The position numbers and the translations under genes were made by a program. The notes under the pieces were generated by a model. It had not been told where the DNA came from. It was given only the letters and a program-made list of their open reading frames with translations, and searched no databases. Below are positions 1-64,000 of a stretch of 64,000 nt of DNA, piece after piece; position 1 is the stretch's first letter; the number at the start of each line of letters is the position of its first letter. This stretch comes from an uncultured Pseudomonadales bacterium (GTDB lineage: Bacteria; Pseudomonadota; Gammaproteobacteria; Pseudomonadales; Azotimanducaceae). The stretch covers positions 3,695,154-3,759,153 of the forward strand of contig OY282447.1 in assembly GCA_958296165.1 (NCBI GenBank). Direction: 5' to 3'.

Positions 1-2
1 GC

Positions 3-656
3 CAGGCGCTCGATGACATTACGGATTGGGCGCGGCGGCGCGGCCTAGTGCAGTTCGCGGACGAAATCTACTCCAAGATCGTCTACGACAACGCCGTCCA
101 CCATCCCTTGGCGGCGCTCTCGGACGATGTGCTCACAGTCACGTTCAACGGCCTCTCCAAGGCCTACCGCGTGGCTGGGTTCCGCTCCGGCTGGATGGTC
201 GTCAGCGGCCCCACGGAACACGCCAGAGACTATCTGGAAGGCCTGAACATCCTGGCCTCCATGCGCTTGTGCGCCAACGTGCCGGCCCAGCACGCCATCC
301 AGACCGCGCTCGGCGGCTACCAGAGCATCAACGAATACATCGTGCCGGGCGGGCGCCTCTACGAGCAGCGCCGCGTCGCCCACTCCATGCTCAACCAGAT
401 CGAAGGCGTGAGCTGCGTCGAGCCGGCCGGCGCCCTGTATGCCTTCCCGAAGCTGGATCGGCAGCGCTTCAACATCCAGGACGACGAGCGTTTCGTGCTC
501 GATCTCTTGCGCGAGGAGCAGATCCTCGTCATCCAGGGCAGCGCCTTCAACCTCGACGACAGCGACCACTTCCGGCTCGTGTTTCTGCCGCAGGCGGATG
601 AATTGCGCAACGCCCTCGCCCGCATCGGCGAGTTCTTGGCCACCTATCGCCAATAG
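3..656 (+). CDS. alaA: Pyridoxal-phosphate aminotransferase, AlaA-like (3' part)
   Basis: This is the C-terminal part of a class I/II aminotransferase; the reading frame is open from the window edge, so the start lies upstream. AlaA-type enzymes transfer an amino group between glutamate and pyruvate to make alanine in the cytoplasm. The visible part carries the cofactor-binding end of the fold: FADEIYSKI, the lysine motif in NGLSKAYRVAGFRSGW (Schiff-base Lys) and the Arg-containing GFRSGW loop, then a small C-terminal domain to GEFLATYRQ. It meets the minus-strand glycosyltransferase gene tail to tail and overlaps it by 13 bases. Family assignment is firm; the AlaA subgroup rests on resemblance only. 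Confidence 0.85.
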   Translation, partial: QALDDITDWARRRGLVQFADEIYSKIVYDNAVHHPLAALSDDVLTVTFNGLSKAYRVAGFRSGWMVVSGPTEHARDYLEGLNILASMRLCANVPAQHAIQTALGGYQSINEYIVPGGRLYEQRRVAHSMLNQIEGVSCVEPAGALYAFPKLDRQRFNIQDDERFVLDLLREEQILVIQGSAFNLDDSDHFRLVFLPQADELRNALARIGEFLATYRQ

Positions 657-1384
657 GATCCGCTGCGCCGCGCCTGCCGCCAGCGCAGCTTGACGATCAT
701 CGAGAGGATGCCGAGGCTGGCCCCCACGATGCCGGCGAGCGTGCCGCCTACCTTGGATTTGCCGAACCGCCGCCGCCGCGTGTCCACTGGCACCTCGGCG
801 ATCCGCAGGCGATGCTGGATGGCCTTGACCTGCATCTCCACGGTCCAGCCGTACAACCGATCCTGCATGTCGATGCGGCGCAGGGCGTCAGTGCGTATCG
901 CCCGATACGGGCCCAGATCCGTGATGTGCGCCGACCAGAGCTGGCGAATGAGCAGGCTGGCGACGCGGTTGCCCAAGGTCTGCGGCAACGACAGCGCCCC
1001 GGCTGCGCGGCGGCCCAGGGAGCGCGAACCAATGGCGAGGTCTGCGCCGTCGGCCAGTGCGTCGAGCAGCCGCGGCGCCTGCGCTGCGTCGAACGAACCG
1101 TCGCCGTCGCAGAACAGCACGACGTCCGCAGGCCGGATGGCGGCCAATGCAGTCAAGCAGGCGATGCCGTAGCCCGGCGTAGGCTGGTACACAACGCGCG
1201 CGCCGGCTTGCTCGGCACAGCGCGCCGTCGCGTCGGACGAGCCGTTGTCGCAGACGACGAAATCGTCGATCAACGGCGCTCCGGCAACGTCGCGCAACGC
1301 CAGCAGTTCGCCGACCACCGCGCCGATGTTGCCCTCCTCATCGCGCGCTGGCACCACCGCGGCGACAGTTAGGTTGCGGTACAT
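644..1384 (-). CDS. Family 2 glycosyltransferase (polyprenyl-phosphate hexose synthase-like)
   Basis: A 246-residue GT-A glycosyltransferase of the dolichol/polyprenyl-phosphate mannose synthase type. It would move a sugar from a nucleotide donor to a lipid carrier on the cytoplasmic face of the membrane. The N-terminus has the family's nucleotide-binding start (VVPARDEEGNIG), followed by VCDNGSSDATA and the metal-binding FCDGDGSFD. A basic segment (RRRRFGKSKVGGT) near the C-terminus is typical of this group. Its start overlaps the end of the upstream multi-membrane-span gene by 16 bases, so the two are probably translated together: one loads the carrier and the other uses it. The exact sugar cannot be read from the sequence. 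Confidence 0.85.
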   Translation of the reverse strand: MYRNLTVAAVVPARDEEGNIGAVVGELLALRDVAGAPLIDDFVVCDNGSSDATARCAEQAGARVVYQPTPGYGIACLTALAAIRPADVVLFCDGDGSFDAAQAPRLLDALADGADLAIGSRSLGRRAAGALSLPQTLGNRVASLLIRQLWSAHITDLGPYRAIRTDALRRIDMQDRLYGWTVEMQVKAIQHRLRIAEVPVDTRRRRFGKSKVGGTLAGIVGASLGILSMIVKLRWRQARRSGSYWR

Positions 1385-2742
1385 CGGCTCCTCCGCCTAC
1401 GCAGCAAATCCCAGCCGAGCGCGACCGCCACGGCGCCGAACTCCAATGGCTGCACCCAAAACGGATGCGCGTAGGGATGCAACTGCAAGTCCGGCAAGTT
1501 CAAGCCCGTCACATAGGAGAGCAGCAAGACCACCGAGGCGGTCCACGCCCACGCGCTTGGATAGATCGCCGCGAAAGGCAGCAGCCAGACGAAATACCAA
1601 GGGTTCACCACCGGCGCGAGAAACAGCGTGGCGCCGTAGATCCAGTCGCCGCGCGGCACGGCGTCGATGGCGCGCCGCTGCCGCCGGTAGCACCACAGCC
1701 AGAAGCCGAGCAGCGCCAAGCCGGCCGCCAAGCGGGCGTGGAAGCTCGACAGCGGCACGGCCAGCAAGGCGAACAGCGCGGAGTTGAACTGCCACTCCAG
1801 CGCGAACACGGCGGTGGTCGCCAGGCCCGAACCGCCGAGCAGTGCGAACGGCGCATAGATCAGCGCCAGCACACCGACGAAGATCGCCCAGTGGATCAAC
1901 CGGCCGCGAATCAAAACGAACGGCGCCAGCAGCAAGGCGAAGATCTTGGCCCCCGCCGCCAGCGCCAGGCAGACGGCCGCGCTGCGCAGATGCTTGCCGT
2001 GCGCCAACACGATGGCGGCCAGCAGCAAACACACGCCCAGACTCTCTGGATGGGCGGTGAAGGCGATTTCCTTGACCACCAGAGGACACCAGGCGTAGAG
2101 CAGCACGCCGCGCGCCGGCGCCAAGCGCAGCAAGAGCGCGATCAGCAGCAGATCGCAGAGGATGAAGATCGCCTGCAGTGCGGCGACGCTGCCCGGCGCG
2201 AAGGCGTAGCCGAGCAGGAACGCGAACTGGTTGATCGGCGCGTAGATGGTCGCCAAGTGCGGATTGTTGATTTGACTGAGGGTGAGTTGGAACCTCTCCG
2301 GCACGCTTGGATCCAGAAAGTAGTCCTCTGGTATGGCGCCGAACGGCGTGCCGTCCTGCACGAAGCGATAGGCGTCCCAGAGATAGCGGTGGAAGTCGTC
2401 CTCGTAGAACGGCCCGCCGAGCAGCCCGCAGATGCGGAACGCCACGGCCCAGAAGATCAACCGCCCCACCGGCAGCGGCTTGCCCTCCCTGTGGTAGGCG
2501 TACAGCGCGAACGTCAAGAGCGCCGTCCAAGCCACGATTGCCAGGAACGCCGCCAGCGCCGGTTCGCCCGGTTGGTGCGCCAGCCACGCCAACAGGCCGT
2601 AGCCGGCGACGCATCCGAGCCCGGCCGCGTCGGCGGCGCACAGCAACGGTCGTCGCGGCCGGAGCGCTCCACCGGCGCTGGCTAGTTTCTCGAAGATGCC
2701 CAATACATTGATTTCTTTTCGGAAGTGGAGGCGTGGCGGCAC
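1369..2742 (-). CDS. Integral membrane glycosyltransferase, GT-C fold (GT87/mannosyltransferase-like)
   Basis: A 457-residue protein with about ten hydrophobic membrane segments. Near residue 120 is an acidic loop, GPFYEDDFHRYLWD, of the kind that carries the catalytic Asp in polyprenol-phosphate-sugar-dependent GT-C enzymes. It probably takes a sugar from the lipid carrier made by the adjoining GT2 protein and adds it to a glycan or lipid outside the membrane. The annotated ATG (MPPRLHF) gives a short polar leader; a TTG about 13 codons in (LGIFEKLA) is an alternative start. The next gene is divergent with about 97 bases between, room for two promoters. Substrate unknown. Confidence 0.75.
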   Translation of the reverse strand: MPPRLHFRKEINVLGIFEKLASAGGALRPRRPLLCAADAAGLGCVAGYGLLAWLAHQPGEPALAAFLAIVAWTALLTFALYAYHREGKPLPVGRLIFWAVAFRICGLLGGPFYEDDFHRYLWDAYRFVQDGTPFGAIPEDYFLDPSVPERFQLTLSQINNPHLATIYAPINQFAFLLGYAFAPGSVAALQAIFILCDLLLIALLLRLAPARGVLLYAWCPLVVKEIAFTAHPESLGVCLLLAAIVLAHGKHLRSAAVCLALAAGAKIFALLLAPFVLIRGRLIHWAIFVGVLALIYAPFALLGGSGLATTAVFALEWQFNSALFALLAVPLSSFHARLAAGLALLGFWLWCYRRQRRAIDAVPRGDWIYGATLFLAPVVNPWYFVWLLPFAAIYPSAWAWTASVVLLLSYVTGLNLPDLQLHPYAHPFWVQPLEFGAVAVALGWDLLRRRRSRCTAT

Positions 2743-2839
2743 GCAAGCGCGCTACGCCGACCAGCATATTCGATCCGAACGGTACCCACCACGCGAGAGG
2801 TGCAGAGGGGCTTGGGGTAGGCCGGTGTAGACTTGCTCC

Positions 2840-3967
2840 ATGAATCCCGCCAATCGCCGCTTGTTCACGCCGGGCGACGGTGCGATGCCGCCGGTGCTGA
2901 GCGGGCGCGAAGAACAGCAGGCAGTGCTCTCTCGCTGCTTGTCCGACTTGGTGAGAGGCGAGTCGCCGCCGCACAACGTGGTCTTGATCGGCCCGCGCGG
3001 CAACGGCAAGACTGTTCTGCTCAATTGGTTCAAGCGCGAGTGCCGGGCGAGCGGTGCGGTAGACGTGGCAGCGTTGACGCCGCAGGACATACCCGATTCG
3101 CGCAGCTTGGTCGCCGAGTTGTCGCCGCGTTCCGCCTTGGCGCGGCTGCTGCCCCGCAAAGTCGGCGTCGCCACCGTTGGCTCGCTCGAGTGGGAGGCGA
3201 GAACCGACACGCCAGCCCACTTGACGCGGCGCTTGATCGCCAAGTGCAGTGCCAAGCCGCTTGTCGTCCTGCTGGACGAAGCGCATACGCTGGACGTCCG
3301 CGTGGGGAGTGCGCTGCTGAACGCGAGCCAGCAAGTGCGCGACGAAGCGCCGTTCCTGTTGGTGCTGGCCGCGACGCCGGGCCTGCCGAGCCATCTTGCC
3401 AAGATGGACGCCTCCTTCTGGAACCGCTTGGGCGCCGGCCGGTTGGGTGTCGGTCGACTCTCCGAGGATGCCGCCCGAACGGCTCTGCAGGAACCGTTGA
3501 AGGCGCAGAACGTACATCTGGAGGAGGATGCGCTCGACCAGGTAGTGGACGAGAGCCAACGCTATCCGTACTTCGTTCAGCTTTGGGGGGAAGCGCTCTG
3601 GCAGCAGCGCTCGGCGGCTGGTGCGACATCGCTGACCAGCCGCCACGTCGACGTCGCACGCCCAGTCGTGTCCGCGCAAGCGGCAGAGTACTACCAAGAT
3701 CGCTATCGAGAACTGGAGGCGGCCGGATTGCTCGCCGCGGCAGTGGCGGTGCGGCCGGTCTTCCAGGCCAGCGCGGACGCCGAAGCAAGCGACCGCGAGA
3801 TCGACGCCGCTCTCGAGTCCACTGGCGTGGACGCTGCGGCTCGGCTAGCCGCAAGGGAGGAGTTGAACCGCCTCGGCTACATCTGGTGCCCGCCGGGCCA
3901 GCTGCCTCCGGTCACTTGGCGCGCCGGCATTCCTTCCTTGATGGCCCATGTGCAGCGACAGTTCTGA
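2840..3967 (+). CDS. Orphan AAA-type ATPase
   Basis: A 375-residue single-domain P-loop ATPase of the ORC/AAA_16-like type. The Walker A is IGPRGNGKT (about residue 55) and the Walker B is LVVLLDEAHTLD (about residue 145). The C-terminal half looks like a helical lid and winged-helix segment (YRELEAAGLLAAAVAV onward). Such proteins are found in accessory regions next to toxins, nucleases or mobile elements. Here no partner gene is adjacent, and the gene ends 15 bases before the left end of an IS21-like remnant. It differs from the other AAA genes of the window in lacking a nuclease domain. Function unknown. Confidence 0.75.
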   Translation: MNPANRRLFTPGDGAMPPVLSGREEQQAVLSRCLSDLVRGESPPHNVVLIGPRGNGKTVLLNWFKRECRASGAVDVAALTPQDIPDSRSLVAELSPRSALARLLPRKVGVATVGSLEWEARTDTPAHLTRRLIAKCSAKPLVVLLDEAHTLDVRVGSALLNASQQVRDEAPFLLVLAATPGLPSHLAKMDASFWNRLGAGRLGVGRLSEDAARTALQEPLKAQNVHLEEDALDQVVDESQRYPYFVQLWGEALWQQRSAAGATSLTSRHVDVARPVVSAQAAEYYQDRYRELEAAGLLAAAVAVRPVFQASADAEASDREIDAALESTGVDAAARLAAREELNRLGYIWCPPGQLPPVTWRAGIPSLMAHVQRQF

Positions 3968-3982
3968 ACGCCGTGCAGCGGC

Positions 3983-4288
3983 TGTTAGCGCAAAGTCGTA
4001 ATGTCCCCCTTTCTGCAACTTTAAGGTGTCCCCTTTTCGCTAGACGCGGCGAAGGCGGAACAGGCGGCGAGGCCGCACTGGAAGCCAGCGCCGGACCATC
4101 CGTGGCCGGGCGTTCAAGCCCGCTGCGGCGGAGCGCACCGCTGCATGAAGGTCGCCGCATCGAGCCGGGATGGCGCATCCGAACCGGCTGCTCGGACGGA
4201 CTCGACTGCTCGGCTCGCGCAGGCGCTTTCATCGGCTCGTTCGTCGGCAAAGGGGGACATTTCTACTTTGCTCTACTTTGCGTTGACA
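3983..4288. repeat. Miniature element with IS21-like terminal repeats; otherwise no gene
   Basis: This stretch after the AAA ATPase has no convincing coding region. Its left boundary carries two copies of a TGTCCCC-type box (around 4002 and 4027). Its right boundary carries two copies of TCTACTTTGC (4262-4271 and 4272-4281) and ends in CGTTGACA. The two ends are inverted repeats of about 24 bases with a few mismatches. The interior is GC-rich and open in several frames but matches nothing I recognise. Confidence 0.5.
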
Positions 4289-4340
4289 CGCGCCTCGGCT
4301 ATGCTCGCGCCCGTTCCGGCTATCAGGAAGGCAAGGGCCG

Positions 4341-5123
4341 ATGGTTTGGATTAACTCAAACGCCTTGCGGATTGCGCAGCGCTGGCTGCTCGGCGGGCTG
4401 TTTACGCTCGGCGTGTTGACGGCCCAAGCGGAAGAGGGGCGGTTCTATCTGGGGCTTGGCGCCGTTGCGGATGCACAGGAATTCACCTACGGCAAAACCG
4501 TTTACACCCCGGCGGGCCTAGCGCGCAATGAAGTCACCAGCGCTGAAGGCGATGCGGACCAGACGTTGTTCACGCTGGCGGTTTTCGGCGGCTACCGTTG
4601 GCCCCTGCCCGCCAGTGGCGCACTGCATCTCAGCGCCGAGATCGATGTGGCCTACCACCCGAACGAGCTAGAAGGACATCTTGAAGGCACTGGATACACT
4701 TGGACGGACACTTGGCCGGAGGACTGGTGGCTGAAGCGGAACTACAGCTACGGCCTTACCCTGAAGCTCGGCGGTCTGTTGGGGAATTCAGATTTCGGCC
4801 TGTACGCCTTGACCGGGCTGCGCGGTGTTAAGACGGAGTTCTCCATCACCGAAACCGGCTGCCCGGGGCCGGATTTACAGTGCCCTCCCAGCCCTCTGGC
4901 CAGCTTCACCGAAAAAGTTGATAGGCGCTTTGGCGCTTGGACCTTGGGCGTCGGCTTGGAACGGCAACTCGGTGAGCGGTTCGCAGCGCAATTGGAGGTG
5001 CGCCACACGGACTACAAACGCAAAAGCTGGGACCGGCTTTTCGATGACGGCGCCGTCATCATCCCCTCGACCCTGAACGGCCGCGAAACCAGCGCTGCGT
5101 TGCGACTGGCGCGGTACTTCTAG
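4341..5123 (+). CDS. Outer-membrane beta-barrel protein
   Basis: A 260-residue exported protein. It starts with a signal peptide (positively charged start, hydrophobic WLLGGLFTLGVLT, cleavage near AQA-EE). It continues with alternating polar/hydrophobic strands rich in Gly, Tyr and Trp and ends in RLARYF; the terminal Phe is the BamA-recognition hallmark of outer-membrane barrels. Length and pattern suit an 8- to 10-strand OmpA/Opa-like barrel. Two Cys (ETGCPGPDLQC) lie in a predicted external loop and may pair. It sits alone between IS21-like ends, so it may be passenger cargo of a mobile element. No specific function can be assigned. Confidence 0.75.
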   Translation: MVWINSNALRIAQRWLLGGLFTLGVLTAQAEEGRFYLGLGAVADAQEFTYGKTVYTPAGLARNEVTSAEGDADQTLFTLAVFGGYRWPLPASGALHLSAEIDVAYHPNELEGHLEGTGYTWTDTWPEDWWLKRNYSYGLTLKLGGLLGNSDFGLYALTGLRGVKTEFSITETGCPGPDLQCPPSPLASFTEKVDRRFGAWTLGVGLERQLGERFAAQLEVRHTDYKRKSWDRLFDDGAVIIPSTLNGRETSAALRLARYF

Positions 5124-5174
5124 TTGCTTAAAGGAAGGCGGCGAGCGTTCCTTGGCGAACGCATTTAGCAACAA

Positions 5175-5201
5175 ACGGGACACTTCTACTTTGCGTTGAC
5201 A
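5175..5201. repeat. Third IS21-like end
   Basis: The minus-strand reading TGTCAACGCAAAGTAGAAG matches the inner right end at 4266-4288 except for one base and a short internal duplication. It is followed on the plus strand by the same 13-base word that precedes the left end at 3971. Confidence 0.55.
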
Positions 5202-5314
5202 ACACCGTGCAGCGGCTTGCGGCAGTGCGGGGTTGCCCTTAGAGTCTCGCCAATGGCCGTGCCGCATGCTCAACGTGGATTCGTCGCCGGTGCCGCTCGT
5301 CGCTCGTCGGCCCT

Positions 5315-5974
5315 GTGCCGTTGGAAAACGGCGACCGTCTTAGCCGTTGCGAGTTCGAGCGCCGATATGTGGCCCGGCCGGACATCAACAAGGCGGAACT
5401 GATCGAAGGAGTCGTCTACGTGCCGTCGCCGGTACGCGCTGCCAGCCACGGCGGCACCAGCGCGTCCATGGCTGGTTGGCTGTACGTCTACTGCGCGGCT
5501 ACGCCGCATGTCGGCGTGCTAGACAGCGCCACCGTGCGCCTAGACCGCGACAACGAACCGCAGCCGGACGTGCTGCTGCGGATCGACGCAGCGGCCGGCG
5601 GGCAATCCAGCCTAAGCGCGGACGACTACGTCGAAGGCGCACCAGAGCTCGTCGTCGAAGTGGCAGCCAGCACCGCCGCCTACGACATGCACGACAAGCG
5701 GCACGTCTATCGCCGCAGCGGCGTACTCGAGTACATCGTATGGCGCGTCCACGACGAGGCCCTAGATTGGTTCGTGCTGGTCGGCGACGAATATCGACAA
5801 TTGGCGCCGGACCGAGGCGTTCTCGTGAGCCCCACTTTCCCCGGATTGCGTTTGGCCACCCAGGCCATGCTGGCCGGTGACGACTCCAGCGTGCTGGCGG
5901 AGCTACGCAAGGGCCTCGAGCAACCAGTACACGCCGCATTCGTCGCCGCTCTGCTCGCCGCTGCGAATACGTGA
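5315..5974 (+). CDS. Uma2-family (DUF820) PD-(D/E)XK-fold protein
   Basis: A 219-residue protein of the Uma2 family, predicted restriction-endonuclease-fold proteins often in accessory DNA. Conserved features are PLENGDRLSRCEFERRY at the start, KAELIEGVVYVPSPV, the core PQPDVLLRI, PELVVEVAAST and the LEYIVWRV segment (D, E and V/K-type core positions). The only in-frame start is GTG at 5315, which gives a shorter N-terminus than usual. An ATG at 5253 in another frame encodes MAVPHAQRGFVAGAA, which resembles the usual family leader, so a frameshift near 5300 may have cut the gene. Function in the cell unknown. Confidence 0.7.
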   Translation: MPLENGDRLSRCEFERRYVARPDINKAELIEGVVYVPSPVRAASHGGTSASMAGWLYVYCAATPHVGVLDSATVRLDRDNEPQPDVLLRIDAAAGGQSSLSADDYVEGAPELVVEVAASTAAYDMHDKRHVYRRSGVLEYIVWRVHDEALDWFVLVGDEYRQLAPDRGVLVSPTFPGLRLATQAMLAGDDSSVLAELRKGLEQPVHAAFVAALLAAANT

Positions 5975-6029
5975 GGCGCACAATCCCTCCGTCGTTCATG
6001 CAGGTCGCGGCGGGGTTACACTGCGAGCC

Positions 6030-7184
6030 GTGGCCACCCCCAACCCGCATATCGCCAAGGCCTGCGCGCTTGCGCCGTTGATCCGCCGCCACGCCGACGA
6101 AGCGGAGCGGCAACGCCATTTGCCGCGCCCTGTGGCGCAGGCGTTTGCACAGAACGGCCTCTATCGCCTCGCCGGCACGCCGGACATTCACGGTGCAGAC
6201 GCCGATCCCATGACCCAGATCGGCGTGATCGAGGCCGCTTCGCGCGCCGACGGCAGCGCCGGCTGGAACTTGATGATCGGCATCGAGACGTTCGGCCTGA
6301 TCGGGCCCGGCTTCAAGGATCGCTGCCCGGAGCTGATTGCCGATCCGCTCACCATCATGGCGAGTTCCACCGCGGCGGTGGGGCGGGCCGAGCGGGATGG
6401 CGATGGCTGGCGGGTGTCGGGCCAGTGGCAATTCGTCAGCGGCATCCACAACGCACAGATCTTCGGCGCTACGGTGCAGCTCTACGACGGCGGCGACGAG
6501 CCGATCGAGCAGGGCAACCGCTATGCGGTGGTGCCCGAAGGCGAGTACGAGATCATGGACACGTGGCACGTCGGCGGCTTGCGCGGCTCCGGCTCTCACG
6601 ATGTGCGGCTGACGGACGTATTCGTGCCGGATGCGCGCATCATCGCGCCGCTCGGCGGCAACGCGGCGACCACGCCGCAGCTGCGCCTGCCGCTCGGCAA
6701 TCGCCTCGCCTACAACAAGGCCGCAGTGGCCATCGGCATCGCTCGCGCCGGCATCGATGCGTTCGTACACTTGGCCACGCGCAAGCAGCCGCGCTTCACC
6801 ACTCGCCGGCTGCGCGACCGGGCGTTTGCGCAACGTGCCGTCGCCAGCGCCGAGGCGCGGCTGATCGGCGCTCGCGCCGGCCTCATGGAGCTTGCCGCGA
6901 GTAGCTGGGAGACGGTGCTGGCTGGAGACGCGGTCGCCGAGCGCGAGCGGGCGTTGTTCCACATCGTCGCCGCCGATGCGGCGCGCGCCGCCGTGGAGGT
7001 GGTGGAGGCGCTGTGCGAAGCGGCTGGCACCACCGCCAATCGGCTCGGCGAACCGCTCGAACGCATCGCCCGCGATGTGCGCGTGGTGCGCCAGCACGCG
7101 ACGGTAGCGCCGCATCTCATCGAAGACGCGGGACGAGTGTTGCTTGGCCTCGAACCGCAAGCGGGGCCGGTGCGGGCGCGATGA
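6030..7184 (+). CDS. Acyl-CoA dehydrogenase-like flavoprotein (group D monooxygenase type)
   Basis: A 384-residue protein of the acyl-CoA dehydrogenase superfamily, in the branch that includes flavin-dependent hydroxylases such as the oxygenase parts of two-component systems. Recognisable pieces are the N-terminal helical domain (AEAASRADGSAGWNLM-like region), the middle beta domain (GRAERDGDGWRVSGQWQFVSG) with the substrate-loop GLRGSGSHDVRLTDVFVPD, and the C-terminal four-helix bundle. The usual catalytic Glu of acyl-CoA dehydrogenases is not obvious, which fits a monooxygenase. GTG at 6030 is preferred because upstream codons overlap the previous gene. The serine hydrolase gene begins one base after the stop, so they are probably co-transcribed. 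Confidence 0.75.
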   Translation: MATPNPHIAKACALAPLIRRHADEAERQRHLPRPVAQAFAQNGLYRLAGTPDIHGADADPMTQIGVIEAASRADGSAGWNLMIGIETFGLIGPGFKDRCPELIADPLTIMASSTAAVGRAERDGDGWRVSGQWQFVSGIHNAQIFGATVQLYDGGDEPIEQGNRYAVVPEGEYEIMDTWHVGGLRGSGSHDVRLTDVFVPDARIIAPLGGNAATTPQLRLPLGNRLAYNKAAVAIGIARAGIDAFVHLATRKQPRFTTRRLRDRAFAQRAVASAEARLIGARAGLMELAASSWETVLAGDAVAERERALFHIVAADAARAAVEVVEALCEAAGTTANRLGEPLERIARDVRVVRQHATVAPHLIEDAGRVLLGLEPQAGPVRAR

Positions 7185-7185
7185 C

Positions 7186-8409
7186 ATGATCCGCGCCGCA
7201 CGCCATGCGCTCATCGCCGGTTTGGCTGCCGCTGCCTTGAACGTCGCTGGCGCGCCGCTGCCGCGCGCCGAACCAGTCGCGGTGGGCCTTTCCGCCGAGC
7301 GGCTGGCCGACTTGCGCACCGAGCTTGAGAATCTGGTAGAGCAGGGCGTGTTTCCCGGCATCGTCGGCATGGTGGCGCGGCACGGCAAAGTGGCGTTCGC
7401 GCACGCCGCTGGCCAGCTCGACGTGGAGACGAAAGCGCCGATGCAGCTCGATTCGCTGCTGCGCATCTACTCCATGACCAAGCCGGTCACCAGCGTCGCG
7501 GCCATGATGCTGGTAGAGGACGGCATGCTGCAGCTGGATGCGCCGGTCACGCAGTTCTTCCCGGAATGGCGGAACATGACGGTGCTCGTTGGCGACGACC
7601 GCGTGCCGGTTGCGACCCCGATCACCGCGCGCCATCTGCTGACCCACACGGCCGGGCTGAGCTACGGCTACTACGGCGACACGGAGGTGGATCGGCTGTA
7701 TCGCGGCGCCGGATTGATCGACGATTGGGACTACCTGGCGCACGACACGCGCGAACTGGTCACGAAGCTCGCCGCAATCCCGCTGCTGTTCCAGCCCGGC
7801 TCGCGCTGGCACTACGGCTTTTCCACGGACGTGTTGGGTCATCTGATCGAACGCGCCAGCGGCCAACGTCTGGACCATTTCCTAGAGCGCCGTCTGTTCG
7901 CGCCGCTAGGCATGGCAGACGCCTATTTCGACGTGCCGCCGGAGGTGCTCAACCGGTTCGGCACGGATCACTACGTCGCCGAGGACGGCACGGTCACCGT
8001 GCAGGACAGCCCGCGCGAGGATCCTGAGTTCATCGGCGTCACGTTTCTGTCCGGCGGCGGCGGTCTGGTCACCACGGCGGGCGACTTCATGCGCTTTTGT
8101 CTGCTGCTGGCGGGCGGCGGCGCGATGGGCGACGTGCGCCTGCTGCAAGAGGCCAGCGTCGCGCAAATGACCACCAACCAGCTGGCCGCGGACGCCGCGA
8201 TGCAGTTCGGCCTCGGTTTCGCCATCGCCGGCGAAGACAACGGGCCGCTGGCGCCGGGCGCGTACTACTGGGGCGGCGCAGCCGGCACTTTCTTCTGGGT
8301 GGATCCTGCCAATCAGCTGATCGGCGTCTTCATGCCGCAACGGATCGGTGCGCCGGATGCCGTGCAAGCCCGGCTCCAGCAGCTCGTCTACGATGCGCTT
8401 GAGCGCTGA
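7186..8409 (+). CDS. Serine hydrolase, class C beta-lactamase/EstB family, exported
   Basis: A 407-residue penicillin-binding-protein-like serine hydrolase. The N-terminus is a signal peptide (ARHALIAGLAAAALNVAGA). Motif 1 is SMTK (Ser nucleophile and Lys) in the YSMTKPVTS context. Motif 2 is the Tyr in WHYGFS, and motif 3 is WGGAAGTFFW, where Gly-Gly replaces the Lys-Thr-Gly of true beta-lactamases. This pattern is seen in esterases and peptidases of the family rather than resistance enzymes. The ATG at 7186 is chosen because it starts the signal peptide; it lies one base after the previous stop. The 3' end overlaps rsmJ by 17 bases. Confidence 0.85.
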   Translation: MIRAARHALIAGLAAAALNVAGAPLPRAEPVAVGLSAERLADLRTELENLVEQGVFPGIVGMVARHGKVAFAHAAGQLDVETKAPMQLDSLLRIYSMTKPVTSVAAMMLVEDGMLQLDAPVTQFFPEWRNMTVLVGDDRVPVATPITARHLLTHTAGLSYGYYGDTEVDRLYRGAGLIDDWDYLAHDTRELVTKLAAIPLLFQPGSRWHYGFSTDVLGHLIERASGQRLDHFLERRLFAPLGMADAYFDVPPEVLNRFGTDHYVAEDGTVTVQDSPREDPEFIGVTFLSGGGGLVTTAGDFMRFCLLLAGGGAMGDVRLLQEASVAQMTTNQLAADAAMQFGLGFAIAGEDNGPLAPGAYYWGGAAGTFFWVDPANQLIGVFMPQRIGAPDAVQARLQQLVYDALER

Positions 8410-8983
8410 GGGCGACCGCCAGCTTACGCAAACGCTGGCGCTGCCAGACGTCAAGCGGCGGCTGCGCCAAGGGCGGCGTTCGGCGCTCGGCAGAGCGTGC
8501 GCCGCCGCGCCGGGTCTGCGCGTTCACGACGCCCTGGCCGGCTGGGGCACCGACGGTTTGGTGCTGGCGATGTTGGGCTGTCGCGTCCACATGAGCGAAC
8601 GCAGCGCTGAGGTCTATAGCGTGCTGTCTGCGCGTGTGGCGGCGTGGCTTGGCGTCGAGCCTGGCGCCGAGCCCACCTGCCAGCTAGAGGATGCCCGCAG
8701 TTGCTGGCGCGAGCGCGGCTGCTTCGACGTCGTCTACTTGGATCCCATGTTCGGTGCGCACCCAAAGTCGGCGCTGCCAGCGCGGCACATGCAGGTGCTC
8801 GCCGGGATTGCCCATGCACAGTGCGACGAGAGCATCCACGCGCTGATCGAGCAGGCGCGTGGCGTGGCGACAGCGCGCGTGGTCGTCAAGCGTCGCGCCA
8901 ACGCCAGTGCCGTCGGCCAACCGGATTGGCACATTCGCGCCCGCAGCGTGCGGTTCGACGTCTATCGGCCGAGTTCGGCTTGA
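8393..8983 (+). CDS. rsmJ: 16S rRNA (guanine1516-N2)-methyltransferase RsmJ
   Basis: A 196-residue SAM-dependent methyltransferase. The glycine-rich SAM loop is DALAGWGTDGLVLAMLGC, followed by the acidic MSERSAEV, where the ribose-binding acid lies. The catalytic-site motif VVYLDPMFGAHPKSAL matches the family's DPMFP-KSA signature closely. The protein is a little shorter than E. coli RsmJ at the N-terminus. The start (ATG, MRLSAEGDRQ) lies inside the end of the serine hydrolase gene, which implies translational coupling. Its 3' end overlaps convergent plsB by 22 bases. Confidence 0.85.
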   Translation: MRLSAEGDRQLTQTLALPDVKRRLRQGRRSALGRACAAAPGLRVHDALAGWGTDGLVLAMLGCRVHMSERSAEVYSVLSARVAAWLGVEPGAEPTCQLEDARSCWRERGCFDVVYLDPMFGAHPKSALPARHMQVLAGIAHAQCDESIHALIEQARGVATARVVVKRRANASAVGQPDWHIRARSVRFDVYRPSSA

Positions 8984-11436
8984 GCCTCGCCAACATTGGC
9001 CTGTCGGCGCTTGAGTGCGTGTCGAAGCTCGACGGCGATGACGCCGTGGCCAGCGCGCAACAGCACCGTCAGGCGCCGATCGAAGACCAGTTTGCCGGCG
9101 TCGTCTTCGACCATCATGCCGTTGTCCATCAGCCCTTGTAGGAAACCCTCGAACAAGCGCTGGTCCGAGTATTCGGGCGCGTTGATGCCGTAGAGCGTGG
9201 AGATGCGTTCGGCGGTGGCGCCGCAATCGGCCAGCAGCGTGCGCCGATCCAAAGCGCCGCTGCCGGCGCTGCTGAGCAAGGCCAGGGCGATGTAGAAGCG
9301 TTCCAGCACCTGCATGACGGTATTGGCGAGAAGTCGCAGCTGAAACCGACGGGTGGGATCCTGAGGCGCGAAGAAACTGGCGCCGCGCGATTCCACCAAG
9401 CCTAGGGCGGCAAGGTGGTCGAGCCAGCGATCGGCCGAATCGCCGCTGGCGAGCAGCAGCTCATGGCGAATGTAGGGAAAGATCACATCGAATAGCTGCC
9501 TGATGGCGACGCGGCGCACGCCGCGTCGGCGATTCACCACCAGGCAGGCGATGAACGACGGCGCCGCCAGCACGTGCATCACGTTGTTGCGATACCAGGT
9601 CATCAGAACGGAGGTGAAGTCGTCGTGCAGCAGGATGTCGCCGAGCGGGTCGCTGCCCTTCGATGCGCCACGCCGCTTTGACGCGCCACGGCGCTCTGAC
9701 GCGCCGTGTTCCCTGAACAGGAGCCCTAGGCGTTCGGCGCGCTGGACGATCTCCGCTGCGTCCATGCCGGTGACGTGATAGCCGTGCTGCCCTGCTGCTA
9801 GGCGGATGAGGTGCCGGTAGAGGTCGATCTGCGCCGTCAGCGCCCGTTCTTCGATCGCTTGTCGAGGCATCGACAACGTCGCCAACGCGATCAGGTTCAT
9901 GCCGTTGATTGCCGCGCTGGCGTTGATTTCAACGAGGATGCGCGCGCCGAGCGCGCGCGCCGTCGCTTCCGGCGCACTAGCTAGGAACTCGTCGAGCAAG
10001 ATCGGCTTGCCGAACGACACTTGCGCCGTGCCGAGCGATTTGCGGGCGAGCTTCGAGCTGCGCAGCACGCCGCCGACGGACTCCTTCCTCTTGCCAGCGC
10101 CGCGCAGCTCCTCCACATAGCTCTGGGCTTCGAGCAGCTTCTCGTAGCCGAAATACACCGGCACGAAGGCCATTGGCCGCGGCACGCCGCGTTGATGCGC
10201 GTCGAGCGTCATCTGCAGCATCCCGGTGCGGGCCGGCAGCAGGCGCCCGGTGCGCGATCGACCGCCCTCCACGAAATACTCCACCGAGTGGCCGCGCCGA
10301 AACACCCGATAGAGATATTCGGCGAACACCGCTCGATAGATGCGATCGCCCTGGAAACTCCGGCGCATGAAGAAGGCGCCGCCACGGCGCAGCATGCCGC
10401 CGACCACCGGCATGTTGAGATTGTCGCCAGCGGCGATGTGCGGCAGCATCAGGCCACGGTGGTAGAGCACATAGGACAGCAGCAGATAGTCGATGTGCGA
10501 GCGGTGGCACGGCGCGTACACCAGAGTGTGCGTTTCCGCTAGCGACGCGATGTTGTCCAAACCCTCGACCTCGACGCCGGCGTAGACGCGATTCCAGAAC
10601 CAGGCTAGCACGCGGTTGAGAAAGCGCACGGTCGGGTAGGACATGTCGGCGGCGATGCCTCGCGCCGCCTTGCGGGCGCGGCGCTCCAGCCGCCTACGCT
10701 TGGCGTTGGCCGATTCTGCGTCGATGACAGCCGCGACCGGCGCACTGCGCAGGATCTGACCCACCAGCGTGCGGCGATGAGACAGGTCCGGCCCCAGCGC
10801 GGCGACCTTTTGATTGCGGAACTTAACGCGCAACAGGCGTGCGGTGCGGCGTACCGCAATGGCGTCGTCTTTGCCGTCGGCGCCGCCGCCAGCAGCAGTT
10901 CGGGTGGCCGTTCGAGCGATCTCGTGCCATGGCAGCGGCTCGCCGATCTGCACGAGGATGTCGCGGCGGTTGAACAGCACGATCAGCAGGCGGCGCAGGC
11001 GCGAGGACATCGCCCAGCCTTCCGAGAGCAGCGCCCGAAGCCAGGACCGATCCTTGTTCGCGGCCCGGCCCCAGAAGATCGACACGGGCAGCAGATAGAG
11101 CAGCAGGTCCTCATTCTCTGCCAGCTTGCTCTCCAGGCGCTGCATCCGCGTCGGTACCGTGCGCATGATGTTGCGCCGCCACAGCCCGGCCGGGCGATTG
11201 AGAAAGAAGAAGCCCCGCGCCTCGTCCATGCCTTCGACCGGCCCGAGCGGCGGCGGCAGACCATGCCGCGCAGCTACGATGTCGAGCAGCGCGATGTCCG
11301 CCACCGAGCGATTCGCCAGCGCGTAGACGACTGCGGCGTGCGCCGCCCGCTCCACGCCATTGACTTCGGGCTTGGCCCAAGCAGCCAGCAGCCGCCGCAC
11401 AGCGGAGTAGTTGAGCCTTTTGGCTGCCGCCAGCAC
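8962..11436 (-). CDS. plsB: Glycerol-3-phosphate 1-O-acyltransferase PlsB
   Basis: An 824-residue membrane-bound acyltransferase that makes 1-acyl-glycerol-3-phosphate, the first step of phospholipid synthesis. The acyltransferase blocks are in order: CHRSHIDYLLLS (HX4D catalytic), GGAFFMRRSF, YFVEGGRSRTGR and a VPVYFGYEKLLE block. Length agrees with gammaproteobacterial PlsB (about 800). An odd insertion of three tandem copies of a six-residue unit (GASxRR/GAS-KGS) is present near residue 585, encoded by 18-bp DNA repeats. The gene is single and convergent with rsmJ; type II secretion genes lie 24 bases upstream on the same strand. Confidence 0.95.
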   Translation of the reverse strand: MLAAAKRLNYSAVRRLLAAWAKPEVNGVERAAHAAVVYALANRSVADIALLDIVAARHGLPPPLGPVEGMDEARGFFFLNRPAGLWRRNIMRTVPTRMQRLESKLAENEDLLLYLLPVSIFWGRAANKDRSWLRALLSEGWAMSSRLRRLLIVLFNRRDILVQIGEPLPWHEIARTATRTAAGGGADGKDDAIAVRRTARLLRVKFRNQKVAALGPDLSHRRTLVGQILRSAPVAAVIDAESANAKRRRLERRARKAARGIAADMSYPTVRFLNRVLAWFWNRVYAGVEVEGLDNIASLAETHTLVYAPCHRSHIDYLLLSYVLYHRGLMLPHIAAGDNLNMPVVGGMLRRGGAFFMRRSFQGDRIYRAVFAEYLYRVFRRGHSVEYFVEGGRSRTGRLLPARTGMLQMTLDAHQRGVPRPMAFVPVYFGYEKLLEAQSYVEELRGAGKRKESVGGVLRSSKLARKSLGTAQVSFGKPILLDEFLASAPEATARALGARILVEINASAAINGMNLIALATLSMPRQAIEERALTAQIDLYRHLIRLAAGQHGYHVTGMDAAEIVQRAERLGLLFREHGASERRGASKRRGASKGSDPLGDILLHDDFTSVLMTWYRNNVMHVLAAPSFIACLVVNRRRGVRRVAIRQLFDVIFPYIRHELLLASGDSADRWLDHLAALGLVESRGASFFAPQDPTRRFQLRLLANTVMQVLERFYIALALLSSAGSGALDRRTLLADCGATAERISTLYGINAPEYSDQRLFEGFLQGLMDNGMMVEDDAGKLVFDRRLTVLLRAGHGVIAVELRHALKRRQANVGEAQAELGR
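9652..9705 (-). repeat. Three tandem 18-bp repeats inside plsB
   Basis: Three in-frame copies (9652-9669, 9670-9687, 9688-9705) encode GASERR, GASKRR and GASKGS on the minus strand. Copies two and three differ by two bases; the first is more diverged. They insert a charged linker between the acyltransferase domain and the C-terminal region. Confidence 0.85.
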
Positions 11437-11460
11437 CAGCCTAGCGCGTCCGCTTCGACG

Positions 11461-13410
11461 TTATTGCGCCGAGTTGCCTTCGAAGACTTGCTTGAGATCC
11501 GTCGGCACCGGCGACTCGTCGCCGCGCAGCCGGTAGATGCCCTCGTAGCGATCGTTGGCTAGCCGCGCGGCATCGCCGGCTGACAGGAGTACGGTGGGTC
11601 GCAGGAACATCAGCAGGTGGCGCTTGACCAAGGTCTTGCGCTTGGAGCGGAAGGCGCGCCCCAGCAGCGGTATGTTGCCGAGCAGCGGCACGCGCCGACC
11701 GACATTGCTGTAGTCGTCCTGGATCAGGCCGCCCAGCATGACGATCTGCCCGTCGTCCACCAAGATGGTGGTCTCCAGGGAACGGTTGTTGGTGACGATG
11801 TCGGCGAAGCCGGCGTTGCCGATGTTGATGCCGCCGCGCGCGTCCGAGTCGGCTACGTTGCCCACCGACAAGGTCACCGCCATGCGCATCGACAAGTCCT
11901 CGTGAATGTGCGGCGTCACCTTGAGTTCCACGCCGACGTTCTCGCGATTGATGGTTTGGAAAGGGTTGCTCGCGCCGTCCGTGGTGGTTGTGAAGGAGCC
12001 GGTGCGGAATGGAATCTGCTGGCCCGATATGTTGGTCGCTTCTTCGTTGTCCAAGGTCAGCACGCTGGGCGTGGAGAGCAGATTGGCGCGGGTGTCCGTG
12101 GCCAGGGCGCCGATGATGGCGCCGAAGAAGACCCCGTCCGCATTCAGCTTCGCGAGCGCGATTGTCGGCGATTGGAAGCCGGCAACCACCGCCAACGGGT
12201 CTATGCCGACGGTGGCGTTGTCCGTGCTTGAGCCGGCGCGCGTCAAGATGCTGCCGAGCACGCCATTCAGGGTGGTGCTGACGAGCGGCTTGGTTTGCCC
12301 CCTGGCGTCGCCGCCGCCGAGTTCGACGCCTTGGCTGTCTACAGTGCTGAGCGAGATCTCGACCACGGCGGCTTCGATCAGCACTTGCGCCCGGCGCACG
12401 TCGAGCTGGGCGACGGTGTTTAGAATCTCGCTCATGGTGGTGGGTTCGGCCCGCACGATGAGCGCGTTCAAGGTCTCGTCCGCTTGGATGTTGGCAACGG
12501 GCGCGTTTTCCGCCGCCGACTCGTTCACCAGCTTGTCCAGAATGCCTGCCACGGCTACCGCGTCGGCGTGATTGAGATGGATGACGCGCGCTGCGTTGGT
12601 GGCTGTCTCCGGCACGTCTAGCTTGTCGATCAACACCAGCGCCTCGGCGATGGCCTGTGCCTTGCCTTTGAGGATCAGCGAATTGTCGCGTTCGTTGGCG
12701 ACGATGAGCACGCGCTGCGGCCCCTTGGCGTTTCTGCCCAGCTGCTCGGGCGCGATCTCCTCCAGCAAAGTCGCCACCGATCCCACCCAGGCATGTTCGA
12801 GGACGCGATGCACCACCTCTTCCTCGTCCAATATGTCGAGTTTCTCGATCAACGCCAGAAGGCGCGCCACGTTGGCGGCCAATCCGACGACGATGACGAC
12901 ATTGGGCTTGTCGATGGCCGCGATATGGCTGGTCTGCGGCACCAGCGGGCGCAGCGCCTTGAAGATGTCGGTGGACAGCACGTGTGCCACCGGCACGACC
13001 TGGGCGACCATCATGTCTGCCGGCCGTCCGGTCGGCTCGGTCACGGGGCCAGCGGACGACCGCAGCGCCGGGCTTTCCACGACGCTGACAACGCCATTGG
13101 CCTCGACGGCGCCAAGCCTGTGAACGCGAAGCACGGTCAGGAACAGCTCGTAGACGCCGTCCGCGTCCAGTTCGACGTTGGAGATCACGGTGATGTTCTG
13201 GCTCTTGATGCGCGAATCCACCACGATCGTCTTGCCGGTGATTTCGGCCACTTGGGCGATGAACTCGTCGAGCGGCATCGAGTCGCCGTTGACCGTCCAA
13301 GATTGGGGCTGGGCGTACACGGGGCCGGCCAGTGCCACCATGCAAGCCAACGCAACGGCACAAGCGCGGATGGTCGAAGTCGATTGCATGTGCGCGCTAG
13401 TTGATGGCAA
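11461..13410 (-). CDS. gspD: Type II secretion system secretin GspD
   Basis: A 649-residue outer-membrane secretin, the channel of the type II secretion system. After a signal peptide (CAVALACMVALAGPVYA) come N0 (MPLDEFIAQVAEITGKTIVVD) and three ring-building N domains. The N domains show the repeated pattern of NVVIVVG, RVLIVANERDNSLIL and NALIVRAEP. The C-terminal secretin domain carries the signature VPLLGNIPLLGRAFRSK. Either the ATG at 13410, overlapping gspC by 14 bases, or the ATG at 13389 directly before the signal peptide could be used; the second makes a better signal peptide. It follows gspC as in xps/gsp operons. Confidence 0.95.
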   Translation of the reverse strand: MPSTSAHMQSTSTIRACAVALACMVALAGPVYAQPQSWTVNGDSMPLDEFIAQVAEITGKTIVVDSRIKSQNITVISNVELDADGVYELFLTVLRVHRLGAVEANGVVSVVESPALRSSAGPVTEPTGRPADMMVAQVVPVAHVLSTDIFKALRPLVPQTSHIAAIDKPNVVIVVGLAANVARLLALIEKLDILDEEEVVHRVLEHAWVGSVATLLEEIAPEQLGRNAKGPQRVLIVANERDNSLILKGKAQAIAEALVLIDKLDVPETATNAARVIHLNHADAVAVAGILDKLVNESAAENAPVANIQADETLNALIVRAEPTTMSEILNTVAQLDVRRAQVLIEAAVVEISLSTVDSQGVELGGGDARGQTKPLVSTTLNGVLGSILTRAGSSTDNATVGIDPLAVVAGFQSPTIALAKLNADGVFFGAIIGALATDTRANLLSTPSVLTLDNEEATNISGQQIPFRTGSFTTTTDGASNPFQTINRENVGVELKVTPHIHEDLSMRMAVTLSVGNVADSDARGGINIGNAGFADIVTNNRSLETTILVDDGQIVMLGGLIQDDYSNVGRRVPLLGNIPLLGRAFRSKRKTLVKRHLLMFLRPTVLLSAGDAARLANDRYEGIYRLRGDESPVPTDLKQVFEGNSAQ

Positions 13411-14263
13411 CGGTCACGGCAAGCCGCTGTTCGCCACGCTCGATTTCAATGCGCGCCGAACCTTCGGCGAGGATGTCTTCGATGCGCAATCGATCCTGCG
13501 CCGGGTCGCCGACGTTGCGCCCGTTCACGGAAAGAACGCGGTCGCCGCGCTGCAAACCGACGTGGCTGAAATCCGGGTGCTCCGCTAGCGCGCCGATGGC
13601 GTAGCCGTCGGCGCCGTCGTCCGAGACGCGCGCGACGCCCACGTCGGCAAGGAATCGGTTTGGGTCCCTTGCCAGCTCGTCGCGCAACGTGGTGAGCGCC
13701 TTGCGAGTCGAAGACGGATCGTCTTGCGGCGGCTTGGGCTCTTGTGCGGCTGGTACGCCGTGGCGTTCGGCGACCGGCTGCAGCGCCGTCTTGCGGCCCT
13801 CGAATCGAAGCTGTTCGCGCACGCCGCCGCGGCTGATGACTACGTGATCCTGGAAGACGGCGGCGAGTTTGGCATTGCCCGGCACACGGTCGCCGACGCG
13901 ATAGCTCTCGGCAGCGCGACCCTTGCCGGCGATCAGGGCCACCGAGAAGACGGCGTCATCCGCCACGAACACGCCGATCAGCTCCAACGACAGTCGCGTT
14001 TCCGGCAGCGTCGCGGTTTGCGCGGCAGCATCGAAAACGGCTGCCGGCTCGCCGAACAGATGCCAGCTGGCCACCTGCTCGATGGGTATGCGGGCTGGGC
14101 CGCTGGCCGGCCGCGCCACCACCTCCGTCGGCGAAGACGAGGACGCTTCGGAGAACTGCGGGCCGAATGCAAAGAACATCGTCGCCCTCGCCAAGGAAAA
14201 CCCGATGCCGACGATGACGGCGATGTGCGCGACGATCGCCAGCGGCTTGTGAATGTTGGCCAC
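13397..14263 (-). CDS. gspC: Type II secretion system protein GspC
   Basis: A 288-residue inner-membrane protein that links the inner platform to the secretin. It has a short cytoplasmic start, one membrane helix (LAIVAHIAVIVGIGFSLA), and a periplasmic homology region (IPIEQVASWHLFGEP, LELIGVFVADDAVFSVALI, YRVGDRVPGNAKLAAVF). A C-terminal PDZ domain follows (FSHVGLQRGDRVLSVNGRNVGDP). The order gspN-gspC-gspD on the minus strand is compact. The remaining gsp genes (E to M) are not in this window, so the system is split or continues elsewhere. Confidence 0.95.
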   Translation of the reverse strand: MANIHKPLAIVAHIAVIVGIGFSLARATMFFAFGPQFSEASSSSPTEVVARPASGPARIPIEQVASWHLFGEPAAVFDAAAQTATLPETRLSLELIGVFVADDAVFSVALIAGKGRAAESYRVGDRVPGNAKLAAVFQDHVVISRGGVREQLRFEGRKTALQPVAERHGVPAAQEPKPPQDDPSSTRKALTTLRDELARDPNRFLADVGVARVSDDGADGYAIGALAEHPDFSHVGLQRGDRVLSVNGRNVGDPAQDRLRIEDILAEGSARIEIERGEQRLAVTVAIN

Positions 14264-14308
14264 GGCTGCGTACAGGCCCTTGATTGACTAGGCGATCATA
14301 GCGCGGTT

Positions 14309-15058
14309 CTAGGCGCTTGGCGCGATTCGCCACGCTGCCGGCAGCTCGCGTTCGACGGTTAGAACCACGGCGTCCGGCGCGGCGTTGCCAGGCCAAGGCT
14401 TGCCGGCAAGCAGCGTGAAGCGCTTGGTGATCCCAACCTCCACCCAGCCTTCGCGCAGTCGTGCTTTGATGAGCGGCACGCGTTCCTCCTGCATGTGCGC
14501 GTCGAGGACCGCCTCGCCTTGTTGCATGGCCAGGCTCGCGACCATCGGCGGCAAGTCCACGTCGTAGCTTTGACCGCCAAGCAGGTAGGTGGTTCGCCCG
14601 CCGGTCCAACGCAGTTGGCCGGCCAGCGTGGTCGCACCGTCGCCGCTGTCGATGGATAGCGCGTCGACGAAGAGCGTGCCGCCAACGTGGATGTCGTAGT
14701 TGTCGAGCAGCGGATTGGCGAACGCTGCGTCGACGCTGCCAGCCACCGTGAGCGCGGCAGCGCCGATGCCGCGCTCGAACCGGCCCGCCAAGCTGTGGCC
14801 GGAGCGATCCAGCCGCCAGTACACGCCAAGCCGGGCACTGGCGAGCGCCGGCCAATCGAAATCCCAAAAGACGCGCCCGGCGTCGATGCCGCGGTAGACG
14901 ACGTCCGCTTCGCCGTGCCACAGAGTGCCGCGCAAATCGAGCAGGGCGACATCTTCGATGGATTCCGTCGCCAAAGTGACAGCCCGCGCCGGCAGCAGTA
15001 TCAGTGCGAACGCCAGCGCCGCGAGGACGCCTGCGAGCGCGTAGGCAACCTTGCTCAA
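14309..15058 (-). CDS. gspN: Type II secretion system protein GspN
   Basis: About 249 residues. The N-terminal membrane anchor is VAYALAGVLAALAFALILLPA. It is followed by the GspN-type beta-rich periplasmic region (LRGTLWHGEADVVYRG, VFWDFDWPALASARLGVYWRL). The frame stays open far upstream, but that part is the antisense-shifted shadow of dapE. I place the start at the TTG at 15058, five bases after the dapE stop, because it directly precedes the membrane anchor; no ATG or GTG fits. This start is uncertain. Confidence 0.8.
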   Translation of the reverse strand: MSKVAYALAGVLAALAFALILLPARAVTLATESIEDVALLDLRGTLWHGEADVVYRGIDAGRVFWDFDWPALASARLGVYWRLDRSGHSLAGRFERGIGAAALTVAGSVDAAFANPLLDNYDIHVGGTLFVDALSIDSGDGATTLAGQLRWTGGRTTYLLGGQSYDVDLPPMVASLAMQQGEAVLDAHMQEERVPLIKARLREGWVEVGITKRFTLLAGKPWPGNAAPDAVVLTVERELPAAWRIAPSA

Positions 15059-15063
15059 TGCCT

Positions 15064-16248
15064 TTAAGTCGTCGGCAGTAGCAGCAGCTCGGCGATGTGC
15101 TCGTACATGCGCGCCAGCGGCCCGAGATCGGCGACGGCGATCCGCTCGTTCACTTTGTGGATGGTGTCGTTGACCGGGCCGAGTTCCACTACTTGGGCGC
15201 CAGCTGGCGCGATGAAACGGCCGTCCGAGGTGCCGCCGGAGGTGGAGGTTTGCGTGTCGATGCCAGAGACCGCACTGATGGCCCGCTTCGCAGCGGCGAT
15301 CAGTGCGCCGCCGCGAGTGATGAACGGCATGCCGGACAAGCGCCACTCGATCGTGCAGTCCGCGCCGGCGTTCGTGAAGGCGCGCGCGACCTCGGCCTGC
15401 AGCCGTGCGGGTGTTTGGCGGGGGTTGAAGCGAAAGTTGAAGCGGCACTCCAGCTCGCCGGGGATGACGTTCGCCGCGCCGGTGCCGGCGTGGATGTTGG
15501 ACACTTGAAAGGTGGTTGGCGGAAAGTCGCGGTCGCCTTCGTCCCAGCAAGCGCCAGCGAGTGCGTGCAGTGCGGCGGCGGCGGAGTGAATCGGGTTCAC
15601 GGCCTGGTGCGGATACGCCACGTGGCCTTGTACGCCGGCCACCTTGGCGGTGCCGCCCAACGAACCGCGCCGACCGATGCGCACGACGTCGCCTAGGCGC
15701 TCGGTCGAGGACGGTTCGCCCACCACGCAACAGCGCAGCTCGACGCCGCGCTCGCGCAGTGCCTTCACCACCCGCACGGTGCCGTCCACTGCATCGGCCT
15801 CCTCGTCGCTGGTCACCAGAAAGGCGAGGGTGCCGGGGTGGTGCGGATGGTTGGCGACGAAGCGTTCCGCTGCCACCACCATGGCGGCGAGGCTGGACTT
15901 CATGTCTGCGGCGCCGCGGCCGTACAGGTTGCCGTCGCGAATCGTCGGCTCGAACGGCGGCGAGATCCAATCCGCAAGCGGCCCGGCCGGAACGACGTCC
16001 GTATGGCCGGCGAAGATGAGTTGCTCGGGGCTGCCAGCGCTGCCGCCTTCGCCGTGCGTGGCCCAGAAGTTGTCGACCTCGCCGAACCGCATCCGCTCGA
16101 CCTCGAAGCCGCAGCGGGCCAGCCGTGCCAGCAGCAGCTCTTGGCAGCCGTGGTCTTGCGGCGACACGGAAGGCCGTTCGATCAGCGCTTCGGCGAGGGC
16201 GAGCACCTCGGCCTCGTATGCCGCGCATACGGCCAGGTGTGTGCTCAT
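15064..16248 (-). CDS. dapE: Succinyl-diaminopimelate desuccinylase DapE
   Basis: A 394-residue M20-family metallohydrolase that frees LL-diaminopimelate in lysine and peptidoglycan synthesis. Metal-site motifs are FAGHTDVVPAG (His and Asp), YGRGAADMKSSLAA (bridging Asp), TSDEEADAVDGT (catalytic Glu pair) and VVGEPSS. The dimerisation domain and the late metal-binding His near VNDTIHKVNE are present. Its ATG overlaps the dapC stop in an ATGA junction, so the two successive steps of the pathway are translationally coupled. A second desuccinylation partner is not needed. Confidence 0.95.
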   Translation of the reverse strand: MSTHLAVCAAYEAEVLALAEALIERPSVSPQDHGCQELLLARLARCGFEVERMRFGEVDNFWATHGEGGSAGSPEQLIFAGHTDVVPAGPLADWISPPFEPTIRDGNLYGRGAADMKSSLAAMVVAAERFVANHPHHPGTLAFLVTSDEEADAVDGTVRVVKALRERGVELRCCVVGEPSSTERLGDVVRIGRRGSLGGTAKVAGVQGHVAYPHQAVNPIHSAAAALHALAGACWDEGDRDFPPTTFQVSNIHAGTGAANVIPGELECRFNFRFNPRQTPARLQAEVARAFTNAGADCTIEWRLSGMPFITRGGALIAAAKRAISAVSGIDTQTSTSGGTSDGRFIAPAGAQVVELGPVNDTIHKVNERIAVADLGPLARMYEHIAELLLLPTT

Positions 16249-17435
16249 TGCCCCGCCAGCGTGGCCGCGAAAGCCGCCACGCGGTGGGCGGCTGCAACGC
16301 ATTCTTCGAGCGGCGCCACCAGAGCGAGGCGCACTCGCGCCGCACCGGGGTTCACCCCATCCTGCGCCCGGCCGAGGTAGGCGCCAGGCAGCACGACAAT
16401 GTGCTCCGCCTCGTACAGCCGGGCCGCAAAGACTTCGCCATCCACCGGCGTGCGCGGCCACAGGTAGAACGCGGCGGCCGGCATGTCGACGTCCAGAGAG
16501 TGCGCCAGAACCGGATGCACGGCGTCGAACTTGGCGCGGTACACCGCCCGGTTCGCCACGACATGCTGCTCGTCGTTCCACGCCAAGGCGCTGGCAGTGG
16601 CGACATGCGCCGGCATGGCGCAGCCGTGGTAGGTGCGGTAGTGGTAGTAGCGGTCGATCAGCCGCGCATCGCCGGCGGCGAAGCCGGATCGCAATCCCGG
16701 CAGGTTGGAGCGCTTCGACAGGCTGTTGAAGACTACGCAGCGGGCATGGCCCAAGTTGGCATTGGCGGCGGCTTGCAGCAGGCCGATCGGCGGGTTGGCC
16801 TCGTCGCGGTAGATCTCCGAGTAGCACTCGTCGGCGGCGATCACGAAGTCGTGCTCGTGGGCGCGACGCAGCAAGTCCGCCAGCACGTGTTCTGGCACGA
16901 CCTCGCCGCTGGGGTTGCCGGGATTGCACAGGTACACCAGCTCGACGTGCGGCCATATCTCGGCCGGCACGCTGTCGAAATCCGGGCTGCCCGTGGCCGG
17001 CACGTAGCAGGGCGTGGCGCCGCGCAGCAACGCCGCTCCCTCGTAGATCTGATAGAACGGATTGGGCATCAGCACGCGGGCGTCGGATCGGCCAGAGAGC
17101 ATTGCCTGGCCGAAGGAGAACAGCGCCTCGCGGGTGCCGTTCACCGGCAGCACTTCCGTGTGCGGGTCCAACGCAGCGCCGAAGCGCCGCTGCAGCCATG
17201 CCGCGACGGCGGTGCGCAGTTCCTCGCTGCCTCGAGTGGGCGGGTAGGTCGCCAAGCCCTGCCGAATCGTGCTTGGGGCAGTGAGCGCGGCAACCACGAA
17301 ATCCGGCGCCGCGTGCTTTGGTTCGCCGATGGAGAGCGCCACGCGCTGATGTGCCGCATTGGGTGTCAGCGACGCCAAGAGCGCATTCAGACGCTCGAAC
17401 GGGTAGGGCTGCAGCTGCTCGATGTGCGGGTTCAT
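16245..17435 (-). CDS. dapC: Succinyldiaminopimelate transaminase DapC
   Basis: A 396-residue class I aminotransferase that makes N-succinyl-LL-diaminopimelate, one step before DapE. PLP contacts visible are NGTREALFSFGQA, NPFYQIYEGAA, LCNPGNPSGEV, ADECYSEIY and the Schiff-base Lys in NSLSKRSNLPGLRSGF. The NGTREALF and SKRSNLPGLRSGF signatures are typical of the DapC group of proteobacteria. It lies 16 bases downstream of glnD on the same strand, the frequent glnD-dapC-dapE order of gammaproteobacteria. Confidence 0.95.
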   Translation of the reverse strand: MNPHIEQLQPYPFERLNALLASLTPNAAHQRVALSIGEPKHAAPDFVVAALTAPSTIRQGLATYPPTRGSEELRTAVAAWLQRRFGAALDPHTEVLPVNGTREALFSFGQAMLSGRSDARVLMPNPFYQIYEGAALLRGATPCYVPATGSPDFDSVPAEIWPHVELVYLCNPGNPSGEVVPEHVLADLLRRAHEHDFVIAADECYSEIYRDEANPPIGLLQAAANANLGHARCVVFNSLSKRSNLPGLRSGFAAGDARLIDRYYHYRTYHGCAMPAHVATASALAWNDEQHVVANRAVYRAKFDAVHPVLAHSLDVDMPAAAFYLWPRTPVDGEVFAARLYEAEHIVVLPGAYLGRAQDGVNPGAARVRLALVAPLEECVAAAHRVAAFAATLAGQ

Positions 17436-17451
17436 GGTGGAAGGGCGCTAC

Positions 17452-20109
17452 TCAAGGCGTTTGCGCGATCTGCTCGTCGAGCTTTAAGCGAATCGCTTCG
17501 GTGATGGTGTGGGCCTGGCCCGTGTGGGTAATCGGCCGCTTGCTGCGGTTGGTAATGGCGAAGACGTCCTCCACTCTCTCGCCCAAGGTGGTGATGCGGG
17601 CGCCATGCACGTTGATGCCGAGTTCCACGAACAGCGCGCCTAGCGCCGCGAGCAAGCCAGGTCGGTCCGACGCTTCCACGCGCAACATGGAAGTGCGCCC
17701 TCCCGGCGGCGTTTCGAGCCCTACTTTGGTGGGCATGACGAACTGCTTGAGCTGGCGCGAAATGCGTCTCCTCGGCCGGCGCGCAGTCGCGCCGACGGCG
17801 ACCGCGCGCGTTAGCGACGCCACGAGGCGGTTGCGATGCGCCGCGTCCGCCGCCAGCGCCTGGCCTTCGGCGTCCAGCACCACATAGGAGTTGAAGCACA
17901 TGCCGGCAGCGGTGGTGGACACTTGCGCGGCGGCGATGCGCAGCCCCGCGCCATCGAATGCGGCGACCGTGTCCGCAAACAGATTTTCTCGATCCTGGGC
18001 GTACAGAAACACTTCCGTCGCGCTGGCCGCGCTGTTCGGGTCGTTCAAGTCGAGCAATGTCACGAGCGGCCCATCGCTCAAGTCGTGTGCGTGGATGGCG
18101 CGGGTGATCGACGCCACCTGCGCCGGTGAGTGGTGCAGGAAGAAGTCGTCGCCGGTGCCGTCCCAAAGGGCGAGCGCGCGGGCTCTGTCCACGCCGTCGG
18201 CGCTGAGTTCGTCGAGCGCGGCCGAGCGGCATGCGGCGGCGTGTTCGCCACGCTTCGTGCTGGCATCGAGACCGCGTCGCAGCGCTTGCCGGGCGCCGTG
18301 GTAGAGCTGGCTCATCAGGGTTGCTCGCCAACTGTTCCACAGGGTTGGATTGGTGGCGTTGATGTCTGCCACGGTGAGCGCGTACAGATAGTTGAGGCGC
18401 GTCTCGGTGCGCACCATCGCGGCGAACTCGGCAACCACTTCCGGGTCTGCAATGTCCTTGCGCTGCGCCGTGGCCGACATGGATAGGTGCTCCCGCACCA
18501 GCCACTCCACCAGCTCGGTATCTTCCTCGGTCAAAGCGTGGCGGCGACAGAACTGCACTACGTCGTCAGCGCCGAGCCGGGAGTGGTCGCCGCCGCGGCC
18601 CTTGCCGATGTCGTGAAACAATCCGGCGATGTAGAGCAGCTCGACCTTCGGCAACGCCTGCACCACCTGCCACGCCACGGGGAACTTCTGCTCCGCTGCG
18701 GCGTTTTGGAAGCGGCGCATCTGCCGAATCACCATCATGGTGTGCGCATCGACGGTGTAGATGTGGAACAAATCGTGCTGCATCTGGCCGACGACGCGAC
18801 CGAACTCCGGGATGTAGCGGCCGAGCACGCCGTAGCGCCTCATGCGCGTGAGCTGGCTCACCACCGTATAGGGTGCCCGCAGCAGCGCAATGAAGTAGCC
18901 GGTGACCGTTTGGTCGTGGCGGAAGTCGTCGTCGATCAAGTGCAGATGTTGGCGCACCAGGCGGATGGTGGCGGCGCGCACGCCGGCGATGTCGCGGCGA
19001 TTGGCCATCAGCACGAACATCTCCATCAGCGCGGCCGGGTGGCGGGCGAAGACCGTGTCGTCGCTCGCTTCTATGTAGTCGTTGTTGATGCGAAAGCGCT
19101 CGTTGATCGATTCGATGCGCGGCCGCTCGCCAGAACGCAGGATGGCCTCGTCGAAGTGCTGCAGGAGAATGTCGTTCACTTCCCTTAGCAGCAGAACGTG
19201 GCGGTAGTAGTGGTGCATGAACTGCTCGACCGCCAGCTGCGCGTCCGTATCCCGGTAGCCGAAGCGCTTGGCGAGTTCGCGCTGATAGTCGAACAGCAGC
19301 CGATCCTCCCGCCGCCCGGCGATCAGATGCAGGCCGAAGCGCACCCGCCAGAGAAACCGCCGCCCGTCCATCAGCCATTGACATTCAAGCGGCGTGAGGA
19401 AGCCGGATTCGACCAGCTCCTCCGGAGTGGCGGAACCGTGAAACCGCTTCGCGTCCAGGTGGCGCTGGGTAATCCACAGCACCGTCTGAATGTCTCGCAA
19501 GCCGCCTGGCGAGCTCTTGAGATTCGGCTCCAGGTCGTAGTCGACGTCGTTGAACTGGCCGTGGCGCTCGTTCTGCTCATGCTGCTTGGCGCGGAAGAAG
19601 CGGGCGCTCGGCCAAAACGAGCGGCGCGCCAGGAGCTTGTCCAGCTTGGCGACCAACCGCTCGGAGCCCGCCAGTCGGCGGCGTTCCATCATCGTCGTCG
19701 CCACCGTGATGTCGCGTGCCGATTCCCGCTTGCAGTCCGCGAGCGTGCGCACGCTGTGGCCGATGTCTAGGCGCAGATCCCAAAGCAGCGCCACGAAGGC
19801 GGCGATTTCGTCCTTCGCGGCGCGGGGGGCTTTGGCGAGGATGAGCAGGTCGATGTCCGAATGCGGGTGCAGCTCGGCGCGGCCGTAGCCGCCTACCGCC
19901 AGAAGGGCCAAATTGTCGTTGTGCTGGAACCAGTGCTGCCAGATTTCCGCCAGGAAGGCGTCGATGAAGTGCGCCCGCTCGGCAACCAACCGTTCGACGT
20001 CGCCGCCGTCGCCGCCGGCCCAGAACTTCGCAGCGAGCGCTTCGTCCGCTTGTTGGATGCGCCGTCGCAGGTCGTCGGTGTTCGGGGTGGGTTTGCTCCG
20101 CGGCGTCAC
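17452..20109 (-). CDS. glnD: Bifunctional PII uridylyltransferase/uridylyl-removing enzyme GlnD
   Basis: An 885-residue nitrogen sensor that adds UMP to or removes it from PII in response to glutamine. Domain order: nucleotidyltransferase with GGYGRAELHPHSDIDLLIL (metal-binding Asp pair, about residue 70), a helical region, an HD hydrolase domain with GLFHDIGKGRGGDHS (about residue 490), and two C-terminal ACT domains (FLYAQDRENLFADT and SDRPGLLAALGALF). The GTG at 20109 overlaps the map stop in GTGA; codons further upstream are antisense to map. Size is close to E. coli GlnD (890). Confidence 0.95.
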   Translation of the reverse strand: MTPRSKPTPNTDDLRRRIQQADEALAAKFWAGGDGGDVERLVAERAHFIDAFLAEIWQHWFQHNDNLALLAVGGYGRAELHPHSDIDLLILAKAPRAAKDEIAAFVALLWDLRLDIGHSVRTLADCKRESARDITVATTMMERRRLAGSERLVAKLDKLLARRSFWPSARFFRAKQHEQNERHGQFNDVDYDLEPNLKSSPGGLRDIQTVLWITQRHLDAKRFHGSATPEELVESGFLTPLECQWLMDGRRFLWRVRFGLHLIAGRREDRLLFDYQRELAKRFGYRDTDAQLAVEQFMHHYYRHVLLLREVNDILLQHFDEAILRSGERPRIESINERFRINNDYIEASDDTVFARHPAALMEMFVLMANRRDIAGVRAATIRLVRQHLHLIDDDFRHDQTVTGYFIALLRAPYTVVSQLTRMRRYGVLGRYIPEFGRVVGQMQHDLFHIYTVDAHTMMVIRQMRRFQNAAAEQKFPVAWQVVQALPKVELLYIAGLFHDIGKGRGGDHSRLGADDVVQFCRRHALTEEDTELVEWLVREHLSMSATAQRKDIADPEVVAEFAAMVRTETRLNYLYALTVADINATNPTLWNSWRATLMSQLYHGARQALRRGLDASTKRGEHAAACRSAALDELSADGVDRARALALWDGTGDDFFLHHSPAQVASITRAIHAHDLSDGPLVTLLDLNDPNSAASATEVFLYAQDRENLFADTVAAFDGAGLRIAAAQVSTTAAGMCFNSYVVLDAEGQALAADAAHRNRLVASLTRAVAVGATARRPRRRISRQLKQFVMPTKVGLETPPGGRTSMLRVEASDRPGLLAALGALFVELGINVHGARITTLGERVEDVFAITNRSKRPITHTGQAHTITEAIRLKLDEQIAQTP

Positions 20110-20897
20110 TCGAACTTCTCTTCGGTGCGCAAAGTCAGCACCTCGTAGCCGTCGGCGGTGACTAGGACGGTGTGCTCCCACTGTGCCGAGAGCTTGTGAT
20201 CCTTGGTGACCGCCGTCCACTTGTCCGGCAGCATCTTCACGTGGCGTCGCCCGGCGTTGATCATCGGTTCGACGGTGAACGTGATGCCTTCCTCAAGCAC
20301 ATCGCCGTCGCCGCGCTTGCCGTAGTGGAGAATCTGCGGGTCGTCGTGGAACAGCTCGCCGATGCCGTGGCCGCAGAACTCGCGCACAACCGAGAAGCGG
20401 TTGGCGCGGGCATGGCGGGAAATGGCGTAGCCGATGTCGCCCACGTGGGCGCCGGGCCGCACCTGGCGGATGCCTTCGTAGAGGCACTCTTGCGTGACCT
20501 CCACCAGCCGCCGCGCCAGCACGCTCGCGTTCCCGACGAAGAACATCTTGCTGGTGTCGCCGTGGTAGCCGTCCTTGATGACGGTGACGTCGATGTTCAG
20601 CACGTCGCCGCGCTTCAGCACTTTCTTCGGCGACGGAATGCCGTGGCAGACAACGTGGTTCACGGACGTGCAGATGGATTTCGGAAACGGCGGCTGCTCC
20701 GGGCTGTTGGTGTAGTGCAGCGGGGCGGGAACGCAGTCTAGGTCGTCGACGATGTAATCGTGGCAGATGCGATCCAGCTCGTCGGTAGTGACGCCCGGCC
20801 TTACATGGTCGCCGATCATCTCCAAAACGCTTGCCGCCAAGCGCCCGGCAACGCGCATCCTGTCGATCTCTTCCGGTCTCTTGGGGGCGAACGGCAT
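20106..20897 (-). CDS. map: Type I methionine aminopeptidase
   Basis: A 263-residue enzyme that removes the initiator Met from new proteins. The five metal ligands can be traced in order: Asp in DVLNIDVTV, Asp in GYHGDTSKMFF, His in GHGIGELFHDDP, Glu in FTVEPMINAG and Glu in SAQWEHTVLV. ATG 20897 (MPFAPKRPEEIDRMR) is preferred over the ATG 45 bases upstream because family members start with this segment. It is the first gene of a minus-strand run that continues through glnD, dapC, dapE and the gsp genes. Confidence 0.95.
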   Translation of the reverse strand: MPFAPKRPEEIDRMRVAGRLAASVLEMIGDHVRPGVTTDELDRICHDYIVDDLDCVPAPLHYTNSPEQPPFPKSICTSVNHVVCHGIPSPKKVLKRGDVLNIDVTVIKDGYHGDTSKMFFVGNASVLARRLVEVTQECLYEGIRQVRPGAHVGDIGYAISRHARANRFSVVREFCGHGIGELFHDDPQILHYGKRGDGDVLEEGITFTVEPMINAGRRHVKMLPDKWTAVTKDHKLSAQWEHTVLVTADGYEVLTLRTEEKFE

Positions 20898-21036
20898 GGC
20901 GGCAAAGTATGCGTCAACGCGCCCCGACTTGCGAGTTGCCAACAGCTTGCTAGCACTCGACTAGACACGATTCAACGCACAGAACGGTACGCGCAACGCC
21001 AACGATGGGCCGCTTGCGCGGAGGCCGCTTTGGCGG

Positions 21037-21065
21037 TTGACCCTAAGTCGCCTTGGTTGTGTACT
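21037..21065 (+). promoter_or_regulatory. Predicted sigma-70 promoter for the CoA-transferase gene
   Basis: TTGACC (21037-21042) and TGTACT (21060-21065) are separated by 17 bases and placed about 75 bases before the start codon. Transcription would begin near 21072, just upstream of two tandem palindromes. Confidence 0.45.
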
Positions 21066-21081
21066 TTACGCGACGAGTAGA

Positions 21082-21123
21082 GTGGCCAGTTGGCCACTTG
21101 AGAGATGGTGGCTAACTGGCCAC
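21082..21123. promoter_or_regulatory. Tandem palindromic operator-like sites
   Basis: GTGGCCA-GT-TGGCCAC (21082-21097) is a perfect inverted repeat. GTGGCTA-AC-TGGCCAC (21108-21123) is the same site with one arm mismatch. The units form a 26-base direct repeat (21 of 26 identical) between the predicted promoter and the ribosome-binding site. A dimeric repressor spanning about two and a half helical turns is one reading; a pair of RNA hairpins is another. Confidence 0.55.
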
Positions 21124-21140
21124 TTAAGAGAGGAGAAGCC

Positions 21141-22358
21141 ATGCCCGCATTGGACGGCGTGAGAGTGCTCGACATGACGCAATACGAGGCTGGCACCTCG
21201 TGTACGCAGGCGCTGGCGTGGTTCGGCGCCGATGTGGTGAAGGTGGAGGCGCCGGAATACGGCGATCCGGGCCGGGGCGTCGGGCGCTCCGCCAACAAGG
21301 ACTACTCCGCGTACTTCTGCGCTTGGAATGCCAACAAGCGCAGCCTGGCGCTCGATCTGCGCAGCGCCGAAGGGCATCGCCTCTTCATGCGCCTGGTGCC
21401 GAAGTTCGACGTATTCGTTGAGAACTACGGCCCGGGCGTGGTCGAGCGGCTCGACATCGGCTACGACAAGCTCAAGGCCGCCAACCCGGGCCTCATCTAC
21501 GCCCGCATCAAGGGCTTCGGCGTGACCGGTCGCTATGCCGGCTTCCGCTCCATGGACATGGTGGCGCAGGCCGCTGCCGGCGCCTTCTCCATCACTGGCG
21601 AAGCCGACGGCCCGCCGATGATGCCCGGCCCCACCACCGGCGATTCCGGCACTGGCGTGCAAGCGGCCATGTCTATTCTCGCCGCCTACATCCAACGGCT
21701 GCGCAGCGGCGAGGGGCAGGAAATCGAGCTTTCGATGCAGGAGGCGATGGCCTACTACGTGCGCACGCGCGCCTACATCGGCTCCGCCTGGGGCACGAAG
21801 GCGACGCCGCGCTCCGGCAACGCCGGCGGTCTGCCGCCAGTGAACATCTACCCCTGCAAGCCGTTCGGCCCCAACGACTACATCTATCTGATGCCCGTGA
21901 ACCAAGACCACTGGGACGGCCTGTGCGCGGCCATCGACCGCGCCGACCTATTGATCGACGAACGCTTCGCCAGCACCAGAGGCCGCATCGAAAACGGCGC
22001 CACGTTGTACGAGGAGGTGGCCAGCTTCACGCGGGCGCACACCAAGTATGAAGCCATGGAGACCATCGCTGCCGCCGGCGTGCCTTGCTCGGCGTGCCTG
22101 GACACCGGCGAGCTGCACCACGACCGGCACCTGTGCGAACGAGGCTTCGTGCATGAGATGGAGCTGCCCGTGCATGGCAAGGTGCCGATGCTGGGCTTCG
22201 CGCCACGGCTCTCGGCCTCGCGGGTGGAAATGCAGCGCCCGCCGCGCTTAGGCGAACACACCGACGAAGTGCTGGCGGCGGAACTGGGCCTCGGCGACAA
22301 CGAACTTGCGTCGTTGCGCGAGGCCGGCGTGATCGGCGACGCGGCGCGGTTCGCCTAG
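21141..22358 (+). CDS. CaiB/BaiF family CoA-transferase
   Basis: A 405-residue family III CoA-transferase, which moves CoA between carboxylic acids through an aspartyl intermediate. Family marks are GVRVLDMTQYEAGTSCTQ at the start, GADVVKVEAPEYGDPGR, KRSLALDLRS, FDVFVENYGPGVVERL and the catalytic Asp region GFRSMDMVAQAAAG. ATG at 21141 has a strong ribosome-binding site (GAGAGGAG). The substrate cannot be read; acyl-CoA metabolism genes elsewhere in the window fit aromatic or organic-acid breakdown. A perfect palindrome covers the stop codon. Confidence 0.9.
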   Translation: MPALDGVRVLDMTQYEAGTSCTQALAWFGADVVKVEAPEYGDPGRGVGRSANKDYSAYFCAWNANKRSLALDLRSAEGHRLFMRLVPKFDVFVENYGPGVVERLDIGYDKLKAANPGLIYARIKGFGVTGRYAGFRSMDMVAQAAAGAFSITGEADGPPMMPGPTTGDSGTGVQAAMSILAAYIQRLRSGEGQEIELSMQEAMAYYVRTRAYIGSAWGTKATPRSGNAGGLPPVNIYPCKPFGPNDYIYLMPVNQDHWDGLCAAIDRADLLIDERFASTRGRIENGATLYEEVASFTRAHTKYEAMETIAAAGVPCSACLDTGELHHDRHLCERGFVHEMELPVHGKVPMLGFAPRLSASRVEMQRPPRLGEHTDEVLAAELGLGDNELASLREAGVIGDAARFA

Positions 22359-22370
22359 CTAGGCGAACCG
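22347..22370. terminator. 24-bp perfect palindrome across the CoA-transferase stop codon
   Basis: Two 12-base arms meet with no spacer (CGGTTCGCCTAG and its complement) and include the TAG stop. It has no T-run after it, so it is not a canonical rho-independent terminator. As RNA it could fold only with a small loop opened in the centre. It may end transcription, protect the 3' end, or be a protein or recombination site at the border of the next island. Confidence 0.4.
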
Positions 22371-22415
22371 GCGCCAGCGCCGCTTCGACGCTGGCTCGTT
22401 GTTGTCCTCGTTGTC

Positions 22416-22622
22416 CTAACCGCCGAAAGACCAGCTCACGTCCAATCCCGCATAAAGTGGGTACAACAGGCTGCCGGTAGTTCGGTAGAAGCTGTTGTGG
22501 TTGCCGGTGTTGATGCCGCGCAGGTTCGGCGCATTCGATATGTTGTCCACGAATGCCCGCACGCGCAGGGTCTCGGGGGTGTTCAGCCAGGTGACGCTTG
22601 CATCCGTTCGCCAAGGAGGCCG
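22416..22622 (-). pseudogene. TonB-dependent receptor, C-terminal fragment
   Basis: About 65 codons match the last strands of a TonB-dependent outer-membrane receptor: RTDASVTWLNTPETLRVRAF, VDNISNAPNLRGINTG, then LYAGLDVSWSF before the stop. The matching stretch begins abruptly at about 22620 and nothing upstream continues the barrel or plug. It is a fragment left at the edge of the defence island. Confidence 0.65.
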
Positions 22623-22699
22623 TGCCTGAGAACTGTCTCCCAGCAAGAACCCGGCGATAGGTTGATGGAAGATGGCAAGCGAAGCAATGAGTTGGAAAG

Positions 22700-23175
22700 T
22701 CGCCACAGTGCAGGCCAGTGTTTCAACTGCGGCGAACTGCTGACGGCCGACGCCGAGCAGCAGCGCACGAGCAAGCTGACGTTGGCGGGTTTGATGCTGT
22801 CTACGCCACCGACATCAACACGTTGCCGAACGTACACATCCTGAACGTCATCGCCAAAGCGCAGCGCCCGCCCTATCGGGAGCTGGTATTGAATCTCTTT
22901 CAGACGGAAGAGAAGGTGCCGTTCCGCTTCGACGAGCCGTGCGATGTGTACGCCTTGGTGGGGCGCTACGAACGGCATCTGCGCGACAACCGCAGCTGGC
23001 TGTTGAAGGATGTGCCCCGGCGCCGCGATCTTCGTGTGTACGAAGCGGTCTTCACGCTGTATTCGTTCCTATCCGTCTTTCTGCAACGCCACGAGGCCAA
23101 GTGTTCCCGGAGTTTCCTACCCGCAATGGCCGAATTGACCTCGTAATCCAGCACGCTGGCAAACGCGCTCACATA
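22700..23175 (+). pseudogene. Broken copy of the AAA/PD-(D/E)XK gene at 25990-27630
   Basis: Three blocks in three frames match the intact gene. Block A (22731-22789) encodes GELLTADAEQQRTSKLTLAG. Block B (22790 to about 23095) encodes DAVYATDINTLPNVHIL through FRFDEP and continues with DVYALVGRYERHLRDN. Block C (23101-23170) encodes FPEFPTRNGRIDLVIQHAG. About 70 residues of the intact protein are missing between FRFDEP and DVYALV, and the whole ATPase half is absent. With at least two frameshifts and a deletion it cannot make a working protein. It lies in the opposite direction to the intact copy, on the other side of mcrBC. Confidence 0.85.
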
Positions 23176-23204
23176 TCGACTATCGCACCTGCGCTTTGAT
23201 GCCT

Positions 23205-24458
23205 TCAGCCCAGCGCCTCGCTGTCCACGCAGACGATCTTGCGCAACGCACTCACAGCCCTTGACGGATCTCCAACATCAACGGTGGCGATGTCCAGACG
23301 CCGCTTCGTGCGGACCACCTGCCAGCGTCGGTTGATTCCCTCATCCAATCCACTGTGCCACGGATACAGCAACACCAGCCGCTCGGCGTCGTAGGCTTGT
23401 CCGTATGTGAGTATCTGGTAGACATCGTCCTGTGGAACCTTCAGTTGCTTGCTATCGTGGTGGTCCAGAGCTTTCCACTTGGTATCCAGCACGATTGGCC
23501 CGGTCGGCGTCACAATCACGACGTCCGGCTGCAAAGGGAACGGTCGTTGCCCCTCGTCGTCTCGCAACGCGCTGTACCCTGTGTGCTGTAAATGTACGGA
23601 CGACCGTGTCACCGCTCGGAGCAGGCAGCGGCCGACGAATTTCTCGAATAGCTCGTACATCGGGAACAGGAGAGAGAAGCCGAGTGATTTGCCGTTCGTC
23701 GTACGCTGCCAGTCGCCACTCAGCAACAGGCGGGCCAAGCGGTGAAGATCGTGAAAGGCGATGTTGGTGCGATCTAGGCGAACCGGCTCATCCAGCGGTG
23801 CCGCGGAGTCGCCGACGAACTCCAAGCGAGCGGAGAGTTCGGCCAACAGCCGGGCGTTGGCGGCGGAGCACGTGACGCGGGTAAGGCGCCGGACGGCGGC
23901 CTTGAACACGCGGTTCAGCGGCGTGTCCTCCGATAGCTCGTCGAATCGGCAGGCCAGCATGTCCGGGCGAGCCGCAAACCGGGTGACTTGGCGAACGACG
24001 TTCAACCTTCCGCGCAGCAGCAGCAAGTCTTCTTCGTGGCCGATGTACCGACGCGGCAAGCCTCGCCGCACGGCAACGAGCAGCCGGTTCGCGAAAAGAC
24101 CGATGAGCACTTCCAGCAGATCACTTCGTTGCGTGTCAAGACTGGTAAGTTCGCCGTCCGCCACGCGCACGCCCTGTACTACTGCAAGCATCCGTACGAG
24201 CGCTTTGCGAACGGCGGCGTCTTCGCCGTCTATTTTGGGAAGTATCTCGAGCGTCGCGCCCGGCACCGAGATGATCCCAACTACGTCGGCTGCCCTTACG
24301 CCATTTCGCGTACGTTCAAGGACGCTCCGAACCTTGAGCCGCTTCTTCGCATGTTGAGCAGCCGCGCACAGTCGATCAGCCAGTTGTTGATCCTCAAACT
24401 CAAAATCGACGGAGCCGTTTTCCTTGCAGGACTCGGCCCACGCCTTACCCGTCCGCAT
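23205..24458 (-). CDS. mcrC: McrC-like nuclease subunit of a type IV (McrBC) restriction system
   Basis: A 417-residue McrC protein, which supplies the DNA-cutting PD-(D/E)XK domain to the GTP-driven McrB motor that attacks methylated DNA. The N-terminal half matches the McrB-contacting region (ATLEILPKID, RRYIGHEEDLLLLRGRL). The C-terminal nuclease core is FPLQPDVVIVTPTGPIVLDTKWK (Asp, then Asp-x-Lys), followed by DVYQILTYGQAY. The ATG at 24458 overlaps the mcrB stop by 14 bases, as in normal mcrBC operons. McrC looks intact, but its McrB partner is not. Confidence 0.85.
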   Translation of the reverse strand: MRTGKAWAESCKENGSVDFEFEDQQLADRLCAAAQHAKKRLKVRSVLERTRNGVRAADVVGIISVPGATLEILPKIDGEDAAVRKALVRMLAVVQGVRVADGELTSLDTQRSDLLEVLIGLFANRLLVAVRRGLPRRYIGHEEDLLLLRGRLNVVRQVTRFAARPDMLACRFDELSEDTPLNRVFKAAVRRLTRVTCSAANARLLAELSARLEFVGDSAAPLDEPVRLDRTNIAFHDLHRLARLLLSGDWQRTTNGKSLGFSLLFPMYELFEKFVGRCLLRAVTRSSVHLQHTGYSALRDDEGQRPFPLQPDVVIVTPTGPIVLDTKWKALDHHDSKQLKVPQDDVYQILTYGQAYDAERLVLLYPWHSGLDEGINRRWQVVRTKRRLDIATVDVGDPSRAVSALRKIVCVDSEALG

Positions 24459-25810
24459 CGGCGGCCGGCGTTGACGACAGGCCCGATACCAAGCGAGCGT
24501 ATGCGTCATCAGCGAATTTCTCGCGCACCGTCCAGCGATAGCGCTTGTCCGTGTCCGCTTCGTCAAGGCCCGGCAGCGGCCTAAGGAGATCGCGATCTAC
24601 GAAATGGTTAGTGTCCCCGAGCACGGCGCGAACCTTGTGCCAGTCGTCGTAGAAATACTCTGCAATCAGCGGGATGATCTTGCGTTGCATGATCCGGTCC
24701 ACTTCCGCCTTGGTTCCGGCACTCATCAGCCACGCATGGCCGATCAGATGGTCTCGGTCGCTGAGGTACTCGAGCCGCTCGTTGATTGTCCGTAGCACCG
24801 CAGGCAGATCGATTCCATCGACCACCTTCAGCAACTCCGGCTCAGGTACCATTTCCTCGAACTCGAACCGGCGCCGCAGGGCAGTGTCGATCAGGGCGAT
24901 GGAACGGTCGGCAGTATTCATGGTGCCTTCGCGCTCGGTCGGCGATTCGCTTGAGAACGCCCCGAGTCGGCTTTAGCCGAATGCCCCTACCGTCTTTGGA
25001 TGGGGCTGGCCGCAACCCCTCGACGAACTCCTCATAGCCGTAGGACTGGTGGAAGGTAACAAAACTAACCCGACACTCTTTTGTGAGATCGCGGTAGCGC
25101 CTTCGAATCTCGTCGTCTGACATCTCGTTGTCGCCGTCGCAGATGTCGACGCAATACCGAGCGGTGCGGTAGGTCTTCCCAGTACCTGGGGGGCCGTAGA
25201 GAATTTGATTGAGCGGCGGTTGGCTTAGTGTCGAATCAAGTGGCATGGCATGTTCTCTATTCGTAGCGTCGGAACGACCCTCTTTATAGGCCACAAACGA
25301 GCCTATGTTCTTCAGTATGTCGGCGTCGCTAATGCGGTCAATTTGCGTAACGACAAAACGGTCCCTGTCGCCTTCAACATCTACATCGATCCATCTGTCT
25401 GGCCTCGTGCGTGCCCGAAACTTCTCACGTACTTTCCTGTCCCGGCCTCCAAACTGCCCTGTGTGAGTAACGTACCTCGTCCCATATTTGTCCTTGACAA
25501 ACAAACCCATTACACCAGAAGGGCTGTGCTCGCTACCTATCGCTCGCACAGCGATTGCAAACCAATTCTTTCCGACTTCAGTGCTGCGAAGCTGCACAAC
25601 TTTTCGGTCCTTAGTCCATGTTACATACTTCGCCGAGAACCGATGTTCTTCGTGCCGGCGTGCTTTCCCATAGTCGACGATCTTGAGTACATCTCGAAGA
25701 CGTTGAAGCGCGTCGTTCAAGTCGTGCTCTTCAACAATCGGTGTGTATTCCACGGCCTCTCCGTCCGCTGAGCTCTTGTTGATCGTAGAAGCCGCGCGGC
25801 CCAATGTCAA
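24445..25810 (-). pseudogene. mcrB: McrB-like GTPase, broken by an internal deletion and frameshift
   Basis: The N-terminal part (25810 to about 24930, one frame) has a DNA-binding-type leader and the Walker A ILYGPPGTGKT. It continues with VSFVTFHQSYGYEEFVEGLRP and GVLKRIAD. The C-terminal part (another frame, ending at 24445) resumes at EGTMNTADRSIALIDTALRR, the McrB signature and arginine finger. In intact relatives about 65 residues lie between these points and include Walker B (DEINRGN-type). Here that segment is gone and the join is out of frame. An upstream ORF (25731-25931) in a third frame may be a further decayed piece. GTG at 25753 is an alternative start. Confidence 0.8.
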
Positions 25811-25989
25811 TCAGATGAACGGTGAGGTCCGCGCAGTCGCCACGGCACACAAGCAGCCACAAACGGAACTGTATTTTATCCGTAAACAATTGATATAACA
25901 GCGCTTTAGAGGCGATGTCCAGCTCGTCCACGGAACCAGACCTTCCCTAACCGCCTCACCGACCGATGCCGGGCCGATCTCCTGAGCGC
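25811..25989. other. Gap upstream of the mcrB remnant
   Basis: This AT-richer stretch holds only part of a 66-codon minus-strand ORF (25731-25931, starting MDELDIASKALLYQLF) that I do not recognise. It could be a remnant of a longer mcrB N-terminus or of a separate small gene. No clear promoter was found. Confidence 0.3.
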
Positions 25990-27630
25990 TCACACCGCGG
26001 TGGCGACGAACATCGGGCGTACTTCTACGCCTGTCTCGCTGTCGGTATGCGGTGCCTCGTACTTGCTGCGCAGAGCAGCGTCGATCGTCTCCACGAAGAG
26101 CACCAGCGCTACCTGCGTCAAGCCGAGTTGGCGGCCATAGTCGGCGGCTTGCGCCAAGGCTTCGCGGTAGGCGGAGTCGTCCGTGAAACTCTTTACTTCC
26201 AAGCCGTAGCGTTTGCCGGCGTGCTGAATTACGAGGTCAATTCGGCCATTGCCGGTGGGAAACTCCGGGAATACCTGGCCGCCGCGATGTTGCAGAAAGC
26301 GGGATAGGAACGAATACAGCGTGAAGTGATAGACCGCTTCGTACACGCGAAGATCGCGGCGCCGGGGCGCATCCTTCAACAGCCAGCTGTGGTTGTCGCG
26401 CAGATGCCGTTCGTAGCGCCCCACCAAGGCGTACACATCGAGTGTGTGGTCGGTGATCGTGTCGGAAAGATCCTCGAAGGGCGAGAACAGTCTGCCCGTG
26501 TATGCGAAGTCGGTGAAGGAGAAATAGTTGAACAGCCGCTTCTGCACGAACGGGCAAGCGAACCTCACCTGTTGCGCATGCTCGTGTACTCGCTGGTCTT
26601 CATTGCCGTCCGGTTCGATGACGCCGTTTAGGTAAAGGAAGTTCACGCGCGGCTCGTCGAAGCGGAACGGCACCTTCTCTTCTGTCTGAAAGAGATTCAA
26701 CACCAGCTCCCGATAGGGCGGGCGCTTCGCTTTGGCGATGATGTTCAGGATGTGTACGTTCGGCAACGTGTTGACGGCGGCTGCGTAGACGGCATCGAAA
26801 TCCGCCGACGTAAGCGTACTCGCGCGCCGCTGCTCGGCTTCGGTGGCTAGCAGTTCGCCGAGCCACGAGACCAAGCCGGGCTGACCTTGCGTTTCATGAT
26901 GCAGCCGCTCGACTACAGCGGGCGCCACGCTGCGCCCGCTCTCGCGCTCGAACCACTCGAACATGGCGCACACTTCGTCGCAAGTGAGGTTCGGAATGTG
27001 GAGGCTGCGTTGAATGTTGAACGGCGAGCCGGTTGGATTGTCCACGCCCAACACGCTGCGCACGCCTACGAGAGCAACGCCGTGCAGCAGGTAGCTCATC
27101 TGCGCCGTGGTCTTTTGCGTTTGCGAAAGGCGGGTCGCGTGTATGTTGCGGAAACTGCGCACCACTGCGGCGATGACGTCGTCCGGCAGCGAGTCGAACT
27201 CGTCCAGAACGAGGATGAGCGGCTTGTGCAAGAGTGCTCGGTGCCCATTAGGCGCAGCCGCGAAGATGCTCTTGAGGTCGTGCCGCGCCTCAACGCCTGG
27301 CTGTGCGCCGGTCGGCGCGATTGCCGCGGCGATTGCATCGACCACTTCCTGCTCCGAGGCGAGGCCCTCGACGGTGACATACGCCGCATCGAAGTCGGGG
27401 TGGTCGTGCCGAATCCGTTCCAGCGTTTGCAGCATGATCCACGACTTGCCGCGCTGGCGCGGCGCCCACACCGTGATGTAGCCGCCCTCTTTGGTTGCGT
27501 CCTCGCCCAACAGGCTGGAAAGCACATCCTCGACGAGACCCGTGCGCGGCACATGGAAGTGCAGCTGGTCGTTGATGGGGCCGTAGGATGAGAATCGGCG
27601 CATGGGGCGCTGCGGGCGTTGGATGGCCAA
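25990..27630 (-). CDS. AAA ATPase with C-terminal PD-(D/E)XK nuclease-like domain
   Basis: A 546-residue two-part protein. The ATPase half has the P-loop APRQRGKS (residues 56-63) and Walker B LILVLDEFD (about 138-146). A middle helical region follows (CDEVCAMFEWFERESG, LVSWLGELLATEAE). The C-terminal part ends in a nuclease-like core, GRIDLVIQHAG then YGLEVKSF (Asp, Glu-x-Lys). Related bacterial and archaeal proteins are common in mobile and defence regions; the family function is not settled. The start may instead be ATG 27603 (MRRFSSYGPIN). A broken inverted copy lies 3 kb away. Confidence 0.8.
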   Translation of the reverse strand: MAIQRPQRPMRRFSSYGPINDQLHFHVPRTGLVEDVLSSLLGEDATKEGGYITVWAPRQRGKSWIMLQTLERIRHDHPDFDAAYVTVEGLASEQEVVDAIAAAIAPTGAQPGVEARHDLKSIFAAAPNGHRALLHKPLILVLDEFDSLPDDVIAAVVRSFRNIHATRLSQTQKTTAQMSYLLHGVALVGVRSVLGVDNPTGSPFNIQRSLHIPNLTCDEVCAMFEWFERESGRSVAPAVVERLHHETQGQPGLVSWLGELLATEAEQRRASTLTSADFDAVYAAAVNTLPNVHILNIIAKAKRPPYRELVLNLFQTEEKVPFRFDEPRVNFLYLNGVIEPDGNEDQRVHEHAQQVRFACPFVQKRLFNYFSFTDFAYTGRLFSPFEDLSDTITDHTLDVYALVGRYERHLRDNHSWLLKDAPRRRDLRVYEAVYHFTLYSFLSRFLQHRGGQVFPEFPTGNGRIDLVIQHAGKRYGLEVKSFTDDSAYREALAQAADYGRQLGLTQVALVLFVETIDAALRSKYEAPHTDSETGVEVRPMFVATAV

Positions 27631-27675
27631 GCGAAGCCTACAGCCAAGCAGCCGCGAACGGCAATTGTCGTCCGC

Positions 27676-28878
27676 CTAGCACGCCGCCCGCAGCGCGTCA
27701 TAGCGGAAGACGGCATCTAGAACGCGCCCGCTGGCCCGCTTTGCAGCGCGGTCGCGCAGCCAAGCTGCCGTGCCGGAGAGATGGAACAGCTTGGAGTTGC
27801 GGCGCGCTTGGCGCTGCAACTTGGCGGTGCGGCGGCGGCGGAGATCTTCATAGCGCCTGAAACTCTGCGCTGCCTGCTTGCCGGCGGCCAGGCAAGAAGC
27901 CAGTACCGCAGCGTCTTCGATGGCCGCGGCGGCGCCTTGGGCCATGAATGGCAGCATCGGGTGGCCGGCGTCTCCCAACAGCGTCACTGCGCCTTTGCCC
28001 CAGCTTGCCGCCGGAGCGCGGTCGTAGAGCGCCCACTTGTAGAGCGAACCGGGCGCCATGTGGTCGATGAGTGTTTGTATGTGCGGATGCCAGCCGGCGA
28101 AATCGGCCTTCAACTCTGCGTGTTCGCCGCGCGCGGTCCAGGATTCCACCTCCCAGCCAGCCTTCTCGACCACGCAGACGCAGTTCACCAACGCACCGCC
28201 TTGCACGAAGTAGTGTACGAAGTGGCGGCCCGGCCCCCACCACAGCGATGCCACCGGCGCGATCAGACCCTCCGGCAAACGCTCCGCTGGCACCAAGGTG
28301 CGCCAAGCGACGTTGCCGGTGAAGGTTGGATTTTCGGGGCCGAACAGGCCGACCCGCACGGTTGATTGGATGCCGTCGGCACCCACCAGCGCCATGCCGG
28401 CGTGAATCGTCTCGCCGGCCTCGTCAGCCACCGCCACATGTATGCTTGCGTCGTCTTGCTCGAAGCTCCGCACCGTGCAGGCGGTGTGCAGTTCAATGCG
28501 GTCATCCCTCCCGGCTGCCTCGATCAACACCCGCAGCAGGTCGCTGCGGTGGACGTGGTAGTAGGGGAATCCGTAAGTCGCGCGCGCCGCTTCGCCCAAC
28601 GGCGACGTGCTGACGACTCGGCCAGAGCGCCAGTTTCTGATCTCGGTGGCGGCGGGCAGGGAGGCGCACGCTTCAAGCGCCTCGGCGAGGCCCAAGTGGT
28701 GCAGCACGCGGGCTCCGTTGGGGCTGATTTGGATGCCGGCGCCAACCTGCCCGAACTCTGGCATCCGCTCGAAAACCGCCGCCTCGAACCCAGCGCGGGC
28801 CAGGCACAGCGCTGCCGTCAAGCCGCCGATGCCGCCGCCGGCGATGTGTACTCTGCCAGCCCTTGCGCCGATGGCCAC
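27676..28878 (-). CDS. FAD-dependent monooxygenase, salicylate hydroxylase-like
   Basis: A 400-residue group A flavin monooxygenase of the NahG/UbiH type, which hydroxylates aromatic rings with NAD(P)H and oxygen. The dinucleotide fold is HIAGGGIGGLTAALCLARAG and the NADPH/FAD DG motif is ALVGADGIQSTVRVGLFG. The FAD ribityl-contact motif is VTLLGDAGHPMLPFMAQG. The substrate is not readable from sequence. It is 13 bases upstream of a GNAT gene stop on the same strand, so it may be the last gene of that run. Confidence 0.85.
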   Translation of the reverse strand: MAIGARAGRVHIAGGGIGGLTAALCLARAGFEAAVFERMPEFGQVGAGIQISPNGARVLHHLGLAEALEACASLPAATEIRNWRSGRVVSTSPLGEAARATYGFPYYHVHRSDLLRVLIEAAGRDDRIELHTACTVRSFEQDDASIHVAVADEAGETIHAGMALVGADGIQSTVRVGLFGPENPTFTGNVAWRTLVPAERLPEGLIAPVASLWWGPGRHFVHYFVQGGALVNCVCVVEKAGWEVESWTARGEHAELKADFAGWHPHIQTLIDHMAPGSLYKWALYDRAPAASWGKGAVTLLGDAGHPMLPFMAQGAAAAIEDAAVLASCLAAGKQAAQSFRRYEDLRRRRTAKLQRQARRNSKLFHLSGTAAWLRDRAAKRASGRVLDAVFRYDALRAAC

Positions 28879-28891
28879 GAACCTCCGCTGC

Positions 28892-29377
28892 CTACAGCAG
28901 CTTCTTGGTCATCCGGTAGGCCGCTTCGCGCCCTTGATAGAAGCCGTGCAAATAGTCGCCGTGGCGGTAGCCTTGCGTGGCGTAGAACTCGCGTGCGCCG
29001 TGATTGCCGGCGCGTACTTCCAAGGAGATCTCGCCGACGCCGGCGGTGTCTGCGGACTTCTCTAGCCAGCCCAAAATCTGCCGCGCCACGCCGCGCCTGC
29101 GCAAACGCGGCGCTACTGCCAGCAACACCAAATGCGCTCGTTCCAGGCCGAACTCCATCACGCCGAAGCCGCCCAGCACGCTGGCGCCGCCGAAGCGGCA
29201 GCGGGCGCACAGTACCGCCGTCTCTGGCCTTGCGATCAGCCGCAGGATGGCGGGCGGTTGCCAGCGCCACTCCAAGCCATGTTCGATCTCGTCGCGCGAC
29301 AACCGCGCAATCGGCACGGCGTCTTCGACGCTCGCCAGCTCGAGTTGGGTGGCGGCGCCAGCCATGCGATCGACCAC
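28892..29377 (-). CDS. GNAT-family N-acetyltransferase (RimI-like)
   Basis: A 161-residue acetyltransferase. The acetyl-CoA loop is RLRRRGVARQILGWLEKSA (motif A), preceded by the strand LVLLAVAPR and followed by ISLEVRAGNHGAREFYATQGY (motif B). This resembles RimI ribosomal-protein acetyltransferases but is not certain to be one. GTG at 29377 and ATG at 29365 are both possible starts. It sits between the DUF1499 gene and the monooxygenase gene with very short gaps. Confidence 0.8.
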   Translation of the reverse strand: MVDRMAGAATQLELASVEDAVPIARLSRDEIEHGLEWRWQPPAILRLIARPETAVLCARCRFGGASVLGGFGVMEFGLERAHLVLLAVAPRLRRRGVARQILGWLEKSADTAGVGEISLEVRAGNHGAREFYATQGYRHGDYLHGFYQGREAAYRMTKKLL

Positions 29378-29381
29378 GGGC

Positions 29382-30137
29382 CTAAAGCCGAGCTAGGAAA
29401 TCGCTGATGCGCGCGGCGTTGGCGCCTAGGTCGCTTTGCCCGATGCGCGATACCGAGCGCAGATCCACGATCGAGCCGCTGTCGTCCGGGCGGACGCGAA
29501 TCACCACGTCGTCCTTGAAGCCGAACCAGAAGGTCGTATGCGTGGCTTCCACGATGCCTTGCTCGGCATCCTCGTTGACCACCTCCCAACCGAGTTCTCG
29601 GGCGATGGCGGCGGCTCGCTCCACGGTCGCCGCGACGCCGTCCGCGGAGTGGCCGCCAGCGAGGTGCGGATAGCCCTCGGCCTGCTGCCGCGCTTCCTCC
29701 TCGGTGTACTCCAGCGAATTGGTGCCGGGGCCGCGCAGAGCGGCGATCTTGTCGAAGACGGGCGGATCTTGGCGATCGGTGGCGATGTCGTGGATTGGAG
29801 GCACGGAGTTGGCGGTGTTGTACTGCACGCCCATCCACGCCAACGTAACGATGCTGGCCACGACGCCGGCGATGATCAACGGCCTATCGGCGTTGCGTCC
29901 GCGCATCTTTGCGCGGATGAACCCTGCGATGCCGAGCACCAGCGCGATGCAGGCCAGCAAGACGCCGCCGAACAGCAGGTTGAAGCCGGCCGTGAACGCC
30001 CACACGCCGAAGCGCGAGCCCAGTGCGCCGGCGGGCAATGCGAACAAGCCTATCAAGCCGATGTAGAGCACGAACTTTGCCCATAGTCCGGCCCGGTCTG
30101 CCGCCGCGCCAGCTTTCGTCTCGTCGTTGTCTGCCAT
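29382..30137 (-). CDS. DUF1499 family membrane protein
   Basis: A 251-residue protein with three membrane helices in the first 110 residues (FVLYIGLIGLFALPAG, LLFGGVLLACIALVLG, LIIAGVVASIVTLAW). A soluble DUF1499 domain follows (TNSLEYTEEEARQQ, ATHTTFWFGFKDDVVIRV, VDLRSVSRIGQSDLGANAARI). The function of DUF1499 is unknown. ATG 30137 has a good ribosome-binding site (GGAGGA); the open frame continues upstream but without coding character. Divergent from the DUF1820 gene. Confidence 0.85.
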   Translation of the reverse strand: MADNDETKAGAAADRAGLWAKFVLYIGLIGLFALPAGALGSRFGVWAFTAGFNLLFGGVLLACIALVLGIAGFIRAKMRGRNADRPLIIAGVVASIVTLAWMGVQYNTANSVPPIHDIATDRQDPPVFDKIAALRGPGTNSLEYTEEEARQQAEGYPHLAGGHSADGVAATVERAAAIARELGWEVVNEDAEQGIVEATHTTFWFGFKDDVVIRVRPDDSGSIVDLRSVSRIGQSDLGANAARISDFLARL

Positions 30138-30202
30138 TAGTCTTCCTCCATCGGTCGCAACCCGTGCCGCTCTTAACGTGGCGCGGATTATGGCACTGCG
30201 GT

Positions 30203-30260
30203 GTGCGGCGTGTGCAGCCTGTGCAGCCTTGTGCAGCCTGTGCAAAAGGCGCAAAAGGCT
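30203..30260. repeat. Short tandem repeat between divergent genes
   Basis: Four or five imperfect copies of a 9- to 10-base unit (TGTGCAGCCT, with TGTGCGGCG and TGTGCAAAAGGC variants) fill about 55 bases of the 178-base intergenic region. No protein is encoded; it may simply be slippage-prone DNA in a promoter region. Confidence 0.6.
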
Positions 30261-30315
30261 TGAAAACATCGTGTGGAAGCCTATTAAAATCGCCATCAAA
30301 CTGCCCGGTGACATC

Positions 30316-30648
30316 ATGGCCGACGACAAGCCTCACATCTACCGCATCTACTTCCACAGCCACGGGCAGATCTACGAGGTGTACGCACACTCGATCTACC
30401 AGAGCGACTTGTACGGCTTCGTGGAAATCGAGGACTACATCTTCGGCGAGACGTCGCAGTCGGCGGTGATCGATCCCAGCAAGGAAAAACTCCGCACCGA
30501 GTTCGAGAGCGTGCAGCGCAGCTTCGTGCCCATGCACGCCATCATCCGTATCGACGAGGTAGGCAAGGAGGGCACGGCCAAGATCACCGACAGCTCCGGC
30601 AACAACGTCACGCCGTTCCCCATGCCCATGCCGGGCAAGAAGAGCTAG
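30316..30648 (+). CDS. DUF1820 family protein
   Basis: A 110-residue cytoplasmic protein matching the small DUF1820 family, found mainly in gammaproteobacteria. Conserved stretches are IYRIYFHSHGQIYEVYA, YGFVEIEDYIFGE and VQRSFVPMHAIIRIDEV. The function is unknown. The ATG follows CCGGTGACATC, a weak ribosome-binding site. The FAD-dependent reductase gene begins 12 bases downstream, so the two are likely co-transcribed. Confidence 0.85.
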   Translation: MADDKPHIYRIYFHSHGQIYEVYAHSIYQSDLYGFVEIEDYIFGETSQSAVIDPSKEKLRTEFESVQRSFVPMHAIIRIDEVGKEGTAKITDSSGNNVTPFPMPMPGKKS

Positions 30649-30660
30649 CTCGAGCGGCGC

Positions 30661-31881
30661 GTGAGCATCGTCATCGTCGGTGGCGGCCAGGCCGCAGGCC
30701 AAGCAGCGGCCAGCCTGCGCCAGGAGGGCTACCAAGGGCGCATCGTGGTGGTTGGCGAAGAGCCGCACGTTCCCTATCAACGTCCGCCGCTCTCCAAGCA
30801 GTATCTGGCCGGCGAATACGGCTTAGAGCGCGTATACCTGCGGCCGGCCAAGTTCTACGAGAGCAAGAACGTGCAGGTGCGCTGCGGCGTGCGCGTGCAG
30901 AGCATCGATGCCAAGGCGCAAACGATCGCCTGCTCGGACGGCCAAGAACTGGCCTACGACAAGCTCTTGCTGGCAACCGGCGCTCGTCCGCGCCGGCTCG
31001 ATGCGCCCGGCAGCCAACTGCCTGGCGTTTACTACTTGCGCACCGTTGCGGACGTAGACGCCATCAAGCGGGATTTCCAGCCCGGCCGCCGCATCGCCAT
31101 CGTCGGCGGCGGGTACATCGGCTTGGAGGTGGCGGCAGTGGCCGTGCAGATGGGTTTGCGCGCGACCATATTGGAAATGGCGCCGCGCATCCTGCCGCGC
31201 GTGGCGATGCCGGCCATGTCGGCCTTCTACCATGCGCTGCATGCCGGCGAAGGCGTGGCCATTCGCACCGATGCGCGCGTGCAGGCGTTCGCGGGCGGCG
31301 ATCGGCTCACGGCCGTGGTCTTGGCCGACGGCGAACAACTGCAAGCGGATCTCGCGGTAGTGGGCGTCGGCATCCTGCCTAACGTGGAACTGGCCGAGGC
31401 GGCGGGGCTCGAGTGCGACGACGGCATCATGGTGAACGAGCACGCGCGCACTAGCGACCCGCACATCTACGCCGCCGGCGATTGCACCAACCACCCCAAT
31501 CCGCTGCTCGGCCGTCGCCTGCGCTTGGAGTCGGTGCCGAACGCCATGGAGCAATCCCGCGTCGCGGCCGCCAACATGGCCGGCAAACCCAAGGAATACG
31601 CCGCCATGCCGTGGTTCTGGTCCGATCAATACGACCTGAAGCTGCAAATGGTAGGCTTTCCCGCCGAAGGCGATGTGTGCGTGATGCGGGGCGATCCGGC
31701 AGCACGGCAGTTCGCGTCGTTCTACGTTCGCGAGGGCGTATTGGTGGCGGCCGATGCCGTGAACAGCGCCCGCGAGTTCATGGCGGCAAGGCAATTGGTG
31801 GGCAAGCCGGTGGATCCAGCGCGACTCGAGGATTCGGGCACAGAAATGAAGACAATCGTGCGCATGGCAGCTGGGCTGTAA
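30661..31881 (+). CDS. FAD-dependent pyridine nucleotide reductase (ferredoxin/rubredoxin reductase type)
   Basis: A 406-residue reductase of the family that passes electrons from NAD(P)H to ferredoxins or rubredoxins of oxygenases. The N-terminal FAD fold is IVIVGGGQAAGQAAASLR. The NAD(P) fold is IAIVGGGYIGLEVAAVA, and the second FAD motif is HIYAAGDCTNHPNPL. A C-terminal reductase domain follows (WFWSDQYDLKLQMVG). The GTG start follows a GAGCGGC site. No ferredoxin or oxygenase gene lies beside it, so the electron partner is unknown. Confidence 0.9.
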   Translation: MSIVIVGGGQAAGQAAASLRQEGYQGRIVVVGEEPHVPYQRPPLSKQYLAGEYGLERVYLRPAKFYESKNVQVRCGVRVQSIDAKAQTIACSDGQELAYDKLLLATGARPRRLDAPGSQLPGVYYLRTVADVDAIKRDFQPGRRIAIVGGGYIGLEVAAVAVQMGLRATILEMAPRILPRVAMPAMSAFYHALHAGEGVAIRTDARVQAFAGGDRLTAVVLADGEQLQADLAVVGVGILPNVELAEAAGLECDDGIMVNEHARTSDPHIYAAGDCTNHPNPLLGRRLRLESVPNAMEQSRVAAANMAGKPKEYAAMPWFWSDQYDLKLQMVGFPAEGDVCVMRGDPAARQFASFYVREGVLVAADAVNSAREFMAARQLVGKPVDPARLEDSGTEMKTIVRMAAGL

Positions 31882-31887
31882 GCGAAC

Positions 31888-32430
31888 ATGAAACTCGCCG
31901 TCGGCATCGTCGTCACCGCAGTCGTGCTGTTCGTGTTCGGATTCCTGTTTTGGGCCGCCAACCCGCTGCCCTCCGCGAGCTGGAATACCGCCGCAGACCA
32001 GGCAGCCGCGCAGAACGCGGTTCGCGCGCACTTTCCGCAATCGGGCGTCTACAACGTCCCCGGCGCCGCCACTGCGCCGAGCGGCGTTTGGGCCATGGTC
32101 TACGTGAACCACGATGTTCCCGAAACGTTGCCGGACCCAGCGGAGATGCTGCGCGGCTTCTTCCATTACGTTCTTGTCGCCCTGATGCTCGCGTTGCTGT
32201 TGCGACAGCGAGCGCCGCTGGCGGAACAGGTCAAGAAGGCTGCCGTGGCTGGCTTGGCCGCGGTGATCGTTGTGGAAGGCTCGGATGTGGTTTGGTGGGG
32301 CTATCCGCTCGGCTGGAAACTGTGGAGCGTCGGCTACCACGAGCTCGTGTTCGTCATCGGTGCCTTGACCTTGGCGAAGTTCCTGCCGGCCAGCGGCGCA
32401 GCACAAGCCAGTGGCGCAGCGGAAGCGTAG
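31888..32430 (+). CDS. Hypothetical membrane protein
   Basis: A 180-residue protein I do not recognise. It has an N-terminal membrane helix (VGIVVTAVVLFVFGFLFWAA), a polar loop of about 70 residues, and three further hydrophobic segments (FFHYVLVALMLALLL, AAVAGLAAVIVVEGSDVVW, ELVFVIGALTLAKFL). It ends in a short Ala/Gly/Ser repeat (ASGAAQASGAAEA). It follows the reductase by 6 bases and precedes the CULT gene by 3, so it belongs to that transcription unit. Confidence 0.75.
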   Translation: MKLAVGIVVTAVVLFVFGFLFWAANPLPSASWNTAADQAAAQNAVRAHFPQSGVYNVPGAATAPSGVWAMVYVNHDVPETLPDPAEMLRGFFHYVLVALMLALLLRQRAPLAEQVKKAAVAGLAAVIVVEGSDVVWWGYPLGWKLWSVGYHELVFVIGALTLAKFLPASGAAQASGAAEA

Positions 32431-32433
32431 GCA

Positions 32434-32877
32434 ATGAACGAGCGCGGTTGGAGCGGCATCGCAATGCACAGGGCGAGCGGCGAGGGCGATCAAGGCGGTC
32501 AGAGCGTTCTGGACGCGGACGTGATGGACCCGAAGCTCACGGAGATGCTCGACGACGCTACGCGATCCAAGGACGGCTTCCTGTTCTGCGTGGCCTGCTC
32601 GCATGTGATCGGCCATGTGCAGGATCGCTTTGAAGTAAACGGCTCGTTCGAGCACACCTGCACCAATCCCTACGGCTACGTGCATCGCTTCGGTTGCCAT
32701 CGGGAAGCGCATGGCTGCGCCATCAGCGGCAAGCCGCAAGCCGCCGACAGCTGGTTCCAGGGTTTTCGGTGGCGGCTGGCCGCCTGTGGCAACTGCGATA
32801 CGCACATGGGCTGGTTGTTCGAGAAATCCGGCACACACTTCTTCGGCCTGATTCTCGACCGCATCCAAGTGAATTGA
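32434..32877 (+). CDS. CULT-domain protein (bacterial cereblon-like)
   Basis: A 147-residue protein whose last 100 residues match the CULT domain, the thalidomide-binding fold of eukaryotic cereblon and of small bacterial proteins such as that of Magnetospirillum. Zinc ligands are C52-x2-C55 and C118-x2-C121. The three cage Trp residues fall at W107, W113 and W127 (6 and 14 apart), in DSWFQGFRWRLAACGNC and HMGWLFE. From memory, these spacings equal those of the Magnetospirillum protein. A Phe stands where a Tyr often sits after the last Trp. The start may be ATG 32524. Bacterial function is unknown; binding of a small ligand or a modified protein end is plausible. Confidence 0.85.
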   Translation: MNERGWSGIAMHRASGEGDQGGQSVLDADVMDPKLTEMLDDATRSKDGFLFCVACSHVIGHVQDRFEVNGSFEHTCTNPYGYVHRFGCHREAHGCAISGKPQAADSWFQGFRWRLAACGNCDTHMGWLFEKSGTHFFGLILDRIQVN

Positions 32878-32881
32878 TCGC

Positions 32882-33559
32882 ATGCCACCGAGTGCGGATG
32901 ACTACGACACGCTCACCTTCGACTGCTACGGCACGCTGATCGACTGGGGCGCAGGCCTCGTCGACTTCCTGCAGCCCGTGCTGCGCAAGCACGACGCGCA
33001 CGTGATCGACGATTTCCTGCTGGAGTTCTTCGCAGTCGCGGAGCCGCAAGCGCAAGTCCGCGGCCGCCGCTACGCGGACGTGCTGCGCGAGGTGCTGCGC
33101 GGTTTGGGATCGCGGCTTGGCTTCACGCCAGACGTCGCCCTGCTCGATGCATTCGCGGCAAGCCCCGCCGACTGGCTGCCGTTCCCAGACACCGTGGAGG
33201 CGCTGCAGCGCTTGGCTGCGCGGTTTGAATTAGTGGCCGTCTCCAACATCGACAACAGCTTGTTCGCGGCTACGCAGAAGCGCTTGGGCGTAACGTTCAA
33301 GCATGTGATCACCGCTCAGGATGTCGGCGTCTACAAACCCGACGCGCGCATGTTCCGGGCTGCGCTGGCTGCGGTGGGCGGACGGAAACGTGTGCTGCAT
33401 GTGGCGCAGAGCCTGTTTCACGACATCGCTCCGGCCTCGGCGCTGGGCTTGGACACCGCTTGGATTCGGCGCGACAGGAACGCAGCCAAACCGGCGGACG
33501 CCAAGCCCACTTGGACGTTCGATTCGCTTGCCGAGTGCGCCGATGCGCTCTTGGCGTGA
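32882..33559 (+). CDS. HAD-superfamily hydrolase (haloacid dehalogenase type II-like)
   Basis: A 225-residue HAD hydrolase. Motif I is LTFDCYGTLIDW (Asp nucleophile), motif II is LVAVSNIDNS, and motif III is the Lys in DVGVYKPDARMF. The region VAQSLFHDIAPASALGL is in the place of motif IV. This pattern suits L-2-haloacid dehalogenases or phosphatases of the same branch; the second Asp of motif I is replaced by Tyr-Gly-Thr, as in dehalogenases. It starts 4 bases after the CULT gene. Confidence 0.85.
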   Translation: MPPSADDYDTLTFDCYGTLIDWGAGLVDFLQPVLRKHDAHVIDDFLLEFFAVAEPQAQVRGRRYADVLREVLRGLGSRLGFTPDVALLDAFAASPADWLPFPDTVEALQRLAARFELVAVSNIDNSLFAATQKRLGVTFKHVITAQDVGVYKPDARMFRAALAAVGGRKRVLHVAQSLFHDIAPASALGLDTAWIRRDRNAAKPADAKPTWTFDSLAECADALLA

Positions 33560-33605
33560 CGGCGTGACGGCGCGGCAGCGTGGCAGCGAGAGGAAGGCGA
33601 GCAGA

Positions 33606-34097
33606 GTGAGCCGTTCCGCCAGCATCGAAATCGGCAAGGAAGACATGCACTTCTCCGCCGCCCACTTCACCATCTTTTCCGCCACCGAGCGCGAGAACCT
33701 GCACGGCCACGACTTCTTCGTGGCGGCCACGGTCACCGGCCCGGTGGACGACGGCGGCCTGTGCTTCGACTACAACGCTTTGAAGACCCGCCTGCGCGCG
33801 CTGTGCGAGAGATTGGACGAAACCGTGCTGCTGCCGGCCGAGTCGCCGCACTTGGGCATCGACGCGCAAACGGACCGCGTGACGGTGGCCTTCGCCGACG
33901 AGCGGCTGGCGTTTCTACCCCGGGACGTGAAGATCTTGCCGGTGCGCAACATCACCGTTGAAGAGCTGAGCGCTTGGTTCGTGGCGCAGCTCACCGCCGA
34001 CGATGGGTTTCTGGCTCTGCCCATCGACTCGCTCCATCTGCGCGTCTCGTCCGGCCCTGGCCAATGGGCCGGCACCACTTGGCAGCAAGCGGCGTGA
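33606..34097 (+). CDS. 6-pyruvoyl-tetrahydropterin synthase/QueD-like protein lacking catalytic Cys
   Basis: A 163-residue protein of the PTPS/QueD fold (T-fold). Zinc His residues are present in MHFSAAHF and NLHGHDFFV, and the TG-DFxxLK-like segment VTGPVDDGGLCFDYNALK matches the family. The Cys normally five residues before the HGH pair (as in E. coli QueD HKCGRLHGH) is replaced by Arg (ERENLHGH). The Asp-His of the catalytic triad reads DET. The reaction may therefore differ from QueD. The GTG start is set by the stop of the preceding gene and by the family N-terminus. It overlaps the SDR gene in GTGA. Confidence 0.8.
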   Translation: MSRSASIEIGKEDMHFSAAHFTIFSATERENLHGHDFFVAATVTGPVDDGGLCFDYNALKTRLRALCERLDETVLLPAESPHLGIDAQTDRVTVAFADERLAFLPRDVKILPVRNITVEELSAWFVAQLTADDGFLALPIDSLHLRVSSGPGQWAGTTWQQAA

Positions 34098-34789
34098 AGC
34101 TGGCCATCGTCAGCGGCGCGAGCGCCGGCATTGGGCTTGCGACCGCCGAGCGTTTCCTGGACGCTGGCTATGCGGTGGCTACGCTGTCGCGGCGGCCCTG
34201 CCCACTGGCGGCGGCGCACCACATCCCCTGCGATCTCTCCGCTCCGGAATCTTTGCAGCGCGCTGGCGAAGCGCTTGCGCCGCTCTTAGCCGGAGCGGCG
34301 CCCATCGCGCTGATTCACAACGCTTCGAGGCTCTTGAACGACACCGCTTCAAGCACCGAGAGCGATGTGCTGCGGAGCGTGCTCGAAGTCAACGTGGTTG
34401 GCATTAACTCGTTGAATCGGCTGGTTTTGCCGCACATGGCGGCAGGCTCCTGCATTCTTTTCGTCGGCTCCACGCTGGCCGAGAAGGCCGTGCCGGGCAG
34501 TTTCTCCTATGTGGTGAGCAAGCACGCTCAAGTGGGCATGATGCGGGCGTGCTGCCAGGATCTCGCCGGCACCGGCATTCACACGGCGTGCATCTGCCCA
34601 GGCTTCACGGATACCGAGATGCTGCGCGAGCACGTTCCCGAACAGGCCATGGACGCCGTGCGCGGCATGTCTGCGTTCAATCGCCTGATCGAGCCGGCGG
34701 AGATTGCGGCGGCCCTGCTGTGGGCAGCCGAATCGCCGGTGCTGAACGGCAGCGTTATCCACGCCAACTTGGGCCAAGTGGAACGCTAG
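34094..34789 (+). CDS. Short-chain dehydrogenase/reductase (sepiapterin-reductase-like context)
   Basis: A 231-residue SDR. The NADP(H) loop is VSGASAGIGLATAERF and the conserved Asn is in LIHNASRL. The catalytic Ser is in VGSTLAEK and the Tyr-x3-Lys is YVVSK. The GTG start overlaps the stop of the PTPS-like gene, a strong sign of shared function. A PTPS followed by an SDR is also how tetrahydrobiopterin is made (PTPS then sepiapterin reductase). That reading is inference, because many SDRs act on other substrates. Confidence 0.85.
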   Translation: MKLAIVSGASAGIGLATAERFLDAGYAVATLSRRPCPLAAAHHIPCDLSAPESLQRAGEALAPLLAGAAPIALIHNASRLLNDTASSTESDVLRSVLEVNVVGINSLNRLVLPHMAAGSCILFVGSTLAEKAVPGSFSYVVSKHAQVGMMRACCQDLAGTGIHTACICPGFTDTEMLREHVPEQAMDAVRGMSAFNRLIEPAEIAAALLWAAESPVLNGSVIHANLGQVER

Positions 34790-34792
34790 GCC

Positions 34793-35587
34793 GTGCCCCG
34801 TTTCGAGCTACGCCGCCAGCGCGTTTTCCTGGTGCTGGCCGGGCTGTTCCTGGGCACGCTTTCGCTCTTGAATCTGCTCGGCATCAGCCGCTTCGTGGAT
34901 CTTTCCTTCACGATCTTCGGCCTCGAAGTGCCGATGATCGTCGCCGTGGGCGTGCTGCCCTATCCGATCACCTTCCTCTGCACCGACCTGATCAGCGAGC
35001 TGTACGGCCGCAAACGCGCTACCGAGGTGGTGTGGATGGGTTTGGTGTTGAACGTGTGGATCGTCATCATTCTGTGGATCGGCGGCGCACTGCCGGGAGC
35101 GCCAGGCGCGGAGAACGTGGATCCGGCCACGGGCGAGCTGATCCCAGACGCCGCTGGCAGACTGCCGCCGTTCTTCGAGATTCGCACGTTGGCGTTCGGC
35201 GCGGTGACGGCCTCGATGATCGCCTACTTGGCCGCCCAGTGGTGCGACGTGCAGCTCTTCCACCTCTGGAAGTGGCTCACCAAGGGCCGCCATCTGTGGC
35301 TGCGCAACAACGGTTCCACGCTGGTGAGCCAGCTGGTGGACACCGTGGCGGTCATCCTCATCACGCACTACTGGGCCAAGGCGCTGCCCGTGGACTTGAA
35401 CATGCCGATCGCACAGCAGCTCATCGTTCTCATCGCCTCCGGCTACGCCTTCAAGGTCACCGTGGCGTTAGTGGACACCGGCCCGATCTATCTGCTGGTG
35501 GCGTGGCTGCGCCCGTTCCTCGGCATCGCAAAGGATCAGGAGATAGGCGTGGGCGACCGGCCCGTGGTAGTGAGCGCTCGCTCCTGA
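34793..35587 (+). CDS. yhhQ: Queuosine-precursor transporter, YhhQ family
   Basis: A 264-residue inner-membrane protein of the YhhQ/Vut_1 family, which imports 7-cyano- or 7-aminomethyl-7-deazaguanine. About six membrane helices are visible. The family signature is FLCTDLISELYGRKRATEVVW, with DTVAVILITHYW and SGYAFKVTVALVDTGPIYLL later. The GTG start lies 3 bases after the SDR stop. With the PTPS/QueD-like gene upstream it suggests queuosine or related 7-deazapurine metabolism. Confidence 0.9.
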   Translation: MPRFELRRQRVFLVLAGLFLGTLSLLNLLGISRFVDLSFTIFGLEVPMIVAVGVLPYPITFLCTDLISELYGRKRATEVVWMGLVLNVWIVIILWIGGALPGAPGAENVDPATGELIPDAAGRLPPFFEIRTLAFGAVTASMIAYLAAQWCDVQLFHLWKWLTKGRHLWLRNNGSTLVSQLVDTVAVILITHYWAKALPVDLNMPIAQQLIVLIASGYAFKVTVALVDTGPIYLLVAWLRPFLGIAKDQEIGVGDRPVVVSARS

Positions 35588-35606
35588 GCCGCCGGACGGC
35601 ACTCCG

Positions 35607-37103
35607 TCAAGCGGCGGATCCGGCCAAAGCGACCAGCGCCTTGCGCACCTCCAGCGTCGCCAAGGAGTCCTGTTTGCAGTAGGCGCGCAAGGCGGAGAAG
35701 GTCTGTTGGCGCTCCGCCAAGTCGTCATTGGCGAGGGCGCGCTGGTAGAGGGCTGCGGCCTGTCTTCCGTCCCCTATGGCCAAGTCGTCGTAGCCTAGGC
35801 CCGGCGCGAGGGCCGGCAGCACGCTCTTGAGGGAAAAGGAGCCGCGGAAATCCGGGTGGTAGCAGTGGTTGCGCACCACCGGCAGCAAGTCGAACAGCCG
35901 TGCTTCGATTGCGCTAAGCGCCTTCGCCCACTGCGGAAACGCCGCCGCCAATTCCCGCAGCATCCGCCGCTCGTAGGGCGAATAGACGCAGATGGATCCT
36001 TCCTCGCCAAGGGCGTCCAGCAGACGTTTGGCCAGCATGGGGCGCGGGTCGTCTTCCCCTTCGTGCAGATAGTCCACATGGGCCGGCGATTGCCCATCGT
36101 GCTCCGTATGTACGGAGAACAGGAAGGGGATGGAGTCATGAGGCCGAGTGCCGGCGAAGCGGGGGATGGCCGGCGCGAAAGTCTCGAAATCCAGATGGCG
36201 CACCGGCGGCTTGATGCGGGCTAGTGCCTCCGTCAAGTTGCCATGCATTTGGATGCGCCCTTGCAGCACCGCCGTGTGCACGATCTGGTGCAGAGGACTG
36301 AGAGGGAAACTCTCTGGGATGTCCTTGATTTCGTTGATGCCCGCCTCTTCCAACTTGCTGCGGCTGTTCTTGCCAAGCTTCCACAACTCGCCAATCCCAT
36401 GCTCCGGCCGGGCCAGACCGTGGGTGCAGTGCGCGTAGTACGGGCAAACGTAGGGTGAGGTACATTGCTTGCCGGGCGCGATGATGGGTGCCTCCGATTG
36501 GGCAACCGTGGCCCGCATTTCCTGAGCTTCACCGCCGATGCCTTCCAACAGTGCTGTGGCCTCGTCAAGGACGGGATGCAGTTTGAACAGCGCGTTCACA
36601 TCCAGCCGGACGCCATCGTAGACATAACCCCGGTTCAGGGTGAGCACCCCGGCCTCCCGCACATCCAGCCCGGCGCCACGCAGCACCCATAGCTGAACGG
36701 CAACGTCCAGAACGAGAACGTCCTTGAGCCGGGTGGTGGACTTCACCTCCACCAACCGCCAACCACCATCAGGCAGGCGCTCGAGCACATCGGCGCGAAC
36801 CAAGACATGCTCATGCTCGAATGCAGCCTCGAAGAGCGCGGGCGCGGTGCCCGCATCGATGACCTGCCGGGTCTCTTCCAGCGCCTCCTGCTGATGCTCG
36901 TGATCGTGCGAGATCAAATGCCCGCCGGGATAGCGCCGACAGGCAAGCTTGCCTACTTCGTGGCCGGTGTCGAAGACGAGCTGCTGGGCCTCATCGGCGG
37001 GCGCGGCAAGATCGGGGGCGTGGAAGTAACGCCAAAGATGCAGATGGCACTGCTTGCCTCTTAGGTAGGTGGATTTGGAGAGGCGGGGGCCTATGATTGC
37101 CAA
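35607..37103 (-). CDS. DUF2779 protein with RecB/Cas4-like and DEDD-type nuclease domains
   Basis: About 498 residues. The N-terminal half resembles a RecB/Cas4-type PD-(D/E)XK nuclease. It has an early Cys (LRGKQCHLHLW), VLVRADVLERLPDGGWRLVEVKSTTRLKD (Asp, Glu-x-Lys) and late Cys residues (GKQCTSPYVCPYYAHC) that could hold an iron-sulfur cluster. The C-terminal half is DUF2779, with an exonuclease-like start (VRHLDFETFAPAIP), ICVYSPYERRML and a closing DSLATLEVRKAL. The TTG start at 37103 overlaps the upstream gene stop by 13 bases; the longer open frame has no family support. It is the last gene of the WYL/AAA cassette. Confidence 0.75.
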   Translation of the reverse strand: MAIIGPRLSKSTYLRGKQCHLHLWRYFHAPDLAAPADEAQQLVFDTGHEVGKLACRRYPGGHLISHDHEHQQEALEETRQVIDAGTAPALFEAAFEHEHVLVRADVLERLPDGGWRLVEVKSTTRLKDVLVLDVAVQLWVLRGAGLDVREAGVLTLNRGYVYDGVRLDVNALFKLHPVLDEATALLEGIGGEAQEMRATVAQSEAPIIAPGKQCTSPYVCPYYAHCTHGLARPEHGIGELWKLGKNSRSKLEEAGINEIKDIPESFPLSPLHQIVHTAVLQGRIQMHGNLTEALARIKPPVRHLDFETFAPAIPRFAGTRPHDSIPFLFSVHTEHDGQSPAHVDYLHEGEDDPRPMLAKRLLDALGEEGSICVYSPYERRMLRELAAAFPQWAKALSAIEARLFDLLPVVRNHCYHPDFRGSFSLKSVLPALAPGLGYDDLAIGDGRQAAALYQRALANDDLAERQQTFSALRAYCKQDSLATLEVRKALVALAGSAA

Positions 37104-37810
37104 TCCTTCGGGTCCGGCGACCCAGCATCGTTGGCAGCCCACTCTCTGAGATAGCATGTAAACAACCTACGGACTTCCCCTTCTCCACCCTCATCGACGG
37201 CGTCCGCAAACTCATTGAAGCATATTGTCCGTACACAATTTTCGAGAATAAAATCCATTACTTTTCCGGGTCTAGGTCTTTTCGGAAGGATATATATGAC
37301 GTCCAGTTCTGAGTGCTCCTTAGTGCAAACCCATCCTGCATCTGAAAGCTCGACCAAATTGAGCTCTCTAAGATCGTGAAGCAGGTGGACATACTTTAGT
37401 CTCGTTAGCCTTGAGTTGTTCTTATTCTGAGCCAAACATATGACGTCCTTGATCAAGTCCTGGGACCCTCTACTAGCGACGCCCAGTAGTGTTTCTAACT
37501 GTCCTATGCGCATGGAAGCCACATCTGTCTTCAGTTCAATAAGGATGCCCTGCTGCCGGCTCTCTGACAACGCGAAGTAGTCCACTTGTTTGTGCCTTCC
37601 GTCCTTTTTGTTCTTGTCAATAGGGAACTCTGGAATCAATGGGTATTTGATCTCTATGCCGGAGTATTTCAGAACTTCAGGCAGAAACAATGCAAAGAGT
37701 ACGTCCGTCCTGCGTTCAAGTTGATAGCTCGGTAAGTGCCGCCATCTGTTCAACAAATAGAATAGATCGGTAACAGTCGGATATTCATTAGTTTTCTCAC
37801 GCCGTCGCAT
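37091..37810 (-). CDS. Low-GC PD-(D/E)XK-like protein
   Basis: A 239-residue protein I cannot name. A nuclease-type core is visible: Asp in QVDYFAL (D77), then GILIELKTD (E92 and K94). An upstream helical region (TDVLFALFLPEVLKYSG) and a C-terminal part with a winged-helix look (LLHDLRELNLVELSDAGWVCT) are present. Base composition is clearly lower in GC than the flanks, and codon use differs, so it was probably acquired. It lies between the WYL regulator and the DUF2779 gene and overlaps the latter. Confidence 0.65.
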   Translation of the reverse strand: MRRREKTNEYPTVTDLFYLLNRWRHLPSYQLERRTDVLFALFLPEVLKYSGIEIKYPLIPEFPIDKNKKDGRHKQVDYFALSESRQQGILIELKTDVASMRIGQLETLLGVASRGSQDLIKDVICLAQNKNNSRLTRLKYVHLLHDLRELNLVELSDAGWVCTKEHSELDVIYILPKRPRPGKVMDFILENCVRTICFNEFADAVDEGGEGEVRRLFTCYLREWAANDAGSPDPKDWQS

Positions 37811-37865
37811 ATGTTTCTCCCTAGATCATCTTCACAAACCAAATGCACCTCATGAAGATGGTAAC

Positions 37866-38873
37866 TTAAAAGCCGCCTTCTTGCGCTGCCGAATGATGCG
37901 CTGCAAGCGACGCGCACATCGCCGCCAGACGCCGGCGGAGCCGCCCAGGCTTCTCCACCGTCACGCTCTCGCCCCATGTAAACAGGTGCCAGCACATCTC
38001 GTCAATGCCGCCCGCCTTGAAGCGCACCGTCAGCGAGCCGTCTTCGTTTTCCTCGACGCTCTGGTTCGGATGGAAGCGGAACGCCGCCGCATCCCGCGCT
38101 GCCTTGGCATCGAAGCGGAGCACAACGTTGACCGGCTTTTCCTGGTAGGCGCCGAACGAACGCTCGGCGTAGCGCTGCAAGTCGAACGCCGGATCGCGCA
38201 CGAATGCTCCATCGGTGATCTGGAGCTCGCTGATGTTCGCGAGACGCCACAACCGCGGCTCATCGGCCCAATCGGTCTTCCCTACTAAGTGCGTGCGGTT
38301 CCCATAGAGCAGGCCGTAGGGGCGAACCCGCTGCGTGCTACTCTGCCTCGTCGATTGGGCGAAGTAGCGGAACTCCACCACCCGGCCGGTTGTGATCGCT
38401 TCGCGCAGGAGGGCGAGCAGGCCTTGGTCTAGGCGCTCGCTCGGGCCGGGGCGCATCGCCAAGCCCTCGGCCTGCACCAGCATTTCGAGTTTGGATTCCA
38501 CCCGTGCCTGCGATTCGGTGCGTAACGAGGCTTGCAGCTTGGCTGCCAAGTTTCGGAGCGTGGCTGCCCGTTCGTCGAAGCCGGCGCGCCCGTCGAGCGC
38601 TGCTGCGGCGGCCTCAAGCTCCGCCAGTTCCTCCGCAGAGACGGAAACGAGACGGCGCAAGGCGTCCGAGCGCAGCCGCCAGTGCCGCTTCCCGTCGTCT
38701 CTGTCTACGGGCTCCAACGGCCCGAAGACCGCATCGACAGCGTCGCGCCGGCGCTCGGCGGTGCGCCGGCTGATCGAGAATGCGGCTTGGATTTCGTCGA
38801 TGGTCAACCCGCCGCGAGTGCCTTGGAGACGAACGGCCAAGTCCAGGATGTCCTTCAAGCCTTCGTAGCGCAT
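37866..38873 (-). CDS. WYL-domain transcriptional regulator
   Basis: A 335-residue regulator. The N-terminal helix-turn-helix is LTIDEIQAAFSISRRTAERRRDAV. A WYL sensor domain follows (VVEFRYFAQSTRQSSTQRVRPYGLLYGNRTHLVG), then a WCX C-terminal segment (VVLRFDAKAARDAAAFRFHP, then GIDEMCWHLFTWGESVTV). This is the layout of CapW and BrxR, repressors of phage-defence operons. ATG 38873 has a strong ribosome-binding site (AGGAGGGCAGGAAC) and follows the AAA gene stop by 26 bases. It probably controls the inverted-repeat operators at 41111 and 42294. Confidence 0.85.
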   Translation of the reverse strand: MRYEGLKDILDLAVRLQGTRGGLTIDEIQAAFSISRRTAERRRDAVDAVFGPLEPVDRDDGKRHWRLRSDALRRLVSVSAEELAELEAAAAALDGRAGFDERAATLRNLAAKLQASLRTESQARVESKLEMLVQAEGLAMRPGPSERLDQGLLALLREAITTGRVVEFRYFAQSTRQSSTQRVRPYGLLYGNRTHLVGKTDWADEPRLWRLANISELQITDGAFVRDPAFDLQRYAERSFGAYQEKPVNVVLRFDAKAARDAAAFRFHPNQSVEENEDGSLTVRFKAGGIDEMCWHLFTWGESVTVEKPGRLRRRLAAMCASLAAHHSAAQEGGF

Positions 38874-38899
38874 GTTCCTGCCCTCCTTCGCCCTCGAGA

Positions 38900-41065
38900 C
38901 TACCGCTGAAAGCCGATCTTCTGCGGGCAATCCGGCTTGGCGTCGCATTCGACGCGCAGCATGGCGGCGAGAGCCGTCGGTTCGCTCAAGCAGTCCAGAA
39001 CCTCGGCTTTCCGGTGCACCACCGCAAAATCGCCGGGCGTGAGGGTGCTGAGAGCCGCGACTTCCGGCGGCGGCTCTAGCCCGAAATAGCCCCGGAACGC
39101 CACGCCCGCCTGCTCGGCGGAGAGGTAGTCGAGCGTGATCTTGAACACGAAACGCCGCAGAGTTGCCGGATCGAGATGCGTGCCGAAGTTGGTCGTGCAG
39201 GCGAACGGCGCCGGATGGCTCTCCATCCAGGCCAGCATCTCGTTGACTTGGCTGATCTCCCAGCTCTTGTCGGCGAAGCGCCGGTCCGAGAGCAGCGAAT
39301 CGGCCTCGTCGAAGACGAGGAAGGCACCGCTATCACGCGCCTCTGCGAACGCGGCGGCGATCTGCTTCTCGGTCTGCCCGACCCACATCGACATCAGATC
39401 AGACGCCCGCTTCTGCACGACTTCCAGGCCGAGGCGCTCGGCAAGGTAGCGCACGAACGCGCTCTTGCCCGTACCGGGCGGCCCTTGCAGGCATAGGGAG
39501 AAGCGCCGCTCGCCGCTGCTTGCGAGGCGGTCCGCGAGCCTCAGCGGATCGGTGTCGGCCTGGATGAGCGCGGGGTCGTACCGAGCCGGCGTACCTTGGG
39601 GCGGCTTGTCGCTGCCTAGTACGCGGGACAGGCTGCGCACGCCGCGGCGCACTGAGGCGAGGTCGCCGCCGCCGAGCCGCGCGGCGGCGGTGGCGCCGGC
39701 CGCCACGCCGGGGGTGGCCTCGAACTCCTGGGCCAGCGAGAGCGCGTCTTCCGGCCCGGCCTCGATGCCGTGGCGGGCAAGCTGGCGCGTCCACACCCGT
39801 GCTCTCACCTTGGGCGGCGGCAGGCGCAGCTCCAACGCGAACATCATGCGACGCAGGACGGCGGGGTCCACCGTCCCGGTATCGTTGATGGTCCACAGGG
39901 TCGGTGCCGGCGCATCCTCCAGCAGCCGGTTCGTGAACACCTTCGAGCCGCCGGCCCGCGATCCGCGGGGCCCTGGAGAGAGCAACCCGCCGAACATGCC
40001 TAGGCCCGCAAAGGAACCCGAAAGCAGATCCTCCATTTCATCGAAGAGAAGGAGCGAGCGGCGGCCCCGGGCGATGAGGCGCTGGGCGAGCCGGAGCTCT
40101 TGCAGCCTCTCGTTGCGGGTGGGTTCGTCGCCGTCTTCGTCCGCTTCCCCAACGCTGTGGAGATCCACCCCGAGCCGCCCGGCCAGTACCTTGCAGAACT
40201 CCGTCTTGCCAGTGCCCGGAGGGCCGTACAGCAGCACATTCACGCCCGCCTCGCCGGTGTCGAGGGCACCCTTAAGCAATCGCTCGATGTGGTCGCGGTC
40301 GTGCCCGATGTGATCGAAGTCCGACCATTCGAGCTCGCTCGGCGACGCCTCTCCGAGCAGCAGGCGGTTCACGTCCAGCCCAGGGCCGCCGGGAATCGTG
40401 GCTAGGCGGTGCAGCCGGTGGACGAGCGTGAGGTCGCCGTCGTCGCTGTCGATGCACACGAGCCCCGAGCGGATGAGAGGCGCATCGGTGCGCAGGCGGC
40501 CGAGGATCGAATTGCCCGAGAAGCCGAGGAAGGCGGACAGCACCGGACTCTTGAGATTGAAAGGCGTGCCTCGGAACTCCATGACGCTGTCGATCATCGA
40601 TTCGATGATCGGCTGCGTCTGGTAGCGCAGCATGAGTTCCAGGATGGCGATGTCCGTCTGGGAGAGGCCCGCCGTCTTGCCAAGACTCCGCAGCCGCTGT
40701 GCCGTCCGATCGCTTCGTGCGGGCTTTTCGGCGGAACACTTGTTCTGCAGGGCTCTTCCGAGGCGGCGCCATTGCGTGCTGGTCGGCCCATTCGTGCAGT
40801 CTTCGAGATCCTTGAAGTCCTCGGCCGCGAGGACGTCGTCGAGGTCCAGGCGCTTGCGGCCAACGTTCGACGGAGGCACGCGGGACCGCCTCCGTTTCGC
40901 GCGCAACGCGGGTGGTGCCTTGCTTCTGCTCCCGAACGCCATGCGGCGGCCATTGGAAGCGATCCACTCCACCAGCTCCTTCGCTTCCGGGTCACGGTGA
41001 TGAAGGCACGAGGCGACGTTCGCTAGATAGCGGACGATCAGGCGTTGTTCATAGGCGGTCAGCAT
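38900..41065 (-). CDS. Double AAA+ ATPase of a WYL-associated cassette
   Basis: A 721-residue protein. The N-terminal 250 residues are a helical region without a recognised domain. The first AAA+ module has Walker A GPPGTGKT (281-288) and Walker B LLLFDEMED (about 338-346), with a sensor-like INDTGTVDPAVLRRMM. The second has GPPGTGKS (528-535), FLVFDEADSLL (582-592) and the arginine-finger region LDPATLRRF (about 631-639). The layout recalls Cdc48/ClpB-type unfoldases or remodellers. ATG 41065 is chosen because a second copy of the same N-terminus exists upstream. It heads a minus-strand run with WYL, PD-(D/E)XK and DUF2779 genes. Function unknown. Confidence 0.75.
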   Translation of the reverse strand: MLTAYEQRLIVRYLANVASCLHHRDPEAKELVEWIASNGRRMAFGSRSKAPPALRAKRRRSRVPPSNVGRKRLDLDDVLAAEDFKDLEDCTNGPTSTQWRRLGRALQNKCSAEKPARSDRTAQRLRSLGKTAGLSQTDIAILELMLRYQTQPIIESMIDSVMEFRGTPFNLKSPVLSAFLGFSGNSILGRLRTDAPLIRSGLVCIDSDDGDLTLVHRLHRLATIPGGPGLDVNRLLLGEASPSELEWSDFDHIGHDRDHIERLLKGALDTGEAGVNVLLYGPPGTGKTEFCKVLAGRLGVDLHSVGEADEDGDEPTRNERLQELRLAQRLIARGRRSLLLFDEMEDLLSGSFAGLGMFGGLLSPGPRGSRAGGSKVFTNRLLEDAPAPTLWTINDTGTVDPAVLRRMMFALELRLPPPKVRARVWTRQLARHGIEAGPEDALSLAQEFEATPGVAAGATAAARLGGGDLASVRRGVRSLSRVLGSDKPPQGTPARYDPALIQADTDPLRLADRLASSGERRFSLCLQGPPGTGKSAFVRYLAERLGLEVVQKRASDLMSMWVGQTEKQIAAAFAEARDSGAFLVFDEADSLLSDRRFADKSWEISQVNEMLAWMESHPAPFACTTNFGTHLDPATLRRFVFKITLDYLSAEQAGVAFRGYFGLEPPPEVAALSTLTPGDFAVVHRKAEVLDCLSEPTALAAMLRVECDAKPDCPQKIGFQR

Positions 41066-41136
41066 GGCTCTCTCCAGGTCGTGAGGTGTCGATATGGCGA
41101 GGTTAGCGTGCCGATACGTCAGATTCGGACGTATCG
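41001..41136. repeat. Direct repeat, copy 1 (AAA 5' end plus promoter)
   Basis: About 136 bases covering codons 1-22 of the AAA gene and its upstream region are repeated at 42182-42319 with roughly ten differences and a 2-base insertion. The high identity indicates a fairly recent duplication. Confidence 0.9.
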
Positions 41137-41421
41137 GTGTGCGGAAAGTCAAGATTCCGCCACGCGGTGCTACCTGTGCGCGGTCACGGTTCATGCTCAA
41201 AGGACGTAACAGGGCGTCTCGTGTTCGTCCGGCGCAGGGAAGTGAGGCGTTGAGTTCCGCGCGAACGCACCGGTCGGGTGACGGTGTGGACGGCGGCATC
41301 GGCCGCGGCCACGTCGGGCATATCGTCGCTGATGGATTACGTTTTGGAAGAGCCCGCCTAGATCAGCGTTACAACCGGAGTGAGGCCGCGAGCCTGATCT
41401 GCAGCCACTGTAACTGACCGG
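41066..41421. other. Intergenic region holding the AAA-gene promoter
   Basis: A 356-base non-coding gap between two same-strand genes. The part next to the AAA gene contains the operator at 41111-41137 and, on the minus strand just upstream of it, a TTGACT box that is kept (as TTGACA) in the duplicated copy. The remaining 250 bases are GC-rich with no gene I can support. Confidence 0.5.
41111..41137. promoter_or_regulatory. Inverted-repeat operator upstream of the AAA gene
   Basis: CCGATACGT (41111-41119), a 9-base spacer and ACGTATCGG (41129-41137) form a perfect inverted repeat 46 bases before the AAA start codon. The same element recurs at 42294. It is a probable binding site for the dimeric WYL regulator encoded in the cassette. 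Confidence 0.6.
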
Positions 41422-42060
41422 CTATCCCCTCTTCTTCCAGACCCGCCGGCCGTCGCCGCGCTCTCTTTCCCAGAGAATTCGCTGACCATCGACCAAGCCC
41501 TCGATTTTGATAAGTTCATCTCCTAGAGGAAGTTCGATATGGAGTGGCTTGTCTGGCATCATCCAATCCGGCCAGCACTCCGTTTCAACTTTTCTCGAAC
41601 GGCTAGGCGACATCAACAAGAAGTGAGGTCTGATGCCTTTGTCGCTGTCTCGGAAGATATAGTCCAAACGTATTGCTTTAGCACACAGCTGTGAGTTGTC
41701 CCAAGAAGTGTCCGCCTTCGCTTCCACGAGGATAATACGCTCGTCCGAACCATCCTGAAAAGCGACGAGTAGATCAATGTCCTGCTGATTCAGTTGAGCC
41801 TTTTGATCCGGTGGAAATAGGTCGTTGGGAACACTAGATGGTAAAGATGTATTGCGATACTTTGAGGCAATATGGAGCCAATTGAGATGGTAGTCCATCG
41901 CTACGAAAGCATCGTCAGGAACAGAGCAGTCAATCAAGCACTCTACTTCCTTCCTGAAGGAGGAATCAAGTGAGAACGTATCCTGCCCCAGTGTTCTCTT
42001 CAGCAAAATAAATCGTTCCTTCCTATTAAACGCCTTGAGATGGGAAATGAAATGCGACAT
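41422..42060 (-). CDS. Second low-GC PD-(D/E)XK-like protein
   Basis: A 212-residue protein with the nuclease-type core NQQDIDLLVAF (D94/D96) and IILVEAKAD (E113, K115). A C-terminal beta-rich part follows (PLHIELPLGDELIKIEGLV). It resembles small restriction-endonuclease-fold proteins but I cannot name a family. It is markedly lower in GC than its surroundings. ATG 42060 has a strong ribosome-binding site (GAGGAGGGCGGCC). It is framed by the two copies of the AAA promoter repeat, so it sits downstream of operator copy 2 and a 45-codon AAA fragment. Confidence 0.65.
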   Translation of the reverse strand: MSHFISHLKAFNRKERFILLKRTLGQDTFSLDSSFRKEVECLIDCSVPDDAFVAMDYHLNWLHIASKYRNTSLPSSVPNDLFPPDQKAQLNQQDIDLLVAFQDGSDERIILVEAKADTSWDNSQLCAKAIRLDYIFRDSDKGIRPHFLLMSPSRSRKVETECWPDWMMPDKPLHIELPLGDELIKIEGLVDGQRILWERERGDGRRVWKKRG

Positions 42061-42108
42061 GGCCGCCCTCCTCAATGTTCCAGAAGACCAAGAAGTGCTT
42101 CGTGGTGC

Positions 42109-42246
42109 CTAGCCCGTGACCGTAGACGCAAGTGCGGCCACTGTCAACACTTGGAACTCATGTCTCGGCGGCCATTGGAGGTGAAGGCACGAGGCGACGT
42201 TCGCTAGATAGCGGACGATCAGGCGTTGTTCATAGGCAGTGAGCAT
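42109..42246 (-). pseudogene. Truncated copy of the AAA gene N-terminus
   Basis: A 45-codon ORF whose first 22 residues (MLTAYEQRLIVRYLANVASC and two more) are identical to the AAA ATPase start, then diverges to an early stop. A 14-base match further in (CGGCGGCCATTGGA) shows that the copied segment once went further and suffered a deletion. It ends 49 bases before the PD-(D/E)XK gene and would be its leader if transcribed. Confidence 0.8.
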
Positions 42247-42319
42247 GGCTCTCTCCAGGTCGCGAGGTGTCGATGTGGAGAGAGGTTAGCGTGCCGATAC
42301 GTTAGATTTGGACGTATAG
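42182..42319. repeat. Direct repeat, copy 2 (AAA 5' end plus promoter)
   Basis: The counterpart of 41001-41136. The inverted-repeat operator is kept with one arm mismatch, and the minus-strand TTGACA box is kept upstream of it. Confidence 0.9.
42294..42319. promoter_or_regulatory. Operator copy 2
   Basis: CCGATACGT, a 9-base spacer (TAGATTTGG) and ACGTATAG; one mismatch breaks the otherwise perfect symmetry seen in copy 1. The spacer length is the same. Confidence 0.55.
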
Positions 42320-42374
42320 ATTGCGTGAATGTCAAAAAAGTCATCCGGTGCGCTTGCACGCGGACGGCGATGCA

Positions 42375-43346
42375 TCAGGCGGTCTTGTTCGTTCGATCCT
42401 CCCCTAGCTCCGCTGCGACGCGGCGGACGATGCGAGCGACGTGATCCTTCAGATCGTCGCGGCGCAAGGCGTAGTGAAAGAGCGCCTCTAAGTAGTTCAC
42501 GGGGTCGCCCGTGGTCAGCCAACGCCCGCCGCTTACCGGACACGCGTACACATGCCCGCCTTGGCGCATGTAGGAATCGACCGCATCCATCAGCCATAGC
42601 TCGTCGTCCTTGCCGGGCTGCGTCTCGCGCAGGATGTCCACCACCTCCGGCGGCAGAATGTAGCGGCCGAAGCCCACTAGCGTGGACGTTACTTCGGCGG
42701 GCGTCGGCTTCTCGACGATGCGGGTAACGCGCAGATCTTGGTTCGTCTCGATCATGCCGTAGTTCGGCACTTCGTCGCGGTGTACTTCCTGTGCGCCGAG
42801 GATCACGCCAGGGGTTTTGCGGTACTGGTCGATGAGCTGCCGCGTAAACGGCACGCCGGAACTCACCAAGTCGTCGCCGAAGGCGTACACGAACGGCGCA
42901 TCGCCGACGAGATGGCCGGCGTTCAGCGCCGGCGTGCCATTGCCGTAGGGGCCGCGCTGGCGAATGTAGGCGACGTTCGCCAACTCGCCGGGCCGCCGGG
43001 TGGCTTCGAGATAGCGTTGTCGGCCGGTGGCGGCCAGCGAGTCTTCGAGGGTTGGGTGCTGGTCGAAGTGGTCTTCGAGCACTTTCTTGTCCCAGCGGCT
43101 CACGAACACCACGTCCTCGATGCCGCTTTCGGCGAGCTCCTCCACCACGTATTGGACGATGGGCTGGTCGATCAGCGGGATCATCTCCTTGGGAATGGCC
43201 TTGGTGGCCGGCAGAAATCGGGTGCCACTGCCGGCGGCGGCAATCACGGCCTTTGTGATGGGTGCGTCTGGCGCTGGTCTTGGGTGCCGCAATTGCTCCC
43301 CTCGTGCCTTGGCTCGCGTGCGTTCGCGGAGCGTGTTTTCTGGCAT
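42375..43346 (-). CDS. galU: UTP-glucose-1-phosphate uridylyltransferase GalU
   Basis: A 323-residue enzyme that makes UDP-glucose for envelope polysaccharides. The nucleotide-binding signature is AVIAAAGSGTRFLPATKAIPKEM, followed by PLIDQPIVQYVVEE. FVYAFGDDLV carries the metal Asp, and EKPTPAEVTSTLVGFGRYIL and GGRWLTTGDPVNYLEA follow. ATG 43346 (MPENTLRER) is chosen over the open upstream frame, which runs antisense through the glmU promoter. It is divergent from glmU. Confidence 0.95.
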   Translation of the reverse strand: MPENTLRERTRAKARGEQLRHPRPAPDAPITKAVIAAAGSGTRFLPATKAIPKEMIPLIDQPIVQYVVEELAESGIEDVVFVSRWDKKVLEDHFDQHPTLEDSLAATGRQRYLEATRRPGELANVAYIRQRGPYGNGTPALNAGHLVGDAPFVYAFGDDLVSSGVPFTRQLIDQYRKTPGVILGAQEVHRDEVPNYGMIETNQDLRVTRIVEKPTPAEVTSTLVGFGRYILPPEVVDILRETQPGKDDELWLMDAVDSYMRQGGHVYACPVSGGRWLTTGDPVNYLEALFHYALRRDDLKDHVARIVRRVAAELGEDRTNKTA

Positions 43347-43463
43347 GTTTTCGGCGCATGTATCTTGCTGCAACACTGGGCGGATTGCACGACGAGCGCA
43401 ACATCTAGTAACAACCTCGGTGGCAAGATGCGCAGCGGCACCGTCAGCCGCGGCGGGCCTTCC

Positions 43464-43469
43464 TATAAT
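43464..43469 (+). promoter_or_regulatory. Predicted -10 box of the glmU promoter
   Basis: A perfect TATAAT 29 bases before the glmU ATG, in a GC-rich setting. No good -35 hexamer lies 16-18 bases upstream (CCGTCA at 17), so the promoter may be extended or activator-helped. Confidence 0.45.
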
Positions 43470-43497
43470 TGCGGCTGTTTCGCGCTGGGAGAAGCCG

Positions 43498-44874
43498 ATG
43501 ACGTTGGAGGTGATCGTGTTGGCAGCGGGCGCGGGAACGCGCATGCGCTCCGGCCTTGCCAAAGTACTCCATCCGCTGGCCGGCCGCCCGCTCTTGGCGC
43601 ATGTGCTGGATGTCGCAGCGGCCTTGGAGCCACGGCGCATTCATGTCGTCGTCGGCGAGCAGGGCGACGACGTGAAGGCGTGCTTCGCGGACTATCCGAA
43701 GGTCTCTTGGGTAACTCAGCAGCCGCGCCTCGGCACGGGCCACGCGGTGGCGAAGGCGTTGCCGCTGGTAGCCGCCGACGCCACCGTGCTGGTGGTGCTT
43801 GGCGATGTGCCGCTGGTACACACGGGGATTCTCGCGGATTGCGTGCGTCGCGCCGGTACGGGGCTCGCCTTGGTGACCGCGGAGCTGGACGACCCGGCCG
43901 GCTTCGGGCGTATCCGGCGCCGTGACGGTCGCGTTGCGGGCATCGTTGAAGATGCGGATGCGAGCGAGCAGGAACGCGCGATTCGCGAAGTGAACACCGG
44001 CATTCTCGCGGCGCCGTGGGCATTGCTTGCAGACCTGCTTGGCGCGGTGAGCGCCGACAACGTGCAAGGCGAGTACTACCTAACGGACGTCGTGGAAATC
44101 GCCGTCGAGCGCGACGTCCCCGTCGTCGCGCTGCCAGCGCCGCAAGCCGAGGAAGTGATCGGCATCAACGACCGGGCGCAGCTGGCCCGTGCGGAGCGCT
44201 ATCGCCAACGGCGGCTGGCCGAGGCGCTGATGGCCGATGGCGTGACGGTGATGGACCCGGCGCGGCTCGACATCCGCGGTCGCGTGGTGGCCGGCCGCGA
44301 TTGCGTCATTGACGTGGGCGTAGTGTTCGAAGGCGATGTAACGCTCGGCAGCAACGTAACGATCGGGCCCAATTGCGTGATCCGCGACTCGACCCTAGGC
44401 GACGACGTGGAGGTGCGACCGATGAGTTGCATCGATGGCGCCGCGATCGCGCCGGGTTGCCTCATCGGCCCCTACGCCCGGTTGCGGCCGGGCACCGAAT
44501 TGGGCGAAGCCGTCCACATCGGCAACTTCGTCGAAACCAAGAAGGCAAGCCTAGGCGCCGGCGCCAAGGCCAACCACCTGGCTTATGTGGGCGATGCTGC
44601 GGTGGGCGCCGCCTGCAACATCGGCGCTGGCGCCATCACCTGCAACTACGACGGCGTAGACAAGCACCGCACCGAAATCGGCAGCGGCGTCTTCGTGGGC
44701 AGCAACGCCACGCTGGTGGCGCCGCTCGTCGTCGAGGACGATGCCTACGTGGCCGCCGGCTCCACCATCACCAGCACGGTGGAGCGGGAGAACTTGGCCG
44801 TTGGCCGCGGTCGCCAGCGCAACATCCAAGGCTGGACGCCGCCGGCGCGACGACGGGACGGGAAGGGAGCGTAG
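43498..44874 (+). CDS. glmU: Bifunctional N-acetylglucosamine-1-phosphate uridylyltransferase/glucosamine-1-phosphate acetyltransferase
   Basis: A 458-residue enzyme that makes UDP-GlcNAc. The N-terminal uridylyltransferase has VIVLAAGAGTRMRSGLAKVLHPLAGRP, TQQPRLGTGHAV, VLGDVPLV and GEYYLTDVV. The C-terminal left-handed beta-helix has hexapeptide repeats and the acetyltransferase site GNFVETKKASLG with NIGAGAITCNYDGVDKH. Length agrees with E. coli GlmU (456). ATG 43498 has a GGGAGAAG site. glmS follows 3 bases after the stop, the common glmUS order. Confidence 0.97.
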   Translation: MTLEVIVLAAGAGTRMRSGLAKVLHPLAGRPLLAHVLDVAAALEPRRIHVVVGEQGDDVKACFADYPKVSWVTQQPRLGTGHAVAKALPLVAADATVLVVLGDVPLVHTGILADCVRRAGTGLALVTAELDDPAGFGRIRRRDGRVAGIVEDADASEQERAIREVNTGILAAPWALLADLLGAVSADNVQGEYYLTDVVEIAVERDVPVVALPAPQAEEVIGINDRAQLARAERYRQRRLAEALMADGVTVMDPARLDIRGRVVAGRDCVIDVGVVFEGDVTLGSNVTIGPNCVIRDSTLGDDVEVRPMSCIDGAAIAPGCLIGPYARLRPGTELGEAVHIGNFVETKKASLGAGAKANHLAYVGDAAVGAACNIGAGAITCNYDGVDKHRTEIGSGVFVGSNATLVAPLVVEDDAYVAAGSTITSTVERENLAVGRGRQRNIQGWTPPARRRDGKGA

Positions 44875-44877
44875 ATC

Positions 44878-46713
44878 ATGTGTGGAATCGTCGGCGCCGT
44901 GGCGCACCGAGACGTGCCCGGAATACTGCTCGAAGGTCTGCAACGGCTGGAATACCGGGGCTACGACTCCGCCGGCATTGCGGTGACCGCCAACGGCGCG
45001 GTGCGCATCGACCGACGGCGCACGGTCGGGCGCGTCAACGAGCTTCAGCAAAGCCTCAAGGAAGCGCCGATGCACGGCACGACCGGCATCGCCCACACGC
45101 GCTGGGCCACGCACGGAGCGCCAGCGGTCGAGAACGCCCATCCGCACATGTCGCGCGGGCGCGTCTGCCTCGTCCACAACGGCATCATCGAGAACTTCGA
45201 GGAACTGCGCACTGATCTTTCGGATGCCGGCTATCAGTTCGAGTCTCGGACGGATTCCGAAGCGATCGCGCATCTGATAGACCGTTGCCTAGAGGAAGAG
45301 GAGGATCTGTTCGAGGCCGTCGCCAAGGCGGTACGGCAGATCGAGGGCGCCTACGCATTGGGCGTCGTCTGCCGCGACGACCCGCGCCGGATCGTCGCCG
45401 CTCGCGCCGGCAGTCCGCTGGTGGTGGGCATTGGCATCGGCGAGAACTTCATCGCCTCGGACGCGCTGGCGCTGCGGCCGGTAACCGACCGCTTCATCTA
45501 CTTGGAACAAGGCGACTTGGTAGACCTCACGCCGCAGAACATCGCCGTTTGGAACGCGAACAATCGTGCCGTAGTGCGCGCCACGGTGAGCGTCCAGCAC
45601 AGCGCCGATGCCGCCGACAAGGGCAAATACCGGCACTACATGGAGAGGGAGATCGACGAGCAGCCGCACGCCATCGCGGCCACCCTGGAGGGGCGCTTAG
45701 GGCGCACGCGCGTGTTGGAGGAAGCGTTCGGCATCGGCGTGCGGACGGTGCTCGACGAAACGCAAGCCATCACCATCGCCGCCTGCGGCACCGCCTACTA
45801 CGCCGGCTGCATCGCGCGCTATTGGATCGAGGAACTCGCCGGCATCCCCTGCAACGTAGAGATCGCCTCGGAGTTCCGCTATCGCAAGTTCGTAACGCCG
45901 CCTGGCGGCCTGTTCGTGACCATCTCGCAATCCGGCGAGACGGCCGACACGCTAGCCGCCCAAATCGCCGCCAAACAAGCGGGCTTCGCACACACGCTGA
46001 CCATCTGCAACGTGCCGACGAGCAGCCAAGTGCGCGAGTCGGACATCGCTTTGATGACCGAAGCGGGGCCGGAGATCTGCGTCGCCTCCACAAAGGCGTT
46101 CACCACCCAGCTCAGCGTGCTGATGATGTTGGCGATTCTGCTCGGTCGGCGCCGCGGCTTGGGCGCCTCGAAGGAGCGCGAACTCGTGGATGCGTTGCGG
46201 GCGTTGCCGGAGACAATACGGCAAACGCTTGCGCTGAGAGGTCGCATACGGCGCTTGGCCGAGCACTTCATGCATCGCCACCACGCCCTGTTCCTCGGCC
46301 GCGGTGCCCACTACCCGGTGGCGCTCGAAGGTGCGCTGAAGCTCAAGGAGATCTCCTACATCCACGCCGAGGGCTATCCGGCTGGCGAGCTCAAGCACGG
46401 GCCGCTCGCGCTGGTGGACGAGGACATGCCGGTAGTGGCGGTCGCTCCCGGCGGCGAACTGATGCGCAAGGTGCAATCCAATCTGGAGGAGGTACGCACC
46501 CGCGGCGGCCGACTCTATGTGTTCGCAGATGCCGCGGCCGGCATCGGCGGCGTCGATGGCGCGACAGTGATCGAAGTGCCGAAGACGCACGATCTCCTCA
46601 CACCCATCGTCTATACCGTGCCGCTGCAGCTATTGGCGTACCACACCGCCGTATTGAAAGGCACGGACGTGGATCAGCCGCGCAATCTCGCCAAGTCTGT
46701 GACGGTGGAGTAG
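44878..46713 (+). CDS. glmS: Glutamine-fructose-6-phosphate aminotransferase (isomerizing)
   Basis: A 611-residue enzyme making glucosamine-6-phosphate from glutamine and fructose-6-phosphate. The class II glutaminase starts at MCGIVGAVAHRDV (Cys2 nucleophile) with RLEYRGYDSAG, THTRWATHGAP-type sequence (IAHTRWATHG) and HNGIIENF. Two SIS domains follow (ACGTAYYAGCIARYWIE, SQSGETADTLAA, LGRGAHYPVALEGALKLKEISY), ending in DQPRNLAKSVTVE, the conserved C-terminal loop. No glmS ribozyme-like element is seen; the 3-base gap from glmU implies shared transcription. Confidence 0.97.
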   Translation: MCGIVGAVAHRDVPGILLEGLQRLEYRGYDSAGIAVTANGAVRIDRRRTVGRVNELQQSLKEAPMHGTTGIAHTRWATHGAPAVENAHPHMSRGRVCLVHNGIIENFEELRTDLSDAGYQFESRTDSEAIAHLIDRCLEEEEDLFEAVAKAVRQIEGAYALGVVCRDDPRRIVAARAGSPLVVGIGIGENFIASDALALRPVTDRFIYLEQGDLVDLTPQNIAVWNANNRAVVRATVSVQHSADAADKGKYRHYMEREIDEQPHAIAATLEGRLGRTRVLEEAFGIGVRTVLDETQAITIAACGTAYYAGCIARYWIEELAGIPCNVEIASEFRYRKFVTPPGGLFVTISQSGETADTLAAQIAAKQAGFAHTLTICNVPTSSQVRESDIALMTEAGPEICVASTKAFTTQLSVLMMLAILLGRRRGLGASKERELVDALRALPETIRQTLALRGRIRRLAEHFMHRHHALFLGRGAHYPVALEGALKLKEISYIHAEGYPAGELKHGPLALVDEDMPVVAVAPGGELMRKVQSNLEEVRTRGGRLYVFADAAAGIGGVDGATVIEVPKTHDLLTPIVYTVPLQLLAYHTAVLKGTDVDQPRNLAKSVTVE

Positions 46714-46810
46714 GGCGTGACGCTGCAAACCCAACCGTGAGCGATAGACGAGCTAGGTCATTCTTGGCTCGTTGGCGGCGACGCCGCGGTGCGGCAGTCA
46801 CTCATTGCAG

Positions 46811-48238
46811 TCAGTCACTCGCCGAATCGAGCGAGAGCAGGTCGTCACTGATGTCCTTCACGGAGCGATACCTGAGTGGGCGAGAGAGCTTCTCTAGCGC
46901 ATCTTCGGCGACCAGGCGCCTCAAACAAGAGCGAGTGTGTTTCGTGGGTACTTGGAGCAACTCGGCAACTTCCACCTCCGTCTTGCACACATCAGATCCC
47001 TTGAATAGATCTTTGATCTTTCCTTCAACGAAGCGTCTGAGCCATATGTCAGCTTGTTTTTTCGAGACTTGCAGCCTAGCGGCCACGCTGATTTCCGTTA
47101 CGGGCCCGTTCATGCGTTCGATTAGCTGTTCGACCTTTGCGAACAATTCATTAGCCGGCGCGAGATCGGTTTCGGGCCCAGCGTCATTTCGGCTTCGTCT
47201 CGCTGTCCCTTCCAATTTGCGCTCGTCCAACAACACCGAGAGTTCACGCACGGCACTCGAAGGGGGCGGTCGTTCAGATTTGCGCTGTTCGTTACTTCGT
47301 GCGGCGTCGAGGACTCGCTCAACAGCGGCCGAAGTGGCGGGATGGGGCCATGGCCTTGCGCCCCGTGCGCGAAGTTCCTCGATGCCTCGCGCTACTTCGC
47401 CATTGGAGCGAACGTAGATCGGTACGAGCTTCAGCTTGTCGAGCTGTTCGATCGCTCCGGCCCAAGTGCCCCCTTTTTCGTAGTCCGCATTGACGACCAG
47501 CGCCGCATCCGCGAGCGCATAGACCAGCTTGTTGCGCTGCATCGCGTGTCCAACTTGGAAACCAGCCGCAGGGTCGTATTGGCTGATCAAGGTCATCCGC
47601 CCATCCATCAGCGCTTGTCGGTTTTCGCGGCGCATCACAGCCTTTTCGAGACCGTTAGCGAGGACGCCCGCCACGCGCCCGCCCGCGTTCAGCGCACCGC
47701 GCATCGCCGCTTGGTCCACACCCCTAGCGCCACCCGAAATTAGACCGCGCCCGGCCTCGGCAGAAAGCCTACCGACGTTTTCGGCGTATCCAACCAGAGT
47801 GCTGGGAATGTCTCGAGATCCCACTACGGCCAAGCCGCCGGCGCTCAGAGTCGCCGGATCCCCGCAGCCATAGAGCACTGGCGGAGCGTCGTCCCCTAGG
47901 CGCTTCTTTAGACGGCGCGGATAGTCGGCGTCCGCCCTGCTTCGAACCCAGATGGCCCGCGTCCGCCAGTGTTCCACCGCCTGCGCGAGGAGAAGGCCCC
48001 GGCTGAGTAGTTGCTCGAGCCTCGGGGTGTCCAGTTGGGTGCCGCATTCGATCAAGACGTCGCGTAAGTGTCCGGTGAGCAGGTCCGAAGGTTGACGGTT
48101 CAGATCTCGTAGCCGGCAGGCAAGAGAACGGTATTCGCCAACTCCGAGTGGTTTCACGACAGGTTTGGCTCGCCCAGCAATCAACGGGGCAGTCAACAGC
48201 AAAATCGCCTGCGTGTTGGGAGACAGATCGAACGTCAT
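46811..48238 (-). CDS. DprA/Smf-like protein
   Basis: A 475-residue protein with the Rossmann-type DprA fold: [26 protein letters not shown], then [39 protein letters not shown] and [10 protein letters not shown]. It is followed by the region around [21 protein letters not shown]. The C-terminal 150 residues add two winged-helix-like segments ([40 protein letters not shown]), unlike housekeeping DprA. ATG 48238 lies 5 bases after the stop of a RecQ-phosphoribosyltransferase remnant. Such a pairing suggests a defence or DNA-processing system rather than competence. Its partner is broken here. Confidence 0.75.
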
Positions 48239-48243
48239 GGCGG

Positions 48244-48480
48244 TCAACTCGCCAGCGCGAGAGCAAGCGGCCACACCACGCCGCTGCCGTGGGATCGGAG
48301 GAGCCACGCGGCTACTGTAAGGGTCCAGCGCGAATCCACCATGTCGTCTACCAGCAGCACTGTGTGGTTCGGCAACCGATCACGGTTGCTTGTGTGCCGT
48401 AGCGGCTGCGCGGACCTTCCGAAAGTGTTCGGAGCGGCGGCAGGTCTGGTGCGCGGTCATCACCTACATCCCGATGACGA
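48244..48480 (-). pseudogene. RecQ-phosphoribosyltransferase fusion, C-terminal remnant
   Basis: Read on the minus strand, the last 45 codons give the phosphoribosyl-pyrophosphate-binding loop [20 protein letters not shown] and a closing PLALALAS before TGA. This matches the tail of RecQ-type helicases that carry a fused phosphoribosyltransferase domain. Farther upstream the match continues only across a frameshift (FRKVRAAATA-like) and then fades by about 48480. No start remains. It lies directly upstream of the DprA-like gene. Confidence 0.75.
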
Positions 48481-48599
48481 AACCCACTCGGCACAGTGAC
48501 ACTTAGCGTCTTGATGAGCGGCTTGCCGAGAAGCCCTCCGCGAGATTCGTCTGTCGGTGACCTGTGGGCGGCGGCGCACGATGAAGCTATACGGGATTT

Positions 48600-49721
48600 T
48601 CAGGACGGGTGCCGAAGTCGTGCTGGCAGACGTCCAGCTGGCCGACCTTTGGCGGCACGGTTCTCCTTAATCCGCGTCCCCAGCAGTTGCAGCACGGCAC
48701 TTGAATCGCTTGCAACCGTATAGCACTGCACTGGCACGGATTTTGCCTGTTCTTTCAGCTCTTGCGACAGCTCGTTTTCAACGACAAGCAACGACTTGAC
48801 TTCGCGAGTGCTACTGGAGTGATCGACGCGTTGCCGCACCTTTTCTACTGCCTTGTACTTGACGCACTGATACAGGCCGCGCATGATGTCGCTCTCCGTC
48901 GATATTTTCGATTTGACCTCAATGTGCCAGATAATATCCTCGTTGCGTGCCGTGACGTCTACTCGGTCACCGCTCGGTAGTTCGCATTCCATCTCCCGGC
49001 TAATGACCTCCACCTGTCGACCGCTGATCTTGCTCAAAATCCTCTCGCAATTCTCACACACATACTCCTTCAGCGTCTTGTGCTCCATTCCCTCACCCTC
49101 GCCACCGAACTCGGCGCGGTTGACCGTCGGCGCAGATGTCCGGGAACCAACGGAACGCGCGTGACGCTCTTGCAGGAGCTTCCGTCCGGCGTTCGTCGCG
49201 TATAGCCTTCTGCCCTTCTTTTCCAACAACCCCGCGGACTGCAGCCACCCTCTTCGCCACTGGATCTGGCGGACACCGACGCTAAGACCGTACTCGCTCT
49301 TCGCAAGCGAGCTAAGCTCATCTTCGCTAGCACCATCCCGAGCCTCATTCAACATGTCTAGGATGAATACGACGTTGTCATCGATAGTCTCAATGATCTT
49401 ACGGTCTCTATCCCTGCTTCTTGGAAACGCGCACTTGATATGGTCCCCCCTCTTTGTCAAGAGTCCGCACCTAAACAAAGAGTTGATATAACCCGGTACC
49501 AAGCTGGTCGCAGTTTTGAACTCTTGGACGTACCAAGATTTGAGGTCCTCCTTCGTCGAAGGCTTTTCTGCCTCGACGTACGCGAGGATGACGTCGAGAG
49601 TCTTAATATAGCGTTCGTATCCACCACTCAGAGGTTGTATCGATTTCTTCTTGCTGATGTGCTTGTCCACTGTCCCTTCCTTACGCGCGTTTCGCTGCGT
49701 TTTCTTGCGGCCGGTACTCAC
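48600..49721 (-). CDS. Winged-helix/PD-(D/E)XK endonuclease-like protein
   Basis: A 373-residue protein. The N-terminal 180 residues form two similar helix-turn-helix units (LDVILAYVEAEKPSTKEDLKSW... and VVFILDMLNEARDGASEDELSS...), each ending in a GLL-type wing. The C-terminal part has a nuclease core, RVDVTARNEDIIWHIEVKSK (D255, E268, K270). This resembles restriction endonucleases of the type that pair winged helices with a cleavage domain, though I cannot name one. GC is lower than in the flanks. The last 18 residues (basic, Arg/Pro-rich) look like read-through into foreign flanking DNA. It sits inside a split RecQ gene. Confidence 0.7.
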   Translation of the reverse strand: MSTGRKKTQRNARKEGTVDKHISKKKSIQPLSGGYERYIKTLDVILAYVEAEKPSTKEDLKSWYVQEFKTATSLVPGYINSLFRCGLLTKRGDHIKCAFPRSRDRDRKIIETIDDNVVFILDMLNEARDGASEDELSSLAKSEYGLSVGVRQIQWRRGWLQSAGLLEKKGRRLYATNAGRKLLQERHARSVGSRTSAPTVNRAEFGGEGEGMEHKTLKEYVCENCERILSKISGRQVEVISREMECELPSGDRVDVTARNEDIIWHIEVKSKISTESDIMRGLYQCVKYKAVEKVRQRVDHSSSTREVKSLLVVENELSQELKEQAKSVPVQCYTVASDSSAVLQLLGTRIKENRAAKGRPAGRLPARLRHPS

Positions 49722-49815
49722 CCTTACTCGTGGGGCATTACCCGACTTTTAAATTGACGTTTGCGTCCTTGCCGGTAGCTAGACCTGGCTTACCACCGTC
49801 AATCCTGTGGCGCAT

Positions 49816-49839
49816 GCACGCGGCTACAGAACCGCGTGC
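49816..49839. repeat. Small inverted repeat at the RecQ break
   Basis: GCACGCGG (49816-49823), 8-base loop, CCGCGTGC (49832-49839). It sits exactly where the recQ reading frame stops matching its family, next to the inserted nuclease gene. It may be an insertion scar or a weak terminator; there is no T-run. Confidence 0.35.
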
Positions 49840-50069
49840 TGATTCGCAGGCGGCCCGATGCCGGCCTCGCGCAGCAGCTTGGTTGCGATGAAGTAGACGA
49901 AACTCTTGCCCCAGCCAGTCCTCTGCACAACGAGGAGACGGCCACGGCCTTCCACGATGTGTCTGATGGCCTCATCCTGCCCCTCGCGGAATGGGGCGTC
50001 GTGTTGCCTTGTGCCGGCTCTCAGCAGTTCTAACGCACGTTGGCGGTCGTAGGTCGCGGGCTGTCTCAT
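49824..50069 (-). pseudogene. RecQ-type helicase, N-terminal fragment
   Basis: An 81-codon ORF. The sequence RALELLRAGTRQHDAPFREG, then EAIRHIVEGRGRLLVVQRTG and WGKSFVYFIATKLLREAGIG, matches the start of RecQ-phosphoribosyltransferase fusion helicases (P-loop variant RTGWGKS). The match ends at GIGP and a stop follows eight residues later. The rest of the helicase is missing; the far C-terminal end survives at 48244-48480. Together they show that one gene was split and mostly deleted. Confidence 0.8.
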
Positions 50070-50296
50070 CTGTGGCACCTCACCGCACCTATCATGCACT
50101 AAGCGAGCGCGATTCCGAACCACCGGCCGCTGGGCGCCATTCTCTTTGTCTAGCAGGCTTGCCGCTGGCAGCGTCCGCGTACGAGGGTCTCGGTATTTGT
50201 CTCCGGCATCCGCTGGCATCATCGGCATCGCAAACCGCTCTCTTTTGCCACACTTGGCGCTATGCTGTGCGCTTGTCCAGCAACGGCGAGGATTCC

Positions 50297-52492
50297 TTGG
50301 ACATCACCCACATCCTAGAGGGCCTCAACGATCCTCAGCGCGAAGCCGTGACTGCGCCGCCTGGCAACCTATTGGTGGTGGCGGGCGCAGGCAGCGGCAA
50401 GACCCGCGTGCTGGTGCATCGCATCGGCTGGCTCGTGGAAGCCGAGGGCGTCTCGCCGAGCGGCGTTCTCGCCGTCACGTTCACCAACAAGGCTGCTGCC
50501 GAGATGCGCGCCCGTGTGGAGGCTCTGCTCGGCGGCCCGGCACGGGCGATGTGGGTGGGCACCTTCCACGGCATCGCTCACCGCCTGCTGCGCATGCACT
50601 GGCGCGATGCGCAACTGTCGGACAACTTTCAGATATTGGACGCGGAAGATCAGCTGCGGTTGGTCAAGCGCGTGATGCGCGGCCTCGATCTGGACGAACA
50701 GAAGTGGCCGGCGCGGCAGGCCGCGTGGTTCATCAACGCGCAGAAGGACGAGGGCCGCCGCGCCAAAGACGTGCAGACCGCCGGCAAGGACATCTTCGTG
50801 ACCACCCACGCCAAGGTCTATGCCGCCTATGAGGAGCTTTGCCAGCAAGCCGGGGTGGTGGACTTTGCCGAGCTGCTGTTGCGCAGCCACGAGCTTTGGC
50901 TGCGACGCGCCGATCTGCTCGATCACTACCAACGCCGCTTCAAGCATCTTCTCGTCGACGAGTTTCAGGACACCAACCGCATCCAGTACGCCTGGCTGCG
51001 CGTCTTGGCCGGCGCCGGCGGCAAGGTTTGGGCGGTTGGCGACGACGATCAATCCATCTACGGCTGGCGCGGCGCGAAGATCGAGAACATCCACCACTTC
51101 CGCCGAGATTTCGCGGCCGTGGGCACCGTGCGCCTGGAGCAGAACTACCGTTCCACCGGCACGATCCTGCGCGCCGCCAATGCGCTGATTGGCAACAACG
51201 CCGAGCGGCTCGGCAAGAACCTGTGGACCGATTCGGGCGAAGGGGGCCCAATTCTCGTCTACTCCGCCTACAACGATCTCGACGAAGCGCGCTTCGTGGC
51301 CGATCGCACGCAAACCTGGATCCGCGACGGCGGCACGGCCGCGGACGTAGCCGTGTTGTACCGCTCCAACGCCCAATCGCGGGTGATCGAGGAAGCATTC
51401 CTGCGGCTGGACATCCCCTACCGCATCTACGGCGGATTGCGCTTCTTCGAGCGCGCCGAAGTGCGCAACGCCCTCGCCTATATGCGCCTGGTGAGCCAGC
51501 GCCATGCGGACGTGGCGTTCGAGCGCGCCGTCAACACGCCGCCGCGCGGCATCGGCGGCAAGACGGTGGATGCCATCCGCGCCATCGCCCGCGCCAGCCA
51601 GGTCTCCATGTGGCAGGCCGCGAAGGAAGGCATCGCGCAGGGCCTCTTCAAGGGACGCGCTGCGACCAATGTCGGTGCGTTCCTTAAGCTGATCGACGAC
51701 ATTGCGGCGGCGGTGGCCAACTCGTCGCTGCACGAAATCGCCGAGCACTGCATCGACCACAGCGGCCTCATGGAGTACCACACCCGCGAACGCGGCGAGC
51801 GCGGCATGGCGCGGCGCGAGAATCTCGAGGAATTGGTAACCGCCTGCCGCCAGTTCGGGCGGGAGCTGGTGTTCCCGTTGGACGCGCCGGACGACGATGC
51901 GCTCGTTTCCGAACTCGACGAGTTCCTAGACCAAGCGGCCCTGGACAGCGGCGACTACCAAAGCGGCGGGCCTGCCGTACAGATGATGACGCTCCACTCC
52001 GCCAAGGGGCTGGAGTTCCCGCTCGTGTTCATCGCCGGCATGGAGGAGGGGTTGTTTCCGAATCGCATGTCTGAACGGGAACCCGGCCGCCTCGAAGAGG
52101 AACGCCGTCTGGCCTACGTGGGCATCACCCGCGCCATGCGACAGCTCTATCTCACCTATGCGGAGACGCGGCGGCTGCACGGCAGCCAGACGCGCAACTG
52201 GCCGTCGCGGTTTCTGGACGAAGTGCCGGCGGCCTGCGTCGAGGAAGTGCGCATGGGAGGCGCCGTCTCGCGGCCGTTCCGCAATGTCGGTGCGGTCAAC
52301 GGCGGCGACGCGGAGGACGACAGCAGCCTGCGCATCGGCCAGCTGGTGCGGCACGCCAAGTTCGGCGAGGGCGTGGTCTTGCAGTCCGAAGGCCACGGCG
52401 ACCGCACCCGCGTGCAGGTACACTTCGGCGGCGGGCCGAAATGGCTCATGCTCGCGTACGCGGACTTGCGCACGGTGGAGGACACGGCATGA
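50297..52492 (+). CDS. uvrD: DNA helicase II UvrD
   Basis: A 731-residue SF1A helicase used in mismatch and nucleotide-excision repair. Motifs: Q-motif LNDPQREAVTAP, Walker A VVAGAGSGKTRVLVHR, Ia TFTNKAAAEM, II LLVDEFQDTNRIQY, III AVGDDDQSIYGWRGA, IV RLEQNYRST, V TLHSAKGLEFPLVFI, VI EEERRLAYVGITRA. A C-terminal Tudor-like tail follows (GQLVRHAKFGEGVVLQ). I place the start at TTG 50297 because it gives LDITHILEGLNDPQRE, which lines up with E. coli UvrD (MDVSYLLDSLNDKQRE), with AGGA before it. GTG 50267 is the alternative. It overlaps the next gene in ATGA. Confidence 0.95.
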   Translation: MDITHILEGLNDPQREAVTAPPGNLLVVAGAGSGKTRVLVHRIGWLVEAEGVSPSGVLAVTFTNKAAAEMRARVEALLGGPARAMWVGTFHGIAHRLLRMHWRDAQLSDNFQILDAEDQLRLVKRVMRGLDLDEQKWPARQAAWFINAQKDEGRRAKDVQTAGKDIFVTTHAKVYAAYEELCQQAGVVDFAELLLRSHELWLRRADLLDHYQRRFKHLLVDEFQDTNRIQYAWLRVLAGAGGKVWAVGDDDQSIYGWRGAKIENIHHFRRDFAAVGTVRLEQNYRSTGTILRAANALIGNNAERLGKNLWTDSGEGGPILVYSAYNDLDEARFVADRTQTWIRDGGTAADVAVLYRSNAQSRVIEEAFLRLDIPYRIYGGLRFFERAEVRNALAYMRLVSQRHADVAFERAVNTPPRGIGGKTVDAIRAIARASQVSMWQAAKEGIAQGLFKGRAATNVGAFLKLIDDIAAAVANSSLHEIAEHCIDHSGLMEYHTRERGERGMARRENLEELVTACRQFGRELVFPLDAPDDDALVSELDEFLDQAALDSGDYQSGGPAVQMMTLHSAKGLEFPLVFIAGMEEGLFPNRMSEREPGRLEEERRLAYVGITRAMRQLYLTYAETRRLHGSQTRNWPSRFLDEVPAACVEEVRMGGAVSRPFRNVGAVNGGDAEDDSSLRIGQLVRHAKFGEGVVLQSEGHGDRTRVQVHFGGGPKWLMLAYADLRTVEDTA

Positions 52493-53586
52493 AGAATCTG
52501 TTCGCTTGGCTCGCGCTCGGCACGCTATTGGCTGGCTGCGCCCAAGAACTCGACGAAGCCGAACCCGCGCCGTCGGCCGAGCCGCAGCGCGCATTCGAGT
52601 GGAAGCTCGTCACCGCTTGGCCGAAGAACCTGCCGGCGCTCGGCACCGCGCCGGAGCGGCTGGCGCAGTCTGTGCAGGCGATGTCCGGCGGGCGCTTTAC
52701 GATCAAGGTATACGCCGCCGGCGAACTCGTGCCGGCGTTCGAGGTGTTCGATGCCGTGTCTCAAGGCACTGCCGAGATGGGCCACAGCGCGGCCTACTAT
52801 TGGCGCGGCAAGATGCCTATGGCGGCCATGTTCGCGACCGTGCCGTTCGGCATGAACGCGCAGGAGACGAATGGCTGGCTGCACTACGGCGGTGGCCTGG
52901 AACTGTGGCGCGAGCTCTATGCGCGGTTCGGCGTAGTGCCTTTCGCGGCCGGCAACTCCGGCACGCAAATGGCTGGCTGGTTCAACAAGGAGATCAACTC
53001 CGTCGAAGACATCCAAGGTCTCAAGATGCGCATCCCCGGCTTCGGCGGCGAGATATTCCAGCGCGCCGGCGGCGTCGCCGTCTCGCTGCCGGGCAGCGAG
53101 ATGTTCACCTCTCTGCAAACCGGCGTGATCGACGCCACCGAATGGGTAGGGCCTTACAACGACCTGGCGTTCGGCCTGCAGGACATCGCCAAGCTCTACT
53201 ACTACCCCGGCTGGCACGAGCCGAGCGCGACGTTGGAGGCGATCGTCAACGCCGAAGCCTTGGCGGCGCTGCCGGCGGATCTACGCGCCATGCTGGAAAC
53301 GGCCTGCCGGGCCAGCAATCAGGACATGCTCGACGAGTTCACAGCCCGCAACGCCGCCGCCCTGCGCACGCTCATCGAGCAAGGCGTGCAAGTGCGTCAG
53401 CTGCCGAGCGACGTGCTGCGGCGCTTCTCGGAGTTGACGATGGACGTATTGCGCGAGGCGGCCGGCGAAGACGACCTCAATCGCCGCATTCTCGACTCCT
53501 ACCAGACGTTCCTAGCCGAAGTGCGCGGCTACCACGCCATCTCGGAGCAAGCGTATGTGAACGCTCGCGCGGCAGTGGACGGCTAG
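52489..53586 (+). CDS. TRAP-type substrate-binding lipoprotein (DctP family)
   Basis: A 365-residue periplasmic binding protein, anchored by a lipobox (TLLAGC, Cys18). DctP-family features are WKLVTAWPKNLPALGTAP, GGRFTIKVYAAGELVP, QGTAEMGHSAAYYW, the selectivity-helix Arg in GLKMRIPGFGGEIFQ and GVIDATEWVGPYND. The EWVGPYND pattern resembles binding proteins for 2-oxo acids or lactate. No DctQ or DctM membrane partner is near. ATG overlaps the uvrD stop, so it is translated together with the helicase, an unexpected pairing. Confidence 0.88.
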   Translation: MKNLFAWLALGTLLAGCAQELDEAEPAPSAEPQRAFEWKLVTAWPKNLPALGTAPERLAQSVQAMSGGRFTIKVYAAGELVPAFEVFDAVSQGTAEMGHSAAYYWRGKMPMAAMFATVPFGMNAQETNGWLHYGGGLELWRELYARFGVVPFAAGNSGTQMAGWFNKEINSVEDIQGLKMRIPGFGGEIFQRAGGVAVSLPGSEMFTSLQTGVIDATEWVGPYNDLAFGLQDIAKLYYYPGWHEPSATLEAIVNAEALAALPADLRAMLETACRASNQDMLDEFTARNAAALRTLIEQGVQVRQLPSDVLRRFSELTMDVLREAAGEDDLNRRILDSYQTFLAEVRGYHAISEQAYVNARAAVDG

Positions 53587-53666
53587 CGGCGTCGCGGTAA
53601 GCGTGAAGGCGCCCCCTTGGTGGTAGGCTGCAAGGCCAACGCCTCAAGCTTCAAGCGAGAACTTCC

Positions 53667-55577
53667 ATGGCAGCGGCTGAATCCCTCTCCTTGGCGCCGT
53701 CGCACCCCCTCGATCCGCTCACCGAGGAAGAGATTCAAGCAGCGGCGATGCTGGCCAAGTCGCAACTCGGCGAGCGTGCCAGCTTCTGTTCCGTGGCGCT
53801 TGTGGAACCATCCAAGGAAGCGCTGCAACGGTTCGCCGCCGGCGCCGCCGTGCCGCGCAAGCTGCGCTTGGTGGGCTACGACTATCCTGCTGGGGCTCGG
53901 CCGGATGGCGGTTTCGATGCGCTGGTCGATCTCGTCTCCGGCGCTGCGGAGATTCGCCGTATCAGCCACGGTCAGGCGCCCATCAGCTATGCGGACGTGG
54001 TCGCCGCGGTCACCATCGCCAAACAGGATCCCGGCTGGCAGGCCGCCATGCGGCAGCGCGGCATCGAGGATTTCGAGAACGTGCAGATCGATCCGTGGCC
54101 AGCCAGCGGCTATCCGCACGCGAGCATTCCGGCTGGCCATCGTGCGCACCGCTGCATCAGCTTCGTGCGTGAAGACAAGGCCGACAACGGCTACGCCCGG
54201 CCGGTGCAAGGCCTGATAGCGCATGTTGACTTGACCGCCGGGCGGGTCGCGCACTTGGAGGATCACGGCGTGGTGCCGCTGCCGCCGGAGTCAGGCCGCT
54301 ACGACGCCGCCAGCCAGCCGAGGCTGCGCCCGGCGCCGAAGCCGTTGGAGATCAGCCAGCCGCAAGGTCCGGGCTTCACGCTGAACGGCAACGCCATCGC
54401 TTGGCAGAACTGGGAGTTCCGCGTGACGGTACACCCCATCAACGGCCTGGTGCTGCACCAACTTGGCTACCGCGACGGCGGCGAGCTGCGCCCGATCCTG
54501 CATCGCGCCGCGCTGTCGGACATGGTCGTGCCCTATGGCGACACCGATCCCATGCACCGTTGGAAGCATGTGCTGGACGCCGGCGAGGCCAGCATCGGCA
54601 ACTGCGTGAACTCGCTGATGCTGGGCTGCGACTGCGTGGGCGAGATCCGCTACTTGGACCACGTGGCCATCAACCCCAACGGTGCCGCGCGGCGCGTGGA
54701 ACGAGCCATCTGCATCCACGAGGAGGACTACGGCATCCTCTGGAAGCACCACGACGGCCACTCGCAAACCACCGAGGTGCGGCGCTCGCGCCGTTTGGTG
54801 GTGAGCACGTTCCACACCGTGGGCAACTACGAATACGGCTTTTACTGGTACCTCTATCTAGACGGCACGATCCAGATGGAAGTGAAGCTCACCGGCATCG
54901 TCGGCGTGTCTGCGGTGCCGAGCGGCAAGGAACGGCCTGAATTCGCGCCCTTGATCGCGCCGAATCTCGCCTCGCCCATCCACCAGCACCTGTTCTGCTT
55001 CCGGTTGGACTTCGACTTGGACGGTCCCGTCAACAGCGTCTACGAGTTGAATACCGAGCCGCTGCCGGTGGGCGAGGACAATCCGGATGGCACTGCGTTT
55101 CGTTCGGTGGCGCGTCTCTTGGGCAGCGAAGCGCAGGCGCAGCGCAACGTCGATGTCGCGCGGTCGCGGTCGTGGAAGGTGGTGAATCCCAATCGCCTCA
55201 ACCGTCTGGGTGCGCCGGTCGCCTATCGGCTGTTGCCCGGCGCCACGCCGACGCTGTTGGCGGCGCCGAGCTCGAAGGTGGCTGCGCGGGCTGGCTTCGC
55301 CCGCCATAATCTGTGGGTAACGCGCTTCGACGAGAGCGAGATCAATGCCGCCGGCGACCACCCCAACCTGCATCCAGGCGGCGCCGGGCTGCCGGCCTGG
55401 ACGCAGGAAGACCGCTCCATCGAAGAAACGGACATCGTGCTGTGGCACACCGTGGGCGTTACCCACTTGCCACGCCCGGAGGATTGGCCGGTGATGCCGG
55501 TGGAGTATTGCGGCTTCATGCTGCAGCCGGTGGGCTTCTTCGACCGCAATCCCGCGTTGGACCTGCCGGCGCACTGA
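53667..55577 (+). CDS. Copper-containing amine oxidase
   Basis: A 636-residue quinoprotein that oxidises primary amines to aldehydes, ammonia and hydrogen peroxide. The TPQ-forming Tyr is in the motif GNYEYGFYW. The catalytic Asp is in VLDAGEASIGN. Copper His residues are in PIHQHLFCFRLD (two) and GVTHLPRPEDWPVMP (third). N-terminal N2/N3 domains precede (LTEEEIQAAAMLAKSQLG). No signal peptide is visible, unlike the periplasmic E. coli TynA, so it may act in the cytoplasm as in Arthrobacter. Single gene with its own short leader. Confidence 0.93.
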   Translation: MAAAESLSLAPSHPLDPLTEEEIQAAAMLAKSQLGERASFCSVALVEPSKEALQRFAAGAAVPRKLRLVGYDYPAGARPDGGFDALVDLVSGAAEIRRISHGQAPISYADVVAAVTIAKQDPGWQAAMRQRGIEDFENVQIDPWPASGYPHASIPAGHRAHRCISFVREDKADNGYARPVQGLIAHVDLTAGRVAHLEDHGVVPLPPESGRYDAASQPRLRPAPKPLEISQPQGPGFTLNGNAIAWQNWEFRVTVHPINGLVLHQLGYRDGGELRPILHRAALSDMVVPYGDTDPMHRWKHVLDAGEASIGNCVNSLMLGCDCVGEIRYLDHVAINPNGAARRVERAICIHEEDYGILWKHHDGHSQTTEVRRSRRLVVSTFHTVGNYEYGFYWYLYLDGTIQMEVKLTGIVGVSAVPSGKERPEFAPLIAPNLASPIHQHLFCFRLDFDLDGPVNSVYELNTEPLPVGEDNPDGTAFRSVARLLGSEAQAQRNVDVARSRSWKVVNPNRLNRLGAPVAYRLLPGATPTLLAAPSSKVAARAGFARHNLWVTRFDESEINAAGDHPNLHPGGAGLPAWTQEDRSIEETDIVLWHTVGVTHLPRPEDWPVMPVEYCGFMLQPVGFFDRNPALDLPAH

Positions 55578-55604
55578 CGCAGTCCCATAGTCCTGTGCAG
55601 TCCT

Positions 55605-55610
55605 ATAATA
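55605..55610 (+). promoter_or_regulatory. Predicted -10 box of the aceEF promoter
   Basis: TATAAT 22 bases before the aceE ATG, preceded by AGTCC repeats. The ribosome-binding site AAAGGA lies between the box and the start. The -35 side is weak. Confidence 0.45.
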
Positions 55611-55632
55611 GGGGCAGGTAAAGGAACGCCCC

Positions 55633-58359
55633 ATGGCCAGCTCGAAGGATTCGCAGCCCACGGTTGGCGCTGCCGCGCAGCGCCAGGGCGCCGTTGCGAA
55701 CGGCGAAATCGACGCTGCCGACGCAGACCCAGCGGAAACCCGCGAGTGGCTGGATTCCCTTGAGTACATCCTGGAAAACGGCGGCATAGAGCGCGCCAAC
55801 TTCCTGCTCCAACGCCTCTCCTCCCGCCTCACGCAAACCGGGGCGCGGCTGCCCTATACGATCACCACGCCGTATCGCAACACCATTCCCGCCAACCACG
55901 AGGCGCCCATGCCGGGCGATTTGTTCATGGAGCGCCGCATCCGCTCCTTGATTCGCTGGAATGCGCTGGCGATGGTGGTGCGCGCCAATCGCCGCAACGC
56001 CGACTTGGGCGGCCACATATCGACGTTCGCGTCTGCCGCAACGCTCTATGACGTAGGCTTCAACTACTTCTTTCGCGGCCCCACGGACGAGCAGGCCGGC
56101 GATCTGATCTACTTCCAGGGCCACAGTTCGCCCGGCATTTATGCGCGCTCGTTTCTGGAAGGTCGCCTGCAGGAGAAAGACCTCGATGCCTTCCGCCGCG
56201 AAGTGGACGGCGGCCTGTCGAGCTATCCGCATCCGTGGCTGATGTCGGACTACTGGCAGTTTCCGACCGTCTCCATGGGCTTGGGGCCGATTCAGGCGAT
56301 CTACCAAGCGCACATCATGAAATATCTAGACAGCCGCGGCCTCATCCCGAAGGGCGACCGCAAGGTGTGGGCGTTCCTCGGCGATGGCGAATGTGACGAA
56401 CCGGAGTCGCTGGGGGCGCTCGGTTTGGCCGGGCGCGAGAAGCTCGACAATTTGATCTTCGTGGTGAACTGCAACCTGCAACGCCTAGACGGCCCGGTGC
56501 GTGGCAACGGCAAGATCATCCAGGAACTCGAAGGGACCTTTCGCGGCGCCGGCTGGAACGTCATCAAGGTCGTATGGGGTCGGCTGTGGGATCCGCTGTT
56601 CGCCAACGACACGCGCGGACTCATGCAGCAGCGCATGGACGAGGTGGTAGACGGCGAGTTTCAGAACTACAAGGCGAAGGGCGGGGCGTACACCCGCGAG
56701 CACTTCTTCGGCAAGCACGCCGAGCTCGCCAAGCTGGTGGAGAAGCTCTCCGACGACGACATCATGCGCTTGAACCGCGGCGGCCACGATCCGTTCAAGG
56801 TCTACGCCGCCTACCACGCGGCGACGCGGCACCGCGGCGAGCCGACGGTGATCCTGGCCAAGACCGTGAAGGGCTACGGCATGGGCGACGCCGGCGAGTC
56901 GGAGAACACCACGCATCAGGTGAAGAAGCTTGATCTCGACGAGCTCAAGCACTTCCGCGACCGCTTCGACATCCCTCTCTCGGACGACGATTTGCAGTCT
57001 GTGCCGTACTACCGGCCGCCGCCCGACGCCGTGGAGAGCATCTACATCGCACGCCAACGCGCCAAGCTCGGCGGGCCGATCCCGAAGCGCATAGATGCCG
57101 AGCGCGACCTCGCCGTGCCGCCGCTCGCCGCCTTCGAGCAGCAGCTGCAGGGCACCGGCGAGCGCGCCGTCTCCACCACCATGGCGTTCGTGCGGCTGCT
57201 CTCGGCCTTGGCGCGCGACAAAGACATCGGCAAGCGCATCGTGCCCATCATCCCGGACGAGGCGCGCACGTTCGGCATGGAGGGCATGTTCCGGCAACTC
57301 GGCATCTATTCGTCCGAAGGCCAGCTCTACGAGCCGGAGGATTTCGGCGAGATCGCCTCGTATCGGGAGTCTCAGGACGGCCAGGTGCTGGAAGAGGGCA
57401 TCAACGAATCCGGCGCGTTCGCGGCCTGGCTGTCGGCGGCAACGTCCTACAGCACGCACCGCTATACGCTCATTCCCTTCTACATCTTCTATTCCATGTT
57501 CGGCTTCCAGCGCGTTGGCGACTTGGCCTGGGCCGCTGGCGACATCCAGGCGCGCGGCTTCTTGATCGGCGCCACGGCCGGGCGTACCACGCTGAACGGC
57601 GAGGGTTTGCAGCATCAGGACGGTCACAGCCACTTGCTGGCGTCCACCATTCCCAACTGCATCGCCTACGACCCGTGCTACGCCTACGAACTAGCCGTGA
57701 TCGTGCAGGATGGCTTGCGGCGCATGTTCGGCGCTGGCGAGCGGCTGTTCTACTACATCACGGTGATGAACGAAAACTACCCGCAGCCGGCCATGCCGAC
57801 AGGTGCCGAAGCGGACATCTTGAGAGGCATGTACAAGCTGGAGAGCTTCGGGGAGGCTGGCGGCGCCAAGAAAGTGCGGCTGCTCGGCAGCGGCACGATT
57901 CTGCGCGAGGTGCGCAAGGCGGCCAAACGGCTACACGAAGATTACGGCGTGGCGAGCGACGTCTACAGCGTCACCAGTTTCACGGAGCTGGCGCGCGAAG
58001 GCCACGATGTGGCGCGTTGGAATCTGCTCCATCCAGCCCAGCCGCCGCGCCGCAGCCATGTGGCCGAGTGCCTGGATGGCGATTGGCCGGTGATCGCGTC
58101 CACGGACTATGTGAAGGCGCTGGCCGAAGGCATACGCGGGCACTTTCAGGCCCCGTACCGAACGTTGGGCACGGATGGCTTCGGGCGCAGCGACACGCGC
58201 GAGAAGCTGCGCGATTTCTTCGAGGTGGACGAACGCTTCGTAACGCTGGCGGCGTTGCGGGAATTGCAGGATCGGCAAGTGCTCTCCGCAGCCGATGTCG
58301 CCGCCGCCACGGCTACGCTCGGCATCGCGCCGGACAGAGCCAATCCGAGGTTGTCGTGA
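55633..58359 (+). CDS. aceE: Pyruvate dehydrogenase E1 component (homodimeric type)
   Basis: A 908-residue thiamine-diphosphate enzyme that decarboxylates pyruvate and passes the acetyl group to E2. The ThDP motif is [17 protein letters not shown] to [13 protein letters not shown]. Substrate-site features include [34 protein letters not shown] and the C-terminal [21 protein letters not shown] with active-site His. Size agrees with E. coli AceE (887). The stop overlaps the aceF GTG, so E1 and E2 are coupled. No lpd gene follows, so E3 must come from another locus. Confidence 0.97.
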
Positions 58360-59624
58360 ACCGTGTGGGGGTTGTAAACCGCGCCGTGAACATCCCGGAC
58401 ATCGGCGATGCCGAGAACGTCGAAGTCATCGAAATCTGCGTCGCGGCAGGCGACGAAGTGGCTGAAAACGACGCCCTGATCGTCATCGAATCCGACAAAG
58501 CATCGATGGAAGTGCCGGCGCCGTTCGCGGGCACGGTGTCCAAGGTACACGTGGCGCTGTCAGACCACGTGAACGCCGGCGATCTGATCCTGCACTTGGA
58601 CGCAGCGGCAGAAGTGGCGGAAACGGCGCCTGCGCCGCCAACGGTGGTCGCAGATGACGAGCCGGAGCAAGCGGAGGCACAGGCGCCGTCCGCCGCCGAG
58701 CAGCCAGCGCCGCAAACCCAGGCCGGCGCGCCGTCGAGCCGCGTCTACGCTGGCCCGGCAGTGCGCCGGCTGGCGCGCGAGCTAGGCGTCGATTTGGCCG
58801 CCGTAGCGGGTTCCGGCAGCGGCGGTCGAGTCGTCAAGGAGGACGTCAAGGCGTTCGTCAAGCAAACCCTGGCAACGCCCGCTCGCGCGAGTTTGGCGCC
58901 GGTACAGGAGGTCGACTTCGCCCGCTTCGGCACGATCGAAATCAAGCCTCTAACACGCATCCGTGTCCGTGGTGCGGCCGCCTTGCGCAGCAGCTGGCAG
59001 CATGTGGTTCACGTCACGCAGCACGACGAAGCAGACGTCACGGATCTAGAGGAGTTTCGCGCCAGCTTGCGCGACGAGGCGGCGCAGCAAGGCGCCAAGC
59101 TCACGCCGTTGCCGTTCCTCATCAAGGCTTGCGTCCATGTGCTCCGTGCGCATCCGCAATTCAACGCCTCGCTGGATGCCGGAGTCACGGCCTTGATCCA
59201 CAAGCGCTACTACCACATCGGCATGGCGGTGGATACGGAAGTTGGCCTGGTGGTGCCAGTGGTGCGCGACGCGGACCGCAAGGGCCTGTTCGAGTTGGCT
59301 GCGGAAACCGCCCGGCTGGCGGCAGCGGCGCGCGAGAAGAAGCTCACTCCGAACGACTTGCAGGGCGGCAGCTTCACGATTTCCAGTTTGGGCGCGATCG
59401 GCGGCACCGGCTTTACTCCCATCGTCAACGCGCCGGAGGTGGCCATCCTGGGCGTAGCTCGTTTGGCCACGAAGCCAAAGTGGGATGGCAGCACGTTCCA
59501 AGCGCGCAAAATGCTGCCGCTGTCGCTCTCCTACGACCACCGCGCCATCAACGGCGCCGAGGCCGGGCGATTCGTCGCCGACCTAGTTGCAACCCTGTCC
59601 GACATCCGTCGCTTGGTGCTCTAG
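58356..59624 (+). CDS. aceF: Dihydrolipoamide acetyltransferase E2 of pyruvate dehydrogenase
   Basis: A 422-residue E2 with a single lipoyl domain (IVIESDKASMEVP, Lys lipoylated) where E. coli has three. A Pro/Ala-rich linker and the E1/E3-binding domain (GPAVRRLARELGVDLAAVAGSGSGGRV) follow. The catalytic domain contains LTRIRVRGAAALRSSWQHVVHVT, FTISSLGAIGGTGFTPIVN and the active-site SYDHRAINGAEAGRF. An Asn stands where many E2 proteins have Asp after the His; this also occurs in other E2p lines, so it need not mean loss of activity. GTG at 58356 overlaps the aceE stop. Confidence 0.95.
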   Translation: MNRVGVVNRAVNIPDIGDAENVEVIEICVAAGDEVAENDALIVIESDKASMEVPAPFAGTVSKVHVALSDHVNAGDLILHLDAAAEVAETAPAPPTVVADDEPEQAEAQAPSAAEQPAPQTQAGAPSSRVYAGPAVRRLARELGVDLAAVAGSGSGGRVVKEDVKAFVKQTLATPARASLAPVQEVDFARFGTIEIKPLTRIRVRGAAALRSSWQHVVHVTQHDEADVTDLEEFRASLRDEAAQQGAKLTPLPFLIKACVHVLRAHPQFNASLDAGVTALIHKRYYHIGMAVDTEVGLVVPVVRDADRKGLFELAAETARLAAAAREKKLTPNDLQGGSFTISSLGAIGGTGFTPIVNAPEVAILGVARLATKPKWDGSTFQARKMLPLSLSYDHRAINGAEAGRFVADLVATLSDIRRLVL

Positions 59625-59661
59625 GAGTCTGCACGGCGCAGCCTCGTAATGCCGCCTTTTG

Positions 59662-60234
59662 CTAGAGCGGCTTCCAGAAGCGTTCGTCTTCGGCGTTGGC
59701 GCGGGCGAAGACGAAAAGATAGTCGGACAACCTGTTCAAGTAGATGCCCGCACCGCAGGTTCGCAACGGCTCGTCTTCCGTCGTTGCGTACCACCAGTCG
59801 CGTTCGGCGCGTCGCACCACCGTTCGCGCCACGTGCGCAAGGGCCGCCACCCGCCCGCCGCTCGGCAGGATGAACTCGCGCAACGGCGGCAAGCGTGCGT
59901 TCAGGGCCTCGGTCTGTGCCGCCAGATCGGCGGCTTGGCGCACCCAATCCACGCCGGAACCGCCGCTCGCGACCGCAGCGCCGATGTCGAACAATCGCGA
60001 TTGAAAGATGCGCAGCGGTGCGCTTGCGGCCTCGTCCAGTTCGCAAGTCAGCAAGCCGAGAAAGCTGTTCGCTTCATCCAGCACGCCCACCAGATGCACC
60101 TTGGCGTGGTGTTTCCGATAGCGCTGCCCATCCGCCAGGGAGGTCTCGCCGCGATCGCCGCTGCGCGTGGTGACGCGGTCGATCCGGTTACGGCGTTTGC
60201 TAGTGCGCTTGCTGGTGTCTGTGGCGTCCGGCAT
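59662..60234 (-). CDS. Cob(I)alamin adenosyltransferase, PduO type
   Basis: A 190-residue ATP:cobalamin adenosyltransferase making adenosylcobalamin. The ATP-binding N-terminus is RIDRVTTRSGDRGETSLADGQR. The helical-bundle signature is RLFDIGAAVAS, and the C-terminal YLNRLSDYLFVFARAN matches the family's NRLSD motif. It is convergent with aceF (37 bases between stops). Which B12-dependent enzyme it serves is not visible in the window. Confidence 0.92.
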   Translation of the reverse strand: MPDATDTSKRTSKRRNRIDRVTTRSGDRGETSLADGQRYRKHHAKVHLVGVLDEANSFLGLLTCELDEAASAPLRIFQSRLFDIGAAVASGGSGVDWVRQAADLAAQTEALNARLPPLREFILPSGGRVAALAHVARTVVRRAERDWWYATTEDEPLRTCGAGIYLNRLSDYLFVFARANAEDERFWKPL

Positions 60235-60259
60235 CGCTGCGCACTCTAGGCTGCAATCC

Positions 60260-60610
60260 TCAAGGCGTCCAGCGGCAGCGCTGCAAGTCGATGCGGTCGG
60301 CGCGAAAGGCGACGCCTTCGTCGCGCAGCAGCCGGCGCTGCAGGCGGCCGCTGTCGCCGCGCAGAGAGACGCGGCCGGCGGCGTTGACGACGCGGTGCCA
60401 AGGCAGGCGGCTGTCGTTTGGCAGCGCGGCTAGAACGCGACCCACTTGGCGCGCACCGCGTGGCATGCCGGCCAGCTCGGCGACTTGGCCGTAGGTGGCC
60501 ACCGCGCCCTTGGGAATGCTGGCGACCACCTGCCAGATGCGTTCCTGCGGCGATGGATCGTGTGTACTAGCGCCACGCTGCTCTGCCTCGTCACTTGCGC
60601 TCTTCGGCAC
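60260..60610 (-). CDS. Alkyltransferase-like protein (MGMT family without the active Cys)
   Basis: A 116-residue protein related to the DNA-binding half of O6-methylguanine methyltransferases. The helix-turn-helix with the nucleotide-flipping Arg is GAVATYGQVAELAGMPRGARQVGRVLAAL. The active-site motif reads LPWHRVVNAAGRVS, with Trp where true transferases have Cys. Such ATL proteins bind O6-alkylguanine and hand the lesion to nucleotide-excision repair. The gene is short and complete; the N-terminal 25 residues are polar and poorly conserved. Confidence 0.9.
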   Translation of the reverse strand: MPKSASDEAEQRGASTHDPSPQERIWQVVASIPKGAVATYGQVAELAGMPRGARQVGRVLAALPNDSRLPWHRVVNAAGRVSLRGDSGRLQRRLLRDEGVAFRADRIDLQRCRWTP

Positions 60611-60694
60611 TGGCTGCTCCCGCTCGTGCCGTGTCTTCCATGGCGTTAAGTCTAAAAGATTGCCTGAATTGCCTGAAGAAACGCGCCGTAGGGG

Positions 60695-60722
60695 TTGAAT
60701 AACGCGAAGGCGCCCCTATTAT
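60695..60722 (+). promoter_or_regulatory. groES promoter, heat-shock-like
   Basis: TTGAAT (60695-60700), 16 bases, then TATTAT (60717-60722) preceded by GCCCC. The TTGAA and CCCCTAT elements resemble a sigma-32 promoter, and the hexamers also fit sigma-70. It lies 17 bases upstream of the CIRCE element, so both positive and negative heat control are possible. Confidence 0.55.
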
Positions 60723-60733
60723 TAGCGCCGCTC

Positions 60734-60770
60734 GGCGGTTAGCACTCTACTAGCGAGAGTGCTAACCGCC
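60734..60770. promoter_or_regulatory. CIRCE operator (HrcA binding site)
   Basis: TTAGCACTC (60739-60747), nine bases, GAGTGCTAA (60757-60765): an exact copy of the CIRCE consensus. Flanking GGCGG/CCGCC extends each arm to 14 perfect bases. It overlaps the expected transcription start of groES-groEL, so the HrcA repressor should control the operon. No hrcA gene is in this window. Confidence 0.95.
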
Positions 60771-60844
60771 CCCAAAAGTTGTGCTCGGCGGCTGCCGGGC
60801 GCAGTGGAATGGATTTCTTACACAGGCACTTGGGAGGAAAGTGA

Positions 60845-62807
<1,963 letters not shown>

Positions 62808-62901
62808 CGCTCCTGCGCCCTTACGGTGCGCGGCTTGGCTTCACAAGTCCGCGCACCAGCGCTTTGTGCGACCACGCCCTAAGTTGCGTGGTCGTGCCTT
62901 G

Positions 62902-62930
62902 AACCCCGCCAAACGGCGGGGTTTCTGTTT
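62902..62930 (+). terminator. Rho-independent terminator of groESL
   Basis: Stem AACCCCGCC (62902-62910), loop AAAC, stem GGCGGGGTT (62915-62923), followed by TCTGTTT. A 9-bp GC-rich stem with a T-rich tail, the clearest terminator in the window. Confidence 0.85.
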
Positions 62931-62943
62931 GTGGGCGTTTTGC

Positions 62944-62949
62944 TATGAT
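62944..62949 (+). promoter_or_regulatory. Possible -10 box for the PuuD-like gene
   Basis: TATGAT 34 bases before the ATG, with AAAGGGG as ribosome-binding site between. No convincing -35 element is seen. Confidence 0.35.
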
Positions 62950-62982
62950 CGGACGCACTCTTAAGAAAGAAAGGGGAATTCG

Positions 62983-63636
62983 ATGGACTACATGGACCTG
63001 CTTCAGTTCCTGTTCCGCTGGGGTCACGTGGTCTTCGGGATCGCTTGGATCGGCCTCTTGTACTACTTCAACTTCGTGCAGGGCGGCTATATGGCCGCGG
63101 CTTCCAACGACGCCAAAGTAGACGCCTTCACCAAGCTTGTGCCAAGTGCCCTGTGGTGGTTTCGCTGGGCGGCGATGATGACGTTCCTTACCGGCGTGGT
63201 GCTGCTCATGTACATCATGAGTGCGCTGTCGGTCGGCATCGTGTTGGGCGGGGTGATGGCGACGCTGATGTTCCTCAACGTCTGGCTCATCATCTGGCCC
63301 AATCAGAAGATCGTCATCGCCTCCAACGAGTCTGTCCGCGACGGTGGCGAGGCCGATCCCAACCAGGCTGCGGCAGCCGCAAAGGCGCTCTTGGCGTCGC
63401 GCACCAATACGCTGTTCTCGCTGCCGATGGCCTTGTTCATGGTTTCCCACAGCGCCTACACCTTGGGCGCTGGCAACCTGACCACGCTCGGCATGTGGAT
63501 TGGCCTCGCGCTGATCGTCCTGATCGAGGCCAACGCGATCTGGGGCAAGATCGGGCCCATCGCCAGCGTCAAGGGCGTCATCAGCTGGAGCGTGGCACTG
63601 ACCGTCGTGATGGGCGCGGTGGCGGGCTGGCTGTAG
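62983..63636 (+). CDS. Membrane protein related to the urate hydroxylase PuuD N-terminal domain
   Basis: A 217-residue protein with about five membrane helices. The start LLQFLFRWGHVVFGIAWIGLLYYFNFVQG, with its His and IAWIG, is the hallmark of the urate-oxidase N-terminal (PuuD) membrane domain. Further helices are GVVLLMYIMSAL, GIVLGGVMATLMFLNVWLIIW and the C-terminal VALTVVMGAVAG. Full-length PuuD adds a cytochrome c domain, which is absent here. Stand-alone versions exist in many proteobacteria and their role is not settled. His residues in helices could bind haem. Confidence 0.8.
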   Translation: MDYMDLLQFLFRWGHVVFGIAWIGLLYYFNFVQGGYMAAASNDAKVDAFTKLVPSALWWFRWAAMMTFLTGVVLLMYIMSALSVGIVLGGVMATLMFLNVWLIIWPNQKIVIASNESVRDGGEADPNQAAAAAKALLASRTNTLFSLPMALFMVSHSAYTLGAGNLTTLGMWIGLALIVLIEANAIWGKIGPIASVKGVISWSVALTVVMGAVAGWL

Positions 63637-63776
63637 CCGCACGACCGCGCGAGCGGAGGTTCAACGTGCGCTGATCCGCCTGCCGTGCCGGCGGCACGGC
63701 CGCGTTGCGCAGCTGCTGGACGCCCGCCGGCCCGGAAAACGTGCTGGCGACCTTGAGACATGGCGGCGCACACGCT

Positions 63777-63809
63777 AATCTCTCGCACACTTTAGATGTG
63801 CGAGAGATT
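63777..63809. promoter_or_regulatory. 13-bp perfect inverted repeat before the last gene
   Basis: AATCTCTCGCACA (63777-63789), 7-base loop CTTTAGA, TGTGCGAGAGATT (63797-63809). It is followed by TCTCG with no T-run. It lies 141 bases after the previous stop and covers or abuts the start of the next gene. It may be an operator, an RNA hairpin controlling translation, or a bidirectional terminator. Confidence 0.5.
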
Positions 63810-63813
63810 TCTC

Positions 63814-64000
63814 GTGTCCGAGCAGACGCAGCCCGGCTCGCTCGCCGCTCAGCCCCGCGACGGCACACGTTCGTCACGCCGCTCGCGCGGGCGGCAGCGC
63901 GACTCCATCTCGCCGCTGTTCAATTTCCTCTTCGCCATTCCCGTCATCGGCTTAGTCGCGGCAGGGTGGTTCATTTTCAATCAGCAGGAGCAGCTGGAGA
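63814..64000 (+). CDS. Membrane protein, N-terminal part (runs off the window)
   Basis: The first 62 codons of a gene cut by the window edge. A polar, Arg-rich leader (SSRRSRGRQRDS) is followed by one membrane helix (LFNFLFAIPVIGLVAAGWFIF) and then NQQEQLE, which could begin a coiled coil. GTG at 63814 or ATG at 63796 (inside the inverted repeat) could start it. Too little is present to name the family. Confidence 0.5.
   Translation, partial: MSEQTQPGSLAAQPRDGTRSSRRSRGRQRDSISPLFNFLFAIPVIGLVAAGWFIFNQQEQLE

Follow-up and report, generated by a model that had tools for sequence, protein, structure and literature searches.

A putative ssDNA-inducible AAA+/nuclease cassette encoded with a DriD-type WYL regulator in an uncultured Pseudomonadales bacterium

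Results

We analyzed a 64,000-nt stretch of DNA, hereafter the window, from an uncultured Pseudomonadales bacterium (OY282447.1) and found a five-gene cassette in which a regulator homologous to DriD is encoded next to a double AAA+ ATPase and putative nucleases, behind a DriD-type box. It probably serves the bacterium as an immune or damage-response module, of a type so far undescribed. All five genes listed in an earlier note on this DNA were recovered in the same arrangement, all on the minus strand, the order of transcription being DEXK1, AAA+, WYL, DEXK2 and DUF2779. The foreign base composition that the note had claimed held for part of the locus: G+C was 0.57-0.58 at 36-39 kb and 0.58-0.60 at 40-43 kb, but 0.68 across most of the AAA+ gene.

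The regulator (37866..38873, minus strand) is a 335-aa protein with the Pfam WYL and WCX domains in a wHTH-WYL-WCX layout. It matched the DriD structures 9PFQ, 9PFV and 9PGA (best E = 2.5e-64), and the match runs from residue 22 to residue 341 of the 360-aa frame, covering the whole domain set wHTH-3HB-WYL-WCX. The two proteins share the segment RRTAERxRDAV, which we take for a putative recognition helix, and 21 of 36 residues around it are identical. A PDB search at E <= 10 returned eight sequences, all of DriD or PafBC type, and no BrxR or CapW chain, the presence of such chains in the PDB copy being assumed from two published studies (PMC9122601, PMC9122588). Judged by its sequence, the WYL protein is thus a DriD-type homologue and not, as had been supposed, CapW/BrxR-like.

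Upstream of the AAA+ gene lies a perfect palindrome, ATACGTC-CGAATCT-GACGTAT (41114..41134, minus strand), the sole site with 0 mismatches in the 5.07-Mb genome. It differs by one symmetric change from the DriD consensus given as ATACGAC-N7-GTCGTAT, and its left half is identical to that in the published didA promoter, which contains ATACGTC-CGTTTCT-GGCGCAT (PMC12340889). The predicted -10 hexamer, TAACCT (41100-41105, minus strand), is weak and lies 8 bp downstream of the box. By our own alignment didA and driD likewise have a weak hexamer compatible with this distance, and a constant distance between box and -10 is stated for DriD sites (PMC12340889). Of 22 hexamers starting 8 bp after a box, 16 had A at the second position and 14 had T at the sixth, counted without a control set.

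To survey the box more widely we took 72 AAA+-family loci, 70 of which passed filters, and searched no farther than 250 nt from the start of the AAA+ frame. Boxes with at most two mismatches and a 7-bp spacer were present at 20 of the 70 loci, compared with 0-2 of 70 for each of the spacers 3-6 and 8-11 and with 1 of 46 control AAA loci. At no more than one mismatch the figures were 15/70 for spacer 7, 0-1/70 for the other spacers and 0/46 for the controls. As searched, 50 of the 70 loci had no box near the AAA+ start, including the second locus (L014) of genome G001. The related AAA+ loci with spacer-7 boxes have differing nucleases, and boxes also precede ADP-ribosylglycohydrolase genes at three loci (L016, L017 and L023). 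The one WYL protein tested from genome G010 was related to DriD only distantly (E = 1.1e-8), despite a perfect box at its locus.

A direct repeat around DEXK1 was absent from the earlier note. The AAA+ promoter and start are duplicated (D1/D2) so that copies flank DEXK1 on both sides, over 106 nt (93%) and 54 nt (81%). The duplicate carries a second box, ATACGTC-CAAATCT-AACGTAT (42297..42317, minus strand; 1 mismatch to the pattern), and 8 bp downstream of it a second -10-like TAACCT (42283-42288, minus strand). Between this promoter and DEXK1 we read a 45-codon frame in translation (42109..42246, minus strand); the initial portion of this frame, as far as about 42177, duplicates the 5' end of AAA+.

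The AAA+ protein (38900..41065, minus strand) has 721 residues and two Pfam AAA modules, and both Walker A/B pairs appear intact in the family alignment when read by eye. The nearest solved sequences were of the CDC48/p97/NVL type; equivalence to CDC48/p97 was rejected because the likeness is confined to the AAA module.

The double nuclease predicted by the earlier note was borne out. The DUF2779 protein (35607..37157, minus strand) matched PF11074 with E = 4.6e-36 and 124.3 bits against a cut-off of 23.3, and combines a putative Cas4-like PD-(D/E)XK domain bearing four cysteines with an RNase H-fold 3'-5' exonuclease domain. The Cas4-like residues C37/C232/C238/C244, H66, D123, E137 and K139 and the exonuclease acidic set D323/E325/D423/D497 are the same in all four aligned sequences, their roles being those we presume from known Cas4-like and exonuclease families. 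The frame as called overlaps DEXK2, and its start is uncertain.

Of the two proteins that had been called PD-(D/E)XK, DEXK1 (212 aa; 41422..42060, minus strand) is assigned to that family. Its motif D96...E113-x-K115 is invariant in 6 of 6 sequences. The 50 Foldseek matches listed for its AlphaFold2 model (pLDDT 74) are all weak (best E = 5.4e-3, none at E <= 0.001); many are to restriction-fold nucleases (Cap4, HincII, BamHI, EcoO109I, McrBC), others to unrelated proteins. Homologues are present in the G015 and G011 cassettes; a DEXK1 profile matched 3 other genomes of 398, a single-sequence search found none on plasmids or viral contigs, and PADLOC gave no match. For DEXK2 (239 aa; 37091..37810, minus strand) the motif D77...E92-x-K94 stands, but there was no Pfam match, the predicted structure reached a pLDDT of only 36, and PADLOC gave a weak PDC-M47B match (E = 0.026). 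It is a lone protein, with no homologue on plasmids or viral contigs and only itself in 398 genomes.

The AAA+ family is accessory, being found in 8 of 16 genomes of the genus and in at least 21 of 274 genomes of a class sample, where counts are lower bounds, as at most four AAA candidates were scored per genome. A WYL gene lay within 5 kb of the AAA+ gene at 16 of 30 genome-contig loci that had been fetched regardless of their neighbours, compared with none of 50 control loci (Fisher p = 5e-9). The same was true of 13 of the best 15 plasmid loci and of 5 of 6 genus loci, while WYL was present in only 7 of 20 AAA+ stretches of the class sample. The AAA+/WYL pair is a recurrent accessory unit. 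It adjoins nucleases elsewhere and is not core to the genus, the two points on which the earlier note had staked its reading of the genes as a system.

Of 16 other carriers in the class sample, 4 had DUF2779 within 10 kb of the AAA+ gene, where about 0.01 would be expected by chance assuming 3-Mb genomes. DUF2779 is not a fixed member of the cassette but one of several interchangeable payloads beside the AAA+/WYL core, which also include AddB/UvrD-like pairs, PLD/SNF2 sets and small PD-(D/E)XK genes. Of 29 plasmid records with DUF2779, 4 had the AAA+ family at a distance of up to 5 kb, and a check of 8 others gave none. In keeping with a defence role, PglZ/BrxD genes lie near the AAA+/WYL pair of Sphaerotilus, the PADLOC candidates PDC-M27A/B accompany the Rhodoferax genes, and the family is carried on plasmids. 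Most frames in one cluster, C10, run antisense to the AAA+ gene, and we disregarded it.

The flanking genes queD-SDR-yhhQ are present in 16 of 16 genus genomes, with HAD as well in 12. After yhhQ, the cassette DNA had no match in 15 relatives (up to 1.5 kb each), and cassette profiles had none in longer stretches of 7 relatives. The best 15 AAA+ plasmids were typed as non-mobilizable (10), mobilizable (3) or conjugative (2), so that transfer is not evident for most.

Discussion

Caulobacter DriD is an ssDNA-triggered transcription activator, and we infer by analogy that the cassette WYL protein may sense ssDNA and activate in the same way. A basal, low level of the regulator would be kept inactive until ssDNA from phage or plasmid replication, or from DNA breaks, binds the WYL domain. 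The activated dimer would then occupy the box, which would cover the -35 region, and recruit RNA polymerase to the weak AAA+ promoter, yielding AAA+, more WYL, DEXK2 and DUF2779; the duplicated promoter ahead of DEXK1 would probably be activated likewise. The AAA+ machine may remodel protein-DNA complexes or load nucleases, presumably in a complex, and DUF2779 and the PD-(D/E)XK proteins could break down incoming DNA or, in a suicide response, that of the host cell. On balance we lean, by a modest degree, toward reading the locus as an accessory module of AAA+ and nucleases that ssDNA induces, directed most likely against phages or mobile elements.

The same elements could belong to a host DNA-damage response or repair module, in which a DriD-like switch directs an AAA+ remodeller and nucleases to the cell's own damaged DNA and defence is secondary or absent. 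Since DriD itself regulates DNA repair and division genes of its host, a function in repair would suit the regulator equally well. Its binding sites in Caulobacter lie at recJ, dnaG, bapE and didA (PMC12340889), and DUF2779 is placed among 3'-5' exonucleases (PMC3985635). The distribution, however, is patchy in both genus and class, and the different chromosomal sites, plasmid carriage, payload exchange and lone DEXK2 form a conflict-gene rather than a repair-gene pattern; we regard the repair role as rather unlikely. Less probable again is an arrangement of the CapW/BrxR type, with the WYL protein a repressor released on infection. CapW and BrxR have the same wHTH-WYL-WCX layout and recognize inverted repeats, and BrxR homologues are neighbours of many defence systems (PMC9122601, PMC9122588), yet the PDB matches at E <= 10 were confined to DriD and PafBC-type chains, and the box fits the DriD consensus. 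CapW sites are described as overlapping the -10 (PMC9122601/PMC9122588), whereas 8 bp separate the end of this box from the predicted -10 downstream.

It is very improbable, in our judgment, that the locus is only a loose island in which AAA+/WYL, DUF2779 and the PD-(D/E)XK genes, each a selfish or defence gene acting on its own, have gathered. DUF2779 and DEXK1 do each occur elsewhere without the other cassette genes, and the payloads vary. Even so, all three genus loci with DUF2779 beside AAA+ (G000, G015 and G011) have AAA+-WYL-DUF2779 together with a DEXK1 gene, the G000 and G015 sites differ, and the box recurs ahead of the ADP-ribosylglycohydrolase genes.

Returning to the inducible module, a wider proposal, which we hold with somewhat less than even confidence, is that a portable core of AAA+, DriD-like regulator and box became dispersed among Proteobacteria as an ssDNA alarm independent of SOS, recruiting different nuclease payloads into one defence regulon, partly by promoter duplication beside a newly inserted nuclease gene. 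Little is known of how defence genes stay silent and then switch on. If the proposal is true, many nuclease sets would be governed not by a repressor but by an ssDNA-sensing activator whose gene lies with its targets, and would share one testable trigger, ssDNA; the tag ATRCGWC-N7-GWCGYAT could be searched to find new defence genes; and phage defence would be linked to an SOS-independent damage response.

Comparison with known systems

The earlier note had recognized no named defence system, and PADLOC 2.0.0 (2023) agreed, giving only matches that we judged generic: the AAA protein to IetA, TRIP13, mad8, MkoA, SspC and others, a WYL/Cas3c match, a weak Cas4 match and the PDC-M47B match. It detected no hallmark protein of BREX, DISARM, Zorya, Druantia and the like among the five genes, and our literature search found no description of an AAA+/DriD-type WYL/nuclease set. 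Membership in IetAS was rejected: IetA matches the AAA+ module (E = 3e-27, best over the second module), but the likeness is to the AAA module only, the score of 93.8 bits falls below the cut-off of 510, and Pfam found no subtilase partner among the five genes. PDC-M27 was rejected for the window, which lacks PDC-M27A/B and whose AAA+ and WYL proteins were unmatched by the PDC-M27 models; some relatives do carry these PADLOC candidates, as in Rhodoferax, directly after AAA+-DUF2779-WYL.

In the ARG-centred systems a WYL regulator accompanies a restriction-fold nuclease and a helicase as variable effectors (Iyer et al. 2022, PMC9503650). The ADP-ribosylglycohydrolase variant of the AAA+/WYL neighbourhoods resembles them, although section 3.8 of that paper does not mention the cassette AAA+ ATPase; membership was rejected, there being no ADP-ribosylglycohydrolase in the window or among the five genes, though relatives carry one. 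A review suggests that VC1772, a WYL gene ahead of ddmDE in Vibrio cholerae, controls the defence operon, perhaps by sensing ssDNA (PMC12409362). The same general idea is therefore already published, but for other defence genes, and AAA+/DUF2779 and the box are not reported in the passages of that review consulted.

Like BrxR/CapW operons, the cassette has a WYL-family regulator adjoining defence-type genes and a palindromic operator; it differs in its DriD-type structural matches, in a box upstream of, not over, the predicted -10, and in a regulator predicted to be an activator. The DUF2779 protein shares the architecture and the conserved residues of DUF2779/TM0106-like RecB nucleases, but it scored 44.7 bits against TIGR03491 (TM0106 family, NCBIfam), below the cut-off of 97.45, and is in an operon with AAA+/WYL. 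The cassette also resembles the DriD regulon of Caulobacter crescentus, through regulator homology, the putative recognition segment, the box sequence with its 7-bp spacer and, by our own alignment, the 8 bp to a weak predicted -10; DriD, too, drives a nuclease gene, bapE. Known DriD targets are host genes, whereas the cassette regulator is encoded with its putative AAA+/nuclease target operon.

Cassette organization and accessory status

The cassette consists of five minus-strand genes, DEXK1-AAA+-WYL-DEXK2-DUF2779, set close together as the earlier note had described: WYL starts at 38873, 26 nt from the AAA+ stop, 55 nt separate WYL from DEXK2, and the DEXK2 and DUF2779 frames overlap as called. 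On either side lie genes that we take, by reading only, to be yhhQ (34793-35587, plus strand) and galU (43640-42375, minus strand); other flanking genes were presumptively named in the same way. Pfam matches were AAA in two stretches, WYL with WCX, and DUF2779 with RNase_H_2. The DUF2779 family is described, in the excerpt of PMC3985635 consulted, with DUF83 (PD-(D/E)XK-like) and a presumed 3'-5' exonuclease, and the window protein keeps both active-site residue sets.

The cassette is accessory. The earlier note had considered that its genes might be single-copy core genes in all relatives; the AAA+ family (E ≤ 2.2e-164) was found in only 8 of 16 genus genomes, at nine loci. The order queD-SDR-yhhQ was present in all 16 fetched stretches, with HAD in 12, but each of the 15 relatives ceased to match the window DNA where yhhQ ends, and galU did not follow, within the up to 1.5 kb searched beyond. 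Longer stretches of 7 of these 15 gave no profile match to AAA+, WYL, DUF2779 or the nuclease-type neighbours (payload). The nearest relative, G015, carries AAA+ (79% identity), WYL (87%), a DEXK1 homologue (42%) and DUF2779 (81%) in one run at a different site, before a presumed nuoG-like gene (named by reading only). Identities in a second genus genome, G011, were 41% for DEXK1, 54% for AAA+, 25% for WYL and 59% for DUF2779. DUF2779 occurred in 3 of the 16 genomes, each with one copy beside AAA+, and G015 and G011 hold extra copies elsewhere. Neighbours differ at the other genus AAA+ loci; the one in G012 has an AAA-ATPase_like/PDDEXK_9 protein separating AAA+ from WYL.

Recurrence of the AAA+/WYL set

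We searched genome contigs with the AAA+ alignment and obtained at least 80 loci, 30 of them family members (score ≥295 bits) and 50 generic AAA loci (≤167 bits), which served as linkage controls. The earlier note had proposed testing whether AAA+, WYL and DUF2779 recur together. The counts depend on WYL, DUF2779 and payload profiles built from these same relatives: among the matches listed, WYL lay within 5 kb of AAA+ in 16 of 30 family loci and nowhere in the 50 controls, and DUF2779 was near AAA+ in 3 of 30 versus 0 of 50. When only listed loci flanked by 5 kb on each side were counted, WYL was found in 10 of 16, versus none of 33 long controls. Among plasmids, 617 records matched AAA at all; of the 15 best loci, 13 had WYL and 4 had DUF2779. 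Six genus loci, excluding the window and two on short contigs, had WYL in five and DUF2779 in two.

The class sample comprised 274 genomes, of which 21 had AAA+ (E ≤ 1e-60) and 17 had DUF2779. Six had both, within 10 kb on one contig in five (G000, the window's own genome, G068, G214, G222 and G249) and on different contigs in G112. For the 27 AAA+ places in this sample, 20 surrounding stretches were retrieved, and WYL was found in 7 of them. Recurrence of the AAA+/WYL set is well supported.

A DriD-type regulator and its box

The earlier note had assigned the WYL protein to the CapW/BrxR kind, and this assignment gave way: it matches Caulobacter DriD over residues 22-341, and the eight sequences matched in the PDB (E ≤ 10) included neither BrxR nor CapW. 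In the portion of the preprint PMC12340889 consulted, DriD (complexes 9PFQ, 9PFV and 9PGA) is an ssDNA-triggered activator whose binding site, ATACGAC-N7-GTCGTAT, covers the -35 region and keeps a constant spacing to the -10; it has sites at didA, bapE, recJ and dnaG.

Ahead of the window AAA+ gene, the top-ranking inverted repeat, which none of 100 shuffles equalled, contains ATACGTC-CGAATCT-GACGTAT. This sequence is the sole exact match in the genome to ATACGWC-N7-GWCGTAT; the duplicate promoter preceding DEXK1 and a single site far away each have one mismatch, and weak matches mean little, since up to two mismatches gave 17 sites versus 10 for a reversed-pattern control. In G010, G011, G012 and G015 the AAA+ start is preceded at 65-73 nt by a box that fits the relaxed pattern without mismatch, one G001 locus has it with two mismatches, and a second G001 locus has none ahead of AAA+.

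The box signal is specific to the 7-bp spacer. Such boxes lay near the AAA+ start in 20 of 70 loci, which are mutually related and so do not represent 20 independent events, versus 0-2 of 70 for each other spacer on the same sequences and 1 of 46 control AAA loci. (Of 72 loci, one failed the score filter and one had too little upstream DNA.) At four of the 20 (L016, L020, L103 and L109) the box falls within the longest frame called; three are annotated, with the box ahead of the annotated start. Boxes also precede ADP-ribosylglycohydrolase genes at L016, L017 and L023. Both the DriD-like regulator type and the box are well supported.

The window genome has another WYL-led, defence-looking locus (L219, G000:C1:1291000-1306000, 6402-14171), in which a second DriD-like gene (61% identity to the window WYL) is followed by E1-like, E2-like and Leo-like GTPase (PADLOC) genes and a frame without PADLOC match that reads as GTPase-like.

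Promoter duplication around DEXK1

Window DEXK1 sits between two copies (40996-41152 and 42177-42335) of the box, a -10-like hexamer and the AAA+ start. The copy adjoining the intact AAA+ gene keeps matching G015 as far as 41222, so 40996-41152 is probably the older. The G011 homologue also lies between direct repeats (L013:4979-5516 and 6253-6861; six blocks, each 37-187 nt long, which match at 93-99% except for one at 72%), which hold a two-mismatch box and the start of another frame, presumably ATPase-like (by reading only). Judged from these repeats, DEXK1-family genes in two species look as though their insertion had duplicated the target. Restriction-modification genes are known to insert with long target duplications. 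The window genome holds a second DEXK1 homologue (L201:7967-8575, G000:C1 at ~2.185 Mb), and the 17 kb fetched there gave no profile match to AAA+, WYL or DUF2779.

Payload exchange and likely function

Payload exchange around AAA+/WYL is well supported. Neighbours were DUF2779, in some cases accompanied by small PD-(D/E)XK genes; an AddB-like PD-(D/E)XK protein with a UvrD helicase, joined in three loci by ADP-ribosylglycohydrolase; a ~400-aa protein with PLD-like and SNF2-type helicase proteins (Pantoea, Rahnella, Desulfosarcina), and PDC-M27A/B in Rhodoferax; and, in Sphaerotilus, Sir2 with PglZ and BrxD close by, the kind of proximity to known defence genes that the earlier note had proposed to check. 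DUF2779 is not bound to this AAA+ family, which, like WYL, was missing by profiles from eight other DUF2779 plasmid loci, two of which carry genes annotated WYL.

Several observations lie beside these. L162 (G068) and L163 (G214) each have AAA+, Sir2 and DUF2779 profile matches within one 20-kb stretch, with HEPN in L162 and RtcB in L163; such genes recur near this AAA+ family. The surroundings of the G011 cassette are a larger defence island: L013:1-5019 encodes a NERD-helicase protein, matched by PADLOC RTasNERD-Hel at E = 4e-58, as well as an MkoA-like protein of 1079 aa (E = 7e-29). The window encodes a PsyrA-like DprA/SLOG protein (46811-48307, minus strand; PADLOC PsyrA, E = 5.4e-127); PADLOC matched nothing in the long frame that precedes it on the minus strand (48600-49721), so no PsyrT partner was identified.

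Defence is the likely purpose of the cassette, as we infer it, and how AAA+ and the nucleases would share the work is a guess from fold knowledge. The AAA+/DriD-like/DUF2779 set was not described among the literature matches listed (titles and abstract starts), a negative that is not proof of absence because few subscription papers were in scope. A review, in the part consulted, suggests that ddmDE is controlled by a WYL gene whose product may sense ssDNA (PMC12409362), and the AddB-like/UvrD neighbour type overlaps with predictions in section 3.8 of Iyer et al. 2022 (PMC9503650).
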